The notes under the pieces are model-generated. The model was not told the origin of the DNA. It searched no databases and worked only from the letters and a program-made list of their open reading frames with translations. Of a DNA stretch of 64,000 nucleotides, positions 1 through 64,000 are shown in pieces. Source of the DNA: Phaeodactylum tricornutum CCAP 1055/1. Taxonomy: Eukaryota; Bacillariophyta; Bacillariophyceae; Surirellales; Neidiaceae. Within the stretch, counting starts at the first letter, position 1; every line of letters begins with the position of its first letter. Where the stretch lies: positions 434,001 to 498,000 of the forward strand of contig NC_011688.1 in NCBI RefSeq assembly GCF_000150955.2. The letters are read 5' to 3'. Position numbers and translations under genes: made by a program.

Positions 1-165
1 GTTCTCTGTCCGACACCTCTCGCTCGCAACCAACTCTCCAGCACCCTTTTTCCAAACGGAACCCCGTCTCCCCCCACCGACTCCCGTCACATACATACAC
101 ACATCCGCGTCTAACCAACAGGTTCCCTATCTGATAGACACTCTTCTTTTTTACTTTCATTGACC

Positions 166-930
166 ATGATGAAGTTTGCCGTTCTCACTGCTACTCTGGC
201 TGCGAGTGCTTCCGCCTTTGCTCCGGCGCAGTCGAACACCCGTGTGGTGACCTCCTTGAACGCGGAGCGCAGCAAATCTCTGCCTTTCATGAATCGTCCC
301 GATTTGGTAAGTACGTCGTTACCTTTCGTGCGAGCGTCTCTACGCATGGCAATGCATCCTTCTTCCATATCTTTGTACACTCACACCCGCGCTCGTTTTC
401 CCGCATTCGTTTTCCTGCAGCTCGACGGATCCATGGCTGGCGATGTCGGTTTCGATCCTTTGGGTCTGTCCACTATTGAAGGAGTTGGCGTGGACCTGTA
501 CTGGCTCCGCGAGGCCGAGATCAAGCATTGCCGCGTCGCCATGATGGCCGTGGCCGGTGTCCTCTGGGTCGAGCTCTTCGGGCCCGCCCCCGGCTGCGAA
601 ATGGCCACGGCCAAATCGCAGACCGACGCCTTCTGGCAGCTCTGGCAGGCTCACCCGCAATACATCGCCTTTGGCTTTATCATGACCGGACTGGTCGAGA
701 TGATCACCGGAATCGCTATCACCACCGGACGGGAAAGTGGACAACGCGCTCCGGGGGATTTCGGACTCGATCCCTTGAAGATCAAGAACAATCCCGCCAA
801 GTGGGAAAAGTACTCCTTGAACGAGGTCAAGAACGGACGTCTCGCCATGTTCGCCGCCGCGGGGCAACTCATGCAGAGCTGGACGACCCACGAGGGAGCC
901 TTCGAGAACTTGAGTGCCACCTTCAACTAA
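166..930 (+). CDS. Fucoxanthin chlorophyll a/c-binding (LHC) protein
   Basis: Thylakoid light-harvesting antenna protein that binds chlorophyll and fucoxanthin. Model: exons 166-306 and 421-930, intron 307-420 (GTAAGT...CTGCAG), 216 aa. Two ATGs in tandem (166 and 169) give MMKFAVLTATLAASASAFAP, a signal peptide with the ASAFAP cleavage motif that targets diatom proteins through the four plastid membranes. Three membrane helices are visible: helix 1 with EIKHCRVAMMA, a middle helix (YIAFGFIMTGLVEMITG) and helix 3 with EVKNGRLAMFAAAG. The E and R of helices 1 and 3 are the paired chlorophyll-ligand/salt-bridge residues of the family. The mature protein begins near GDVGFDPLG, the standard LHC start. 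The intron is 114 nt with no stop, so retention would keep the frame. The Lhcf/Lhcr subfamily was not resolved. Confidence 0.95.
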   Translation: MMKFAVLTATLAASASAFAPAQSNTRVVTSLNAERSKSLPFMNRPDLVSTSLPFVRASLRMAMHPSSISLYTHTRARFPAFVFLQLDGSMAGDVGFDPLGLSTIEGVGVDLYWLREAEIKHCRVAMMAVAGVLWVELFGPAPGCEMATAKSQTDAFWQLWQAHPQYIAFGFIMTGLVEMITGIAITTGRESGQRAPGDFGLDPLKIKNNPAKWEKYSLNEVKNGRLAMFAAAGQLMQSWTTHEGAFENLSATFN

Positions 931-1276
931 CAACGCAAGTGAGAGAAAGAGATACGTATGTCTACCTACCTACGTACACACAATCACACGTTCTGGGTTT
1001 CCATTCTAGCTAGAACGTTCTCGTACGGATGTAATAGCTATTTCTACCCGTAGCATGTGTGTTTACCTTTGCGTATGTGTGCGTGTTGGTAGGTAGTAAA
1101 TGTACCGTAAAGAGGGTTTCGAGCCAACGATTCGGACTTTCAACCACTTGTCGCGTATATTTCCCAATGCAACCATTTCCTCTTGCCAACCAAAACGATT
1201 CACCATTTTAACTGTATTTACAGGTAGCCAAAGCATCACTAGGGGTGTAGCCTCAATAATGACACTTTCTACATTA
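931..1276. other. Convergent 3' region without gene
   Basis: The 3' flanks of the antenna gene (+) and the dehydrogenase gene (-) meet here. It holds short TACC/TACG and CACA-rich runs. I see no gene, and no polyadenylation signal I would insist on. Confidence 0.5.
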
Positions 1277-2359
1277 TTACTCCACCGGATCTCCTCTCTT
1301 GTCACCGTCCCAGTGATAAAATCCTTTGCCCGTTTTCCGTCCCAGTTCGCCCGCGGCCACTTTGGTCTGCAGAATTTTAGGCAGAACAAAGGCCGGTTCG
1401 TCCGGAAAGAGTTCGACCCATCCCTTGACGATAAAGCAACACGTATCGAGGCCAATATAGTCGGCCAAGTGCAAGGGTCCCATCGGGTGACCGGCGCCCA
1501 GTTGCATAGACACGTCAATGTCTCGCACCGACGCCTCGCCTCGATCCACCATGAGCATGGCCTGCATCAAGGCGGGTACCAACAGACGGTTGACAATGAA
1601 ACCGGGAGTGTCGCCACACGAGACCGGCACCTTGCCAATGTCTTGGACCCATTGGTAGGCCTTGTCGAAAACGGCCGGATCGGTCTGGTCGGTGTGGATG
1701 ACTTCCACCAGTTTCATGAGCTGGACGGGATTGAAGAAATGGACTCCCACAAAGTTCTGGGGGCGACCAGAAAAACCAGCCATTTCGGATATGGACAGAC
1801 TAGACGTGTTGGAAGCAAAGATAGTTTCTGGTTTGCAGACTTGTCCCAATTCCGAGTACAGGTCTCGTTTCAAATTGATGTTTTCAATGACGGCTTCCAC
1901 GATAAAGTCGGTATCCATGAGCTGAGCCATGTCGGTCGTAAAGGTGATTTTCCCCAAAGTCTCATCGGCTGCTTCTTGCGTCATTTTCCCCTTGGAAACA
2001 AGCTTGGCGATGGATTTTTCGATACGATCTTTTCCGCGGTCGAGGTACTGCTGTTCGGGCTCGAACGCAATGACTTCGGAATGGATTCCTGAAGCGGCAC
2101 CCTGAGTTTCAAAACGTGTCAAAAGGAGTCAGAGCCAGCGCCAATAGCCTTACTGGTGTCTTCCGCAACCGCTTCCTTTCTTCTGTATACGTACAACTTG
2201 ACAAACACCGTGCCCCATCAAACCGAGACCAATTACCCCAAGTTTGTCGAAGGAAGAAGATGCCGAAAAAGATCGCCATCCCGATTCTTCGAGTCGTCCA
2301 CGACCCAATGGACCTTTGCAAGCGCGAGTCGCGATGCGTGAGATGGTTGGCATGTGCAT
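1277..2359 (-). CDS. 3-hydroxyacyl-CoA dehydrogenase, probably mitochondrial
   Basis: NAD-dependent oxidation of L-3-hydroxyacyl-CoA to 3-ketoacyl-CoA (beta-oxidation, or 3-hydroxybutyryl-CoA metabolism). Model: exons 2359-2195 and 2101-1277, intron 2102-2194 (GTACGT...CTCAG, 93 nt), 329 aa. Residues 1-36 are rich in Arg, Ser and Ala with few acids and look like a mitochondrial presequence. The Rossmann motif GLGLMGHG follows at residues 44-51. The intron falls inside the dinucleotide-binding fold and joins GHGVCQV to GAASGIHSEVIAFE, as in the family. The catalytic His-Glu pair is visible in GVHFFNPV and LVEVI. The C-terminal helical domain carries DTPGFIVNRLL and GPLHLADYIGLD. A second ATG at 2353 is possible. 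The length matches single-domain HADH enzymes. Confidence 0.93.
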
Positions 2360-2813
2360 GATACTGGACGTTGGATATAGAATCCTTGTGTTTTTGCACA
2401 AGCGTTGGTCGATGGCTGGAACGGGCGAACGCAAAGTCTTTGGATTTCTTGGTTGTCTGTCAAAATGTGACGCGTCGCCGTGTCTCGTTCTCATCCGCCG
2501 GTGGGCCCCCGACCCCTAACTAACTACACGTGACAAAATGGAAGCTCGGGCGAAAATCATGCATCGAATCGTACGAGCAAAGGGCGGTATCCCCATTTAC
2601 AACGGCAAAAACCATTCACCTTACTGCTTTGCCTGCCCTCCCTAACGTTAGTTGTACCTACAGTGTCGCACAAGGAGTTTCAAAAAAAACAGATCCAAAC
2701 CGCTATTCCAAAAGGCTACAAACGGGTCGGTTGTGGAAACCCAGAAACGGGGTTGGTACGGCGTCTCCACCACCGGTCCCGTCCAATCAAAGGTTGTTTC
2801 CCTTTTTGGTTCC
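2360..2813. other. Upstream region of the dehydrogenase and 3' flank of the M50 gene
   Basis: It probably holds the promoter of the leftward dehydrogenase gene. A CACGTG box sits near 2527. No supported gene. Confidence 0.4.
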
Positions 2814-3974
2814 TCAGTACCGGTGATCCCAGGACATTTCCTTTTCGCGCATCAATACTTCCGGAGACTTGCGGAAGCGTTGGTTGGCGTCCATGGCCAC
2901 AATCAGGGCCGCAACGAGACCAAAGTATCCCCCCGTCAGTACGGCTCGCTGGGTCGATGAAATCTTGTAGTAATTTGGTGGCATACGGGTGGGATCGTAA
3001 AAGCGCATAAAGGTTTCGTAGCCTCCGGCGAGTAGAACGAGATAAAAAATAGGATTTTGCACCGACCCGGTGTAAACCATCAGGCCGCCGAGTCCCAAGC
3101 CCGCCACACCGGCGTAGGGCGACAAGGCTCCAGCAATACGACCCCCGTCCAGTGAGCCAATCGGCATGAGATTAAAGAGATTGATCATGAAACCGAAATC
3201 GGCCAGGGCGAATAGGAGTTGCGAGTCGGTGGCGTGGGCTCCGACCGCCACGACTCCGGCTCCGACGGAACCCAGGACGGGTCCGCCAAAGGCCACCAGT
3301 GCGTCTTCCCACGCGTCCCGGGGCAAGCGGTTCATGGCAATCACGGCGCCCATAAAGGGCATAAAGACCATGGGAGAAAAGGGAATGCCGCGTTGCAGCA
3401 TGACGAGGGCGTGTCCGCACTCGTGCACCGTAATGAGTCCGACCATGCCGGCGGCGTAGGGTAACCCAAAGAACATACTGTAGGTACCAATCGTGACCAC
3501 CATACTGCCGAGCGAGGCCAACTTGGTGAGTTTGAGCGCGGCCAGAACGTATTTGGTTTTTCCAAAGAGAACCGAGGCGGCACCGAGCATTCCAGCGCCT
3601 TGTGCGATGCGATTGTTGGATGGTGGACGCTTGCCACCACCGAAGAAGGAGGAAAAGTGTGCCACGGCTCCGAGATGTGGAGATAGTCCGTTGTGGAACG
3701 GGCCGAGTCGCTGAAGCACTGGGGAGCCGTACAGCGTCCCAGACCGGGTGTTGACTCGGGTAGATACCGCAGTACGTGTGTAGGTATTGGAAGATGCACG
3801 GACGGGACGATTCCAGTGGGAATACACGCGGATTGATGGAGCTTCGAAACAAAAGAGTCTCGCGCGGAGCGGTCGACGGGACGAGTCGGCGTAAACGGTC
3901 CTTGGAACACTGGGAGGTCGTAGGAAAGCTCCCAACGGCTTTTTGAAGGGCGTCGCGAATAAAGGACGAAACAT
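2814..3974 (-). CDS. M50-family (site-2 protease-like) membrane metalloprotease
   Basis: Intramembrane zinc protease of the S2P/EGY/SpoIVFB class. Single exon, 386 aa from the ATG at 3974; the in-frame GTG twelve bases upstream is not needed. The first ~110 residues are basic, rich in Arg, Ser and Pro and poor in acids, suggesting an organelle presequence (mitochondrion or plastid, undecided). The zinc motif VHECGHALV (HExxH) lies near residue 181 inside a hydrophobic segment. The third-ligand motif NLMPIGSLDGGRI lies near residue 274, the usual NxxPxxxLDGG spacing. About six hydrophobic segments are visible. It diverges from the ATP synthase subunit d gene over a 470-bp shared upstream region. 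The substrate cannot be told from sequence. Confidence 0.88.
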   Translation of the reverse strand: MFRPLFATPFKKPLGAFLRPPSVPRTVYADSSRRPLRARLFCFEAPSIRVYSHWNRPVRASSNTYTRTAVSTRVNTRSGTLYGSPVLQRLGPFHNGLSPHLGAVAHFSSFFGGGKRPPSNNRIAQGAGMLGAASVLFGKTKYVLAALKLTKLASLGSMVVTIGTYSMFFGLPYAAGMVGLITVHECGHALVMLQRGIPFSPMVFMPFMGAVIAMNRLPRDAWEDALVAFGGPVLGSVGAGVVAVGAHATDSQLLFALADFGFMINLFNLMPIGSLDGGRIAGALSPYAGVAGLGLGGLMVYTGSVQNPIFYLVLLAGGYETFMRFYDPTRMPPNYYKISSTQRAVLTGGYFGLVAALIVAMDANQRFRKSPEVLMREKEMSWDHRY

Positions 3975-4444
3975 GACGGACTTCACGAGTGTTGTTGCGG
4001 AAGGGGAACTATGCGAATGAGAGAGAGAGCAAGAATGTGACTGCCTGTGAGGGCGTCTCGTATGGACTGTACGTTTTCGTGTTCGAACTCTGGCCGGGCA
4101 TCGTCATGGTCGAACGGGACACGAAGAACTCGAAACACTTGTTTTGTTTCCGGGTAACGTCCCGCACAGAATATTCCAACGCTAGCACTTTCGGGTGCGT
4201 GTTCTTTTTTTTAGATGTAATGTATCCGCCTCAACGACCACAAGTACGTACCATTCCGGTAGACTTTCTACGCATACGGCACCCTCCTCCTCGCTGACTT
4301 CCCTGTCGTCACCCTTCGACGCAGCGTGCCATGTATGGGAGGGGCTCTCCGCAAGAGATTGGTGTTGGCCTTGTTGGTAAAATTCTTTTCATCACGGCCA
4401 TTGTCGTGGTCGTGTGTGTATCTCTTACCCAACCTTGGTCGAAA
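3975..4444. promoter_or_regulatory. Shared divergent upstream region (M50 protease / ATP synthase d)
   Basis: 470 bp lie between the two divergent start codons and must hold the promoters of both genes. A short T-rich run sits near 4203-4212. No specific element is recognised. Confidence 0.4.
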
Positions 4445-5124
4445 ATGAGTGCATCTGCTGCATCCCGCAAGGTGGTGCAATCAGTCGCCCATCGGGTGGA
4501 AATTGATTGGTAGGTAAAACCAAAGGTTCCTTTCCTTGGCCGCGCCGCGGCGGACACTTCCGCCGCAATCCTCCAATTCCGTAGCGTACGCACTTACCGC
4601 ATACCCTCGCTCACACCGTTCCCCATCTCTCTACATATCATCGTGCTGGTGTCCACATTAGGTCCCGCCATGTCTGGAGTTGCTCTCCTCAAGTAGCCGC
4701 CTCCTTCAACAAGCTCAAATCGTGGGTGGCGCTGTCGGATTCCATGGCGGAAAAGTACGCCACCTTGCCGACGCCAATTGATTTCGGCAAGGCCAAGAGT
4801 GCCGTTCGCGATAAAAGTCTGGTGGACTCGCTCGAAGCCTTCTACAAGTCCAATCAAGCGCCGGCGGAAACGCACGAGTGGGCGCCGGAAGAACAGGAGT
4901 TGACGGCCAAGAAAATCGCCTACCTACAGGAACTCGACGCCATGCACCAAGAACTCTTGCCCGTACTGGAAGCCGAGTTGGCTTTTCAAAAGAACAACCG
5001 AACAACCAGCGATACTACCGTCTTTGATATGAAGGTGAATTACCCCGTTATTCACGAAGAAATCGAGGACGAAATTGAACGTCGTGAATGGTTCAAGGAT
5101 ACCGGAATCGGTCCCAACAAGTAG
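4445..5124 (+). CDS. Mitochondrial ATP synthase subunit d
   Basis: Peripheral-stalk subunit of the mitochondrial F1Fo ATP synthase. Model: exons 4445-4509 and 4662-5124, intron 4510-4661 (GTAGGT...TTAG, 152 nt), 175 aa. Exon 1 (MSASAASRKVVQSVAHRVEIDW) supplies the conserved IDW start of the family. The spliced protein then reads to NKLKSW with the same number of residues as bovine subunit d. The core ATLPTPIDFGKAKSAV...LVDSLEAF matches the ATLP..PIDW...LVDDFEKKF region, and coiled helices follow to a WF-rich end. An ATG at 4670 lies in exon 2 out of frame and is not the start. The length fits the family (about 160-175). The assignment rests on remembered bovine sequence, not a search. Confidence 0.85.
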
Positions 5125-5484
5125 GCAGTGTAGCGTTACCTATAGTCGAAAACTAATTCTAGTTGGACTCGTCCGAGACTTTTTCTAGTTGTCCGATCAC
5201 GATTGGGCCTGTGAGTTGTCCGCAACGGCGCTCTCGCCGTTTGGAAACGCTGGGTACGACTGGCTTCGCCCTGGAGGTGAATCCGGAGCTTGTTCATTAT
5301 TTATTTTTTTCCAACCGGTCTCAGAGTCACACCATTTCCAGTGATGGAAAATGGTTGGGAGCAGACACAAACGCAATTCCAAAACCCCCAATGTTGGGTG
5401 GTGCAGAGTTTGCGGAAACTAAAAGGGCTCATTTTATGCCAGAGTGGAACCAATCGTAGCGTTCAAAACCACCATAATTTCACC
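5125..5484. other. Intergenic region before the sulfotransferase gene
   Basis: Between two rightward genes. The frame is open upstream of the chosen ATG, but that sequence has no transmembrane or sulfotransferase character, so it is treated as 5' flank. Nothing else seen. Confidence 0.4.
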
Positions 5485-6705
5485 ATGGATCCTTTACTTC
5501 TCGCTCGGAAATTACGCCGACGCCGCGGACGCTCCATTCTTGCCTCGCAGCTTTCCAATGCAGCCGTTACCTTGTGTACGGGAGCCGTGGTGGCAATGAT
5601 TTTAGCTGCCTTGCACGTGTCCCGACTAAATACTGATCGTGGCGTTCCCAATGCTCCCGAAAGCTTGCCTCGGAGTCGTCGTCCCGGTGCACCCATGGTG
5701 TTTGGTCAGCGACAGCTCCGGGAAGCAAGGGTTGAGCATGCGCGGTCGGGAAACTCAGACGCGTCTACACCGCTGGATTTTGTCGTGGCGGGCTTTCCCA
5801 AAACCGGTACCACGACACTATTATACGCCTTTCGGGATCACGAAGAAATGGACATTGCCAATTCGGAACGCTGTAGTGTCGCGCACGTTCCACTATCCGA
5901 GAGTCGGGCGCAGCAAGACTTGAACGCGGCCGTTGCCGAACTCTCTCCGTTGAGGAGCGTCAAACGCGGTATCAAATGCCCCACGATGCTGAGCAACTCT
6001 GTATCGCTATCGCGGCTGCAGAGACATTCACCGTCGGCCAAACTCATTGTTGGATTGCGTCACCCGACGGAACTGTTGCAAAGCTTTTATAACTACCGTG
6101 TAACGGAAGTTTACGACAAGCGGTCCCACCAGTCAATACCCAGCTTTGATGAGATCGTTCGGACCGGCAAGGCTTGGAAAGGCGTCTCCTTGGAAGCGGT
6201 CCGTTTTGACTTGTTTTTGATGCAGCTCGGAAAGACCAATATGTCAACCATTGACCTTCAGCAATACGCCGGTCGCAAATACATGGGGGTGAAGCCTAGC
6301 GAAATGCAAGTCTTTCTATACACCCTTGATCAAATTGAGGACAGGGATCCGACGAACAGTTTGGTATTTCGGAAAGGCCTTGAGAGCTACCTTGGTCTGG
6401 AGACTCCGTTCCAGCCCTTTGGCCGTGAGAACACCAACCACTTTGTCGGAAACAAAGCGTATCCCGAAACGCTCGATATTTGCCAACCCAAGTACAACAA
6501 ACTGAGAAAAAAGTTAGCGGACCAGGGACGTAAAACCGCTCGTTGGATTCATGAGAGGCTTTTGGAGAGTCCTGACGTCTTTGTCGGAAACAAAGATGGC
6601 TTTCTTCAGTCGCTCGAATCGTGGGGGACTGATATTTGTCATCTCTCATCCATAGCGGACGTAAAAGTTTTGCCTCAGAGACGGACTCTCAAGAAACCTA
6701 TTTAG
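5485..6705 (+). CDS. Sulfotransferase-like type II membrane protein
   Basis: Probable Golgi sulfotransferase that would move sulfate from PAPS to a glycan or other acceptor. Single exon, 406 aa from the ATG at 5485. A basic cytosolic tail (LARKLRRRRGR) precedes one hydrophobic anchor at about residues 19-41, the usual type II layout. The 5'-phosphosulfate-binding motif GFPKTGTTTL is near residue 102 and the 3'-phosphate-binding motif GLRHPTELLQSFYNYR near residue 188. Both are the diagnostic elements of the P-loop sulfotransferase fold. An in-frame ATG at 5290 would put about 65 unrelated residues before the anchor, so it was not chosen. The acceptor cannot be inferred. Confidence 0.82.
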   Translation: MDPLLLARKLRRRRGRSILASQLSNAAVTLCTGAVVAMILAALHVSRLNTDRGVPNAPESLPRSRRPGAPMVFGQRQLREARVEHARSGNSDASTPLDFVVAGFPKTGTTTLLYAFRDHEEMDIANSERCSVAHVPLSESRAQQDLNAAVAELSPLRSVKRGIKCPTMLSNSVSLSRLQRHSPSAKLIVGLRHPTELLQSFYNYRVTEVYDKRSHQSIPSFDEIVRTGKAWKGVSLEAVRFDLFLMQLGKTNMSTIDLQQYAGRKYMGVKPSEMQVFLYTLDQIEDRDPTNSLVFRKGLESYLGLETPFQPFGRENTNHFVGNKAYPETLDICQPKYNKLRKKLADQGRKTARWIHERLLESPDVFVGNKDGFLQSLESWGTDICHLSSIADVKVLPQRRTLKKPI

Positions 6706-6853
6706 AAATATGTTACCACTTTGATGCAATCTGCAACTTATACCAACCTAGTCATTTGTTGGATGGATCATACGAACATACTAACAGTAAATAGTGGTCA
6801 CTAAATACATCAAAACTTAATTCCACCTTAGTTCTTACTAGATACGTGAGTCC

Positions 6854-9415
6854 TTAAGTTCCAAGAAGCGACGTGATAAGCTCTCGAACTTGTATTAGAT
6901 CGGATAAGACTTCTGCCTGGACTCCTTCCACTTCCAGCTTCATTCGTATCATTTCGTCGCGATCGCTAGTCATTTCTCGCACTATATCACTCTTCAATGA
7001 TGTCAGATCGGTTTGAATAGTTCGCAGCTGCTCGAGTTTTTTGCGCTCAATCTCCGAACGAGAGGTGGTCGTGCCTTTCTGACAAAATAGAGCCTCTCGT
7101 ACTTGTGGAGGCCATAACCACCCAGCAGTTGCCGCGCCCATGATCAACCACAACGGTATAACGAAAACAATACAAGCGATTCGAAAAATATTGTACACCA
7201 GCGACTCGATAGGATCGATCTCTTCGTACAGGTTTGCGTCAAACAAGAGCATGACTTGTTGCCAACCGTATCGAAAGAAGTCGGAAGAGCCATTCCTGTC
7301 ATTGTAGTCATCCGAGACTAATCCCGGGGCATTGGGAATTTCCTCTACCTGCATGGGCGCCTTCTTTTTTCGAAAACAACCAAGGCGACGCTGTGCTCCG
7401 TACGTGATGGCATCCATCTCGGCCACGAAATCCAACCGATTCGTCCAAAATACAATCGCAGCGCGGTCGTTCTGAATAATTTCGTAGCTATCGGTGACAA
7501 TGGCAATAAGAACATTCGACAGCAGAATGACAACCAAAAAGGCGTAGCCGACGTACAATATCTGTGCCACTAGACTCGTCGGGCCCGCGGAATAGCGTTT
7601 TTCATCTCCGATCTCTCCCATCATCATGCTGTACACTCGCAGAAGGGATTCTTCAAAGGAGCAATGAGAAAAGCGACAGTCAAGGTCTGCGTCGTAGTTT
7701 AGATCATCGGGCTGCAGCCTGTTGGTGCACATTTCGCCATCCACATATATAAAGTAGAACATTTGGGCAAAGGCCAACAAGATAACACCCACGGCAGTCA
7801 GAAATGCCGTTAGCCGTTGTACGACGTACAGTACGCCACCCACGAATACGGCAAAGTCGACGTATGTGCTTTTGAGATAAACGATGACTGCCACGTACAG
7901 AATTCCTTGTCCAAAGGCGGCGCCACTTCGAAAAAGATTTCTATCCACTGGGCTGTCCATGCTCATACAGATGGCGTAGTAGTAAACCATTGTAATTACA
8001 CCAACATCCAACCAATTGGCGGCGTCTGACCACCAACTACTGAAACTGCCGAGACTAACCAACGAAGCCACTTGTACCAGCTCGCGCATCAAAAAGTACG
8101 ACGCTCCAATGAAAAGGAACACAATGTAAATGTCAATGTCTGTTTTGTTGCTCTCCGGCTCGAAGAGGAAATCAATATAATATTTCGTCGAGAACGCAAA
8201 ACATACAATCAGGACAATCAGAAAGTATCCGTCCAACATGAGAATAGACGTGGGAAAGGGCTGAACAATTTTGTAGTTCAAAACGTTCCGCACGTGTTTC
8301 GATACGACTGCAGTATCTTGAAGCCAATCCGGCAAATCCTGAATCGCCGTCAAAAAGTCGGCTGCGGCTTGAGGCTCCGCGTCCATGTACATACTCAAGC
8401 AAGCGCTCACGTTACTGCGTTTGGTGGATTCATCCGCCGTGTATCCTTTGAGACCGAGAGCCAACAAATGCAAGGGTAGGTAACCGTCTTGATCGCGTAC
8501 GTTGACGGTCGCTCGGGATTCAGCGTACTCCAATAAGAAATGAATCACGTTCGGACTGGCGTCGCGGTGAGCATTTACCATGGCCAAATGCATCGGCGTT
8601 CGACCCTTGTTTTCTTTGGCCGTGAGAGAGGCGGGGTAGACCTGAGCCAAGACTTCGAGTACGGCCGGGTCGGTCCCGTACGCACACGCGTAATGCATGG
8701 GTAACATGCCGCCACGATCGGTGAGTTCGGCCGCGCCATCGTCAGCCAGGAGTTCGGTGTTAGTTGTCATGATAACCGTACTATCGGAATTCCGCGTGGC
8801 ATAAAAGTGGAGCGGTGTTCGCCTCATATTGTCCTGTTGCAGCTTACCGGCGGGATAGGCATCCACGAGGACTTTCATGGTTTCCGGAGACACTCCGTTA
8901 GCGCAGGCATGGTGCAAAGGCAACCAACCGTGCGCGTCCGTCCAGGACACAACATCGACGGCGGAGTCGACGATGGCTTGGATAATATCGTCGGGAGGAT
9001 TATGCAGTTTGCACATGAGATGCAACGCTGTGGCGTCGGCCTGCCCGCGAATAAACGCGGCGGCTTGGCGTTGTTCCACTTGCGGATGCGCCCACATCCA
9101 GCGCCGCACGCGGTCCCACGTGTGTTCCGCGTTTTCGCGCTTTTGCTGTTGTTCTACCGCCGTTAAAGCTCGCCCTGTATCGCCTGTTTGTTTGGCGGTT
9201 TGATTGATGGCATCTTCAAGAATGGCAAAGAGCTGTGCCGGGTCGTCGTTTCCGGCTTCGTCGTCTTCCGGGAGCAAATTGAGAAAACTTTGGTTATTCT
9301 CCGTCTCGTCGTCGTTGTAGTCGTCCATCATAGATTCCTCATCCAGATGCATAAGCTCTTCACGAGCGAAAGTTGCCTGCTCTGCTGGAGTCTGGCCATC
9401 ATATGGGCGAGACAT
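6854..9415 (-). CDS. Ankyrin-repeat, TRP-like cation channel
   Basis: Plasma-membrane or endomembrane cation channel of the ankyrin/Ion_trans class. Single exon, 853 aa. Residues ~1-110 are acidic and poor in order. Ankyrin repeats run from ~125 to ~330, with recurring DAHGWLPLHHAC, GGMLPMHYAC and KGRTPMHLAMVNAH units. Six hydrophobic segments follow at ~375-660. A pore-like loop (LLRVYSMMMGEIGDE) sits between the last two. The final helix (LVVILLSNVLIAIVTDSYEII) resembles TRP/polycystin S6 and its following segment. The C-terminus (~795-853) is a predicted coiled coil. Diatoms carry many such proteins. Ion selectivity and gating stimulus are unknown. It converges on the sulfotransferase gene with about 150 bp between the stops. 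Confidence 0.8.
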   Translation of the reverse strand: MSRPYDGQTPAEQATFAREELMHLDEESMMDDYNDDETENNQSFLNLLPEDDEAGNDDPAQLFAILEDAINQTAKQTGDTGRALTAVEQQQKRENAEHTWDRVRRWMWAHPQVEQRQAAAFIRGQADATALHLMCKLHNPPDDIIQAIVDSAVDVVSWTDAHGWLPLHHACANGVSPETMKVLVDAYPAGKLQQDNMRRTPLHFYATRNSDSTVIMTTNTELLADDGAAELTDRGGMLPMHYACAYGTDPAVLEVLAQVYPASLTAKENKGRTPMHLAMVNAHRDASPNVIHFLLEYAESRATVNVRDQDGYLPLHLLALGLKGYTADESTKRSNVSACLSMYMDAEPQAAADFLTAIQDLPDWLQDTAVVSKHVRNVLNYKIVQPFPTSILMLDGYFLIVLIVCFAFSTKYYIDFLFEPESNKTDIDIYIVFLFIGASYFLMRELVQVASLVSLGSFSSWWSDAANWLDVGVITMVYYYAICMSMDSPVDRNLFRSGAAFGQGILYVAVIVYLKSTYVDFAVFVGGVLYVVQRLTAFLTAVGVILLAFAQMFYFIYVDGEMCTNRLQPDDLNYDADLDCRFSHCSFEESLLRVYSMMMGEIGDEKRYSAGPTSLVAQILYVGYAFLVVILLSNVLIAIVTDSYEIIQNDRAAIVFWTNRLDFVAEMDAITYGAQRRLGCFRKKKAPMQVEEIPNAPGLVSDDYNDRNGSSDFFRYGWQQVMLLFDANLYEEIDPIESLVYNIFRIACIVFVIPLWLIMGAATAGWLWPPQVREALFCQKGTTTSRSEIERKKLEQLRTIQTDLTSLKSDIVREMTSDRDEMIRMKLEVEGVQAEVLSDLIQVRELITSLLGT

Positions 9416-11258
9416 TGTGGCGACTATGAGAGCTACCGAAAGACGTAAACGAAGATCAATAGCCTTTCCAAGGCTATTTTCGATGGCTCCTGCAACGTAA
9501 TCAAATCAGCCTTGTAACGAAAGCTGTTCCAACGCCGTCACCAATACTGTCTAGTCCTTTAATGAAGACCTAGAGTGAAAATATAGAATAACTTGCCGAT
9601 GCTTTCGCCAAGACAACTGTTCCTTTGATGAAGGACCTGTTCATCTCCCTTGTCCGGTAGAATCTGTCGCCGGGGAATCGTTTAAGTGTTGGACGGGGTG
9701 GGGTGGATGGGTCGGGTCATTTTGCCCTTCGGCACTTTTAAAGCTGCTATGGCATCTTTGTCACAATCCTTATCGCTATTCCGTATTATGACTTATTTTA
9801 TAGTACGAAGATAAGTTGACACCGATAGAGATTGTTTAGTTGCGCGAAATCGTAAGAAGACGATACATATAAAACGCCCATGAATCGATCATGACAGCAA
9901 AATACAAGCCCCATCGGTTGAGTCGTTCCCCAAGATCGATTCGTCCTTCGGACGTTCGCTATAAATTGGTTGGACCGCCGTCCGTTGAAATTTTGTCCCC
10001 CCTTAAAAATGTCTTTTCGTCGTATGTAAAGTGACGAACTAGCCATTAGTATTTAAACAGTATCTTCTTATGATACACAGAAAATTTTGGCTTTCGCGCG
10101 AGCGAGCGAGCAGAAATCTCAAAGAGCGGAATTTCCTGTTAATCCCCGTCCAGCTGTGTCTTTGTGCAGGTTTTCGTCGAAACGCTTTTCGGCTGATTTC
10201 AATTTTCGTCAACAGTACATGCACCCTCCATCATTCAATATCCGAATGTTCAGCAGTAAGTTTCGTGTGATTTGGGAACGCATTGCCTTCACCAGACTTT
10301 ACGTTTAGTCGAATCTTGCCGTTCGCGGTGTTTCCGAAATGCCGGTTCCGTTTAAAATTATCTTGCCTGTCTTGAACAGCGTCGTAGTAAGAACGAGAAT
10401 TCAGATTGTTTCTCCGCGATTTTCAGAAGCCAACAGAGGTTTGGAGAGAATTTGTTAGTGGTATTGCTGTAATGGATGCTTCCTAACTCTAAGCAAAACA
10501 CTACGCAGTCCCAATATGCCCCTTTTGCTTCTTTTACCCTCAAACCCTCTCAAAGACACTTTTGAAAAGATTCAATTTTCGCTTCATGACCTTTCTCGTC
10601 ATCCTTTCTAAGATCAAAAAGCTTGAACCTTGCAGTTACAATGATAACCCAGAATCAAATAAATCCGTCATAGAATCAAGGCCTATCGATGCCATAAACG
10701 ACGAACGCCGAATGTCCATCCTTATAGGCGTTTTCGTTCACTCCGATTCGCTTCTGTGAAAACTATGTAGTGCTTCTGACCTAGGTCACTAACTGGAAAG
10801 ACGTCCACTTTATTTATCCAGGCTTTGTCGAATTGATTCGACAGCGTTTGAATCAGTGTTCAGCATTCTATTTCTTGGGTTTTTTAAATCTCTCTGTTTA
10901 GGAATCGTGCCTTTTAGGTCTTGTCCAAGAAAATATGTGCCATGCATCTCATATAAACGAAGGGAGCTTTCGGGGTATTTTTATATAACAGTCCCGTCAA
11001 TAGACTTGCGAAATCGATTGGCTTCCGTTTCTTGCATTGTTTGAAATGAGAGGTTTGTTCAGATTATATAGCTCTTGAAGGCTGTTTGGGATGGTTAGTT
11101 CTTGCGCATTTCCGAACGCCGGAAAATCAATTCCCAACAGTTTCTGGCTCTAAATCGCGTACAGCTGATCGCAGCTTTTGTATGAGTTGTTTTTCATCTC
11201 CAGATTTTTCGCATCATAATAACGCGAATTCGACGGGAAAAGCCAAGAACCTTCAAAA
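9416..11258. other. Long non-coding stretch (1.8 kb)
   Basis: AT-richer than its surroundings, with only short overlapping reading frames (under 80 codons) on either strand, none with recognisable protein character. It must include the upstream region of the channel gene and of the TPR-like gene. I see no tRNA-like B box, repeat array or mobile-element end. Confidence 0.5.
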
Positions 11259-12029
11259 ATGGTTTCACCTGTTCTCCTCCCTTCAGGCACTTGCACACTT
11301 TACAGAGGCGCTCTTGCTTTGAATGATATGGGCGTTTCGTTGCTCGAAAGAGGTGCCTATCGTGCTGCATTGGATACCTTGAAAGACGCTATTTTCGTGA
11401 TGAAACGAGTTTTCCCTTCGTCTCATCACCTCCACCCCGGCTCCTACGACATTGACGCCAAGTTGAGCCGAGCTTATTCTAAATTGGCGAGCTCCAAACT
11501 TGAAAAGCCTTGTTCACTTAATGTCGAGATTGTCCCGCACAACGTCGAGTTCGAAGCATTACGTTCGGTGCTTCTCCGAACTTCAACTCCGTGCAACCGG
11601 CAGGTCAACTTTGTCATCAAGATCGAAGTCTTTGACGCGGAAGATCAATGTGTTGATGTACACAGTGCAATCCTTCTGCACAACTTTGCTGTGGCGCATC
11701 TATCCATGTCTAGCCTCGCCAACTCCTCCAGCTTTGTGCAGCGGATCCGTGACGGTGCCTTTCAATTGTCGAGCTTTGCTCGGCAAACTCTGGGCCATCT
11801 CATGCAAGTCGACGGACCCGACACTTTGGAATACTTGTTGCAGTGCAATCCCTGCTTAATTTTGGTCACTGCCGCCGTGCTGCACTGTCAGATTCAGATT
11901 CTGGAGGAATCGGGTGGTGAACAGTGGAGGGCGGTGAAATCCTATCAGAACCTGGTGTTACTGAGCGAAATTGCCCAAAACTTTGACAAACCTCAGCTCT
12001 GCAATAGCCGCAACGCTGCGGCAGCTTGA
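11259..12029 (+). CDS. TPR-like hypothetical protein
   Basis: Not recognised beyond a helical-repeat appearance. 256 aa from the ATG at 11259. The segment ALNDMGVSLLERGAYRAALD followed by TLKDAI has the small/large pattern of a TPR helix pair, and Tyr/Ala/Leu-rich helical stretches follow (AILLHNFAVAHLSM, CNPCLILVTAAVLHCQIQ). Diatom genomes contain many short proteins of this look. The start is uncertain: the first ~17 codons (MVSPVLLPSGTCTLYRG) do not look like the rest and a CAG sits at 11285, so an upstream exon may replace them; another in-frame ATG is at 11328. Function unknown. Confidence 0.55.
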   Translation: MVSPVLLPSGTCTLYRGALALNDMGVSLLERGAYRAALDTLKDAIFVMKRVFPSSHHLHPGSYDIDAKLSRAYSKLASSKLEKPCSLNVEIVPHNVEFEALRSVLLRTSTPCNRQVNFVIKIEVFDAEDQCVDVHSAILLHNFAVAHLSMSSLANSSSFVQRIRDGAFQLSSFARQTLGHLMQVDGPDTLEYLLQCNPCLILVTAAVLHCQIQILEESGGEQWRAVKSYQNLVLLSEIAQNFDKPQLCNSRNAAAA

Positions 12030-12682
12030 TTTCTATGTGCGTTACGCTTTGTCTAGGGATACGTTGCAGCTGTAATCATCACCTTTTTGTGTTATATTAA
12101 TGACATCGCATATCGACGAAAATAGTTATGATCGAGTGAGATTACACCGGATAGTTGACGTAGACTTGGTGTGGAGCCTTCGAAACGTCATGTGAAGAAG
12201 ATTTGCATTTAGAATCGTGCGGTCGGCTTAGTATTGACCTACCTGGTTGCGTTGGAAGCAATTGGTACAAAATTGATCGTGATCGCTATGTTCGTCGAGA
12301 TGTTGCCCGTCAGCTCTGAGACGTTGGAAACTTCAGAATCACGACCATAGGTTGAATTTCTCCGCTGTTGATCGGGGGCTGCAAAACAGTAGGAGTGACG
12401 TTTGATCAAAAAAGAAAACGTCTTCAGAAAAAATCGGAGTAACTTAGTGACATTTGAGGGAAGAACGGAATAGAATTCCTTTCTGTTCTACGTCATGCCT
12501 CATCTAAACAGGCCCATGTTCTCTCAAGAGAAAAAGTAGGAAAGTATTTACAGTTAATGTACGAGGAATGCCAGCTCGGCCGCAGTTCCACGAACCAAAT
12601 CATTTGATTGGACTGCAAAAACTTGTTTCACGGTCACAAACATTTGTTTGCGTTACTTGTTTGTTATTGACGTGAAACTGTT
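12030..12682. other. Non-coding stretch
   Basis: 650 bp of AT-rich sequence between the TPR-like gene and a doubtful reading frame. No gene, repeat or RNA structure that I can support. Confidence 0.4.
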
Positions 12683-13177
12683 TTAAGGGCAAGCAAACCA
12701 AGCCATTGTCAGTGATAAAGGGTTATGCTCCTTTCCTGCAAAACTTCGCTGTGACAACTGTTGGGAACGGAGAGGAACCAACATGTACTCCATAAGCTCA
12801 TCCGTCTGCTTTTGAGTTGACAAAGTATGGTCAAAGTGCCGCACATAAATAGTACGATGTATCGTCCCCTGGCATGTGTCCAAACGGCAGGAATTTGGGA
12901 GCAACGTCAAGGTAAGGAAAAACGGTAAAAACTTTTTGAAATATTTCAAAATTCGAAATTTTCCTTTCCCGACAACGGCATAAATGCGCGACCAAAAGTA
13001 TTCGTGTGCGTAAGTATTGTACCACGCAAGAAGGACTTCTTGGACTTGCTCAGGCAGTCTTCTTTCCGCCAGAACTGACTGACTGTGAGTGATGTCGACC
13101 ACGCCAGTGCACCCATCTTCTCGGAACTTCTGCCGATCTCGTTCGTCCCCACATAACTCTGCCATTACTGGTTCCAT
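12683..13177 (-). CDS. Doubtful open reading frame, 164 aa
   Basis: ATG-initiated frame with no recognised domain. One moderately hydrophobic patch (FFLTLTLLPNS) lies mid-protein and there is no targeting signal. It overlaps the likely 5' flank of the HLIP-like gene on the other strand. It could be chance or part of a spliced gene. Listed only because nothing else explains the interval. Confidence 0.15.
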   Translation of the reverse strand: MEPVMAELCGDERDRQKFREDGCTGVVDITHSQSVLAERRLPEQVQEVLLAWYNTYAHEYFWSRIYAVVGKGKFRILKYFKKFLPFFLTLTLLPNSCRLDTCQGTIHRTIYVRHFDHTLSTQKQTDELMEYMLVPLRSQQLSQRSFAGKEHNPLSLTMAWFACP

Positions 13178-13313
13178 TTCGAACGCAGAGGGCTACCAAG
13201 TATCCCCTCGGCTTTATTGTGTTGTAATCTATACTACCATATTTTATTCTGTTATTGACGATCAAACGGCTTCCACAAATGCAAATTTGTTTCCGTCCAG
13301 GAAATGGGCGCAA

Positions 13314-13661
13314 ATGCTGACTCTCCTAATCCTGATGACTCGACTGTCTTTGTCGGAATCGTTCGGGGTGACGACTCCTCGGATTTTTCGCCCTGCACCT
13401 TGCCGCCACACCCATCGACCTTTGAAAACGACGCTGAGACACAGCACGTTGCCATCGGAAACCGAGAAAGGCCTACTCTTACCGTCCTGGGAGACGCTAC
13501 CCTTGCGCCGTCCACGGCAATCCCGCGATGCATTGGATACGGTCGAACTCGTCGTCGGCCGAATCGCCATGATCGGTGCGCTCTCCTTACTAGCGGGGGA
13601 AATTCTCAACGGAGAAAGCATATGGGAACAAGTTGTCGAGAGTGTGTCCCGATTCTCGTAA
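13314..13661 (+). CDS. Plastid one-helix (HLIP/OHP-like) protein
   Basis: Short protein with a single LHC-type chlorophyll-binding helix. Such proteins take part in photoprotection or pigment delivery during photosystem assembly. 115 aa from the ATG at 13314. The start is a hydrophobic signal peptide (MLTLLILMTRLSLSES) followed by FGV, matching the diatom rule that Phe follows the signal cleavage site. A Ser/Thr/Arg-rich, acid-poor transit region comes next. The C-terminal helix reads ELVVGRIAMIGALSLLAGEI, with the E....R.AM.G pattern of HLIP helix 1. The frame is open upstream to 13089, but that part lacks a signal peptide, so this ATG is preferred. No second helix is present. Confidence 0.72.
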   Translation: MLTLLILMTRLSLSESFGVTTPRIFRPAPCRHTHRPLKTTLRHSTLPSETEKGLLLPSWETLPLRRPRQSRDALDTVELVVGRIAMIGALSLLAGEILNGESIWEQVVESVSRFS

Positions 13662-14002
13662 ATTTAGACCACGGCGCTCCCGTTGGGTGGCGAAAACGAT
13701 TCGCATTCTCGGCGTCGACGCGTTCTTTTCCTGTACACGTATTCCCCTCCCACCTACTAATGTTATAACTTGTACTAATATGAGGATTCCATTTTTTTCA
13801 AATGTCGCGAGTGGGAACTAGATGTAGAGCATTGTCATGGCCAATGATGCGCGAACGGGACGTAACAACTTGATTGTCAGCCGAGACACGGGTACAATTT
13901 TCACATCTTAGCCTTGCCCTTTAAATGTTAGAAAAATACAATACGAGCATGCCACGCAAATTCGTGACCGAATTCGTTCCAACCGTACGTTAAGTGTTTC
14001 GA
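13662..14002. other. Convergent 3' region
   Basis: Between the HLIP-like gene (+) and threonine synthase (-). No further features seen. Confidence 0.4.
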
Positions 14003-15645
14003 TTATCGTCGCCGGGTCATGGCTTGCAACGCCACGGCGGCAACACCCACCGCCACGGTCACCGCGGCCAAATGTTTCGCCACCGCTTGCCATTTGCGTG
14101 GCCGAGAAAAGACGCACTCTTCCACAAAGGCTTGTACCGTGGCCAGGTCGTTCGGTAATTCGACGCGACGGGTGGGCAAGTCCCGGAGAACAGCGAGTTC
14201 GGTCGGTGGGGGTGGCATTGGTTCCACGACCTGAGCCACGGCGGCGGGGAATTTGGCTTCGTGGGCCGTGGCCAAACAGACCGTGGCCGACGAAACCAGG
14301 GACAACTGGTGGATAGCGTACACACCCACCGCGGAATGCGGACACAAGACGTACTGATGCTTCTGGTGGTAAGTTTCAATCGTGGCGAGAGTCTGCGACG
14401 TATCGCCACGACAAGAATCAAAGTCGGCCTGGGCCTGCCGCAACAGGTCACCTTGAATGGTCAGTTGGCCCGTCTTTTCAAAGGCTTGCATCCACGCGCT
14501 CAGCATGCTCGCGTCGTTGCCGGCCAAGTGGAACAGGTAGCGTTCAAAGTTGCTGCTGACGCAAATATCCATGCTGGGTGAGATCGTCTCCGCAATCGAT
14601 TCGCGGTGGTACTCGCCGGCGGTAAAGAAGCGATGCAGAATGTCGTTTTCGTTGGTGGCGACGATCAATTTGCCTACGGGCAGACCCATTTGCTTGGCGT
14701 AGTAACCGGCCAGAACGTCCCCAAAGTTTCCCGTCGGGACGGAAAAATGGACTTCCGGGATGTCCTTGTGGGCGTCCGTCACACGCAAGTAACTCCAGTA
14801 GTAATAGGTCGTCTGCGCCAAAACACGACACCAATTAATGGAATTGACCGCTCCCAGGTGCACCTTGTCCCGAAAGGCCGGTGTGTTGAAACTCGCCTTG
14901 ACGATATCTTGACAATCATCAAAGGTGCCGTCGATAGCGACACAGTGCACGTTCTCGTCCGGCACGGTGGTCATTTGTCGTTCCTGTATGGCCGAGACGC
15001 GTCCGTTGGGGAACAAAATGACGCAAGTGATGCCCTTTTTGCCGCGCAATCCGGCAATGGCGGCCGAACCGGTATCCCCGGACGTGGCGCCCAACACGGC
15101 GAGGCGACCCCCGTTACTGCCCGTACTCAAAAAGTATTCGAAAAAGTTGCCGAGCATTTGCAAAGCCACGTCTTTGAAAGCAAAGGTGGGTCCGTGAAAT
15201 AGCTCCTGTGAAATTGATACCGTCCCCGGAAACGACCCAGAGAGTGAGTAGTTCAGTGGTGTGAGAGTCTCTCCAAAAAGAAGCGTCGACACGAGAATGA
15301 TCCGAGACTCTCCGTAACAGATGGCGTACGTACCAACACGTAATGTCCCCCGACGTGAACGAGGGGCGTGACTTGTGCGTCGCGAAAGGCTGCACACGAC
15401 CGGGTGACAATATCCCGTAAATTGGGCAAGGGCACCTGATCGTCGCCGACGAACTTGGCAATGACGTTGACCGCTAATTCGGCGTACGACAGAGATCGCC
15501 AGGATTCCAGTTCCGTCGTGCTCACCGTCGGTAGACGGTCCGGGACGAACAAGCCCCGATCGTGCGCCAAACCCTGCATTACCACATCCCGAAAGGCGAG
15601 GTTCGTTTGACCGCCGCGGGTACTACTGTACGTCACCGAAGGCAT
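14003..15645 (-). CDS. Threonine synthase with a hydrophobic C-terminal tail
   Basis: PLP enzyme converting O-phosphohomoserine to threonine, the last step of threonine synthesis. Model: exons 15645-15334 and 15205-14003, intron 15206-15333 (GTACGT...TTTCACAG, 128 nt), 504 aa. The splice joins GGHYVL to ELFHGPTFAFKDVALQ, giving the family's PLP-lysine motif. TYSSTRGG near the N-terminus and the motifs GATSGDTGSAA, NSINWCRV and VPTGNFGDV are typical of the yeast/bacterial-type enzyme. The start resembles yeast Thr4. Upstream in-frame codons to 15798 lack a signal peptide, so a plastid presequence is not evident. The last ~20 residues (AAVTVAVGVAAVALQAM then RRR) form an unexpected hydrophobic segment that could anchor the enzyme to a membrane. 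Confidence 0.92.
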
Positions 15646-16246
15646 GATTGGAATTGGTGAGAGCGACAAGGATGTGGTTGTAACAGTCTGTCGTCGAGAA
15701 GACGAAGGCAAAGTAACGCAATGACCACAGAAAGAATCCAGCGAGAGTGAGTGTGTGCGGGGTGTTGTACGAGAATTTGGGTCAACAACGAATCTCACTA
15801 ATGTATGTCACAGGTACGTAAAGAACGGTAGGGCCGTTTTTGGTGCTTTGTGTGCCGTCGTATCGAAGGACGGGCACTGATGGATTGATCGTAGGTAGGT
15901 ACTGTCGCAACGTCGTCCATCCAACGTGCGCGTCCGCACACGTACCAGCTGCAGTCTGTCATTCTCTCCACGGCAAAATCTGGGGTTTGGTTGGTACCAC
16001 CGGTCTACCTCACCCTATTCCACCCTCGTTCGGATTCCCGACGTGTGACCCAGTTGAACCAGTGGGACTGGCAGTAATTTACCGCCTTACTAAAATTGCA
16101 TCGGTGCCGTCGTCGACTTACCTAACGTGAACTATCCACGAAAACGCAGCCTCTTTGTGTGCTTGGTCTCAACCAGGCGTACACGGGTTTTTGCTCACAC
16201 CGCGAGCTACCCACGCACCTATCAATCCACCAACACCTATTCCATC
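15646..16246. promoter_or_regulatory. Divergent upstream region (threonine synthase / eL22)
   Basis: 600 bp between two divergent genes, holding both promoters. No specific motif claimed. No coding frame looks real. Confidence 0.4.
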
Positions 16247-16769
16247 ATGGTAAGTGATCCTCTGTGATCCGCCTACCCGGTCACTTGCTGCAAAGCAAGA
16301 TTGGTCCGGGGGCCAAACTGGAATGGAGTTTCTCCTCCCCCACACGGAATGTTTCGGATCGACCTTTTTGTACTGACTTTTTGTTTGTTCGTGTGCTGGA
16401 CTCGGGCAACTACAGGTCAAGGGTAAGAAATCCATCGTCAAATTCGTCATTGACTGCACGCAACCCGTGGACGACAAAGTCCTGGACGTGGCGCAGTTCG
16501 AAAAGTACCTACACGATCGACTCAAGATTGGGGGTAAAACTGGACAGCTCGCCACCAGCGGCGTGGTGCTCAGTCGGGATCGTACCAAGCTTACCGTCGC
16601 CAGTCCGGCCGAACTCGGTTTTTCCAAGCGACAACTCAAGTACCTTTCCAAGCGGTATTTGAAAAAACAGCAACTGAAGAATTACATGCGTGTGGTGGCG
16701 GCATCCAAAAATTCTTACGAAATGCGGTACTACGCCATTAGTGGAGGAGACGGCGACGATGAAGAATAA
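16247..16769 (+). CDS. RPL22: 60S ribosomal protein eL22
   Basis: Large-subunit cytosolic ribosomal protein. Model: exons 16247-16249 (the ATG alone) and 16416-16769, intron 16250-16415 (GTAAGT...CTACAG, 166 nt), 118 aa. The protein begins MVKGKKSIVKFVIDCTQPVD. It holds the family signatures VIDCTQPVDD, FEKYLHDRLKI, FSKRQLKYLSKRYLKK and LKNYMRVVAASK, and ends in an acidic tail (GGDGDDEE), as in eL22 of other eukaryotes. Having the start codon cut from the rest by an intron is a known habit of ribosomal protein genes. Confidence 0.95.
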
Positions 16770-17010
16770 ACCTTAACAGACTTTTTTGGTACTACGCTAT
16801 GGCTGGTGTTAGTAGGGTTTGTAGAGGGAAATGGACTTTGGTGGATTCTGCATCATGCACTACAGCGGCCGTGTGCTGTATATGTAAACCAATGCGGACT
16901 TTATTTTAGAATGTATTATCTAGGGGAAGCATGTATTCACAACAAGAAAAGTACCGTAAGGAGTGCCAGGGATGCTATAGTCGGCGTGCGCAACTCCGCT
17001 CGCTGTCTAT

Positions 17011-18074
17011 TCAAGCCGTTACTGGATGGCGGTGTTGCGAGGCAATTTGTACGGCCGTCAGGACTAGACCCTGGAGCAAGGGAAACAAAGAACCGATTAT
17101 GACAAAGCTGACAATGACGGCCGCTACGGCATCCGCCTCCGACGCGTCAATGGTGGGAAAAATGGTGGCGATGAAGGAAACCACCAACACGGTCGTGCTG
17201 CGCAACGTATCGGCGCAAACATGCTGGTCCCCAAAGGAAAAAGGAGCAAGATGTGAGTCTCGGTGGGACAGAAAAATACCGAAAGCATCCATCCCTCGCC
17301 GATTAATAAGCGTACCGTCCAAGCGCTACACATATTGAGATTGACCAACTCTGGAGGCCCCTCCGGTCGAGAAATGCTCGTTGTCGTCCCGTAGTTTTCG
17401 CCATCGTTCTTGTCCACGTTCGTATCCCCGTTGCCCAGAAGAGACATGTTTTCGGCGGCTTCACCAGACATGGTCCTTCGAATCGCTGTGTTTTCACGTT
17501 TGATCACTTCCAACCCAAAAGCCGATCCTGCCCGGGCAAAGCAAGTCACATTCACCACATCGAGTAGCAAATTTGCCGTTGAAAAGAAGAGCATGATTCC
17601 GATGGAAACATCCTCTTCGTCGTTGCCCTCTTCGTCTCCAACCAGCGTACTATAGGCCTCCTTCAGGGTATAAAATGTGATGATCAGAAGCGCTGAAACG
17701 CTGATAGTTGGCGGTACCAGTTCCAGATACAAACGGCGCAGTTCACGGCGGTAGTTGCGCACGCGGAGTGGCAGCTCGAGTTCCGCTTCGGAAAACGGTC
17801 GTTTCTTGATGCGCTCCGCGCACGCGTTGAACAGATACGTCAGTGCATCCACCGACATGGCTTCCGAGTCCGCCAGCATAGACTGGGAATTGGCTAGTAT
17901 GGCAAAGACTGTCTGGACAGCCACGAAACCAATAAAGGAATAAAACGCAAAGTTTAAAACATATTCGTCCGAGGGTTTCGACCGCGCGTTCGTTACGAGA
18001 CTAGTTTCTCTTTTTGATACACGCCCGTCTTCTACGTTCTGGTTGACTTCATCTTTTCGCTCTTGGGGTGCCAT
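17011..18074 (-). CDS. Cation diffusion facilitator-like transporter, copy 1
   Basis: Probable divalent-metal/proton antiporter of the CDF (ZnT) superfamily. Model: exons 18074-17316 and 17223-17011, intron 17224-17315 (GTACGC...ACCAG, 92 nt), 323 aa. About six hydrophobic segments are visible. Segment 2 carries LADSEAMSVD, where CDF proteins normally have an H/DxxxD ligand pair; here the first position is Ala. Segment 5 keeps HVCAD (HxxxD), formed across the splice (CSAWT joined to HVCADTL). The cytosolic loop between segments 4 and 5 has no His-rich stretch. A tandem paralogue lies immediately upstream. The CDF call rests on these motifs and topology, without a search. Confidence 0.78.
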
Positions 18075-18441
18075 GGTTGCTCTCGCTTAGGCGCTCTGGA
18101 ACGATGCGAAGCGATGTCTTTGCTCTTCTCCACGCGCCGCAGGAAACTCGCGGTTTTTTGTCACTGGAACGAGCGCGTGATGTCCTATATTCTCTTTACC
18201 CTGCTATTTTGATGGAAGGGTATCTGATTCTGCGTGACTGTGAATCGTGATACTCCTATGACGTATGCGTGCTCGATGTCTGTCGTTCGGCGTGTGCCCA
18301 TGGCGACAACCCTGTTCTTTTCAACCCTCATTCCTTCGGATTTCACACGCAGAAAAAAGCCATGAAACTCTCTGCGTCATTTCTCCGCCGGTCCTCGAGA
18401 AAAAACACATGCACCAACCCCGTTTTCTAGATTTCAGGCCC
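18075..18441. other. Intergenic region between the tandem transporters
   Basis: 367 bp: upstream region of copy 1 and 3' flank of copy 2. No other feature recognised. Confidence 0.4.
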
Positions 18442-19706
18442 CTACACATTCAGAATCAAAATCTTGGAACCTGGCTCTTCTTCACACCAAACGGTCCGAA
18501 TTTTGCACGCTGTCAGGTACAAGCCTTGCAGAAGTGGTCCCAGTGAGATCAAAATTATAATGGACACGACGATAGCACCCCACGAATCGGCATCGGCCGG
18601 TGTCAAAAGCTGAGGAAATATGTAGGCGAAACCAGCGGCGATCAGCACGGCAACGCTCCGCAACGTATCCGCACAAACGTGCGTCCATGCCGAGCACATA
18701 TTCAAATTCAAACCCTCCGCTTCGGTGTCTTGTGAACTGTCTTCGTGATCACAATTACTGGAATGGTTGCTGGCAACAAGAGGTGTTGCCTCGCTGGAAA
18801 ATGGGGTCGCAGTACTATTCCCGTTCGCATTGTGCTCGCAATGCTGGTGGTCGTGGTGACGACCGTCAACGTGTTCATAACCGTGCTGACCCGGCAATCC
18901 CACGGCCTGGTCGGCTCGTGCAAAACAGCTCACGTTAATGATGTCGAGTACCAAATTTAGAGCGCTAAAGACGAGCATAATAACTAAATCTGGCTGTTGT
19001 TCCTTGGATTCATCGTCGTCCGGCGTCAATAGAATGACAAAGGCTTGGCGAAGCGCTATGACAGTGACCGCGACTAGTGTTGTGACACTGATTAGCGGTG
19101 GGATGAGCTCCAAGAAAAGCCGACGCAATCGCATGTCTCTCCAGGGCGTGTCGATGTGTCCGTGTTTTAGCCGTTCCGCCAAGAAATTGAACAAGTAGGT
19201 TACAACATCCACGTACATGGCAGCGCTGTCACGTTGCAGCAGCGCGAAGTGTCAGTAAGCAATTGAAAGTGAGTGTGTACCTGCTTGAGATGACCGCACC
19301 GATACACAACCTATTGGTCGCGACGTACCAGTCAGCCATCATCGATTGTGATCTTGCCATAACGGCAAAAAAGCACTGAAGTGTTGTAAAGCCAAGGAAT
19401 GATAAAAAGGCCACGTTCTTGAGAGAGGAATGAAAGTGTGAGAAAGACTGTGGATTTCTTCACTGTGAACATCCGTTCTTGAGAACTCACCAAAACGTAT
19501 TCATTGGTAACGGCTTCGGATTTTCGCTCAGCGGATGTTTCGTCCTGCTGCTGGTCATCCTTTGTATGAACCTCGAGCACCATGTCGGACGGGAATGATA
19601 TTGTAGTATTCCCCATGAAGACTACGGGAATGTGGTTTGATTGCGGCCGTTGCGTCAGTTTTGTGTCACAAACTAGGAACGATGCTTTCTTCTGTTTGCG
19701 AACCAT
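18442..19706 (-). CDS. Cation diffusion facilitator-like transporter, copy 2 with His-rich loop
   Basis: Paralogue of the gene downstream of it. Model: exons 19706-19491, 19417-19329 and 19225-18442; introns 19418-19490 (GTGAGT...CAAG, 73 nt) and 19226-19328 (GTACGT...GACAG, 103 nt); 362 aa. The spliced segments EYVL+NVAFLSFLGF and MMADC+AAMYVDVVTYLFN align residue for residue with copy 1. As in copy 1, the first ligand position of segment 2 is Ala (ADCAAMYVD), while segment 5 keeps HVCAD. The loop before segment 5 contains HVDGRHHDHQHCEH (near 18832-18895), a His-rich metal-binding loop typical of ZnT proteins and absent from copy 1. The N-terminus is longer (~70 residues) and has no signal peptide. 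Confidence 0.78.
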
Positions 19707-20394
19707 GCAATGGGACAGGTGAGTGACGGAAGCGGGGAAGGTGAGTTTGAAAGTCGCACTTTTTGGAGACGAAAATGCAGGTCAGGAATGGGTGCCTTCA
19801 CGGTATATCTACATAGGTGCTGATTTCTCTCTATGTACCGATAGGCTAAACTTCCTTCACTTCCGGGTTTTGAGACAGGCCTATACTTTCCTGTTGATGT
19901 TAACAGGTATAGTCCGCGAGATTTTGGGCGATCAAGGAAGGCAAATCAGGAATCCTTGAATTGGATCCTACTCTAGAAGAAAGTCTGCTACATACATCTC
20001 TACGCATGCTCTGATGCACGCCATATCTCGTCGCGCCTTTCGGATGTATCTGCTTCGGAGACTCGGGCACAAAAACGGGCGCTTCCTCACAAAACTAGAC
20101 CCGTCAGATGTCGCGAATTGCGCTAGCTCTAATTAACGACACGTAATTTGTCCATCCTTTTGCTGAGTGAGTTGTTGCCTGACAAGTGAACAATAAAGAT
20201 ACCTTCCAAAGCTTGTCAACGAAAATTCTCCGACTCTATAATTTACACCAGGGGTTTCTCTCGTTTGCTGGTAAAGCCTAAGCATGCATAGTAGGACTGC
20301 TCAATGTTCGTTTCTTCGTCCACCTCTAGTTTGCTCATACAAAGATTGCGGCATTGCGTTCCATCACGTCGCACCGAGTATCATGATCAATGGT
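19707..20394. other. Intergenic region
   Basis: 690 bp: upstream of transporter copy 2 and 3' of the protease-inhibitor gene. No gene or repeat that I can support. Confidence 0.4.
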
Positions 20395-20910
20395 CTAACC
20401 GCGCGAAGGAGTTTGAGAAACCAGGTCATTTCCGTCGACCAGAATGCGGACCCGATCCGTGCGAAAATCCATCGTCATCATGGAATCTTCCGGAAGGATG
20501 TACACGTTGCCTCGCAAGTCTTCGGCGAAACTTTCGATCCACGTTTTGCATTTTTCACCGGTCCATCCCACACACTGGGGCCAGGGGCCCTCCTTGTTTT
20601 GCCCTTCGTCACCACCACCGATCTTGGGCATGGGTACCATAGCTGCGTTTGTTTTCGATGACTAATAAAGTCAGAGTCAGTGTGCATAGAGAAACAACAG
20701 GAGTGAGAGACAAATCTCAAAAAGTCGTGGATTCGCAAGACTCCAGTTCCGAATTCCAGGATTGAAGAAGGTATCGCGAAGGACACTGACGCTCTCGTCG
20801 GTTGTGGTTCCACTTACAACCTTGTTTCCTCTGTTCTGCACCTGAGCGGTTGCTAAAATAGTTCCTACGACGATCACTACAACAGCAATCCACATTTTGC
20901 TAGCGGCCAT
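20395..20910 (-). CDS. Secreted potato inhibitor I-type serine protease inhibitor
   Basis: Small inhibitor of subtilisin/chymotrypsin-like proteases. Model: exons 20910-20818 and 20661-20395, intron 20662-20817 (GTAAGT...TTAG, 156 nt), 119 aa. Residues 1-23 (MAASKMWIAVVVIVVGTILA then TAQ) are a clear signal peptide, so the protein is secreted or vacuolar. The C-terminal ~65 residues carry the family pattern WPQCVGWTGEKCKTWIE, then the reactive loop SMMTMDFRTDRVRILVD and the end VSQTPSRG. By alignment with barley CI-2 the scissile bond lies after the second Met of MMTM (P1 Met, P1' Asp). Targets could be the cell's own secreted proteases or those of bacteria, grazers or pathogens (inference). 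Confidence 0.9.
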
Positions 20911-21394
20911 GGCAACTGGTTCACTCGAAAATATGTATTCGGTGGAGTGTCACAGTCAATCGTTGCTGTGACCGTCGTGGTTGCCGTTCCCAGTCCGTGC
21001 GCCTCGTTCGTTTTTGCCTGCATGTGTTTGTATCCCAGAAAAGACTGAAATTCCGTTGAGAATACGTAACTAAATTTTACATCCGTCTTCGACAATTGAA
21101 ATTATCTCAACGTGGTTCGATATACGGTATAAGTGTAAGACCTTCGACGAAAACCAATTTACAATAAATCGGAGTGCCACAATCGGAACACTACGTACCA
21201 AGTAATTTGGTTGAAAGACTAGCTGAAAATGAGAAATAGGGTAGGGTGAGTGAATGATGACAGAGAGCGCGAATAGGGAATGCATCCCCGCACATTTACG
21301 GTATGAATTCCTTGGGGTTCCACTTCAATGAGACCAAGAGGGCAGCTTTGTACGCGCTCACTCACTGTGAAACACAGACACAGATCGCACCACC
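20911..21394. promoter_or_regulatory. Divergent upstream region (protease inhibitor / nitrilase)
   Basis: 480 bp between divergent starts. No specific element recognised. Confidence 0.35.
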
Positions 21395-22597
21395 ATGAGA
21401 TTGGGCCATCGTCCGTTGGCCTTGTGGTTCTCCTCCGCATCGTTGTCGACTACATCGTTTGCTTGGAGCATTCGAACTCGCTCGATCCATCGTCAAGCCG
21501 TCAGTCGTGTCCGCGGTGGTGGCCGAAGAGGTGACGGTGAACTCGCGGGACATTCAGTTAAGAGCTATTCTCGTTCCTTCGCGTCTTCTTCGCAACTTTT
21601 AAGTTGGAGCAGCCACAGATTTTCTTCCACGGTACCATTACCCACGACTCGTCTCATGAGTGCTTCCAGGCAGAACGACGACGATGATGATGATGATCCT
21701 TCCGTATTGCGGGTAGCCTTGTGTCAGCTCCCCGTGACAAACGACAAGGCCCAGAATCACCAAACGGCAAGGGAGTATCTTAATCGGGCGGCTAATCAGG
21801 GAGCAAGGCTTGTGGTTTTGCCGGAAATCTGGAATTCCCCGTACGCAACGGCCGCCTTTCCAGAGTACGCCGAACAGTTGCCCGACGTTCTCGCTCAAGA
21901 TGGTGACGGACACACAGGCGTGTACGAGTCACCTTCGGCCGATCTCTTGCGCGAGAGCGCCAAAGAACACAAATTGTGGATTGTCGGAGGCAGTATTCCC
22001 GAGCGTGATGACGACGATAAAATTTACAATACCAGTCTGGTATTTGATCCTCAAGGAAACCTGGTGGCGAAGCATCGCAAAATGCATCTCTTCGATATCG
22101 ACGTTCCGGGGGGTATTACCTTTTTCGAGTCGGACACCTTGAGTCCTGGAAACACTGTGTCCCACTTTGCCACCCCGTGGGGCAACATTGGATTGGGCAT
22201 CTGCTACGATATACGATTTCCAGAATACGCCATGCTCTTGGCCAAAGAGCACGACTGCGGAATACTAATCTACCCAGGAGCCTTCAATCTTACCACTGGC
22301 CCGGCTCATTGGGAGTTGCTGCAGCGTGGTCGGGCCGTGGACAATCAGTGTTTCGTCTTGACGGCTTCGCCCGCGCGTACCGAACCTCCTTCAAAGGCCG
22401 GTCTGTATCCCCACTACACAGCCTGGGGTCATTCGACCGCGGTGTCTCCGTGGGGTGAAGTGATTGCAACGACGAATGAAAAGGCCGGCATTGTTTTCGC
22501 GGATCTAGACCTGTCCAAGGTTACGGAAATGCGAACCTCCATTCCGATTGGCAAGCAAAAACGAACGGATCTCTATCAGCTAGTTGGAAAATCCTGA
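21395..22597 (+). CDS. Omega-amidase (NIT2-type carbon-nitrogen hydrolase)
   Basis: Nitrilase-superfamily amidase that hydrolyses alpha-ketoglutaramate or alpha-ketosuccinamate to the keto acid and ammonia. Single exon, 400 aa. The Glu-Lys-Cys triad is visible in VVLPEIWNSPY, KHRKMHLFDIDVPGG and GLGICYDIRFPE. HLFDIDVPGG is characteristic of NIT2. The N-terminal ~90 residues are an extension: a signal-like stretch ending TTSFAWS (possible plastid ASAFAP-type site), then a basic Ser-rich region. A run of seven Asp precedes the catalytic domain. An in-frame ATG at 21656 (MSASRQN) would give a cytosolic form without the extension. Confidence 0.9.
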   Translation: MRLGHRPLALWFSSASLSTTSFAWSIRTRSIHRQAVSRVRGGGRRGDGELAGHSVKSYSRSFASSSQLLSWSSHRFSSTVPLPTTRLMSASRQNDDDDDDDPSVLRVALCQLPVTNDKAQNHQTAREYLNRAANQGARLVVLPEIWNSPYATAAFPEYAEQLPDVLAQDGDGHTGVYESPSADLLRESAKEHKLWIVGGSIPERDDDDKIYNTSLVFDPQGNLVAKHRKMHLFDIDVPGGITFFESDTLSPGNTVSHFATPWGNIGLGICYDIRFPEYAMLLAKEHDCGILIYPGAFNLTTGPAHWELLQRGRAVDNQCFVLTASPARTEPPSKAGLYPHYTAWGHSTAVSPWGEVIATTNEKAGIVFADLDLSKVTEMRTSIPIGKQKRTDLYQLVGKS

Positions 22598-22695
22598 CCG
22601 TAGTTTCTTAGATCGCGTTGTCTATGAACCCATAGATTTCTTTATGGAATGTAAATATTTGTGCCGCACCGGCATAGTAAGGGGTGCTACCTGTG

Positions 22696-24546
22696 TCAGT
22701 GACCATCTCGTTTATTCTTTTTCTTCTTCTTTCGACTGGGAGAGTTGCGTACTACGATACTAGTGTTTGCTGTCAGCATGTCCCACAATATGTTCTGGTA
22801 GAAAAAGTGTTGCAAAAGTGTTATTGTTGCAGCCTCGCGATCTTGGCATTTGTCTCTGATGGACCTTCGTGGCAAAAAAATGGGAAAACGAGCCTGCTCG
22901 AGCATTGCGACGAGTTTCTTTTTCACAGTCGATTTCGCAATTGAAACCAAAGCCACCAACGTAAAAGCTTTTCCGCTCGATGGATTTCTTGGTGGTGAGG
23001 AACGGAATATTTCGCAAAGATTCTGTGCATCTCCGCCGTCATCGGTGTCTATCACAAGCACTGGTTGTGGATCTGCCTGTGACATAAGCGCCGAGACAAA
23101 GTCCTCGTACGACCCTTCAGTCTTGCTCTTGTCAGTGTTCGAGCGTTTCGGGAAAATTGGTGACGAGATTCTTTGCTTCAAAACCGACAAAATTTGAAAC
23201 TCGGAAGGAGCAGCCTGGTGCTGTTCGGCCATCGCGGAAACGAGCTCATCTTGGTCCAACGTCAAAAAAAATCCGTCTTCGAAAAGTAAGGAAATTCGAT
23301 TCAATAAGGGATTGCTTCGCAAGTCAGAGTTCCCTGCCAGTCGAGATCGCCACAACGAAACCACAATGCAACGCACCAGAATCCAAAGTGTTCGATCTCT
23401 ATCTTTCAGGTCCACCGAGATCTTCGTTGATGCAATAGGCAGCGAACAGACGGTATGCAAAAGCGGGGATGATTCATTGCCAGTGGTGGATGGCTCCGCA
23501 ACCTCCTCACGAGGGCGCTTTTTCTTCTTTTCCATTTGACGCTCTGCCAAAATAGCTATCGCTGGGCCAAGGGATTCTTGATTATGATGGTAGGCAACGA
23601 CTGATAGTATTTTACTAGTAAATTCGGGAACGGGACCGAGGCGCACTTCCACCAAAGGAATGGTGGCGTGTCCGCAAACTCGTGCGAGGATACGGTTTTC
23701 GGAAGGATGCATGTCGCGCACTGCTCCTAAAAAAAGGCAAACCTGCAGACGCGTCGAATCAGTAGCTTTCGCTTGGCATTTGTGTTCCCTCTGTTCCCAG
23801 TATGGCAGCTCATTCGAACTGCTTTCGTGCAAAATTCCAGCAATCGTTCGTGTCGTTTCCGAATCTGACACAGGTTTCACGAGTTCTCCTAATATGAGTT
23901 CGAGTGTATTGTAATGCGATGAGTCTGTTTCATTCGTAGATCGATCTTGAACATTTGTCGTCGTCTTTTTCCTCCATTGGGCCCACGTCTTTTGTAAACC
24001 CTGCTTATTAGTTTTTCTCAGTATCACTGATAGTGAGCTGTTCAACCGATGCTCTCGTAGAAAATCTATCGAACAATTATTTTGCAAATGCTCGAGAATT
24101 TCCCGTTTGCTGTTCATATCTGACGGTATTTCTTCTATAGAATTGCAGGAAATTAAGGTGCACAACAGTCCGTTTGACCTCACCGTGCAACCGTTTCCTT
24201 TCAAGGCAGCTTCCTTCCAGACCGAGACTATGTTCATCTCAGAAGGAAACAGAACTGGGATACCGCTGGATCTTTGTGTTGCGCACCTCATGTGCATTCG
24301 TGACCAATCTTCGTCGAATAAAAGAACAAGCTCTCGTTCAGAAGACGATTTAGCGTGATCGGGAGAGTTTTGGCATGAGGACGTCGGTGACGGCGGTCCA
24401 AACAAAAAAGCGGCAACGCATCGTACCAGCGCGTCTCTGCGATTCCACCACTGACTCTCATCTCGATTGGGACGGTAACTGGCCGCATCGGCTCCGCGGC
24501 CTTTGGCGAACAGAACGACTCGCAGATAGTCTTGACAGGGCAGCAT
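22696..24546 (-). CDS. Orphan protein, 616 aa
   Basis: Not recognised. Single exon from the ATG at 24546. It is mostly soluble-looking. A Lys/Arg-rich patch (EKKKKRPREE) lies mid-protein, and the C-terminus is very basic (SRKKKKKNKRD), suggesting a nuclear or nucleolar protein. No signal peptide or membrane segment. It converges on the omega-amidase gene with about 100 bp between the stops. The end of the protein (VSIAKSTVKKKLVAML...) may be helical. No function assigned. Confidence 0.6.
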   Translation of the reverse strand: MLPCQDYLRVVLFAKGRGADAASYRPNRDESQWWNRRDALVRCVAAFLFGPPSPTSSCQNSPDHAKSSSERELVLLFDEDWSRMHMRCATQRSSGIPVLFPSEMNIVSVWKEAALKGNGCTVRSNGLLCTLISCNSIEEIPSDMNSKREILEHLQNNCSIDFLREHRLNSSLSVILRKTNKQGLQKTWAQWRKKTTTNVQDRSTNETDSSHYNTLELILGELVKPVSDSETTRTIAGILHESSSNELPYWEQREHKCQAKATDSTRLQVCLFLGAVRDMHPSENRILARVCGHATIPLVEVRLGPVPEFTSKILSVVAYHHNQESLGPAIAILAERQMEKKKKRPREEVAEPSTTGNESSPLLHTVCSLPIASTKISVDLKDRDRTLWILVRCIVVSLWRSRLAGNSDLRSNPLLNRISLLFEDGFFLTLDQDELVSAMAEQHQAAPSEFQILSVLKQRISSPIFPKRSNTDKSKTEGSYEDFVSALMSQADPQPVLVIDTDDGGDAQNLCEIFRSSPPRNPSSGKAFTLVALVSIAKSTVKKKLVAMLEQARFPIFLPRRSIRDKCQDREAATITLLQHFFYQNILWDMLTANTSIVVRNSPSRKKKKKNKRDGH

Positions 24547-24889
24547 GCGTTATCGTCTTCGAAAATAAGGCGACATGTGCGCTGTTCAAAGCAGCCAATC
24601 ACGGAAATAGAAAGTCTTTAACTTCCAGTCTTAAGTTACCTGGTAGTTGAAAGCAGAGCAGCCTCTGGTGACTCCTGTCGACTGGTCTGATTCCAATTGC
24701 TTCGGGATGGGTAGGCTATGTCGAATTGACAGGGCCGTGCCTCATTTTACTAATTTCATCGAAATAACAAAGAAGACATTTCATATTTAATGAGTGTTCC
24801 TTCTTGCGCGCCAGACAGATTTTTCTAAGTGCCGTTTGAAAGCTTGGACTGGCTGAACTTTTGAATAGGGTTTTCAATCCTTGTTAAAT
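24547..24889. other. Flank upstream of the orphan gene and left of the mobile element
   Basis: 340 bp, no gene. The terminal repeats of the element begin at its right edge. Confidence 0.4.
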
Positions 24890-26112
24890 TTAGTGAAGGA
24901 TTCTGAATCCTTCACTAAATTAGTGAAGGATTTAGTGAAGGATTTAGTGAAGGATTTAGCGAAGGATTTACACTTAGAATTTTCAAATGACCGTGACTTG
25001 GGAGACGAAAAAAATACTCACAGTCAGTAGTCCCTGTCTTTCCATTTCTTTTCGCACTGGACGCACAAGCCCATGAGGGGGACCAGCTCCATTGGACAGG
25101 CCACAATCTGATGATAGATACGCTGACAGCCTGCGGTGTGATAGTACAGATGCATAGCATCAATATCGAGACTGGTAGTTGTCAACTCCTGGGTGACACC
25201 GCGAGTGAGGAGCGACTCGAGTCGCGCACGCTACAACGGTGGCGGATTGTCCCCGTCGACGTCCACTTTATCCCGACAATATCGTCATCGGCCTCTACCC
25301 TCGCAGCTTTCCCCTAAACGTGCTGGGAGATCTGTAATGATTGAAAGCTACGACGAACGCCGGTAGTGGCCGCTACCGCCGTAGGAACGTACACGTCCGT
25401 TCCCCGAATGTGTGCCGTCGATCCTTTACAGGAAGCATTTTGTTTGCGTTGCTGCTGTCTCAGTGTGGTAGCTAGGAGTGAAAGCTCCTGTTACCATCGA
25501 TACGGAAGCATCGGCCTTGCGCTTGGGACCTCGCCCTCCTGTTTTGCCGCGACCTCGTCCTGCAGATCCTCCTCCGCGTCCCGTCGCCGAGGCTGAACTC
25601 GCAGCGCTTGAACGACCCTACATTATTCCCAACGTTACGGCAATACTCAAATGCTCACACAAACTGTGCCTTTGCATATGAAGTCTTCGCCCTCCTGTTT
25701 TGCCACGACCACTTCCTGCAGATCATCCTCCGGGTCCATTCTCCAAGGCTGAACTCGCAGCACTTGAACGACCCGAAATTTTTCCCCGACGTCGCGGCGA
25801 GACTCCAACGCTCACACGGCCTGTGCCTTTGCGTATATTGTTCAAGTAAAACTGTAATAGACGCCTTTTGGAGATTTGTAGAGCGCCTGCTAACAGTTAA
25901 GGAAAGACAGGGACTACTGGTTATTTTTTCGTCTCCCAAGTCACGGTCGTTTCAAAATCTAATTGTAAATCCTTCATTAAATCCTTCACTAATTTAGTGA
26001 AGGATTCAGAAACCTTCACTTAATTAGTGAAGGATTTGGAAACCTTCACTAATTTAGTGAAGGATTTAGAAAGCTTCACTAAATTAGTGAAGGATTCAGA
26101 ATCCTTCACGAA
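24890..26112. mobile_element. Non-autonomous DNA element with long palindrome-rich terminal inverted repeats
   Basis: The left arm (24890-25043) and right arm (25899-26112) are inverted copies. The best stretch reads inward through GACCGTGACTTGGGAGACGA and then AGTCCCTGTCTTTCC (about 24987-25043 against 25899-25954 on the other strand). The outer part of each arm is built from GTGAAGGATT units. In the right arm these form a palindromic unit repeated with an exact 30-bp period (starts at 25983, 26013, 26043, 26073, 26103). In the left arm a 12-bp unit recurs four times (about 24922-24969). The 855-bp interior has no transposase-like frame. I could not fix a target-site duplication. Confidence 0.75.
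25531..25842 (+). repeat. Imperfect 156-bp tandem duplication inside the mobile element
   Basis: Two adjacent copies (25531-25686 and 25687-25842) share TCGCCCTCCTGTTTTGCC at their starts, GGCTGAACTCGCAGC in the middle and TGTGCCTTTGC near their ends. Both can be read as RPPVLPRP...AELAALERP, a Pro-rich segment. Whether it was ever part of a gene is unknown. Confidence 0.7.
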
Positions 26113-26594
26113 ATCCGGGACTGAGTTCTAATCCTTAAGTGGATTTGATTCCGAACATAGCTCACTTCGTAATTTTAACGCCTACCGGAAATTACCGCTT
26201 TTTAAAGTTTAAAAGCGTTAAAAACAACCCATTTTGGGCTATTTATGCTTGTGGCGTTGAGGCACGCCCCAGTGAGACGAGCGCACTTCCTTGCGAGAGC
26301 AGAGAAGTGTTCTGGGTTGAAAGTGCGATGGACAGAACAACGCCGTGCAACCGACTTCAAAGTAAACTCGGAAAAGATTCCAGATTCTAGCCAGAAGTCT
26401 CGGTTCCAACCTGTTTCCGTAAAGGTAGCTGCGATAAAGAAGGCAGCCATGTCACGTGACAATAGTTCATGAGAAAAAAATGACCTATAATCTTTCTTCG
26501 ATTTCTTTTAATAGAGGCTCGCATTGGAGAGAAGAGAAAACGTGCGGACTGGTAACACATTTCTCCCCAGAAAGCATTGTATTCAAAAAATTGC
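26113..26594. other. Non-coding flank between the mobile element and the CRAL-TRIO gene
   Basis: 480 bp with short frames only. No protein character recognised. Confidence 0.4.
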
Positions 26595-27859
26595 TCAAAA
26601 ACTGTGCTTGTAGAGACCTGACTCTTCTTGCCAACGTTCCCTTTCTAGCCTTGAAGCGAGCCAACTTTGGCATGCTATTTGGACATCCAACGTGCCACCG
26701 ACATCTTTTGGAATATGTGCCGTAAGCAAACCATATTTTTCGAGCGCCATCATGTTGTCTTCATCGCTTCCGCAGTGCAACCGAAAACGATGACGAAAGC
26801 GTCTACCCATCAAGTGAAGCAGTACTGGAAGTATATATACCTTGGGAGACTTTCTAAGGGGCAAGCAGGCATGGGATGCTTTGAGCTTCGCTGGCATGCA
26901 GTCTCGAAGTATCGATAGGACATCTTTTGCTTGCTTGCGATCAAAGTGGGCGGCACTGGCATCCTATCTCAAGAACAGAGACAATATGTGAGTAGATGAG
27001 GAAGTCAATCGCTAAGAAAACAAGCGAGCTGACCAGTCAACAACTTCTTGTTCTGATCCTAAGCCTCACATACCCGTGCATTCACCAGAAGAACAACCCC
27101 GCTTTTTTGCGCCGCTTCTGATTCCGCTATAAAACAATTTAAAGTGTACATAAAAACTTGTAGCTGGCGCATGTAGACAATCGTTCAATAAATGAGCTGG
27201 CAAAATTGAAAAGAGGTAAAAGCCAAATGATACAGTCTTAACTCACAATGGCATTCCGAAATTCGGTAGAATTTTTTAGCCTAGAGCGATCATAGTAGAC
27301 GACCGCTCTTCCCTTGGAATCTTCCTTGAGGGGCAAACAATAATGCTCACTCAACATGGCAGTTGCTGCTCGACTTAAAGCACCGTGCCCGGTTGCTACA
27401 ATGGGAAGGAAAGCAGTCTCTCCGAATATCTTACAGCGCATAGACCAGTATTTGATCAGTCTCTCTGCTGCGGCCTTTACACATAAGTCGGGTATCAGTA
27501 AGAATCTAGCTACAGACTTGTTCGCACTAAAAGGGTTTCAAGCAAGCACTTACCCACGTGTTAAAGCTCTCGGCTCTCAAGAATAAGATCGGATCGGACT
27601 CGAGTCGCACGAGCTGGGGACAGGTTTTTAACGCTTTTAAATAATGGACTTTCTCAGCGTCGGATACTAACGCGATAGCCTCATCGAGTTGCTGAATGGC
27701 GTTCGCTTTTAACTCTGCTGTTTCTGGGAAAGGCTCGAATGACGATATTCCGTAGAGATCATCCTCAATCGCATCTCTCTCTTCATGAGACAACTCCTGC
27801 ATTTCTCTGGCATTGTCTTTTTCCGTAAATCGAGGAGCAGTGATGCTAAATGATGTCAT
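26595..27859 (-). CDS. CRAL-TRIO (SEC14-like) protein, single module
   Basis: Probable lipid-binding protein. Model: exons 27859-27554, 27474-27247, 27163-27074 and 26963-26595; introns 27475-27553, 27164-27246 and 26964-27073; 330 aa with every phase zero. The splices rebuild the family segments seen in the large gene at 52.7-57.2 kb: FLRAESFNTW+AAAERLIKYWSMRCKIFGE, then FRNAI+LQVFMYTLNCFIAESE, then a GVVLLV strand. The end EKYGLLTAHIPKDVGG is the CRAL-TRIO C-terminal signature (LPKE.GG). The start is the ATG at 27859; the frame upstream begins with GTG. Unlike its relative it carries no bZIP region. The CRAL-TRIO assignment is from pattern memory and is divergent. Confidence 0.72.
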
Positions 27860-28500
27860 TGTCAACGTGTTGAACTGTCCGATATCCACGAGGAAAAAGA
27901 ATGACTAACTCTCCGAGGTGGTGCTTATACTTTCTGTGCGGAAGCCTGCTCGAGCCGATTCTCGTCGTTTTGGTACGCCCGTAATGCAGTTTACCTTGCA
28001 TGTTGAACGAGGATTGCTGTTGCTTTTGAGAACGAAGTCTAAGGGGGCTGTCTTGATTGGTATGCCGCGTGTGCAAGACATATTTTTTTCTACTCGCACT
28101 TGCAGTCAGTCTCTTTTACAGTTAGTCGTACTTCGACATTTCTAGAAGAAAAGTTGAACTTCAATAAGTCGTTAACTATCACCTTTCTTCAAAATGGAAA
28201 ATGACACTACAATGATCTTTGAAGAGAACCTCCTGGAACAATCTACAACATTTTTAAAAGCACACCCGACCATAGGATTCCTTGGAAGGTATTCGCAGTC
28301 AATCTGGACGTCGTCGGGGGATACCGAATGATTTGACTAGCTAGAGCTACTAGCTAGTAGATCATTCGATTTCATTTCGGATCCGAAGGCAGCCGAAGTA
28401 AAAACAGAGTTCTTTGATCGTTTTACATTACAGTCAACCATATTCGAAAACTTATGTAGGGGTGCACGTAAAACGAAGTCAAAGCGCCAGAGGTGTGAAG
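27860..28500. promoter_or_regulatory. Divergent upstream region with a 44-nt inverted repeat
   Basis: 640 bp between the CRAL-TRIO gene (-) and the CinA-like/nucleotidylyltransferase gene (+). It contains an imperfect inverted repeat at 28325-28368, with arms beginning CGAATGAT and ending ATCATTCG around CTAGCTAG motifs. No coding frame looks real. Confidence 0.45.
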
Positions 28501-30108
28501 ATGCTGGGAAGGCCCTTTTGTACTTCTTTCATCCGCTTCTTCGCCTCGCATTCTGTTAGTCTCCTCTTCTGCTCGTTGGTCGTCTCGACGTCAAGTCTTT
28601 CATTCAGCTCTCGCATGTTGTGGAAGTTGCCGAAAAGTTTCTTCTCTCGACAAGGAAGTCGACCGTCGTCTACTGTGATGACGACACCAGAAACCAGAGC
28701 TAGCATGTTGCCGAGAGTGGTCTCTCTCTATAGTAGTGTCAGTAGCAGTACGGCTGAAGACGAGAATTTTTCCCTTGAAAGCCTCCAACAGCGCATGAAC
28801 AACTTTCGGAAAAGACACAGTGCCAGTTGCCGGCTCGCCTTGGCAGTTGCCGGCGGTGGGGGCAGCTTTCTTTCCACCCTTGCAGCTACTCCTGGAGCAT
28901 CCAGTATTCTTCTGGAAGGAACACTGACGTACGATCGCGAAAGTTATCGACAGTATGTGCAGCGAAACCTCGACTCGGAAACATTTCGATATTGCTCGGC
29001 GGAATCGGCTTCTTTCTCTTCTCTAGCGGCCCTTAAACAAGCGCTTAAGCTTTCGGCGGCGGGTGATCCTCAATACGGGCACTTTCCGCTGCAAAATATG
29101 ACCCACGCTATTGGTGTTGGCTGCGCCTCGGCTTTGCGATCTGATACTTCGAAAAGGAACAGCCGTGCCTTTGTTGCCGTTTCTTTCTCGGACGCTAGAC
29201 AAGTAGCCATGAAAATTGATTTGGTTGGAGGAGACAGCGATTCAACGAAGCGCAGTAGATTTGAGGAAGATGTCTTCGTCAGTCACTGTATACTTACGTG
29301 CTTGGAGCACGCACTTGAAAGTGCGTCAGCGCCTTCGACCTTACTGGAGCTGACGACAGGCTGTGGTGACCAGTTATGCATAACACTCCCTATTCCCGCA
29401 CGATATAATCCAGACGAGGTCGTGCGCCAGGCAGCAGATAAAATTTTATGCGGAGAAGAGGAAGCAGTTTCATTAATCCCCACCGCGGAAGGCTTCAAGT
29501 GTTTGACGCAGGCGTTCTTACCGCCCAAATCTTTGGTTTTTCCAGGAAGCTTCAATCCCCCGCATGAGGGTCATGTAAAGCTGGTTCAAGCAGCGCTAAC
29601 AGAGTCTAGTTGTCAAGTGGCTTGGTTTGAGTTGTCCATAACAAATGCCGACAAACCGAGTCTTGCGAGTGACGAGATTGTCCGTCGAATTCAGCATTTT
29701 TTGACGCTGGCTGATATGCCGGAGCGTTGGGGTATTCTTTTGACAAATGCACCACTCTTCAAGCAAAAGGTTGATATCTTTCAACCTCAGCAGGTGGTAC
29801 GATCTTTCGATCAGAAAATTCCTCTGCACATGGTGATAGGGACTGATACCTTGGTGCGTTTATTAAATCCGAAATACTACAACGATTGTGAGGAGCAAAT
29901 GATCGCCGCTTTAGATGATATGGCTTGCCATTTCGTAGTGGGTGGAAGGGTGCAACAAAAGTTGGGGGACCCTGATTTTGTGAGTGGCGAAGATGACGTG
30001 AGACAGCTGCCGGAGAGGTTACGAGCGAAATTTACGCTCCTCAAGGATTTCCGGGTAGATATCAGCTCCACCGATATTCGCGATCAAATGAAAAAGGCCC
30101 GAAACTAA
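28501..30108 (+). CDS. CinA-like / NMN-adenylyltransferase-like fusion protein
   Basis: Two domains suited to pyridine-nucleotide metabolism. 535 aa from the ATG at 28501; 29 in-frame codons upstream do not look like a signal. Residues ~1-36 form a hydrophobic signal-like start ending VVSTSSLSFSS, possibly a plastid presequence. Residues ~100-270 resemble the CinA C-terminal (PncC) domain: LALAVAGGGGSF...TPGASSILLEGTLTYDRES. The family's ESCTGG signature is replaced by VAGGGG, so deamidase activity is doubtful. From ~342 a nucleotidylyltransferase begins with VFPGSFNPPHEGH (HxGH motif), later IGTDTLVRLL and the end DISSTDIRDQM, as in NadD/NMNAT. Plants have a similar fusion (Arabidopsis At2g01220, from memory). 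Confidence 0.8.
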   Translation: MLGRPFCTSFIRFFASHSVSLLFCSLVVSTSSLSFSSRMLWKLPKSFFSRQGSRPSSTVMTTPETRASMLPRVVSLYSSVSSSTAEDENFSLESLQQRMNNFRKRHSASCRLALAVAGGGGSFLSTLAATPGASSILLEGTLTYDRESYRQYVQRNLDSETFRYCSAESASFSSLAALKQALKLSAAGDPQYGHFPLQNMTHAIGVGCASALRSDTSKRNSRAFVAVSFSDARQVAMKIDLVGGDSDSTKRSRFEEDVFVSHCILTCLEHALESASAPSTLLELTTGCGDQLCITLPIPARYNPDEVVRQAADKILCGEEEAVSLIPTAEGFKCLTQAFLPPKSLVFPGSFNPPHEGHVKLVQAALTESSCQVAWFELSITNADKPSLASDEIVRRIQHFLTLADMPERWGILLTNAPLFKQKVDIFQPQQVVRSFDQKIPLHMVIGTDTLVRLLNPKYYNDCEEQMIAALDDMACHFVVGGRVQQKLGDPDFVSGEDDVRQLPERLRAKFTLLKDFRVDISSTDIRDQMKKARN

Positions 30109-30246
30109 CTTAACTCTTGCTATAATGCAGAGAGAGGCATTGAGCAAACCCGTATCAATAAAAAATAATTTAAGTAGAAACGCTCAAGGTCTGTCTCGCC
30201 CATGTAAAACATTTATCGGCAATTTCAAGAGAAAACCTTTCCACTA

Positions 30247-32894
30247 CTACATATTCTCATTCTCCTCGCGAGAATCCCCTGCTTCGACGCCAATCGGCGT
30301 CTCGTAGACGGCTTCTTCCAATTTCTTGGAGCTATCGTCTTCGCTGACATCGAGATCCTTCGACTCTTGGACGTTTTCGCCAGCAGCTTTCTTGATCGTA
30401 TCTTCCTTGAGGAGCAAAAGCGAGGATTCCTTTTCACCGCGGCTGGAAAACTTGATGAAAAGCTCGGTGACGGGATCAAAACGCCCGGTAGCGTTGACTA
30501 CTGGTGCGCAGAGTCCGTACACAAATCCAATCAACAGAATAGCTCCAAGGAGAATTCCGATGATATTAGGCCAGGCATCGTAGCCAATCGGCACGGTCCC
30601 CAAAATGATACTCGTGAGGACCACTAGCATGGCATAGGGTACCTGAGTAGTCACGTGTGCGATGAGGTCGCAATCGCAGGCGAGGGCGCTTAGTACTGTG
30701 GTATCCGAAATTGGACTCATGTGGTCACCGGCCACGCTGCCGCTCAGAACTCCGGCAGTCACGGCGTAAAAAATGGTGGGATCACCGTTGGAGGCGTCGT
30801 ACGTTGGCACCAGAATCAAAGGAAACAGAATAGACATGGTTCCCCAAGACGTTCCGGTAGCCAGCGCCATGAACATGGAAATGATAAAGGAAAGTGTGGG
30901 CAAGGCTTTAGGGTCAATACCGCCGACAATCCAGCGTGAGAACAAGCGGTCGGCGCCGACGCCAATCATAATAGCACCAGACGCCCAAGCAAGTGTCAGA
31001 ACGATGAGGGCCGGAAAGATGCGGCCCATTCCGTAGAGGAAGCTCTCGACACTATCGTGAACCGTCATGAGGAAACGAGGCGGCGATTCGGCGTCTTCGT
31101 CTTTTTCTTTGCGCGAAAAGAATAGCTCCTTCACCACACTTGGAACGGGAACGAGAACTTTTCCATCCTTGACTGGCTGTAGCAAGTAGAAGATGGTGGT
31201 CAGCATCACGGCTGCCATGGTACCCCAAAGCAGGGCCGAATACGAGTTGGAGTTTTCAATCTTGTCCATGAAGCTTTGGCTGGTCCCCGGTTCCTCACCC
31301 GTTTTGACGAGCATGTAAAAAATGAAAAAAATCTGTCGACGAGTTCGTGAGTGATACAATGCGCGTGGTACAAACTGACGACGCTCCGTTTGCCTTTGAA
31401 GCGACTTACCAAAACCAGTACGGGGAACACCATATTCCAGGATTTCAAAGGCGTTCCTTCCTTGGGGGCGTTGTGCTTCTCCGAGGTTCCGTTTTTGCTG
31501 GCGACTCCCTTGCCGTCACCGCCATCGGAGCGTTCGTAGACTTGAGTTTTGCGTTCCGCAACGAGCATCGGACCAAAATCACGGCCACTGTAGATCAATC
31601 CCAACATCAGAACAATCATAAAAATCGGGTAGTAGCGGTACTTGATGCTTTGCAAGAACACTCCCAAACCGGAGGTCTTGATACCAATATCGTCGGTTCC
31701 GGCTCGTTCCACGATGATATCGAGCTGCGTTTGGATGAGTCCCACTTCGAATCCGACCCAACTGGAGACTGGCGAAAGACTGGCAATGGGAGCGGACGTG
31801 GCGTCGACGATGAAGGAGAGCTTTTCGCGCGAAACGTAGAGTAGGTCGAGAAGAGGACGCATGGTTTCTCCGGCGAGTAGGACGTTGGCGTAGTCGTCAA
31901 AGAACACAAAAATGCCGACCGAGAAACAGGCGAGTTGACCCGTCCGGGGAGTGGTCGCGAATCGCGAAACATCCTTGGTGAAACCGTACATGCCTCCGCT
32001 CTTTTCCAACATTCCGACCAAGCCACTAGACAACAAAGTTTGTGGGGTGAGAACACACAGCATTGGTCGCGTATTTATTTCTTGTTCACTGGTGCGAGTG
32101 CGAGAGCAATGAATGAAAATCTTGTTCCAGTGACTTCAAACTTACGAGAGAAAGAGCGTGAAAAGGTAAACGTATCCGTGATCCACATCGGCCAGAGCCT
32201 CGAGGATGTAGTCTTCCAACGTGGACTTGAACCCGTCCTTGAGATTGCCGCTAATCATGCAGGCTCCGATAAAGATGCCCGAAAAGAGGGAAAATTCCAC
32301 CTAGAAACCGCGTACAAAGCCAAAATGACGGTGAGGAAGGAGAACGGTTCGTAGAGCGAGACTCAAATGGCTTGTTGGCCAAACGGAAATCCCACACAGG
32401 ATCGTACGTACCATACGGGTCGAAAGCGCAAACACGAGGACCACGAGCAGAGGAATAATGGACACTCCGGACCCGTACGCTTCAAACTCTTTTTCGGTCG
32501 TGATGGTGTTACCGTCGACGGTAATTTCGACACGAATATTGACCCGACCCCCACTGCCCACGACGATTTCTCCGGCGTCGATTCGGGTGGGGAGGATGCG
32601 TCCGGTATCGGCCAAGGACTGAGTACCGCTGGCCTGGGGCTGCAACTGTCCGTCCAGAAAGGTTTCCCAAACGAGGAGGTTATTGGATTCGGTGACGTTG
32701 GTGGTGGACGGTTCCCAGGTGAGTCCATCGACCGACACGAGAATCTGTTCGTCGGTAAAGATGGTGGCAATCTTGTCAATGCCGGTTTCGACGTCCGTGA
32801 GGACGATGCTCTCGCTGCCGGTGATCTGGTAGTCAAAGGCCAACACTGTGGGAGATGCCAACCCAAGGAGGGCAATCGTACGAAACAAGTTCAT
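30247..32894 (-). CDS. NhaC-type Na+/H+ antiporter with N-terminal luminal domain
   Basis: Sodium/proton antiporter of the NhaC family. Model: exons 32894-32412, 32300-32146, 32025-31410 and 31332-30247; introns 32301-32411 (GTACGT...CTAG), 32026-32145 (GTAAGT...CTAG) and 31333-31409 (GTAAGT...ACAG); 779 aa. A signal peptide (MNLFRTIALLGLASPTVLAF) and ~125 soluble residues precede the first membrane segment, an extension absent from bacterial NhaC. The splices rebuild LFTLFLS+GLVGMLEKSGG and VFPVLVL+IFFIFYM. The signature GDHMSPISDTTVLSA near the C-terminal third is diagnostic of NhaC. About twelve hydrophobic segments follow, then an acidic cytosolic tail. It converges on the preceding gene with ~140 bp between the stops. 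Confidence 0.9.
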
Positions 32895-34354
32895 GGTGTG
32901 TGGTTGTCGATGGATGTGGATTTGTGTTTGTGTGTACCGAAATCCTGCCCGTTGCGGATTTTATGGGATTTGTATGGCACACACACGCACACACTCTCAA
33001 GTTCTGTGATTGTTTTGAGTATTTGACTCCCCGTTGGATTGGATTGGAACGACTACCGTTCCCAAAAAGAAAGGGGGGCATATCGTCTTGGATGGGTGAG
33101 GATTAGAACGAAGCGGGAGGGTTCTCGAATGTCAACCTTCCGAGGACGGAGGAACAGATGGACACATGTCCCGAATATATTGATGGATGATTTGCGTGTC
33201 AATGGTCTCGATTCGGCGTTCTACCAGGACAGGGGGGGGGGGGGGGGGGTGTCAAGTCCGAACGAAGGTCTCCGATCCCGGTTCGATCCACACGCACCGT
33301 ACCCCACAAACTATGGAACGGATTTCGCAGTCGTTCCAAACCGTTTTACAGTATATTCACCCAGGAATCGTGTACCGGATCTTCGGAGCAAACCAATGGT
33401 TGCCTGCGCACTCCAATAGATTAGCGCTTGTAGCTGTGGTGATGGAACACCGATTGGACGTGGGATTAGCGCTTCATTTCTTCAGAATATGGATATTTAC
33501 CCGAAAGATCACATTTAAAATAAAGAAATTATGTAGAACTTGAGAGAAATTAGGAATTCCAAAGAAAGTGTATCGATATTCGGTAGAAAGCGAGTTGACT
33601 GTGACTTGGTTGAACTTCTCATCCAGACGAGAGAAGCAGAAACTATGTAGGGGGGGGGGTACTTCCGTTCCAACGTCTCAGCCCCTCGCGGAAGACACTC
33701 TTCCAACGAACCGCCATGCGGACAGGGATGTGGTTGGGGACGTTGGAATGGGGGGGGCGAACCTCTACCCTTACTCCACTTCCGTAATCGCATGGTTCAT
33801 CGTTAGCGAGGGTCAGGGTTTTCGGGTACGTGAATGCAAAGGTTGGTGTACGTTCTTCCACTGTCCCTTGGTAGGGCGGGGTTCGTGGCGCACAGAGACG
33901 GAACGGCGTATGACACACACACACACCTCACTCGATGACTGTGACCCTCGTACCGGTTTTGGAGTTACCCGGAAGTGCTTGGCAATCCCAACCGGACGCT
34001 GGTCTCCGTACTGGCAGTGACTAGATATATTGGGGGTTGTGAATGTGACCTGGGGGGGTCGGGTCTACTCGCAGTGGTTATGTTCGTATCCATTATACGG
34101 GTCGGTGCGGCCACACGCTCTAGACGACAACGTTATGCACTCGCACAAACCCACGGGCACAGACTCACCAGTCCATCCGAGACTCCTTCACCCTGACGGC
34201 CGGCCTAGCATCCTACCTACCCTACTTGCCCACCTATACATATACATATATTCATACGTACTGTAGTGCACTGCACTCCCAAAGAGTAAGTCGGTAGGGA
34301 CTGTGAGTTCTCGGTTCGGCTCCGTGTCCCCCGTCGTCAACCGGGACGATCGAC
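32895..34354. other. Intergenic region with repeated G tracts
   Basis: 1.46 kb between the divergent NhaC and SEC16-WW genes. It contains G runs on the + strand: 18 G at 33232-33249, 10 at 33650-33659, 8 at 33750-33757 and another near 34050, plus CA-rich stretches. A GGTTCGATCC string at ~33284 has no tRNA around it. Open frames here are probably chance. Confidence 0.5.
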
Positions 34355-37300
34355 ATGTTTCCCCCGCCGCCACCACCCAATGCGGGGACATTGCCGTCGC
34401 ATCCTCCGTTCGCACCGAATCTCGTGCCCAACAGTCACCCCGAGTCCACGACGGGTACGAATGTCAACACTACCATAACGAATGCCGGAACGAGTTACAC
34501 TCCAGCGTCGGCCGTGATGACCGACCCACGCAACCGGAGCCGGAGCAGTCGTAGTCGCAGCCCCAGTCCGACGATGACGCGGTCTGTACCGGCGTCACCC
34601 CGTTCGGTCCCTTCCACACCCACACGTCGGGCCCTCCCCCGTCCTCCACCACGATCCTTACCGCGTCCGCCCCACCGCCGCGTCGGTAGCCACGATGCGA
34701 CGACGACGGCAACCCCCAGTCGCCATACCACCACAGCCACGACGTCGACGACGATGACAACACCAAGTGGACTCTATACTCCGCGTCGTTTCAAATTGCC
34801 CCCCACCAGTCACACACGCCGGGAGACGTCGTCGCCCTACGTTACGCCCACCCACACGCCGCAGTCGTCACCCTTCCGGCGACCCCGGGTCTCGCATGCG
34901 ATGGAAGAAACGGATGCGGTCACGAATCCTTCCACGGATCCGTGGGGAACCACCGGCGCTCCGTTAGCCGACGTTGCCGAACCACCCTTGGTACCACCAC
35001 TGCTGCCGACTACCAGTAATGCGGCGACATTCACCACAACGAAAACAACAGTACCTGAGGCTACTACTCCCACACCCACGTTGACGGTGCCGTCATCCTC
35101 CTTGCCGCCGCAGTGGACGGAAGCCGTGGACGTCGATACCGGAAAGTTTTATTTCGTACACGTCGAAACGAAAGAAACGCGCTGGGAGCGTCCCACCATC
35201 GACGACGGCGACACGCCGACCCACCAACAACAACATCACATCGCGTGCGTGTCGGCGGAAGCCCCCAACGGTGAGGAAGCCCGGACCGCCGTTCCAAACG
35301 CGGCCCCGCTCGACCAGGCGTCCGACCCGATCGAACCGGGTTGGACCGCCACGGTCGATCCCGCGTCTGGTCGAACCTACTACTATCACGCCGCCACCGG
35401 TGAAACCCGTTGGGAGCCGCCGTTGGCGCGTGCCGACGAACCCACTAACCCCGTGTCGAAACCGCCGTCCACCACGGAATCGGCCGCGAACGTCTCCGAG
35501 ATTCCGATCTCCCTTCCGTCGGGCTGGGTCGAACAAACGGATCCCTCGTCGGGACGCCCGTACTACTACCACAACGCGAGCAACCTGACGCAGTGGGAAC
35601 GACCCGGCGACGCAACGTTGCCGGTCGACGAAAAAGACGAGACGACCTCCGAACGTGTGGTAGAGTCACTGAATCCACCAACTAAACCGTCTCCAGTGAC
35701 AGTGGAGAGCGCGTCGGTCGCCGAAGAGCCTCGAGAGTTCGATCGCGTTCATTCGGAACCGGCGGATACGGAACCCACTCCGGACCGGGAGACGGCCGTT
35801 GCGGAACAACCTACGGAGGAACAAAAAACGGATCCCGCGGAGACGCAGACGGCATATTTCCTGCCTGCCGGCTGGGTGGCCGCCAACGATCCGTCGTCGG
35901 GGCGGACCTACTACTATCATGCGGAATCCGGTGTCACGTCATGGAATCCACCGAAAATGCCAGGGACAGTCCCTGAACGAGAGGTGGCCGACGAAACTGG
36001 AACGGAACATCCCGAAGAAAAGTCTTTGGATCCAGTGTCTGCCTATGAGGAAACCAAGTCCGAGTCTCCAGCGACGGAAACGTTAGGCATTTCGACGGAT
36101 GATACGATAAGTGATCGTCACGGGATTGGAGGAGAGTTCGATTCGGTTTCACCGGATTCTTGGACGTTGCGGGATGGAAATAGTGCGAACGATACTGTAA
36201 CGGACGTGACAGAAGGCCAGTCTCCCGAGCTTCCGAACGGTTGGCAGGAACTGGTCGATCCCTCTTCCGGATCGACCTACTACTACAACGAAGTGAATGG
36301 GACAACGTCCTGGGACCGGCCCCTTGCGCAAGAAACTACGGAGGTTTCGGTATCGCCGCCCGAGGAGGAAAAACACGATAGTGCGGATATTCACCACCCC
36401 CGTGCCAGTCCGGAGGATACCGGTAGTGCTAATGACGGAGCCATGACCACGGATCCGCAGTCCGAACCGCCTTCGGCTCCCCTGGAAGCCAACGTGGGCG
36501 GCGTACTGTCGTCGGTGCCGGAGGTCGAAGCGGAAGCGAACGAAGGTAAATTAGAGGAGAAAACCGCCGCTTTACCTGAAGGTTGGGTTGAGCTTGTGCA
36601 CGAATCGTCCGGAAAGACTTACTACTTCCACGCAGAAGACAACGTCACGTCTTGGGAGCAACCCGAACCGACACGCAGACAAAAAAATGATGAGGACGAA
36701 AGGATAGTCGTTCCCGAGGAGTCTTTGTATCCGGAAATACCTTCCAATAGCGATCTGGCACCCGAGGAAACAAATGTTGCTGCTTTACCGCAAGGCTGGA
36801 TCGAAGCGGTGGACCCAAGTACCGAAGCGACTTATTACATCAATGAAGTTGAAGGCATTACCTCCTGGGAGAGACCAAGATTTGGTGACACCGTGAGCTT
36901 TATCAATTTGGTTACAGAAAACGATGTACCAGAACCACATTCCAACTCTGCAGAAGGATCCAATAAAGCCCATGATGAAAACGATAGCGGCTTAGAAGAC
37001 GAGAATAGTCTTACCGACCTTCCTCCTGGGTGGGCAAAATTAACGCATCCAGATTCCGGGGATGCGTACTACTACAACGAAGCGACGAATGCTACCTCCT
37101 GGGATATTCCGGAGTCCTCGACCGTGAATGGGACCTCTGCTCAGCTAGACGAGCCTTTCGAAACTACGACAGAAGCCTTTTCTAGTGGAGGAGGGGCATC
37201 CCCGCGAAGTGTTGATGGTTCCTCTGAATACCCACGCGAGGAAGCCAACCTTGGAGGAGACAGTAAGAATTTAAAATCACATGTCAGTCTTGCAGGAATG

Positions 37301-40300
37301 GTCGAATCGGAAAACTCCAAGCCTTTTGAAATGCCCGAGGACGCAATCTCTACTGGGTGGGAAGCACTTGTCGATGAAGCGTCGGGTGCAATCTACTATT
37401 ATAATAAACTAGATGGTACAAGCTCCTGGGAAAGACCGCTCGCTTCGGACATTGGCCTAGACGGTGGATTAATCGAAGTGCAGGAAAAGGAGACTGATAT
37501 CGACAGCACCGTGGAAGCGAATAGGATGGACAATGTGACTGTGCAGAGTCTTCCGGAAGGATGGATTGAAGTCATGGATCCCAATTCAGGTAGCGTTTAT
37601 TATTTCAATGAAGTTGACGGTACATCAAGTTGGGATAAACCGCAAGAGCCAACTACAGACCCAAAGCATCTCCCTGACGAGGAGACAGAAGCAATAGTCG
37701 GTCGAGCTGCTCATTCTATCGCTACATTTGGTTTCGGTGGAAAATTGTGTGTGCATCGGGTTGCTCTTGGTAGTCCCTGTGTTGCAATATACCGGCCTTA
37801 CACGTTGCTTCCGATGGAGAGTGTCGTTCGTGTGGAAGAAAGGAAAAGGAAGGCAAGCATTTTTGGTCCTTTGAGCACTTCTTCGGAAAAGTCAATGGCG
37901 ACTTATCTGCAACTCTTGTCAAAGGAAGAGAAGGGTGATATTCTTTGGAAGGTGATTTCTATCGCCTACAATCACGGAGGCAAGCTCCGTGGCAACGACA
38001 GTCCAGAGAAAACAGCTTCTCCTGAAGAGGAAGTTGTAGAGCTTCTTCTACAGGCAGGCGACATTTTCGAGTGTCCAATAACCTCGAACGCCCCTGGTAC
38101 GTTTCGCCGATTGAGAATAGTCTTTATATCTTTGTTCCTGACGGTATGAGGCACTTTGCATTTTAGGGCGTAACGTCGATGAGATACAAAGCTTTCTCTT
38201 GAGGGGTCAGAGAAGCGATGCTCTTAAAGCAGCTCTCACTGGCGGATATTTCTCACTGGCTTTACTTGTCGCGAGTATGTGTGAGCGTGAATCTTTCCAG
38301 CACGTAGCTACTGAGTTTACAAAGTCGTCTTTCACAGCTGACTCTCCTATGCACACTGTATGTCTCTTGTTGGCTGGTAATATTGATGGGCTTTTGGACG
38401 ATCACAAAAATGAAGACGTTGAGCTCTGGGCCGGAGACCCGGAAAAACTGCGTTTCACTTGGAAAGGACACCTTGCAGCAATTTTAAGCAACCGAACATC
38501 TGGTTGGGATCGCCTGGCCATATCGCTTGGTGATAAGCTGCTAGAAATTGACGAGATTGAAGGCGCCCACTGTTGCTACCTCGTCAGTGGTTGTCCGATT
38601 GCTAGTCCGGTCCGAAATGCCCGTTTGACGCTTTTAGGATGTAATTTTGGGCCGGCGGACCTGACACTAATGACCGAAAAATCTGTCTTCGGATTTGAAT
38701 ATACGGAAGCTTTCGAGTGGTCAAAACGTCGCCAAAATCCGTCTTCGTCTATACAAAGCCTCCAGGCATTCAAGCTCATGTATGCAACGCTGTTGGCCGA
38801 CCTTGGGTACCAGACAACAGCCCGTCACTACCTGCAGGATGTATTGAAATGTGTCGATGCATTGCCAGAGGATGCCGGAATTGAATCGAGACCTGGACCC
38901 TTCTCTTTGAGCATTCTATCAGCAGATCGCGGAGGACTGCTTTATCACTTAAACAGCTTTGAAAGGCGGTTGACTTTGAAGGAGGTTGCTCGTGGCACAC
39001 CTGTCCCCGACGTCATAAAGGACAAACACAGCAGCAGGGCTTCATTTGAGGATCAAGGAGAGCTCTCTTTTTTGACCACGCAGTCGAACATGCTGGAGAC
39101 AACCACTGGATCAACGATTGTCGGAGAGGCCTTATTGCCAGCTGACGAAGACGATGATGCACCAGCAGTAGGTAGCGAGACCTATGAATCAGTCACAAGT
39201 GAAAGTGATGATCCTATTGTTGTCGGTCCGGAAGTGCTACCAGTAGAGCCGAGCGAGACGTTCCTTGAGAGCTCCGAAAGTGCGGTCTATATTCTTCCTC
39301 CAGGGTGGGTCGAATCCATTGACCCAACATCGGGGGAAACGTTTTACTTCAACGAGTCTGAGGGAACTTCTTGCTGGGAGAAGCCGACTTTTGATGAAAC
39401 AAAGACAGAGCAAGAGGCGTCTATGAAAAATTTCAATCAGGGAATCAACAATACAGACGATGTAGATAATGAGGAGGCTACCGAGCAACCCGATGGTTTG
39501 TACGAAGGAGGTCATATGGACAATACAGCAGTTCCAAATCTCCCGGTCGGATGGGTCCAAGTTGAAGACATCAATGGAGGTCCCTCGTATTTCTACAACG
39601 AGGACGACGATGTCACGACTTGGGACCGTCCGACACTAGTCGCTCAGGAGGGCGAAATGGGAACGCGGTCAATCGCACCCGAAAGGGAGGCGATGCCATC
39701 TACCAAGGATGTGATCCAAGCGAGTCATTCCACAAATTTACCAGAGGGCTGGGAGGAGCTCGTGGAACCGTCTTCTGGCGACGTTTACTATTACAACGCT
39801 GCAGAGAATGTTACTACTTGGGATCGCCCGGTCCAAGTCCCAGATAAGGCTGAACGAACTTCAGCGGTTTCTACTTGTAAAAGTCAAGTATCGTCGTCCC
39901 CTGATCTTCGAGGCGGATCCTCACTTAAACAATCTGCGATGGAGTTTTCTGGCGAGTTCACCGAGAATAGGCCGTTATCAGTTGACTCCAAGCCGCCTCT
40001 CTTGACCGAGCCCGTTTTGAAAGAAACTATTAATGATTCGAAGGGCTTGACTGGTTCTGGAGGAAAGACACCTGCTTCAAGTTTTGCGGCACAGGATATA
40101 AATACTACGCAACAGCCGTCTTTCGCTGCAACTCCTTTACGACAGAAATCCCCGGGCAGTACGAATGTTACTCCTGTGAGGGTAGACAAGGCGCCCACAG
40201 CACCTTCCTCTGCGCCGGCCAACCTCGAGCATGGCTCAAACAAGAGTGAGTACAATTTGCTTTGCTATTACCCAGCACGTTCATCTTCCTAATATTTTTT

Positions 40301-40742
40301 GATTTCAACAGAACGTGGCAGCTTTTTCAATTTTGGTATTCAGAAAAGAGTCGCAAAATGGATGAACCCAGACGCAACCCTTGCCGATCCTGGCGAAGAA
40401 ATGAAGGCCTATTTCGACGAACAGCGTAAAGTATGGGTATTTCCCGGGGAGGACCCAGACAAAAAAGCCTCTCCTCTGGCCCCGCCTCCGACACTTTCAG
40501 CGACTCAGAGACCTCTTTTAGAACCTGAATCCAGACCAGCTTTCCAGCCAAATGATCCCTTGGCCGCCATGATGGCACCTCCACGTCGAGGCCCTTCAGC
40601 TTCGAAAAGCCGATCGATGGGAGCAGCTCCTGGTTCCTTCGCTGGAGGACCTCCAATAGGTTTCCCTGGATCAGCACCGAACGGGAACGCATCTGGTGCT
40701 CCTCCGCAATTTGCTGTATTTCAGCCCAAGCCAGCACCTTAG
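34355..40742 (+). CDS. SEC16-like ER exit-site scaffold with 13 WW domains
   Basis: Probable COPII coat-assembly scaffold. Model: exons 34355-38096, 38167-40245 and 40312-40742; introns 38097-38166 (GTACGT...TTTTAG, 70 nt) and 40246-40311 (GTGAGT...AACAG, 66 nt); 2,083 aa. Residues 1-~240 are Pro/Ser/Thr-rich. Ten WW domains follow between ~248 and ~1100, each LP.GW....DP.SG..YYYN....T.SW..P, separated by acidic linkers. FGFGGKLCVHRVALGSP (~1125) matches the SEC16 central conserved domain. The helical ACE1-like domain spans ~1180-1500 and includes GRNVDEIQSFLLRGQ made across the first splice, then ALTGGYFSLALLVASM. Three more WW domains lie at ~1623, 1705 and 1771. The C-terminus (VAKWMNP...EQRKVWVFPGEDP) resembles the SEC16 tail. 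Confidence 0.85.
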
Positions 40743-41434
40743 ACATATGGAACAGTCGATAGCCATCCACGTAGATGCGGGCTGGAACATGCCGATACGT
40801 TGCATGCGATCTTGGCGTGGTCACGAAGTATACATATGCTCCTAATTTGCAGCTAATGACGTGTCGCGGTGAAGAAATAATTGTGGGTTGCATATGGTCT
40901 CACTGTTAGCGTGGTCACTATCAGCATGTGCACATCAGCTTCTACTTTCATGGCATATCGCGATGAAGACTTTTACCATTTTAGATCACGTATTCATCAC
41001 AAGGATCTCAGGATTAATTGGCGATTTGGGAAACTTGGCAAGGGAATATGCTATGTAACAGGAGGTAGTTTGCAAAAACGTTCAGGTGATCTTTTTTACA
41101 ACAGGTCTCCAGCACCACCCTTCTTTCACCAATAATAGGATAGAAAAAGAACGGAGACAGATTGCTATTCACAGTCATTCCAAAGAAGGCAACCTCTGCG
41201 AGACATCACTCCCTCGATCGAGTCGAGCCTCAATTCAAGTATATCTCGGCAAAGAAAATGAAGCCTTGATTGTGGCTAGCAATGTATATGGGAATGGTTC
41301 AAATTTCTCTCAGAGCTACATAAAAAGTTAGTGCTAACTTCTAATGTTGGACGAAAACATTCTGTACTTTGATTTGTAGCATAATAGACTCCCCACAAAC
41401 ATGAGTTCAAAAAATTCACTGTCGGGCAATAACT
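40743..41434. other. Convergent 3' region
   Basis: 690 bp between the SEC16-WW gene (+) and the nucleoporin gene (-). No supported gene; AT-rich. Confidence 0.4.
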
Positions 41435-44400
41435 TTAGGCAGGTCTTGACCCTCCAGGTCGACGTGCACGGACAATACGGCGTCGATTGGAAACCCCTGC
41501 AGATCCCATTTGAAACCCTCCAGAGGCAGGAGCAGACGGTGTTTGTGAACCAAAACCCCCACCCATGGAGGCTGGTGTAGGTGTTTGCTGCCCGAATCCA
41601 ACGCTAGCTGGAGGAGTAGGTGCACCAAAACCTGGAGATCCGAATCCACTGACAATAGGAGCCGGCACTGGAGGCTGCCCGAAACCATTCGCACTTGGTG
41701 CAGGCGCCGCCATGGAATTTTCAAAACCAAAGGTTGTCGCTGGAGCCGGAGCAGCTGGGGTGGTACCAAATCCGGGAAAACCTGAGCTTCCAGCAACCAA
41801 AGGTGGGGCATTAGTACTGGCAAAATTGCCAGCCTGAGTCGATCCGAATCCAGAGGGTGCCATAGAAGGTGCGTTTGCATTGGGAAACATTCCCCCAGGG
41901 GCTAACCCAAAGCCGGAAGCTGGAGTTGGGCCGTTTGCGTTAGCAAACATCCCTGAGCCAAATCCAGCGGTTTGTGGTACTTCTTGTGTTGATGCTCCTC
42001 CAAACCCTGTAGAGCCCCCCTTTGCTGCTTGAGGGCTACCAAAGTGAGAAACTGGAGGTTGTCCGAATGCAGCTGGTGGCGCAGTAATCGACGGACTTGC
42101 TGATGCCCCAAACTGGAATACTCCCTGTGGAGGTGCTGGAGTGGGATTTGAAGATCCAAACGGAGTCGCCGAATGAGCAGAGGGTTGTGGAGCTGAAGGG
42201 GTACCGCCAAACAATGGCCCGGAATGCGAACCGCTGCTAGTCGGCCCTGACGAAATAGATCCAAACTGGAAAGGAGCGCCAGTGACAGTGGCGTCAGCTA
42301 TTTTCGGAGCGGAAGATCCACCAAAGGTCATTGAAGGTAAGCTTGTGCTGCTAGTCTTGGGTGTCTCTGTACTAATACTCGCAATTGGATAGGCTGGGGT
42401 GGATGTTGGTCCTCCGAAAGCTGTCGCCGGAACGGAGCTATCTTGCGCGGCTTCGTCGCCTCCGCGGCGCTTCTTGCGGTAATTATCCTTATCATCGTCT
42501 TTCCCGGTGTCTGTCGATTCTATCGGGGCCATGTTCGATGGCGCATTGGTAGAACTTTTTTCCTTTTTACCAAACGTAAACCCTCCCAAAGTACTGGCAC
42601 CCGGTGTCGTACTGGGTGCACCAAAGGTGAACGGCTTCACTATTGATGAAGATGTAGAGGTGTCGGCAATACTGTGTTTGCTCTCATGCTGCTGCTGTCC
42701 GAAAGATCCTGCGGTGGATACATCATTTATTGCTGATGATGCGTTAGTGCCAAAGGAAAAGCTACCAGTGGAGGGCTTTATAGATTCCTTGTCGGTTGAA
42801 GTGGTCGTAGCGCTCCCACTGGTACTACCAAACGAAAAGGAGTGTTTTTCTGCAGAAGACTTTGTGACATGAGCGTCGGTTGGTTTCGAGAACACAAAGC
42901 CACCGGATGGCTGTTTGGGTTCTGTGTTGGGTGCATCATTGGTGGTCGCGGCGCCAACGTGAATGATGTCCGGCTTATATTCCGTTGCGGTAGTCGTTGG
43001 GATCGGCTTGGTGCCTTGAGATGTCGGCGTGGCAGCGAAGGAAAACCCACCAGGTGCCGGGGCAGGCTTGGGCGAAACAAGGCTTGCCGTTTCTTGTTTC
43101 TCCGCATCGGTTTTAGACTGGCTCCCAAATTGAAACCCACTGCCGGCATCGCCTTGACCAAATGTGAACCCGCCCGACGGTGGTTGGTTGGTAGATTTTT
43201 GGCTGCTGGTGCTACTGGTTGCTCCAAACACGAAACCCTTGCTTGCTTCCGTGACACCACCACTCGGCTTGGAGTCACTACTGAATTCCCCGCTGGCATT
43301 GTTGGACGTCGGTGGAGGGGGACTCCCGAATTGGAACCCGCTCGAGGCTGAGGCGGCGGTGCTAGATGGTGTCCCGCCAAAGGTAAATCCCCCGACCTTG
43401 GTGGAGCCACTGGTGGTGCTTTTGCTTACTGCACTCACATCCGACGGAGGTGATGCACCAAAGGATAGTTTCGAGGAAGTGGCGGCAGAAGCCGTTGTGG
43501 TCGTTCCCGCTCGGGGCACCTCGCAAGCTTTACAAGCCGTGGCGGATTCGGGGTTGAAGGAGGAGCAGCTTTCGCATTTCCAACCCTTGTTGAGAGATTC
43601 GAACAAGGAACCCCAACCGCCTTCGGAGGAATCAATCACTTTCGGACGCGCGTCGCATTTTCGGCAACTGGACTCGTCTTCTGGATTTTCCGCAAAACCG
43701 CAGCTGGTGCAAGTCCAGTAGGGGTTACTTTTCGTCCGTTTGGTACGATCGTCCGCGTCCTCGCTGTGGTCCAAACTGCCGTCGCCCTGAACAGTGTCTT
43801 TACTATTGACGGTGGTGGGTGGTGGGGGCAGCCCGTCGGCCACATCGCGTAGACTGGCGCGGTAGGTGGCAACGTCGTCCGTCGGGGTGGGTCCAGTGAA
43901 CATGGCCTCGGTACTCAAGCCTGGTGGAGAAATACGTTGATCCTGGTCTTCCAGTGTTTCACCGTCACCGAGCACAACGTCTTGGTCGTAATCGTCCTCG
44001 TCGGGAACAGTAAAAGGTCCGTGTGGATTGTACACGTGGTTGTCGGGCTTCCAGACGGGGAGAGCCCGGCCCGGGGAAGTGGCGGAGGAAGCAGAGGTGG
44101 CGGAAAAGGATTCGGGTGATTTGAGCGAATCGGGAGAACACAAATTCATGCCGTGGCTGTCTTCATCGTTGTGGTCGTCATTGTCGCGACAGCGAGATTC
44201 GGCGGTGGCGGTGGATCTTGGCGGGTCCCCCCGGTGTGGACCAGGTACCGGGAGGAGTCCGTGGGAAACCGCACCGTTTTGAGACGCTTGTTGTGTGCGT
44301 TGGGGGTGTGATCGCTGTCGGGGAGGTCGGGATCCGGCACGGTGCGCTTGCGTCCCGCCAGGAGTAGGCGGGTCGGTCCCGTGACTGCACGTGGCAGTCG

Positions 44401-45120
44401 CCCCGAGTGTTTGCGAAACAACGGCCGCGTGCCGTTCGAGCCGGCGTTGACCAACGCCGCCAAGGTGGTGCCCTGGGAGGACTGGGTCAGCAGTGCTTGG
44501 CGGATGAGCTCAATATTGGGGTCGGTCGGATTGGAGGTAGCGTGTCGACGGATGGCTTGGGATGGATTCAGAATGGACGAAAGGGGCTTGTACACTTTGC
44601 GTCGGTGATGATTGATCCGACGGGTAGGCCGTACGGGAAAAGGCGCATTCGTTTCCGTGTCCCTGCTTCCCGCAGTCGGCGGTATACTGGACGGAGAGCT
44701 CCTTTCCGTCCGCGGCAACGAAGAATTCGAGAGACGCGCGTTCACGGCCTGTGTTTTCCACGGCGAGGCTTGGCTCTCGGCGTTACTCGCGTGCGGCACC
44801 CGCGTCGTCGGATTTGTCGCCGGCATGCCGTTGAGTCGGGATTGATGATTCGGGAACGAGTCGGCGGTAGGGATTGTCGGGGATCGCATTGGCGACGACG
44901 GACTCTGTAATTCCAACCGCGGGGTCCGACGAGAGGCGGACGGGGTCAGGGACGGCGTTGCGTCGACGGAAGACCGGGGAGGATTGGCAGCGGGTGTCCC
45001 AAAAAGCGAACGCCAAAAGCCCGGTGTGGGCGGAACGCGGGTCGTCGGGGAATTGTCCTTATCGTCATTCTCGTCGTCATCCTTGGTTGAACGAGGAGGA
45101 CGGCCGGGAGTTGTCGACAT
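41435..45120 (-). CDS. FG nucleoporin with two RanBP2-type zinc fingers (Nup153/Nup136-like)
   Basis: Nuclear-basket-type nucleoporin. Model: exons 45120-44249 and 44156-41435, intron 44157-44248 (GTACCT...GACAG, 92 nt), 1,197 aa; the splice restores one frame (SSR+HGMNLCSP). The N-terminal third is basic and Pro/Ser-rich, with GFWRSLFGTP and VYKPLSSILNPSQAIRR, possible membrane- or scaffold-binding helices. Two zinc fingers follow: WTCTSCGFAENPEDESSCRK and WKCESCSSFNPESATACKAC. The remaining ~700 residues hold many FxFG/GGFTFG and later GFG repeats that bind transport receptors. The last residues (NRRRIVRARRPGG) resemble the basic tail of plant Nup136 and animal Nup153. Repeat-rich, so exact orthology is not settled. 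Confidence 0.85.
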
Positions 45121-46122
45121 GGTGTAGGGAGAAAAGGTGTACGCTACGCGCCGGTACGGGCTCGGTGGAACGTGGGGGGAAAAAGGGGACACTACAATCT
45201 ACGGTTTCTCGGCTGAACTGTAAACACTATACTTTGTGTTGACCCCTTTTGGTATGGCGTCGCAGTACGTACAGGTATAGAGGGTTTGCACGGACCAGAC
45301 GGCAAATCACCAAAGGGTCGTGAACGGGTAACACGAATTGTGCGAACAGGGTTTGTTCAGGCAACGGCAACCGACCAGGAAACGAGGATGGATGGTAGTG
45401 TAGATACGGTGCGCAGTACAATGCGATGGTGATCGCGGTACCGGTAGTACCCGTCGAGCCGTACTTTCCCGTGCTCCGTGGGGTGCGCTGTGGTGGTCTC
45501 GAGATCGCGGGAGGCAATTCCGGGTTGGACACGGTGGGACGGCCTGACGGCACGAACCCATTGGAAACGGGGAGGGCCCGGAAGTCCGAAATGAGGGAAT
45601 CGGGAATAGGACTGACTGTGAAAAGTACAGAAATTGGATTTGAAACAAAATCTGGTTTTTTGAAATCGTTTCGAATAGAGATTCCATTTCCTCGTTCGAA
45701 GATTTGACGGTTTCGCGCCAGCAATATATAGATCTACAAAACTGTAGAAGAATTGTATGTACACGCATTCGACCGTTTCTTGGAAAGGGAACTACACCGT
45801 TGGACTCACCGACTCACTTTTTGGGGGGCGTATCTGTTTACTCGGTTCGTTCGCACCCCCACTCACAGTCAACCTCGGGTCTTCCTTTCCTACCTTGCCG
45901 TGTCTGGATCGCTGGAATACGTGACCATCACAGTCATTCTCTGCTGTTCGCTCACTCTGCTGTTCACTGTCCGCTGGATCGATCGACAACACAGCATTGC
46001 GGTAGGTACACGCGTAGGCTGCATCGGTGTTCCTCGACGGCTACCAACAGTCTCCCACGTTCCTTTCCTTACAATCAATCAATCAATCAGCCGCCTTGGT
46101 AGTTCGTACACATACATACAGC
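45121..46122. promoter_or_regulatory. Divergent upstream region (nucleoporin / large orphan)
   Basis: 1.0 kb between divergent genes. A short (TCAA)n run sits at ~46072-46090 just before the orphan's start. Remaining frames look like chance. Confidence 0.4.
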
Positions 46123-49100
46123 ATGGGCAATATGGTTTCCAACGAAAGAGGAGCTACGGGCACCGGTACCAGTACAGCCATCCCCACCCGGACCAACCAG
46201 AAAAAAGCCTCGGCACAAGCCGTTCAACCACCTCCCTTGTGGAACGAATCCTCCAACAAACAGTCCTTCCACCTCGATTCACCCGGCTCGGACTTGTCCA
46301 ATCCTTCGCAGTTCCGACACCGCCACCGTCACACCGTCAGCAACAGCAATATTCATGGTCAAGCGCAAACACCGCTTCGACTGCGGCGTCGGGCCTCCAA
46401 GGTTGTCAGCAAGTCACACATCGCCACCATGGAATCCTCGCTTCCGTACGGTGATTACTCCAAACGGACCAGTTTGCCCCCGCCTTCCCAGTTTTATTTT
46501 GGCGCTGGCTTTGGCAACGTCGATAACGCCAGCGCCAGCTTTCTCGAGGATCGCGACGAGCAAGACTTGCTGGACCCAAGCGCTCCCGAAATGGCCGTCT
46601 TCCGCCGATTCCGGTTGGCGGCCAACACTGCCGGGGTGGGACGAATGGAAGAGGACGCCGCTAGGCGTCGGGAACAGATTCTGACCTCGCGCCAGCAACG
46701 CAAAATTTGGTTCAAATCGCGTCGCAAGGCTTTGCAGCAGAAGGCTCGTCGTGCCAAAACTATGCTTTCCGCTTGTTGGGAAGAGCGACGGGGTATGTGC
46801 ATCGTCATTCCCGACGTGCAGCACCCGCAAGATGGGCGTCCCGAGGCGGCATCCTACCCACCACACGTTGCGGTAGACTCCATCACCACGGACCCACTAC
46901 GCCGGGTTTCGTCTACCTCTCGTCGCGTTTCCGAGGAACCCCCCATCGTCGACGGTACTGGTCCGATGCAGTTTGATCCGCCGCAAGTCCGCGTGCTGGA
47001 TGAGAATCAGCAGTCTCGCAACTTTGATTCGTTTTACGACGAACTGACCGTCACGGCGGCGCCTTTTGCGCCCGTGTGGAAGGAGACAAAGCAGCCCAAA
47101 CACGACGAACACTCACGGGTACCCGTCGCTGCCGAGGTTCCATTTTATTTGTACGATCCCCAACGTATTTTGGAAGGAATCGTCGACTCCTCCGAGTCTC
47201 CGACGACCGCCACAACGTCGACGAAGCTCCAGCAATCGCGCCGTCGTACAAGTGCGAGGTACGTGGATCGTTCGGCGTCCCCCGTGGTCGCACTCTTTTC
47301 CGACGACGACGAAGACCAGTACGATCGCATCGGTGATGATGACTACACCACCAAGAGCATCGAGACCAGTGACAAATACAAGACCGAGAAAGACGACGAT
47401 AATGACACCAACAAGACTCCATCTTCATCCAAAACCCTGTCAAATCGGTCGTCACCCTTTGACGAAGACTCGGTATCGCAAGAACCAGCGGAAACGCCCA
47501 ACGACGAAAACGCTTCCGTTGTGACTCCGTCGACGGTCCAGGACCAGCCGATAGCGGTGCGTCGATCCTCTACACAGTCTTGTTTGGACCGTGAAAGCAT
47601 TGAAGCCAACGTCCAGCAACAAATAGACCAGCAACAGAAGGGCGTCGCCGTCACGCAGAAACACCAAACGCGACACCGCCCGAGTCTTGCAGAACGGGCC
47701 GAGGATCTGGGAAGTTACGGCAGTGATCCACCCCAAACCAAGGCCCGAGCCGTGACGCAGGCGACAAAAAAGGGAGATGCTCCTCTAGATCAAGCCACAA
47801 CCCGAGTAACCGCTCCGGAGTCCCGCAAGCCCGTGGTGGGGCATACCAGTACCGCCAGCATTCGAGTGGCCCGCACGTCGGAATCAACGGAACCGATCCA
47901 AACAGCGCACGCCGTTGCAGCCAAGAAATCAGGCAAGGTCGAGTCAGTCCAACCGAAGCCAGCCAAGACAGTTCAACCGCAAGAATCCCGTCAATCGTCT
48001 TCTTCCCAGAACTTGCCCATATTGCTCCAGCTGGCGGGGTGGAGAGCACCCAGCGCGACAACCAACAAAGGGCAACGGAACAGCAACGGCTCAAATGCAT
48101 CTACTTCGACTGCAGCAGGTGTTGCCAAACAGCCCAACAACATTCCCATCTTGTTGCAGCTTGCTGGTTGGAAGACCGAAAATACAAAGGATAAACAGGG
48201 CATCCAGAGACTAACTCTTACGGAAAAGCAGCTCTCCCAAGGGCCCCCGGGCCGACGTAGTAACGTCATGGCGACGCGAACGGTTGCACCGACTCGGCGT
48301 CGTCAGAGTGCGCCACCACTGTCGGCCGTTCCGAAAGACGGCAATCGGGCTTCCAATCGAGAATCGAGCGCCTCTGAACCAATCTTCCGGAAAGGAACAA
48401 CATCCCAAATCCAAAAGGAGAATCAGGGTAAGAACATTGCCACCATACTGCAGCAAACGTATCCAATTGCGACGGCCTTCTCTATGGATGCGATCCATGA
48501 CCTTCAACCGGCACAGGTGCGTTTTGATCCGAATCACATTAAGAAAACTGCCAAGGCGGGATCGCGCCCGCTCTCCACGGCTGTAGGAGTTGTTTCAGTG
48601 AATGGATCAAACGAGATTAGTACGGGGCTGAAAAGTCCGGCGGCCTCTTCAACGTGCACTACGGAAACACCTCTGAGTCAAGGATCTATTCCCATACTGT
48701 CAGAGGAGGCTATGGGTAACGCGGCCTTCTTGTTCTCTCCCAGTTATATGGGGAATGACAAGGCATCCTCAGAGCAAATGAGATTGGCACCACCAGCGGG
48801 AGTTATGCACCGTGATCACGCTTCTTCCTTTGCCTTGTCAACCTTCGATTCCCGCTGTCGTGTTTCTGGATCTTCCCTCTCGACCAAACCAGTCGCGATT
48901 CGTCCCCTTCACAATGTTGTCGACGACAGTGGCAGCAACCGTAGCTATCATACCAACAGCAAGACTGTTTGGAGCATTGATGAGGCTCCCAAGGAGGGCA
49001 GTGACGTCGGTAAACGCAATAGCAGTATAACAACGTATGACGATACCATGCGAGGAAAGTTTGCGAGCAAGGAATCACAAAAGTTTGAAATGCCACCAAT

Positions 49101-50635
49101 TGTTCATGCACTCTCGGATCTCACTGATACGACTGGACGGGAGAGTGGAATGGGCACAAGTACGCGGAAAGAACAAGAACGTACTTCTTCGAGTGTCCCC
49201 TATTCCTGAAGTCTCCATACGCCACGGCGGCAACATACTGGACCGAGAAGAGGAAGAAGAGGACATGGAGATATTCGAAAGCGAAAGCAGTGATGAGAAC
49301 GTCGTAGGACCCACAGCGACATGGACATACCGAGCAGATGGAGAGAAAAGTGGAGTAACTCCGTTCCGCTCTGGTGTTAGTGTCAAGTATGCGACGAACT
49401 CTCCCTTTTTGCGATTTCAAGATGCCAAAACAAAGTTTACGGGAGGACCAAGTGCCGATGAGCCGACCGAAGATTTCGAGGATCCGGAGGCTCCCAATAC
49501 AGTGCAACGCGTGACGGGCGGTGGACTAGTTTCATCCCGCATTGCCGCCATGGAGCAACGGGCAGCTACGGCTGTCGTCTCGGGACCACTAGGCAATAGT
49601 GGGAAGGTGGTGCCTCGCAAGGTTCGACGTGCCACGACTGGAAGAAAAGCGTTGGCGCCACGACGAGCCAAGCTGGTAAGTCCACTCTTCCGCAGGAACC
49701 ATCAAAATGATGGCAAATTTCACGACGAAAATGGTCTCCTACAATCTGACTCGGAGGACGTATCACTCGGCAACGACGAGGGTCTCGTAAACAAACCCAA
49801 ACATCCTAGTTCACCCACCCAATTCGAGAAGTCTCCTACGTTGGTGAACGGCCAGGTGGTAGACTCGAGTAAAAATCGTTCGACAGCTTCACTACGGGTA
49901 CAAACCGAGCACGTTAAGTTGAGCGACGTTTCGGCAGACTTCGCTGGCGACAAGGAACACGAAGAGGACGATATGCATTCTTTCGGCACGCAAAGTTTCG
50001 GTCGCATAATGCATCCTACGACGATCGATGAAGATTCGGAGTCCGGAGCCTCTCGAGGTTTTATCAACCATTTATTTCCATCGCAACCAAGCCAGTGCGA
50101 GACGGAAGGCGAAGCGGCATCTGAATCCGAATCGGACGATGAATTTGCCATCCTTTTGAATCAAGCTGACGGAGAGGATGACGACGATACCGTTTCGACT
50201 GTACGTCAGAATCGACAATACCCTTCACTGTCTAAACTTCATGGTAGCCGTCCTAGCTACCGAGTGTCGTTCAGCGACTCCAGCACCGTCGAATCTTGTT
50301 CCGTGGCCACAGTTCGCCGACAGCGTCTATCCGGGTCTTCCACCGTCGAGGCCACTAAACGTTTGGCCATGAAAGCGACCAGCCAGTCTAGTCTTTTGGG
50401 CCCATTCCGCGAGGAGGCTCCAGTCAAACCCAACGAGCAGAATGCTCCGACTGCACCGGGATCATTGCACCTGTCTCCTATGCAACGCACTCCCATGCAA
50501 GCTCGCAAGTGGAGAGCACTTGCTGCAGCTGCACAAGAAAAAGACAGCAAGCGCAACTTGAGTGCTAAAACGAAAATCGCCGCTCGCGGAAGGCGCAGCC
50601 TTGCGGAACGCAACCCCAACGTGATGGGATATTAA
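46123..50635 (+). CDS. Large disordered orphan protein
   Basis: Not recognised. Two long frames are best read as one gene: exons 46123-49159 and 49212-50635 with a 52-nt intron 49160-49211 (GTACGC...TGAAG), 1,486 aa. Without that intron the first frame ends at 49209. The protein begins MGNMVSNE, a possible N-myristoylation start. It is rich in Ser, Thr, Arg and Gln. Near residue 200 is a basic helical stretch (QQRKIWFKSRRKALQQKARR). The motif NLPILLQLAGW recurs as NIPILLQLAGW (DNA near 48010 and 48139), with a weaker third (NIATILQQ near 48432). Acidic EEEEEDMEIFESESS opens exon 2. The end is basic (RKWRALAAAAQEKDSKRNLS). No function assigned. Confidence 0.62.
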
Positions 50636-50820
50636 AAAACCTGTAGCTCTAGTCCTCGGTATGAATAACGCGACTCTTTACTAGCAGGCTATACTTTTCT
50701 GCACAATGCGTTCTATAGATCAGTCTAAGCAGACTTGCTCCATTCGCAACTCACGGTCGCGTCTAGGGGGATTCCAAGAGAACATCATTGATCTATCCGT
50801 CAGAGCCATTTCTCTTTATC

Positions 50821-52272
50821 CTAGTGAAGCGCTTTGTTGCTACGCTTTGACCGTAAGCGTCCCCATGGGTTACGCGATTGACTATGAGAGCTTACCGTTA
50901 GAGCAGAAGGTTCTAACGGGCCATCGCCCCCACCATCTGGACGTTCGGTGCTGGCTAGGTTGGAGCCAGTCCTCGGTGATTGGCGAGCATCTATGTTGAT
51001 TTTGTTTGGATTGGTGGTACTGTTTGTCGCCGGTGTCGTCGATGAAACCTTGGACATCTCGTTCCGCCGTCGCTGAATGCTAATCCAGTGCGAAATACTT
51101 TTATCCAGGGCCGTTTGGGGCTTGGAGGACCCTTGCTTCGCTTCGGACGGACAATCCTCTTGGGATGCAAGTTCTGCAGGAGTCATTGTTTTGGTTTTTG
51201 AAAGTCGGGCTGTCTTCTGCGGCGTCCGTGGAATCGGGCCTCTTGACAATTTTGCGCTGGACGTCACTTCTGATTCGGCGGGGCTTTTGGTAAGAATCCG
51301 TTCACCCGACGGGGTTTCGTTTTCTAGGGCTATGGGCACTAAACTGCTGGTGGTGGGAAGCAACGGCGTCAACGCTTCGGACTGATTGGGTCCCTCGGTC
51401 GAATTGTTGGCAATTTTCTGCACCATTTGCTGCGCGGCATTTTGCCACGTGGGACGGCATGCGCCGTTGCCTGGGGAGGCTGGTTGCGCGTCTACAGTTG
51501 CTAATTGTAAGTGGCGCTTCCCGATCCAAAGACGCTCGTAACAGGTGAAGCAGGTTTGCAAGAGACGTCGTTTCAACAGGTAATTTTCCTTGACAGCTTG
51601 ATTCCGGGCCATTAGGAGGGAATTGAGATGCTTTTCCAGTTTTAAATCTTGCTGGCGCAATTTGGTTGTAGTCGTCCCGTTCCCCCTTGCCGGATCACTG
51701 CGAGTCGTGTTGACTCCATTTGGGGTAGATTCGACGCCAACAAGTTTTGCGAGGCTCATCTTTTCAATAACCAGTTGCGAATTTTCCGCTTGAGCGTCCG
51801 AGAGGGTTTTGCGCAGGTAAGCGACCTCCGCCTCCAGTCTTCGAGTTTTCAGGCTCGCGTTTTCCTGGGTTTCCCGCAGCGCCACGAAACAGGCCCGAAC
51901 GGATTTTCGTAGATAGCGGACTTCGGATACGGGCGATAGAGGAGTCTCTACCAATGGACCATGCTTGTCGGAATTGGAGGATTCATCACCAGTCGCGTGA
52001 TACGAACAAGTCGCAGCGGCGCAACCAGAGTTCGCGTTATTAGGTTCTCCTTCAAAGTTAATACTGCCCTCGTTGTCGTCGTCGTGCTGCGGTCTCTGCT
52101 CGTAGTCGCTACCTTCTGTACTCAAGGATAGGTCGTCTGCGAGCGCTTGCGAGTTTTCCAATACTCTATCGGCTATCAAACGAGCTTGCCTCGTGATGCG
52201 TGCTGTTTCTTCTACTGCTGCGGCCTGTTCCAGAAGGAAGTCCGCTTTGCGCTGGACTACCGCTGATACCAT
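50821..52272 (-). CDS. Coiled-coil protein, 483 aa
   Basis: Not recognised. Single exon. N-terminal helix rich in Ala, Glu and Arg (residues 1-45), an acidic low-complexity linker, then a coiled coil from ~125 to ~185 (RRLEAEVAYLRKTLSDAQAE) and another basic helix at ~215-260 with LKLEKHLNSLLMARNQAVKE. The C-terminal half is disordered and rich in Ser, Thr and Pro, with SRGPIPRTPQKTARLSKTKT, which looks like a phosphorylated linker. No membrane segment. It converges on the large orphan gene with ~185 bp between the stops. Cytoskeletal or scaffold roles are possible but not shown. Confidence 0.65.
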   Translation of the reverse strand: MVSAVVQRKADFLLEQAAAVEETARITRQARLIADRVLENSQALADDLSLSTEGSDYEQRPQHDDDNEGSINFEGEPNNANSGCAAATCSYHATGDESSNSDKHGPLVETPLSPVSEVRYLRKSVRACFVALRETQENASLKTRRLEAEVAYLRKTLSDAQAENSQLVIEKMSLAKLVGVESTPNGVNTTRSDPARGNGTTTTKLRQQDLKLEKHLNSLLMARNQAVKENYLLKRRLLQTCFTCYERLWIGKRHLQLATVDAQPASPGNGACRPTWQNAAQQMVQKIANNSTEGPNQSEALTPLLPTTSSLVPIALENETPSGERILTKSPAESEVTSSAKLSRGPIPRTPQKTARLSKTKTMTPAELASQEDCPSEAKQGSSKPQTALDKSISHWISIQRRRNEMSKVSSTTPATNSTTNPNKINIDARQSPRTGSNLASTERPDGGGDGPLEPSALTVSSHSQSRNPWGRLRSKRSNKALH

Positions 52273-52716
52273 TGGTAGAATTGCTTTTCTTCGGAAGGAA
52301 ACGCCAAAATTCTAAGCAAGGATCTAAAAGTGATATGAGCGTGCTTCCGCAAATTATCGCATTCGATGCCGTGTAATTCCTATCGGAAAGTGGTGTTGAC
52401 GGCATCGCCGTGCGAGTAAGGAGGATTCTACCCTCAAGGTTGATTCTGTGAGTTCGGTGCAGCGTGGAGAGGTCACGGTGGTGTGGGTCTCGGTGGTGTC
52501 GGTCTGGGAGGGTAGGGTGTTCCTTCGGAGAATGTCGTTCACGAGACCCAAGTAATTGTATATTTATACATTTCGATTATAATTAAGGACTAATAATGCC
52601 ATTTGATATTTTACTTTTACGTCAAAGACTACCTGCGCTCATTGTTCACTGACAATTACTGTTTTTAGATATTTTTTTCAACGCGTATTGACAATAAATT
52701 TATCAATGAAAGTCTT
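52273..52716. other. Intergenic region between two leftward genes
   Basis: 440 bp: upstream of the coiled-coil gene and 3' of the CRAL-TRIO/bZIP gene. A GT-rich stretch (GGTGGTGTGGGTCTCGGTGG) lies near 52480. No gene. Confidence 0.4.
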
Positions 52717-55700
52717 TCAACCAAAGAAAAAGTTCCAGAGATTGCGATTGTTTTGATCGCCTTGCTGAATACGGGAGCCTAGTCTACCGCCGGGTCCGTC
52801 AGGCGATCGAGCATTTTGTGACCGTAACTGATGTTCTAGTTCTTGTCGTCCCAATTCTTCTTCAAGCTGGCGACGTTGCAATTCTCGAATAGTCCACCGA
52901 AGCGTTTCGTTTTCTTCGAGTAGGGCCGTACGTACCCCTTGATCAAACGGGGATTGTATCTGATGCTGAAGCGAAGGATTCAGACTGCCTTGTCTCGGAG
53001 CCGGCCAATGCTGGTCTTGGGAATCAGACCCTCTCGAGTAAAAGCTTCCTAGTGAAAAGTTGAACGGGGCTGCACGGCTAGCGAACTGGATTCCTCCTCC
53101 CGTTACAGGCTCGGTAATTCCCGGAGCAAGCCGTTCTGAGTGAACCTGATCAGCTGCGATCGAACGAAGTTCTTGTTCCCGAGAGAATTGCCCGACCCTA
53201 CTGATTACAATTTGCGCCTCGCTCAGCAACTCTTCAAATGAAGCGTTTTTCCGAGAAAGTTCAAGGTTGCGATCGCTGAGATCAGTGCACTGCTCCTGCA
53301 AGACCTCAATTTCGATCCTTTCCCTTTCACGCTTCCGACGAGAGTGTACGACATTCATTCGTCGTTTTCTCTCCTTCCTTTCTTCTTCCGACAGTGATTG
53401 CAGAGGTTTGACACCAGTGAAGTCAAACATCCTTTCAGCGGTGTTTTTGCCTCCAGATCCGGCAGGTAAGTTCCATTCCAACCGTGTCTGAAGTTCCATC
53501 CACTGAATGAAGTGTTCAAAACCCCATTCCCCACCGATTGTCTTGGGGAGACCTTCCTTGCTCAGGCCCTCCCTTCTCATTGCTTCCACAATAGAACCCT
53601 TGGTAGACCTGTCGTGAAAGATCACCCTTTCATCCACGACGTGTCCAAAAACCTGCCGCATTGATGCTAGGCCCTTTTCGCGAGATATCAAAGGCTGGCC
53701 TTCCGCACAGCTTTGTATTAAGTGCACCGCTCTGATGTGGATCGGTAGTGAGTTCAACACCAGCTCGGCGTTTAATTTCTTTCCCCTTTCAGCCTTGACT
53801 TTGTTGATAAGGCAAACCATAACAACGCCACCTTGACGTGACTGGGCGTTGGAAGCAGCAAGATCCAAAACATAGAACATGACACGAAGTCTGCAATCCA
53901 ACGAAGCTTTTACGAGTTTAGACGGATCGAAACAAACGACTGAATTGCCTTCTTGATCCTTGGGGAGAAGAGAAAAGAAGCCAGTACCGAGAAGGTTCAG
54001 TTCCCTACGACCCAGAGCACCTTCACCAGTTTGAGTAAGAGGCAGAACGAACTTGTTACCAAATATCGATTTCCTCGTTTGCCAGTATGACGCCATCTTC
54101 TGCGCTGCCACTTCTGGATCGTTGTTTGCGTATCTTAAGTAACGAGCATAGCTTGAATTGAACGAGTGCAATTCCGTATTTCGACGAGCTGCCTCCTCCA
54201 TAGCATTCTTCTTCGCGACTGGAAGCGCACCCAGGGCTCTTTCTATTGCCAACTGAGCTTGTTCCCCGCCTGTTCCGACCGTACTAGCAGTGACTCCGCT
54301 TGCATTTGGCTCATGGACTGTGGGCGAACCTTCGTTGTCCAAAGCTGCCGACATTAGCAATCGAAGAGAAGGCCCTGCAGTATTGTGACTTTCGCGTTCC
54401 GCTTGCAGCCGGTCGGCTCTCCATAGCACTTTGTAGTCGTCGCTCAACGAACCTCCGCAGCATTTCGGCAATGAGGCTCCGTCGAGACCAAAAGTCTCCA
54501 ACTTTTTAACCATTTCGTCATGCCCTTCCTTGCTGTGAAAGCTTGTTCTGTGACTCACCATTGCTCCTAAGACTTTGAGCACTGTTGGGAGGATTAAGCG
54601 CAAAAAAGATCTTCCCTCAGATTTAGCGCGACAGTGGACCAAGTGGAGATGTTGGTGCCTTGTTGGAAACGCCTCCCTGACCATATCAGAGCACACAGTG
54701 ATTGCCGAATCGAAGCTAGATTTCGGAGCTCCTGCTTGTCCCATAAGGACAATCCCAATATAGCCTTCTGTGCATGCTAAAGGATATTCGCAAAGTATTG
54801 TCCACAAGTAGAAACTGAGCCGGAGTCTTGTGTCAAGCGAATAGTTGATTCTCTTCGAGGGGTCTAAGCATGCCACCGGACGTCCACTTTTATCGCTCGG
54901 TAAAATAATGAAATAACCTGAGCTCAGGGTTCGCACGACGTCGTCGCCTATAGCACCAAACTGTGTCATGGGCAAAAAGGCCTTTCCCTTGAAAATCTTC
55001 TTTCTCCACTTCCAATAACAGGCCAGCCGCTGCGCCGCCGCCCATGCATTAAACTTTTCGAAGCGAAGAAAGCGAAGGGGAGGAGACTCCGCGAACACCA
55101 GGCCTGGAACACGTCGCAGAGCCTCGAGGTAGTCCTTTTTTTCGTCTTCAGCGATGAAATCGAAGGCACCTTCTAGTTGCTGAATAGCATGACGAACAAC
55201 AAAAGGACTTTCCTGTACAGTTTCATTTCCGGAACCGGTTATTTTCGACATCGATGGTTTGGCTAAACGCGACATCTCCTCGAGGTTCTTGTGTACGAGC
55301 ATTTTTTTGAATGTGCCGTTTATCCAAGTTCCACCAATATTGCTCGGAAGCCCCGAAACTGTAAAGCCATGTGGTTCGAGCTTCAAAAGCGCTTCTGCCG
55401 GTGAATGTGCAACATGAACGAAAGTTTTGCCTCTCAGCTTGTATTGGACATGACTAGAGGCATTGAAAGCAATAGAGTCCTGGCGAGCGGCTTGTGACGT
55501 GTCTTTCAAGATCGTAAGGAAATGGATGCTTTCGATTGGGAAACCGTCGTCAAGCATTCCCAAAAATTCCTGAACAGACTCAAGGGAACCGGGAAGACTT
55601 TGTGGAGCATTGAAACTGATCAAAATGACCAATTTGTTCTTTGACCTAAAAAAATCAGTCCCGATACAAGCGAGATAAAACATTGTCCGATACAGAGCCT

Positions 55701-57227
55701 CCGAGGACGTCAAATCAGCAACTCGTGTGCCATCGCAATAGAGCACGCACGACCCGTTTCTACAGGCAGGAAGCAGAGTGACCTTTTCACTTTGAAGCGC
55801 GAGAACCTCCTCCGACGATAGGGCACCAGTCCCAACGGAGACCATTGGTAGCAACGTCTTCGGCCCGAAGAGTTTCTTTCGATGCTTCCAGTACGCCGCA
55901 AGCCTTTTGGAAGCAGCCAAAGCGTCGAATTGTTCAAACTCCAAAAAATTGTGCGGATTGGACTCGACTTTGACCAAATCAGGCATTTCCTCTTTCGCCT
56001 CGAAATAAGCCGCTGATTCCTGCTTGGGTAGAAGGGTGATAGCTTCATCAGTCAAGCTGTCCCATTGCAGATGCCTTACAGCTTAGGTTGTGGCACAACA
56101 GAGATAAAATTTTACTGTTAGCAATTTTAGACCATTGGTATATCTCTTCAATATAATGGATTTATGCACTTACCAGAATAATTCTCCGGTGCGTTCATAT
56201 CATGCCTTGGTACCGGCGCTCCAACTCCCTCAGCAGGTCCTTTATTGCGGGATGGGCATCTAGATTCACTCCACTTCTCAAATTGATGCATTTCCTGGGC
56301 TAAAGAAAAATACGCTTCTTCTGAGATTGCTGACAACTTAGGCTTGGGTCCAGTATATACACTCGACTTCTTCAAAGCTTGTCCAGTTCTTGGCGTATTG
56401 ATCTCCATCCATTTATCGAAATTGTCGTAGCTCCAGGAACCTCCAAGTTTTTCCGGAATCGATTCCTTCGAAAGCCCGTGCCTAGTGAGCTCGGAGAGTA
56501 GTTCCGGGCCGCCGTGAAATTCTGTGGTGGGCGTTAGGAACCCAACTAGTCCAGTTGTCCAGTAGGGAAAGGTTCTCTTGATAAGAGAGCTTATGCCTCC
56601 ATCATTAGATTGCGGTAGACAGTAGTGGATAGCTTTCAACTTGAGCGCGAAAGTTCTATCCATTAAATCAAGAAGCTGTCCAAGCTTTTTTGACCATCGT
56701 ATGGTGTCTAAAACTCGAACAAATACAACACCCTCAGTCTGAGACTTTTCGTTTGAGGAAGCTACTTGCATCCAGAAAAAGAAACAGCGTAAGCCACGAG
56801 TCCACGACATTTCTGCATCTTCGGCTTCATTCCGGGAAGGATCGAAACAGAAAACGGAACAACCTTCTGTATCGTTCGGCAACGGTACACCCGACCCAAT
56901 TGCCAAATGTTCTAAATCATCAGTCGACATCGCACCAGCGCCACTCAGGTCGAGTAGTGATAAAAAAGCCCTCTCGCCAAAGATGTGCTTACGTCGCGTC
57001 CAATACTTCGCTATGCAACTGGCGACGACCTGGACATCATAGTCATAGCATTTCAGGTAGTGTAAAATCTGAGACTCTGTATCGACCAGATGAGGTGCGA
57101 GGCGCTGCGCTTCGAGAAATTCTCTGTTTTCATCAGCTGCCATTGATTGTAACGCCTCTTTCACCTGCGTGAAACTGAAAGAGTCGTCGTCAGACGCAGC
57201 CCCACACACCCTTGATTCAGACTTCAT
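52717..57227 (-). CDS. Four-module CRAL-TRIO-like protein with C-terminal bZIP region
   Basis: Model: exons 57227-56174 and 56081-52717, intron 56082-56173 (GTAAGT...CTAAG, 92 nt), 1,472 aa. The frame of exon 2 has no ATG at its head, which supports the splice. Four modules of ~270 residues recur. Each has AxxLAxYWxxRKKIFG, then L....G.......LP.D..G..V, and the CRAL-TRIO-like end G(L)..ESIPEKLGGSW or a variant. They span about 20-280, 365-630, 660-940 and 960-1230. Near residue 1250 comes a bZIP: ERKRRMNVVHSRRKRERE (N...SR..R basic region), then heptads ending IVISRV. A second coiled coil (ENETLRWTIRELQRRQLEEE) lies near the C-terminus. A lipid-responsive transcription factor is an attractive but untested idea. 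Confidence 0.78.
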
Positions 57228-59074
57228 GGTCGTAAGTTCGACTTCTGACCGACAACGATTGGAAGGGCTGTGTTAGATGTGATCAATACCACACCAGGAA
57301 GGCACACCGAGGGAGCTTCCTAAAACAATCGTGAAATCAGTTCAGGTCCAGCAGCCAAGGAATCTCTTCAAATGTTGATGAAAGAAACCGATGAGGAGAG
57401 ACCACGAGAACAGGAGTCCGAAAAATTCTTCCCCGACTAGTGAGTCGAACACTGACATTGTGACAGCCAAAATCAACTCCAACCACTGCCACAAACAACT
57501 TACATGTTAGGTGGCCAATATCGTTTGCCTTACAGTTAGACAGAAGCAGTTTGATAAGTCGAAAAAAAAGGGTCTCCGAAGACAGTATAATAATTTTATT
57601 TGAAGGAGAGGATTGTGTATATATATATGCTAGGACACAAGATCGAATCCAATTGCATACAACAATAGGAAAACAATTTTTCTACTTTTCTGATAGTTTC
57701 TTACGTCAATTTTACACTTCTAGTTGTCTTGTCAGACAAACAACAACAGTCTTGAGCAAACTAGGAACTTTTTCAGCGACAACCTCGTGTTCGTCTCTAT
57801 CGAAGTAGAGAGAACTTTAACTTATGTTAACACACACATAGCGATCGGTTTTGAACCTTTGGACAAGGACTCGTTATCTTTTGAGCAGATTTGCTAATCT
57901 GGCCGAAACCAGGATTTCCCAACTGTAGTAACTACGGTAGGCATGAAACTTGGGTAGGAAGTGGTTTTTCAGAGTCAGTAAAAAATCACAGTGAATACGT
58001 ACATTAAATGTAATGCTATAAGCAAAACTCTAGTCTAAAGTTTTGTAAGTAATATTTCAGTCGTAAAAGCATCAATTAGATGTGCTTAGAAAAGTTTCAT
58101 ACACGCCGGCTTATATCCTATAAATTTTATAGGATCTTACTATTGGAGAGGAGTGTGGATAGACTTTTATTTACTTTCACAGTCAATACTTTTAATAGGA
58201 AATGAAGTGGTAACAAAAACTACTTCTGTAAGTATCCGACCTCTTTTACCCACATTACCATAGTTTTGTACTGTCGGAACATGTGAGTTGGCGGAAACTA
58301 TAGCGTATACTTTGGATGGCGTATGCATGACTGCCTCAAGCTGAATTGGCGTGCTAAAATACAGCCGTGCGACGGAATTAAATGATGTGGCTGACAATGA
58401 ACGCTTTGAAGCCTGGAAAGGCTATCAGTTGCGCATTTCAATTTTTTTGTTGCTGACATAAAACCAGGAAGTGCGGCAAGGATCTTTCCACATGAACAGT
58501 CAAAATGTCTGTTAGCATGTGTGTCCTGTGGAATAGTATGTGCCTAACGACGCGAAACGATGCCAACCAAGGCACGAGTGGACACGCAAAACGACAAACA
58601 ATTTCAAATGTTGTGTGTATACGAAATCTGGAAGGACACAACAACTTAGACAGTTTTAACTGAATTCGATGTCTGTTGTTCGCACACATGTATATTCATA
58701 TAAATGACTGACTATTTCTTTCTAAGTGGTTTCCAATGAAATTTCGGGGGAACATTCCTACTATCTATGAGTATGCTAATCCTTAGATGAGGCACAAGAA
58801 AAATATTTTAACCGTCTCATTCGGCTTCAAAAGTAACTGTAAATGAATGCCGACGGATAAACGCAGCGTATGAACAGTAAAGAGGCAAGCAACGTGCGGT
58901 ATGTTGACTGTGTGGGACAGCTGGCAAAGGACTTAATTTGCGAAAGGTGCTGTGCAAGCAGGATTAGCACAGCGCAACTTTAGTAAGTCTTTCTGCTCGC
59001 TGCTTCCAAATTGGACGAAGTATAGAAGTGCAGGCCTCGTTGCTTCCTACACCGGCAATCCAGTCCCCGGAACG
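57228..59074. other. Long intergenic region
   Basis: 1.85 kb between the divergent CRAL-TRIO/bZIP gene and the gene at 59.1 kb. AT-rich, with a (TA)n run near 57616-57628. Frames of up to ~85 codons look like chance. In-frame codons from 58952 to the next ATG begin with GTG and are treated as 5' flank. Confidence 0.45.
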
Positions 59075-60922
59075 ATGGAAGATAAACTCTCGTCACCTTC
59101 GTCATCCTCTCAGGGCGCCAGTGTCGCCACCCCGGTCAAGCGACAGCACGAAAGCGACGATATTGCGCTTGTAATACGAAAACAGCCTCCCTCGCACGTG
59201 TTTTCTGGTGAAGTGTTCGACATTGAGTTTGAATTGGAAGTCAGTCCAGGATCGCAGTATAGCCCTCCCGCGAACGTCGAGGTCATGGTCACACTTGATT
59301 CAAGCAAAGGCATATCGAAAGATGAAACGAAGTTAATTATTTTGGAAGAACCTCGCTTGTCGCCTAGTCGCAAAACTGGGAAAGCTAGATGTCGGCTTGA
59401 CTGCGTTATCTTACCGAAAGAACGTGGGGCTGCAGTTTGCATTCGCGTCGGGGCCAAAAAAGAGCGAGAAATATCTGCATGTGTCACAAACTACATTCAT
59501 ATTGTAAGAGCAAAGCTTTGGGTTCGTGTTGATGAGTCTTGGGGAAATGTTTGGTACAAAGATGAAGGTGGTCGGGACAAATCGATTGAAGTCACCGTTA
59601 AGGCCTTCGATCAGCAAAATAACATTGTGAAGGAAAGAGTGCCACTTTCCTTGAAATTATGTTATGACTCCCCATCTCTTTTAAGAGTTTCCAATCAGCA
59701 TCTTTTACGCAAGCTTGGGTCTGAGAGAACTCTCCAAATCGAGGAACAAACTGGCATAGCAAAGATTAGATTCCGAATAGAGGATGTGTCCAAAAATCAC
59801 CAAGGTCAAGACTTTGTGGTGGAAATATCAGCAGACAAAGAATTCCAAGACTTTGCTCCGGCGACAACACCGCCAGTAGCCGTTCGCTCGAAGAGGAATA
59901 AACGTCACAGAAACACTCCGTCCAGTGGAAGCTCTCGCCCGTCAATTGCACTGGACCGAAATCGCAATGAAACATTTCTGGGTATGCAAGAGGCAGCACA
60001 GTTTTCAAATCCTGTAACCTCTCTTAGTCCGGATACAGGGAGACTGAGGGAAGCGCTTCAAGAGGTAATACACTGGACAGAAGAAGTCGTGAACGGTCTC
60101 TATCCGTTGCAATGGCAAGTTCTCGGATACACGCAGAATCCCGACGGGAGTCCTGACTATAGTCGACCTTATCACAGCATGACAAATCCCAATGCAGTCA
60201 TCAGCAGGGTACTTTCCACGTACAACCAATCTACTCGGGACAACCTTAACATTTTAAAGCAGGCAGTTGACCGGACAGAAGTATTGAACGATACAAGCGG
60301 ACAATCGTCTTATGCTGCACCTGCCAACATGCAGAGAGCGTTTGACTCGATGGGGGACGCGGGTCAGCCTCAGAACATATTGCCCTCTCGCCAACGGATA
60401 GACCCGGTCTACGGAGATTACGCAACTTTGCAGCATCCATCATATTTTCCGCAACCACCTTCGCGTACAGGTGATCCGGCGATGTTGAATACCCCAGGTC
60501 GGCGTTCGCATCATGTGAGTTACGGGAGCCAATCCAAGATAAATTCCAATGAAGACAATCCAGAGAGTCTGGTGGAATATGTTCTGGCGAAAAAATACAA
60601 ATCCCTGCATAGTGGAGAGCATTTGGGCTTTCCAGCATACTCAGGTAACAAAGAAATAGTGGGTTTCTACCGTGAGGCGACGAACAAGCTGGGAGCTAGC
60701 CAATTCGTTGCTATAGGCAGGCACACCCGCGATTTCGGGCCCTTCGAGATTTTGCAAGCAACTGATATTCTTGAGGAGGCAATAGCGAACAAAAGCGACG
60801 CGGTTCATGCTCTAAAAGATTGGGGCTCGATTGGGAATTTAATCGATCACTGTCTTGTTTATGATTTCAGCAAAGATGTTTCTGGTGTTGGAGGCACTCA
60901 CCATTCTTTATCGGGGGCCTGA
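59075..60922 (+). CDS. Orphan protein with beta-sandwich-like N-terminal half
   Basis: Not recognised. 615 aa from the first ATG (59075). Residues ~30-280 alternate hydrophobic and polar residues in a beta-rich pattern (HVFSGEVFDIEFELEV, KSIEVTVKAFDQQNNIV, PLSLKLCYDS), reminiscent of two immunoglobulin-like folds, though no family was identified. A basic linker (RSKRNKRHRN) could be a nuclear signal. The helical middle has EALQEVIHWTEEVVNG, and the C-terminal ~110 residues look folded (LVEYVLAKKYKSL ... GASQFVAIGRHTRDFGPFEI). Single exon, no signal peptide or membrane segment. It may belong to a stramenopile-specific family. Confidence 0.65.
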   Translation: MEDKLSSPSSSSQGASVATPVKRQHESDDIALVIRKQPPSHVFSGEVFDIEFELEVSPGSQYSPPANVEVMVTLDSSKGISKDETKLIILEEPRLSPSRKTGKARCRLDCVILPKERGAAVCIRVGAKKEREISACVTNYIHIVRAKLWVRVDESWGNVWYKDEGGRDKSIEVTVKAFDQQNNIVKERVPLSLKLCYDSPSLLRVSNQHLLRKLGSERTLQIEEQTGIAKIRFRIEDVSKNHQGQDFVVEISADKEFQDFAPATTPPVAVRSKRNKRHRNTPSSGSSRPSIALDRNRNETFLGMQEAAQFSNPVTSLSPDTGRLREALQEVIHWTEEVVNGLYPLQWQVLGYTQNPDGSPDYSRPYHSMTNPNAVISRVLSTYNQSTRDNLNILKQAVDRTEVLNDTSGQSSYAAPANMQRAFDSMGDAGQPQNILPSRQRIDPVYGDYATLQHPSYFPQPPSRTGDPAMLNTPGRRSHHVSYGSQSKINSNEDNPESLVEYVLAKKYKSLHSGEHLGFPAYSGNKEIVGFYREATNKLGASQFVAIGRHTRDFGPFEILQATDILEEAIANKSDAVHALKDWGSIGNLIDHCLVYDFSKDVSGVGGTHHSLSGA

Positions 60923-61305
60923 TAGGAATTAAGGTTGACTGAACTATTTTTACTGCCGAATACACACAGAAAGGCAACCGTCCAGTTGAGTCTTACGCTG
61001 CACATACCGGTTTTACATTAGTTCTCAAGGTGCGCAATCTAATTCAGAGGATAGAGAATGTCGACCAACCTAGCTAAACCCCTTTTTGCGAGGCATCGAG
61101 AGAGCAACCGTCTCGATCACAAACATTTAAGGCCTACGCCGGCACCTCGATGCAAGCAATCACCATATAGTAGACGATCATACGTAACTCTTAAATCACT
61201 AGAAGCCCGACAAGTACGGTTTTACTCACAGTCAGGAAACATAGCATTGGAGTGCGGGCAGCTAGCTTTAGACGAGCCCGTAGGCCTGATAACACCGGTG
61301 TGGCT
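60923..61305. other. Convergent 3' region
   Basis: 380 bp between two convergent genes. No feature recognised. Confidence 0.4.
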
Positions 61306-63875
61306 TCACGACGGCCCCTCAGAATTCCATGAACTTTCTTTGTCTTTGACCAGGCCTTGCTCCTTCAAAAACTGCAGTTGTTTTTCCCGTTGTAGCTTTG
61401 AGCGTTCGTGAAGAGAGAGATGCTGTACCAAAGTGCAGAGATAGAATAGCATGAGATCAGAGTTTTGTAAGATGGCATCAATCAAGGTTCGAGACTTACT
61501 GAGACTGATTCCGTCATTTTCTTTTCGTCAGAAAGTTCATCCCCAGCCAGACGATTGCGGTTGTCTCCCTCCTCTGTGAAATCTGCTGCCCCATTTGAAT
61601 TAATTGAACCGCTACTGTCGTCCTCATCCGAAGAGCGTTCATCAGGAAGTGGACCAAGTACAGCCTCCTCCATACGTTTCCAAATACGGGAACCCTGCGA
61701 CTTGACAGACCTAGAAGAAGATGTCTTTCCGTGCCGCTTGGACAGACCTGGAGATCTACCCGCTTGCTCTTGACGAGGATTGTTTTCGTCAACGCGAGCG
61801 CGACTGGGAGTGCTTTGTTTCTCTGCTTCAAGCCTAGTCAGTTGTGCAACAGACGCCTTCCCTGAAGCAATCGGCGATGTATCGTGGACTCCGCTAGGAC
61901 GCGGAATGTCATTTCTTCTAATACGTGGTGCTTGTGGACTATTCTTCTTTGACGCGCGGGCAGCCTCTAGGTGGTTCTGTGGAAAAGAACCAACCCCGAT
62001 ATACGTCGGGGGGCCCGGAGTTCTCTGTGATGAACTATTTTGCCTTGTGCCATTCATGTTGGGACTGTTTCCTCCCAGATCTCGATATGGTGAGTACTCG
62101 TTGGTAAACGCTTCGTAATGTCGCTGCGTACGGTCTTCGGTCAACTCAGACATGTGGCTCTTATTGTCAATATCTTCGACCAGATTGCGTCGATCACTTG
62201 TCTTTTCTTCTTTCGCAAAAGGCAGCCCTCGAGCGACATCTTCGGCTTCATTGTCGTTATCGACGTTTTCACTTTCATCCCTTCCGCGATGAACGACAAC
62301 AATATTGTTGCGGGACCGCGACGCATATGAACGATGGTCGAAAGGACCGATACTTCCGCCGACTACACTACCCACTCCAGATTGTGACATCATTTCCATC
62401 ATATTTTGTTGCACTTTGACTTGGCTCTCCATTTTTTCAACATAGCGTTCCAGTAAACTATTCTTTTCCCGCTCTTGCTCCGCTTGCATTTTGTGACTTT
62501 CTTGTTGGTGGCGCATCATAGATAGTTCAGACATAGCATTTTCCAATCTGGATCGCAAATCGATTACCTCTTTTTTTAGGATCTTCTTGTGCTGCTGTAC
62601 TTCACTCAATTTAGTTTTTTGCTGACTTTGGTACATGGTGACTTCCATTCGTGTACTACTGAGATCTTTCTCAACGTCTTTCAGCTCTTTCTGGGACTGC
62701 TGATACTTCGCTGTTGCCGTATCAACTTGAGCTTGCCATTGCTGCTTCTCCGTCAAGAATTCGTTTTTCAGTTCTTCCAGTTCCTTTGTAAGCTCTTCCA
62801 CCTTGACCTGATCTGACTGGCCTGTCTGCTGCAGGTTGTCCCGAAGACGTTCTTTTTGGCAGTGTAGATCGATGGAGACTTCTTCGACGACTTGCAAGTA
62901 TTCTAAAAGGAGCCGCACTGCTTGTGGTATACCCATATCTTGGATCCGGACTGTTCCTAAATTCCGTTGAAACTGGGCACGTTTCTCCAGAATTCTTGGG
63001 TCCAAGTCTGAAACCGGTCGCTCCAACGAGTCTTCCATTAGGCGCCAACACGATCGTCGAACGTCCTCTTGACTGCTACGAACGCGATACAACTCATCCT
63101 GACATTCTTCCTGCACGCGCGCGGCCCCGTCTAAATCGGTGTGAAGGCCTTGTAACTGTTGCGCAAAGCCGTCACAGACTTGCTTGTAGGCTTCACACTC
63201 GTCCAACAAGGCGGAATGGCGACAATTCAACAAGGAATCCGTCCAATGCTCTGATTCGGTATCACTGCCGGTACAAAAGTAGAATGGTCGTAAGTCTGGA
63301 TTTACCTGGTCGTCGCCGGCGAGTTCAAGAACGTGCTTGTCAGCAGAAGAGCGGTGAACAGAGGTGTAACATTCGAGATCGATAATCCCTGCCGGGTGAC
63401 TTGATGATAACTTGGAGGGTTCTGGTCCAGCTGATCCGCCTTCCGTTTCTTCATTGGCATTGTTTTGTCCATTGAATAAGTAAAGACTGCCGCGCTTTTC
63501 GTGCTGCTTACGGTTGCCGTAACCGAGTTGGACCGCTTTGTTCCAACTTTCCTGCTGCTGGGGAGTTGGATTGGGTATTGGTGGGGCTTGACCGGGAACT
63601 ACATTGGCGTCAAAGTAGTAAAGAAAGCTGTGTGGTACAATACAACACCATCGTGCTTGCCAAACATGCTGTTCGTTACGTTTGAAAAGCCAGCCGGATT
63701 TCGTGGCGAGCATCTGCAGAACGTCGGGGGATCTCGGGGGTGCGCTTTTGATGGTACATACTGTGTTGAGATTGGAAAACCAGGATGAGGTAACCCCTGT
63801 TCGACTGAGAACTGCTCTCTTGGCATCTTCTCCCGCTTGCGAAAGCTGAGCGGTTAGACCCTGCTTGGCTGCCAT
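61306..63875 (-). CDS. PH-domain coiled-coil protein
   Basis: Probable phosphoinositide-binding adaptor. Model: exons 63875-61500 and 61422-61306, intron 61423-61499 (GTAAGT...TACAG, 77 nt), 830 aa. The PH domain lies at ~57-220: KSGWLFKRNEQHVWQARWCC, a long insertion, then GIIDLECYTSV, FYFCTGSDTESEHWTDSLLN. The conserved W of the last helix is present. A helical region (~220-340) leads to a long coiled coil (~340-480) with heptads such as VEELTKELEELKNEF. A disordered Ser/Arg-rich stretch follows. Exon 2 adds HLSLHERSKLQREKQLQFLK, a further helix. An unspliced reading would end a few codons after the donor. Possible roles are membrane trafficking or cytoskeleton; none is shown. Confidence 0.78.
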
Positions 63876-64000
63876 GCTGCTTGAACGAACTGGCGGTCAA
63901 ATTCGTGAATATTCGCGAGTCGGGAATTTGAGATTGTTCTTTATTGGGATTCTGCACAAACGCGAACGAATTTAGCCCTTCTCAGAGGTCAGGAGGAGCA

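Follow-up and report, generated by a model that had tools for sequence, protein, structure and literature searches.

Four CRAL-TRIO modules and a bZIP-type segment in one predicted protein of the diatom Phaeodactylum tricornutum

Introduction

CRAL-TRIO modules are known as pockets for lipophilic molecules and bZIP segments as dimerizing, DNA-binding elements, and direct control of transcription by lipids is known for animal nuclear receptors. A locus of the diatom Phaeodactylum tricornutum CCAP 1055/1 raises the question of whether the two kinds of domain occur together in a single protein and whether such a protein might be a transcription factor controlled by a lipophilic ligand. The locus was analyzed within a stretch of 64,000 nucleotides (contig NC_011688.1, positions 434,001 to 498,000, hereafter the window), and all coordinates given below are counted from the first letter of this window.

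Results

Gene structure and coding potential

The gene was located on the minus strand from 57227 to 52717 and is predicted to encode 1472 amino acids (1472 codons plus the stop) across a predicted intron. The start codon is the first ATG, at position 57227, which is preceded by an in-frame stop since the stop-to-stop open reading frame begins at 57272. This upstream frame runs on the minus strand from 57272 to 56148, and the downstream frame, on the same strand, comprises 1121 codons from 56082 to 52717 with no stop inside. Exon 1 (56174..57227, minus strand) carries the N-terminus, the first module (M1) and most of the linker between M1 and M2, and exon 2 (52717..56081, minus strand) is a single open frame holding the modules M2-M4, the bZIP segment, a second predicted helix, the C-terminus and the stop codon. 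The predicted intron between them (56082..56173, minus strand) is 92 bases long, reads GTAAGT...CCTAAG and has a codon usage that is not coding-like. Four donor/acceptor pairs were tried, two of which joined the frames and two of which led to early stops at 363 and 358 amino acids. The alternative joining pair, 56169/56075, would give a protein of 1471 amino acids, and retention of the intron would end the exon-1 frame at 56148, after M1. The open reading frames confirmed the gene limits (52717-57227) proposed in the initial annotation, and the joining of the frames by the splice pair agrees with its putative intron (56082-56173).

M2, M3, M4, the bZIP segment and the C-terminus all lie within the one exon of 1121 codons and, as no stop interrupts it, the fusion of these parts is independent of the intron. 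Coding potential was evaluated by a codon-usage score for which six other open reading frames of the window served as the training set and in which stop codons penalize the other frames. In all seven stretches considered (M1, M2, M3, M4, the linker plus bZIP, the post-bZIP linker and the C-terminus) the score was positive for the gene frame and negative for the other five, and in the intron and the 3' flank it was negative in all six frames. The positive score in one frame only indicates that the sequence leading from the end of M4 across the bZIP segment is coding-like in a single frame; the C-terminal 250 residues also show gene-like codon usage and share their exon with M2-M4. An artefact of the gene model or of the assembly, by which two genes would have been merged, was not adopted, the single open frame carrying M2-M4 and the bZIP segment and the coding-type codon usage between these parts making it highly improbable.

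Elsewhere in the window, the first open reading frame (115-927, plus strand) encodes a chlorophyll-binding protein whose best solved relative is the fucoxanthin chlorophyll a/c-binding protein Lhcr10 (E 8e-89). Its product carries the sequence ASAFAP, known as a diatom plastid-targeting motif.

The four CRAL-TRIO modules

Four related modules of about 270 residues with LPK/PEK..GG-type signatures had been described at this locus, and all four were found by BLASTP and alignment. They measure about 268 amino acids each and are located, on the minus strand, at 56373..57176 (M1, aa 18-285), 55270..56073 (M2, aa 355-622), 54400..55206 (M3, aa 644-912) and 53470..54270 (M4, aa 956-1222). The six module-against-module BLASTP comparisons returned E values from 1.3e-16 to 1.1e-37 (6e-36 for M1 with M4 and 1e-23 for M2 with M3), with pairwise identities of 22-30% over 248-260 aligned positions. 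The alignment of the four modules contains 30 invariant columns, and the signatures IPEKLGG, LPSNIGG, LPKCCGG and LPKTIGG share an invariant P and GG.

The proposed CRAL-TRIO identity was borne out by Pfam for three of the four modules and by the fold for the remaining one. M1, M3 and M4 passed the cut-off of CRAL_TRIO_2 (E 2e-6, 3e-23 and 4e-13, respectively), whereas M2 returned no Pfam match at E <= 1, but its homology to the other three is evident from the BLASTP comparisons. None of the four modules matched CRAL_TRIO_N in Pfam at E <= 1. A profile of the four modules was searched against the PDB and retrieved CRALBP (E 2.9e-6) and the alpha-tocopherol transfer protein, alpha-TTP. The alpha-TTP match spans profile positions 32-234 of 268 and has an E value of 0.0014 that refers to the whole sequence, the best stretch alone giving 0.17.

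AlphaFold2 models were obtained for M2 and for M4 plus the C-terminus, using input alignments that consisted only of the four modules of this single protein. The M2 model reached a pTM of 0.75 and the M4 plus C-terminus model a pTM of 0.48, with pLDDT block means of 54-94 over model residues 1-240 and pLDDT below 50 in the last part of M4 (model residues 246-289). When the models were compared with the PDB by Foldseek at E <= 0.001, all 21 matches of M2 were CRAL-TRIO/Sec14 proteins and all 33 matches of M4 plus the C-terminus contained a CRAL-TRIO/Sec14 domain; among these 33 are a pair of long neurofibromin chains given without their aligned part. Alpha-TTP and CRALBP headed both fold searches, above neurofibromin, and alpha-TTP was the best match of M4 (E 3.9e-9). 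The target-normalized TM-scores were modest, with a maximum of 0.66 for the M4 model among the best 50 of 759 matches and of 0.62 for M2. Structure prediction and Foldseek thus recovered the expected CRAL-TRIO fold in both M2 and M4.

CRAL_TRIO_N accompanies CRAL-TRIO domains but does not define the superfamily, and it is also missing in BCH domains and NF1, according to PMC3313917. The modules resemble BCH domains and the Sec14-PH part of neurofibromin in belonging to the CRAL-TRIO superfamily with no Pfam CRAL_TRIO_N match, but they differ in the six helices modeled ahead of the first strand, in M2 and likewise in M4, and in the ranking of CRALBP and alpha-TTP over neurofibromin. A strict assignment of the modules to the BCH domains was considered and not adopted.

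The bZIP-type segment

The segment at 53206..53394 (minus strand, aa 1248-1310) was compared with the bZIP definition given in a passage of PMC4046829, an invariant N-x7-R/K followed by a zipper exactly nine residues further on. This arrangement is present in the segment, with N1261-x7-R1269 in the basic region and L1279, L1286, L1293 and F1300 in the zipper, and it was found once in the 59,491 amino acids of window translations (stop-to-stop, 60 amino acids or more, both strands). In shuffled sequences it occurred once per 20,000 whole-protein shuffles with at least six K/R in the basic part, 30 times without the K/R condition, and 1/100,000 in shuffles of residues 1245-1330. As the search pattern was written from the bZIP spacing after the sequence had been seen, the window and shuffle counts serve for orientation and should not be taken as formal p-values. 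The first three 'a' positions of the zipper are occupied by one Cys and two Asn (Asn1290 and Asn1297), which taken together counts against a bZIP. The Asn at the second 'a' fits one; the GCN4 zipper carries an Asn at the position equivalent to Asn1290. In the basic region His1264, Ser1265 and Lys1268 take the place of the usual Ala, Ala and Ser. Ala-Ala and Ser/Cys are the usual, not the invariant, DNA-contact residues of bZIP proteins, as known from GCN4. According to PMC4046829, the basic region of the bZIPs of oomycetes, which are stramenopiles, is often variable, mainly at the Asn, so that a divergent basic region is not disqualifying by itself; the same text reports 20 bZIP candidates in each of two diatoms.

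The model of the C-terminus contains a long continuous helix, in agreement with the bZIP helix that had been proposed; this single helix of 86 residues (aa 1250-1335) shows pLDDT block means of about 63-78. In the Foldseek search with the same model, no bZIP structure occurred among the best 50 of 759 matches.

Family models were searched with two fragments of the region and with the whole exon-2 protein. For the 50-residue fragment the best Pfam match was bZIP_2 (E 0.0049, 17.4 bits against a gathering threshold of 22.3), followed by TSC22 (E 0.011, 16.3 against 30 bits), and bZIP_1 scored 14.8 against 27.6 bits, all below their cut-offs. For a bZIP, passing such a threshold is a diagnostic feature and not a defining one. 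The 97-residue fragment matched Glyco_tran_28_C (E 0.0069) and TSC22 (E 0.016, 15.8 bits, again below the threshold), with bZIP_2 third (E 0.063), and for the whole exon-2 protein TSC22 was listed (E 0.38) and no bZIP family was. None of ten shuffles of the 50-residue fragment matched any bZIP family in Pfam, and two of the ten weakly matched unrelated families. A chance zipper was not adopted in view of this result and of the rarity of the spacing in shuffles. In the PDB the best sequence match of the 97-residue fragment was a TSC22-type chain, the DSIP-immunoreactive peptide (E 0.047), with ATF-4 third (E 0.51) and JunD fourth (E 2.5) of five. The ATF-4 alignment, at this E value of 0.51, is gap-free over 47 residues, 14 of them identical, and matches both the Asn and the Arg to their counterparts.

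The sub-threshold bZIP scores favor a reading in which the zipper is a mere dimerization coiled coil and the basic stretch does not read DNA, in the manner of a TSC22-like or scaffold-like protein, the whole then being a cytoplasmic dimeric lipid carrier or a membrane scaffold. TSC22 scores like bZIP on the shorter fragment and better on the longer one, it alone of the two appears for the whole exon-2 protein, and it supplies the closest PDB chain. A second predicted helix (52810..52950, minus strand, aa 1396-1442), perhaps a coiled coil, may add coiled-coil character; the fragment of this region sent alone had no Pfam match, and its sequence shows no clean heptad register, the best register being 46% hydrophobic at a and d. 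The TSC22 model takes in the TSC box and the zipper. Its match here, however, begins at fragment residue 15 (profile positions 15-48 of 57) and leaves the basic region uncovered, and the Asn, the Arg, their distance from the first Leu and the 'a'-position Asn all suit a bZIP. A table of PMC8401276 gives CRAL_TRIO_2 for the Ras-GAP Ira1 as well, a point in favor of the coiled-coil reading. On balance we consider the coiled-coil reading unlikely, though deserving of serious weight.

The bZIP assignment of the initial annotation stands by the exact register, the predicted helix and a family-model score that stays below threshold, and is weaker than the CRAL-TRIO assignment. Segment 1248-1310 is probably a bZIP by descent, and the presence of four CRAL-TRIO modules and a bZIP-type segment in one protein appears very probable. 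At the level of sequence the four modules, the exon common to M2-M4 and the C-terminus, and the bZIP spacing are established. That the protein is a DNA-binding transcription factor is a reading we moderately favor.

Discussion

The fusion appears to be a sensor domain plus bZIP in a combination for which no report was found: the open-licence PMC literature searched returned no description of a CRAL-TRIO/bZIP fusion, and PMC8401276, in the portion retrieved, mentions CRAL-TRIO and bZIP in separate rows of its table. The genome paper on Seminavis robusta, where it compares centric with pennate diatoms, mentions 40 CRAL-TRIO superfamily genes (PMC7335047), which suggests that such modules are numerous in diatoms. 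Pattern scans for relatives gave 40, 8, 40 and 36 matches in viral contigs and 17 and 9 in genome contigs, none of them confirmed as a relative; as the collections scanned were those of viruses, bacteria and archaea, the absence of relatives there says little about diatoms.

Stramenopiles, the lineage of the diatoms, already provide sensor-bZIP proteins in the aureochromes, blue-light factors that combine LOV with bZIP (PMC4827209, PMC10967249), and the former paper, a survey of transcription factors, gives bHLH-PAS and bZIP-LOV as the associations common to its two stramenopiles. The analogy drawn in the initial annotation with the LOV-bZIP proteins is a fair one; both kinds of protein unite a bZIP with ligand-binding domains of a sensory or putatively sensory kind. 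The sensor of aureochromes is, however, a flavin-binding LOV domain, whereas the diatom protein has four CRAL-TRIO modules ahead of its bZIP and, in Pfam searches of the exon-1 and exon-2 proteins up to E 10, gave no match to a LOV or PAS family.

For the mechanism, the nearest precedent is found in plant HD-Zip IV proteins, in the form of their START domain. The START domains of PDF2, ATML1 and GL2 are described in PMC10126025, as excerpted, as belonging to lipid-controlled zipper factors, in which the bound ligand gives protection against turnover and has an effect on the dimer level. A domain for hydrophobic ligands is coupled to a leucine-zipper factor there as here, but the DNA-binding part is a homeodomain instead of a bZIP basic region, the ligand domain has the START fold instead of CRAL-TRIO, and four modules are present in the diatom protein.

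On this precedent, the zipper would make a homodimer or a heterodimer, the basic helices would bind DNA and one or more modules would take up lipophilic ligands, this uptake altering the stability, the localization or the dimerization of the protein and hence gene regulation. We infer lipid binding, DNA binding and the control of one by the other from the domains present. Control of the protein by a lipophilic ligand is put forward as a tentative proposal, and the full statement, that of a ligand-controlled dimeric bZIP factor of about 1472 residues whose N-terminal four-fifths form the CRAL-TRIO array, may have slightly under an even chance of being correct.

The nature of the modules also bears on a different role for the array. 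CRALBP and alpha-TTP have the same fold and are the closest solved sequences to the modules; they are single-module carriers with no known DNA-binding part. This relationship and the four non-identical copies, with the low mutual identity given above, would suit a scaffold or a multi-ligand carrier. The protein would then be a real transcription factor, with a CRAL-TRIO array that, instead of sensing, serves as a scaffold for presenting lipids or for tethering to a membrane. Such a role seems improbable to us, although the sequence fits scaffold and sensor alike, and the same low probability applies to its specific forms, in which the modules would hold the factor on a membrane until release or hand their ligand to other nuclear proteins.

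Returning to the ligand-controlled factor, some clues to its ligands come from the same relatives. CRALBP binds retinal, and the PDB titles of the alpha-TTP matches name tocopherol as the ligand. At the position of alpha-TTP Arg59, a residue with a phosphoinositide role, M1-M4 carry Y, E, E and A, respectively, in an alignment read by eye; in this the modules differ from alpha-TTP, none of them keeping the Arg. These residues would speak against a conserved phosphoinositide site in the modules. Since the nearest solved sequences are CRALBP and alpha-TTP and the Arg59 residue is not kept, isoprenoid-type ligands (carotenoid products, tocopherol, sterol precursors) may be a better first guess than phosphatidylinositol.

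A more speculative form of the proposal, which we regard as rather unlikely, is a bZIP whose four diverged CRAL-TRIO pockets respond to as many as four different lipophilic metabolites and integrate them into one DNA-binding output. If true, this would be a new class of ligand-responsive factors, a diatom counterpart of the nuclear receptors or of the START-HD-Zip proteins made from other parts.

The joining of a CRAL-TRIO array to a bZIP would have been invented separately within the lineage to which the LOV-bZIP aureochromes also belong, and the protein would be a candidate for how diatoms tie the state of their pigments, sterols or storage lipids to gene expression.

Other Open Reading Frames in the Window

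Downstream of the CRAL-TRIO/bZIP gene and on the same minus strand lies an ORF of 496 amino acids (50824-52311), which displayed coiled-coil-like stretches when judged by eye and returned no match in a Pfam search at an E value of 0.001. The same search and threshold gave no match for two long overlapping plus-strand ORFs of 1063 and 534 amino acids at 46018-50632. Domain matches showed that a single minus-strand ORF of 883 amino acids (6857-9505) combines an ion-transport domain with ankyrin repeats.

The plus-strand ORF at 115-927 encodes a fucoxanthin chlorophyll-binding protein, and its best solved relative is Lhcr10 (E value 8e-89). In the stretch bounded by residues 65 and 103, some 37 codons of the ORF lack an equivalent in Lhcr10; these extra codons are perhaps an in-frame intron.

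Finally, domain matches at 34307-40289 on the plus strand revealed a Sec16 Sec23-binding domain together with WW-domain stretches (10 + 3) split over two ORFs in different frames. The two ORFs are probably linked by a short intron, which was placed by eye at around 38097-38166. Taking the ORFs as joined, the predicted product is probably a COPII scaffold with many WW domains.
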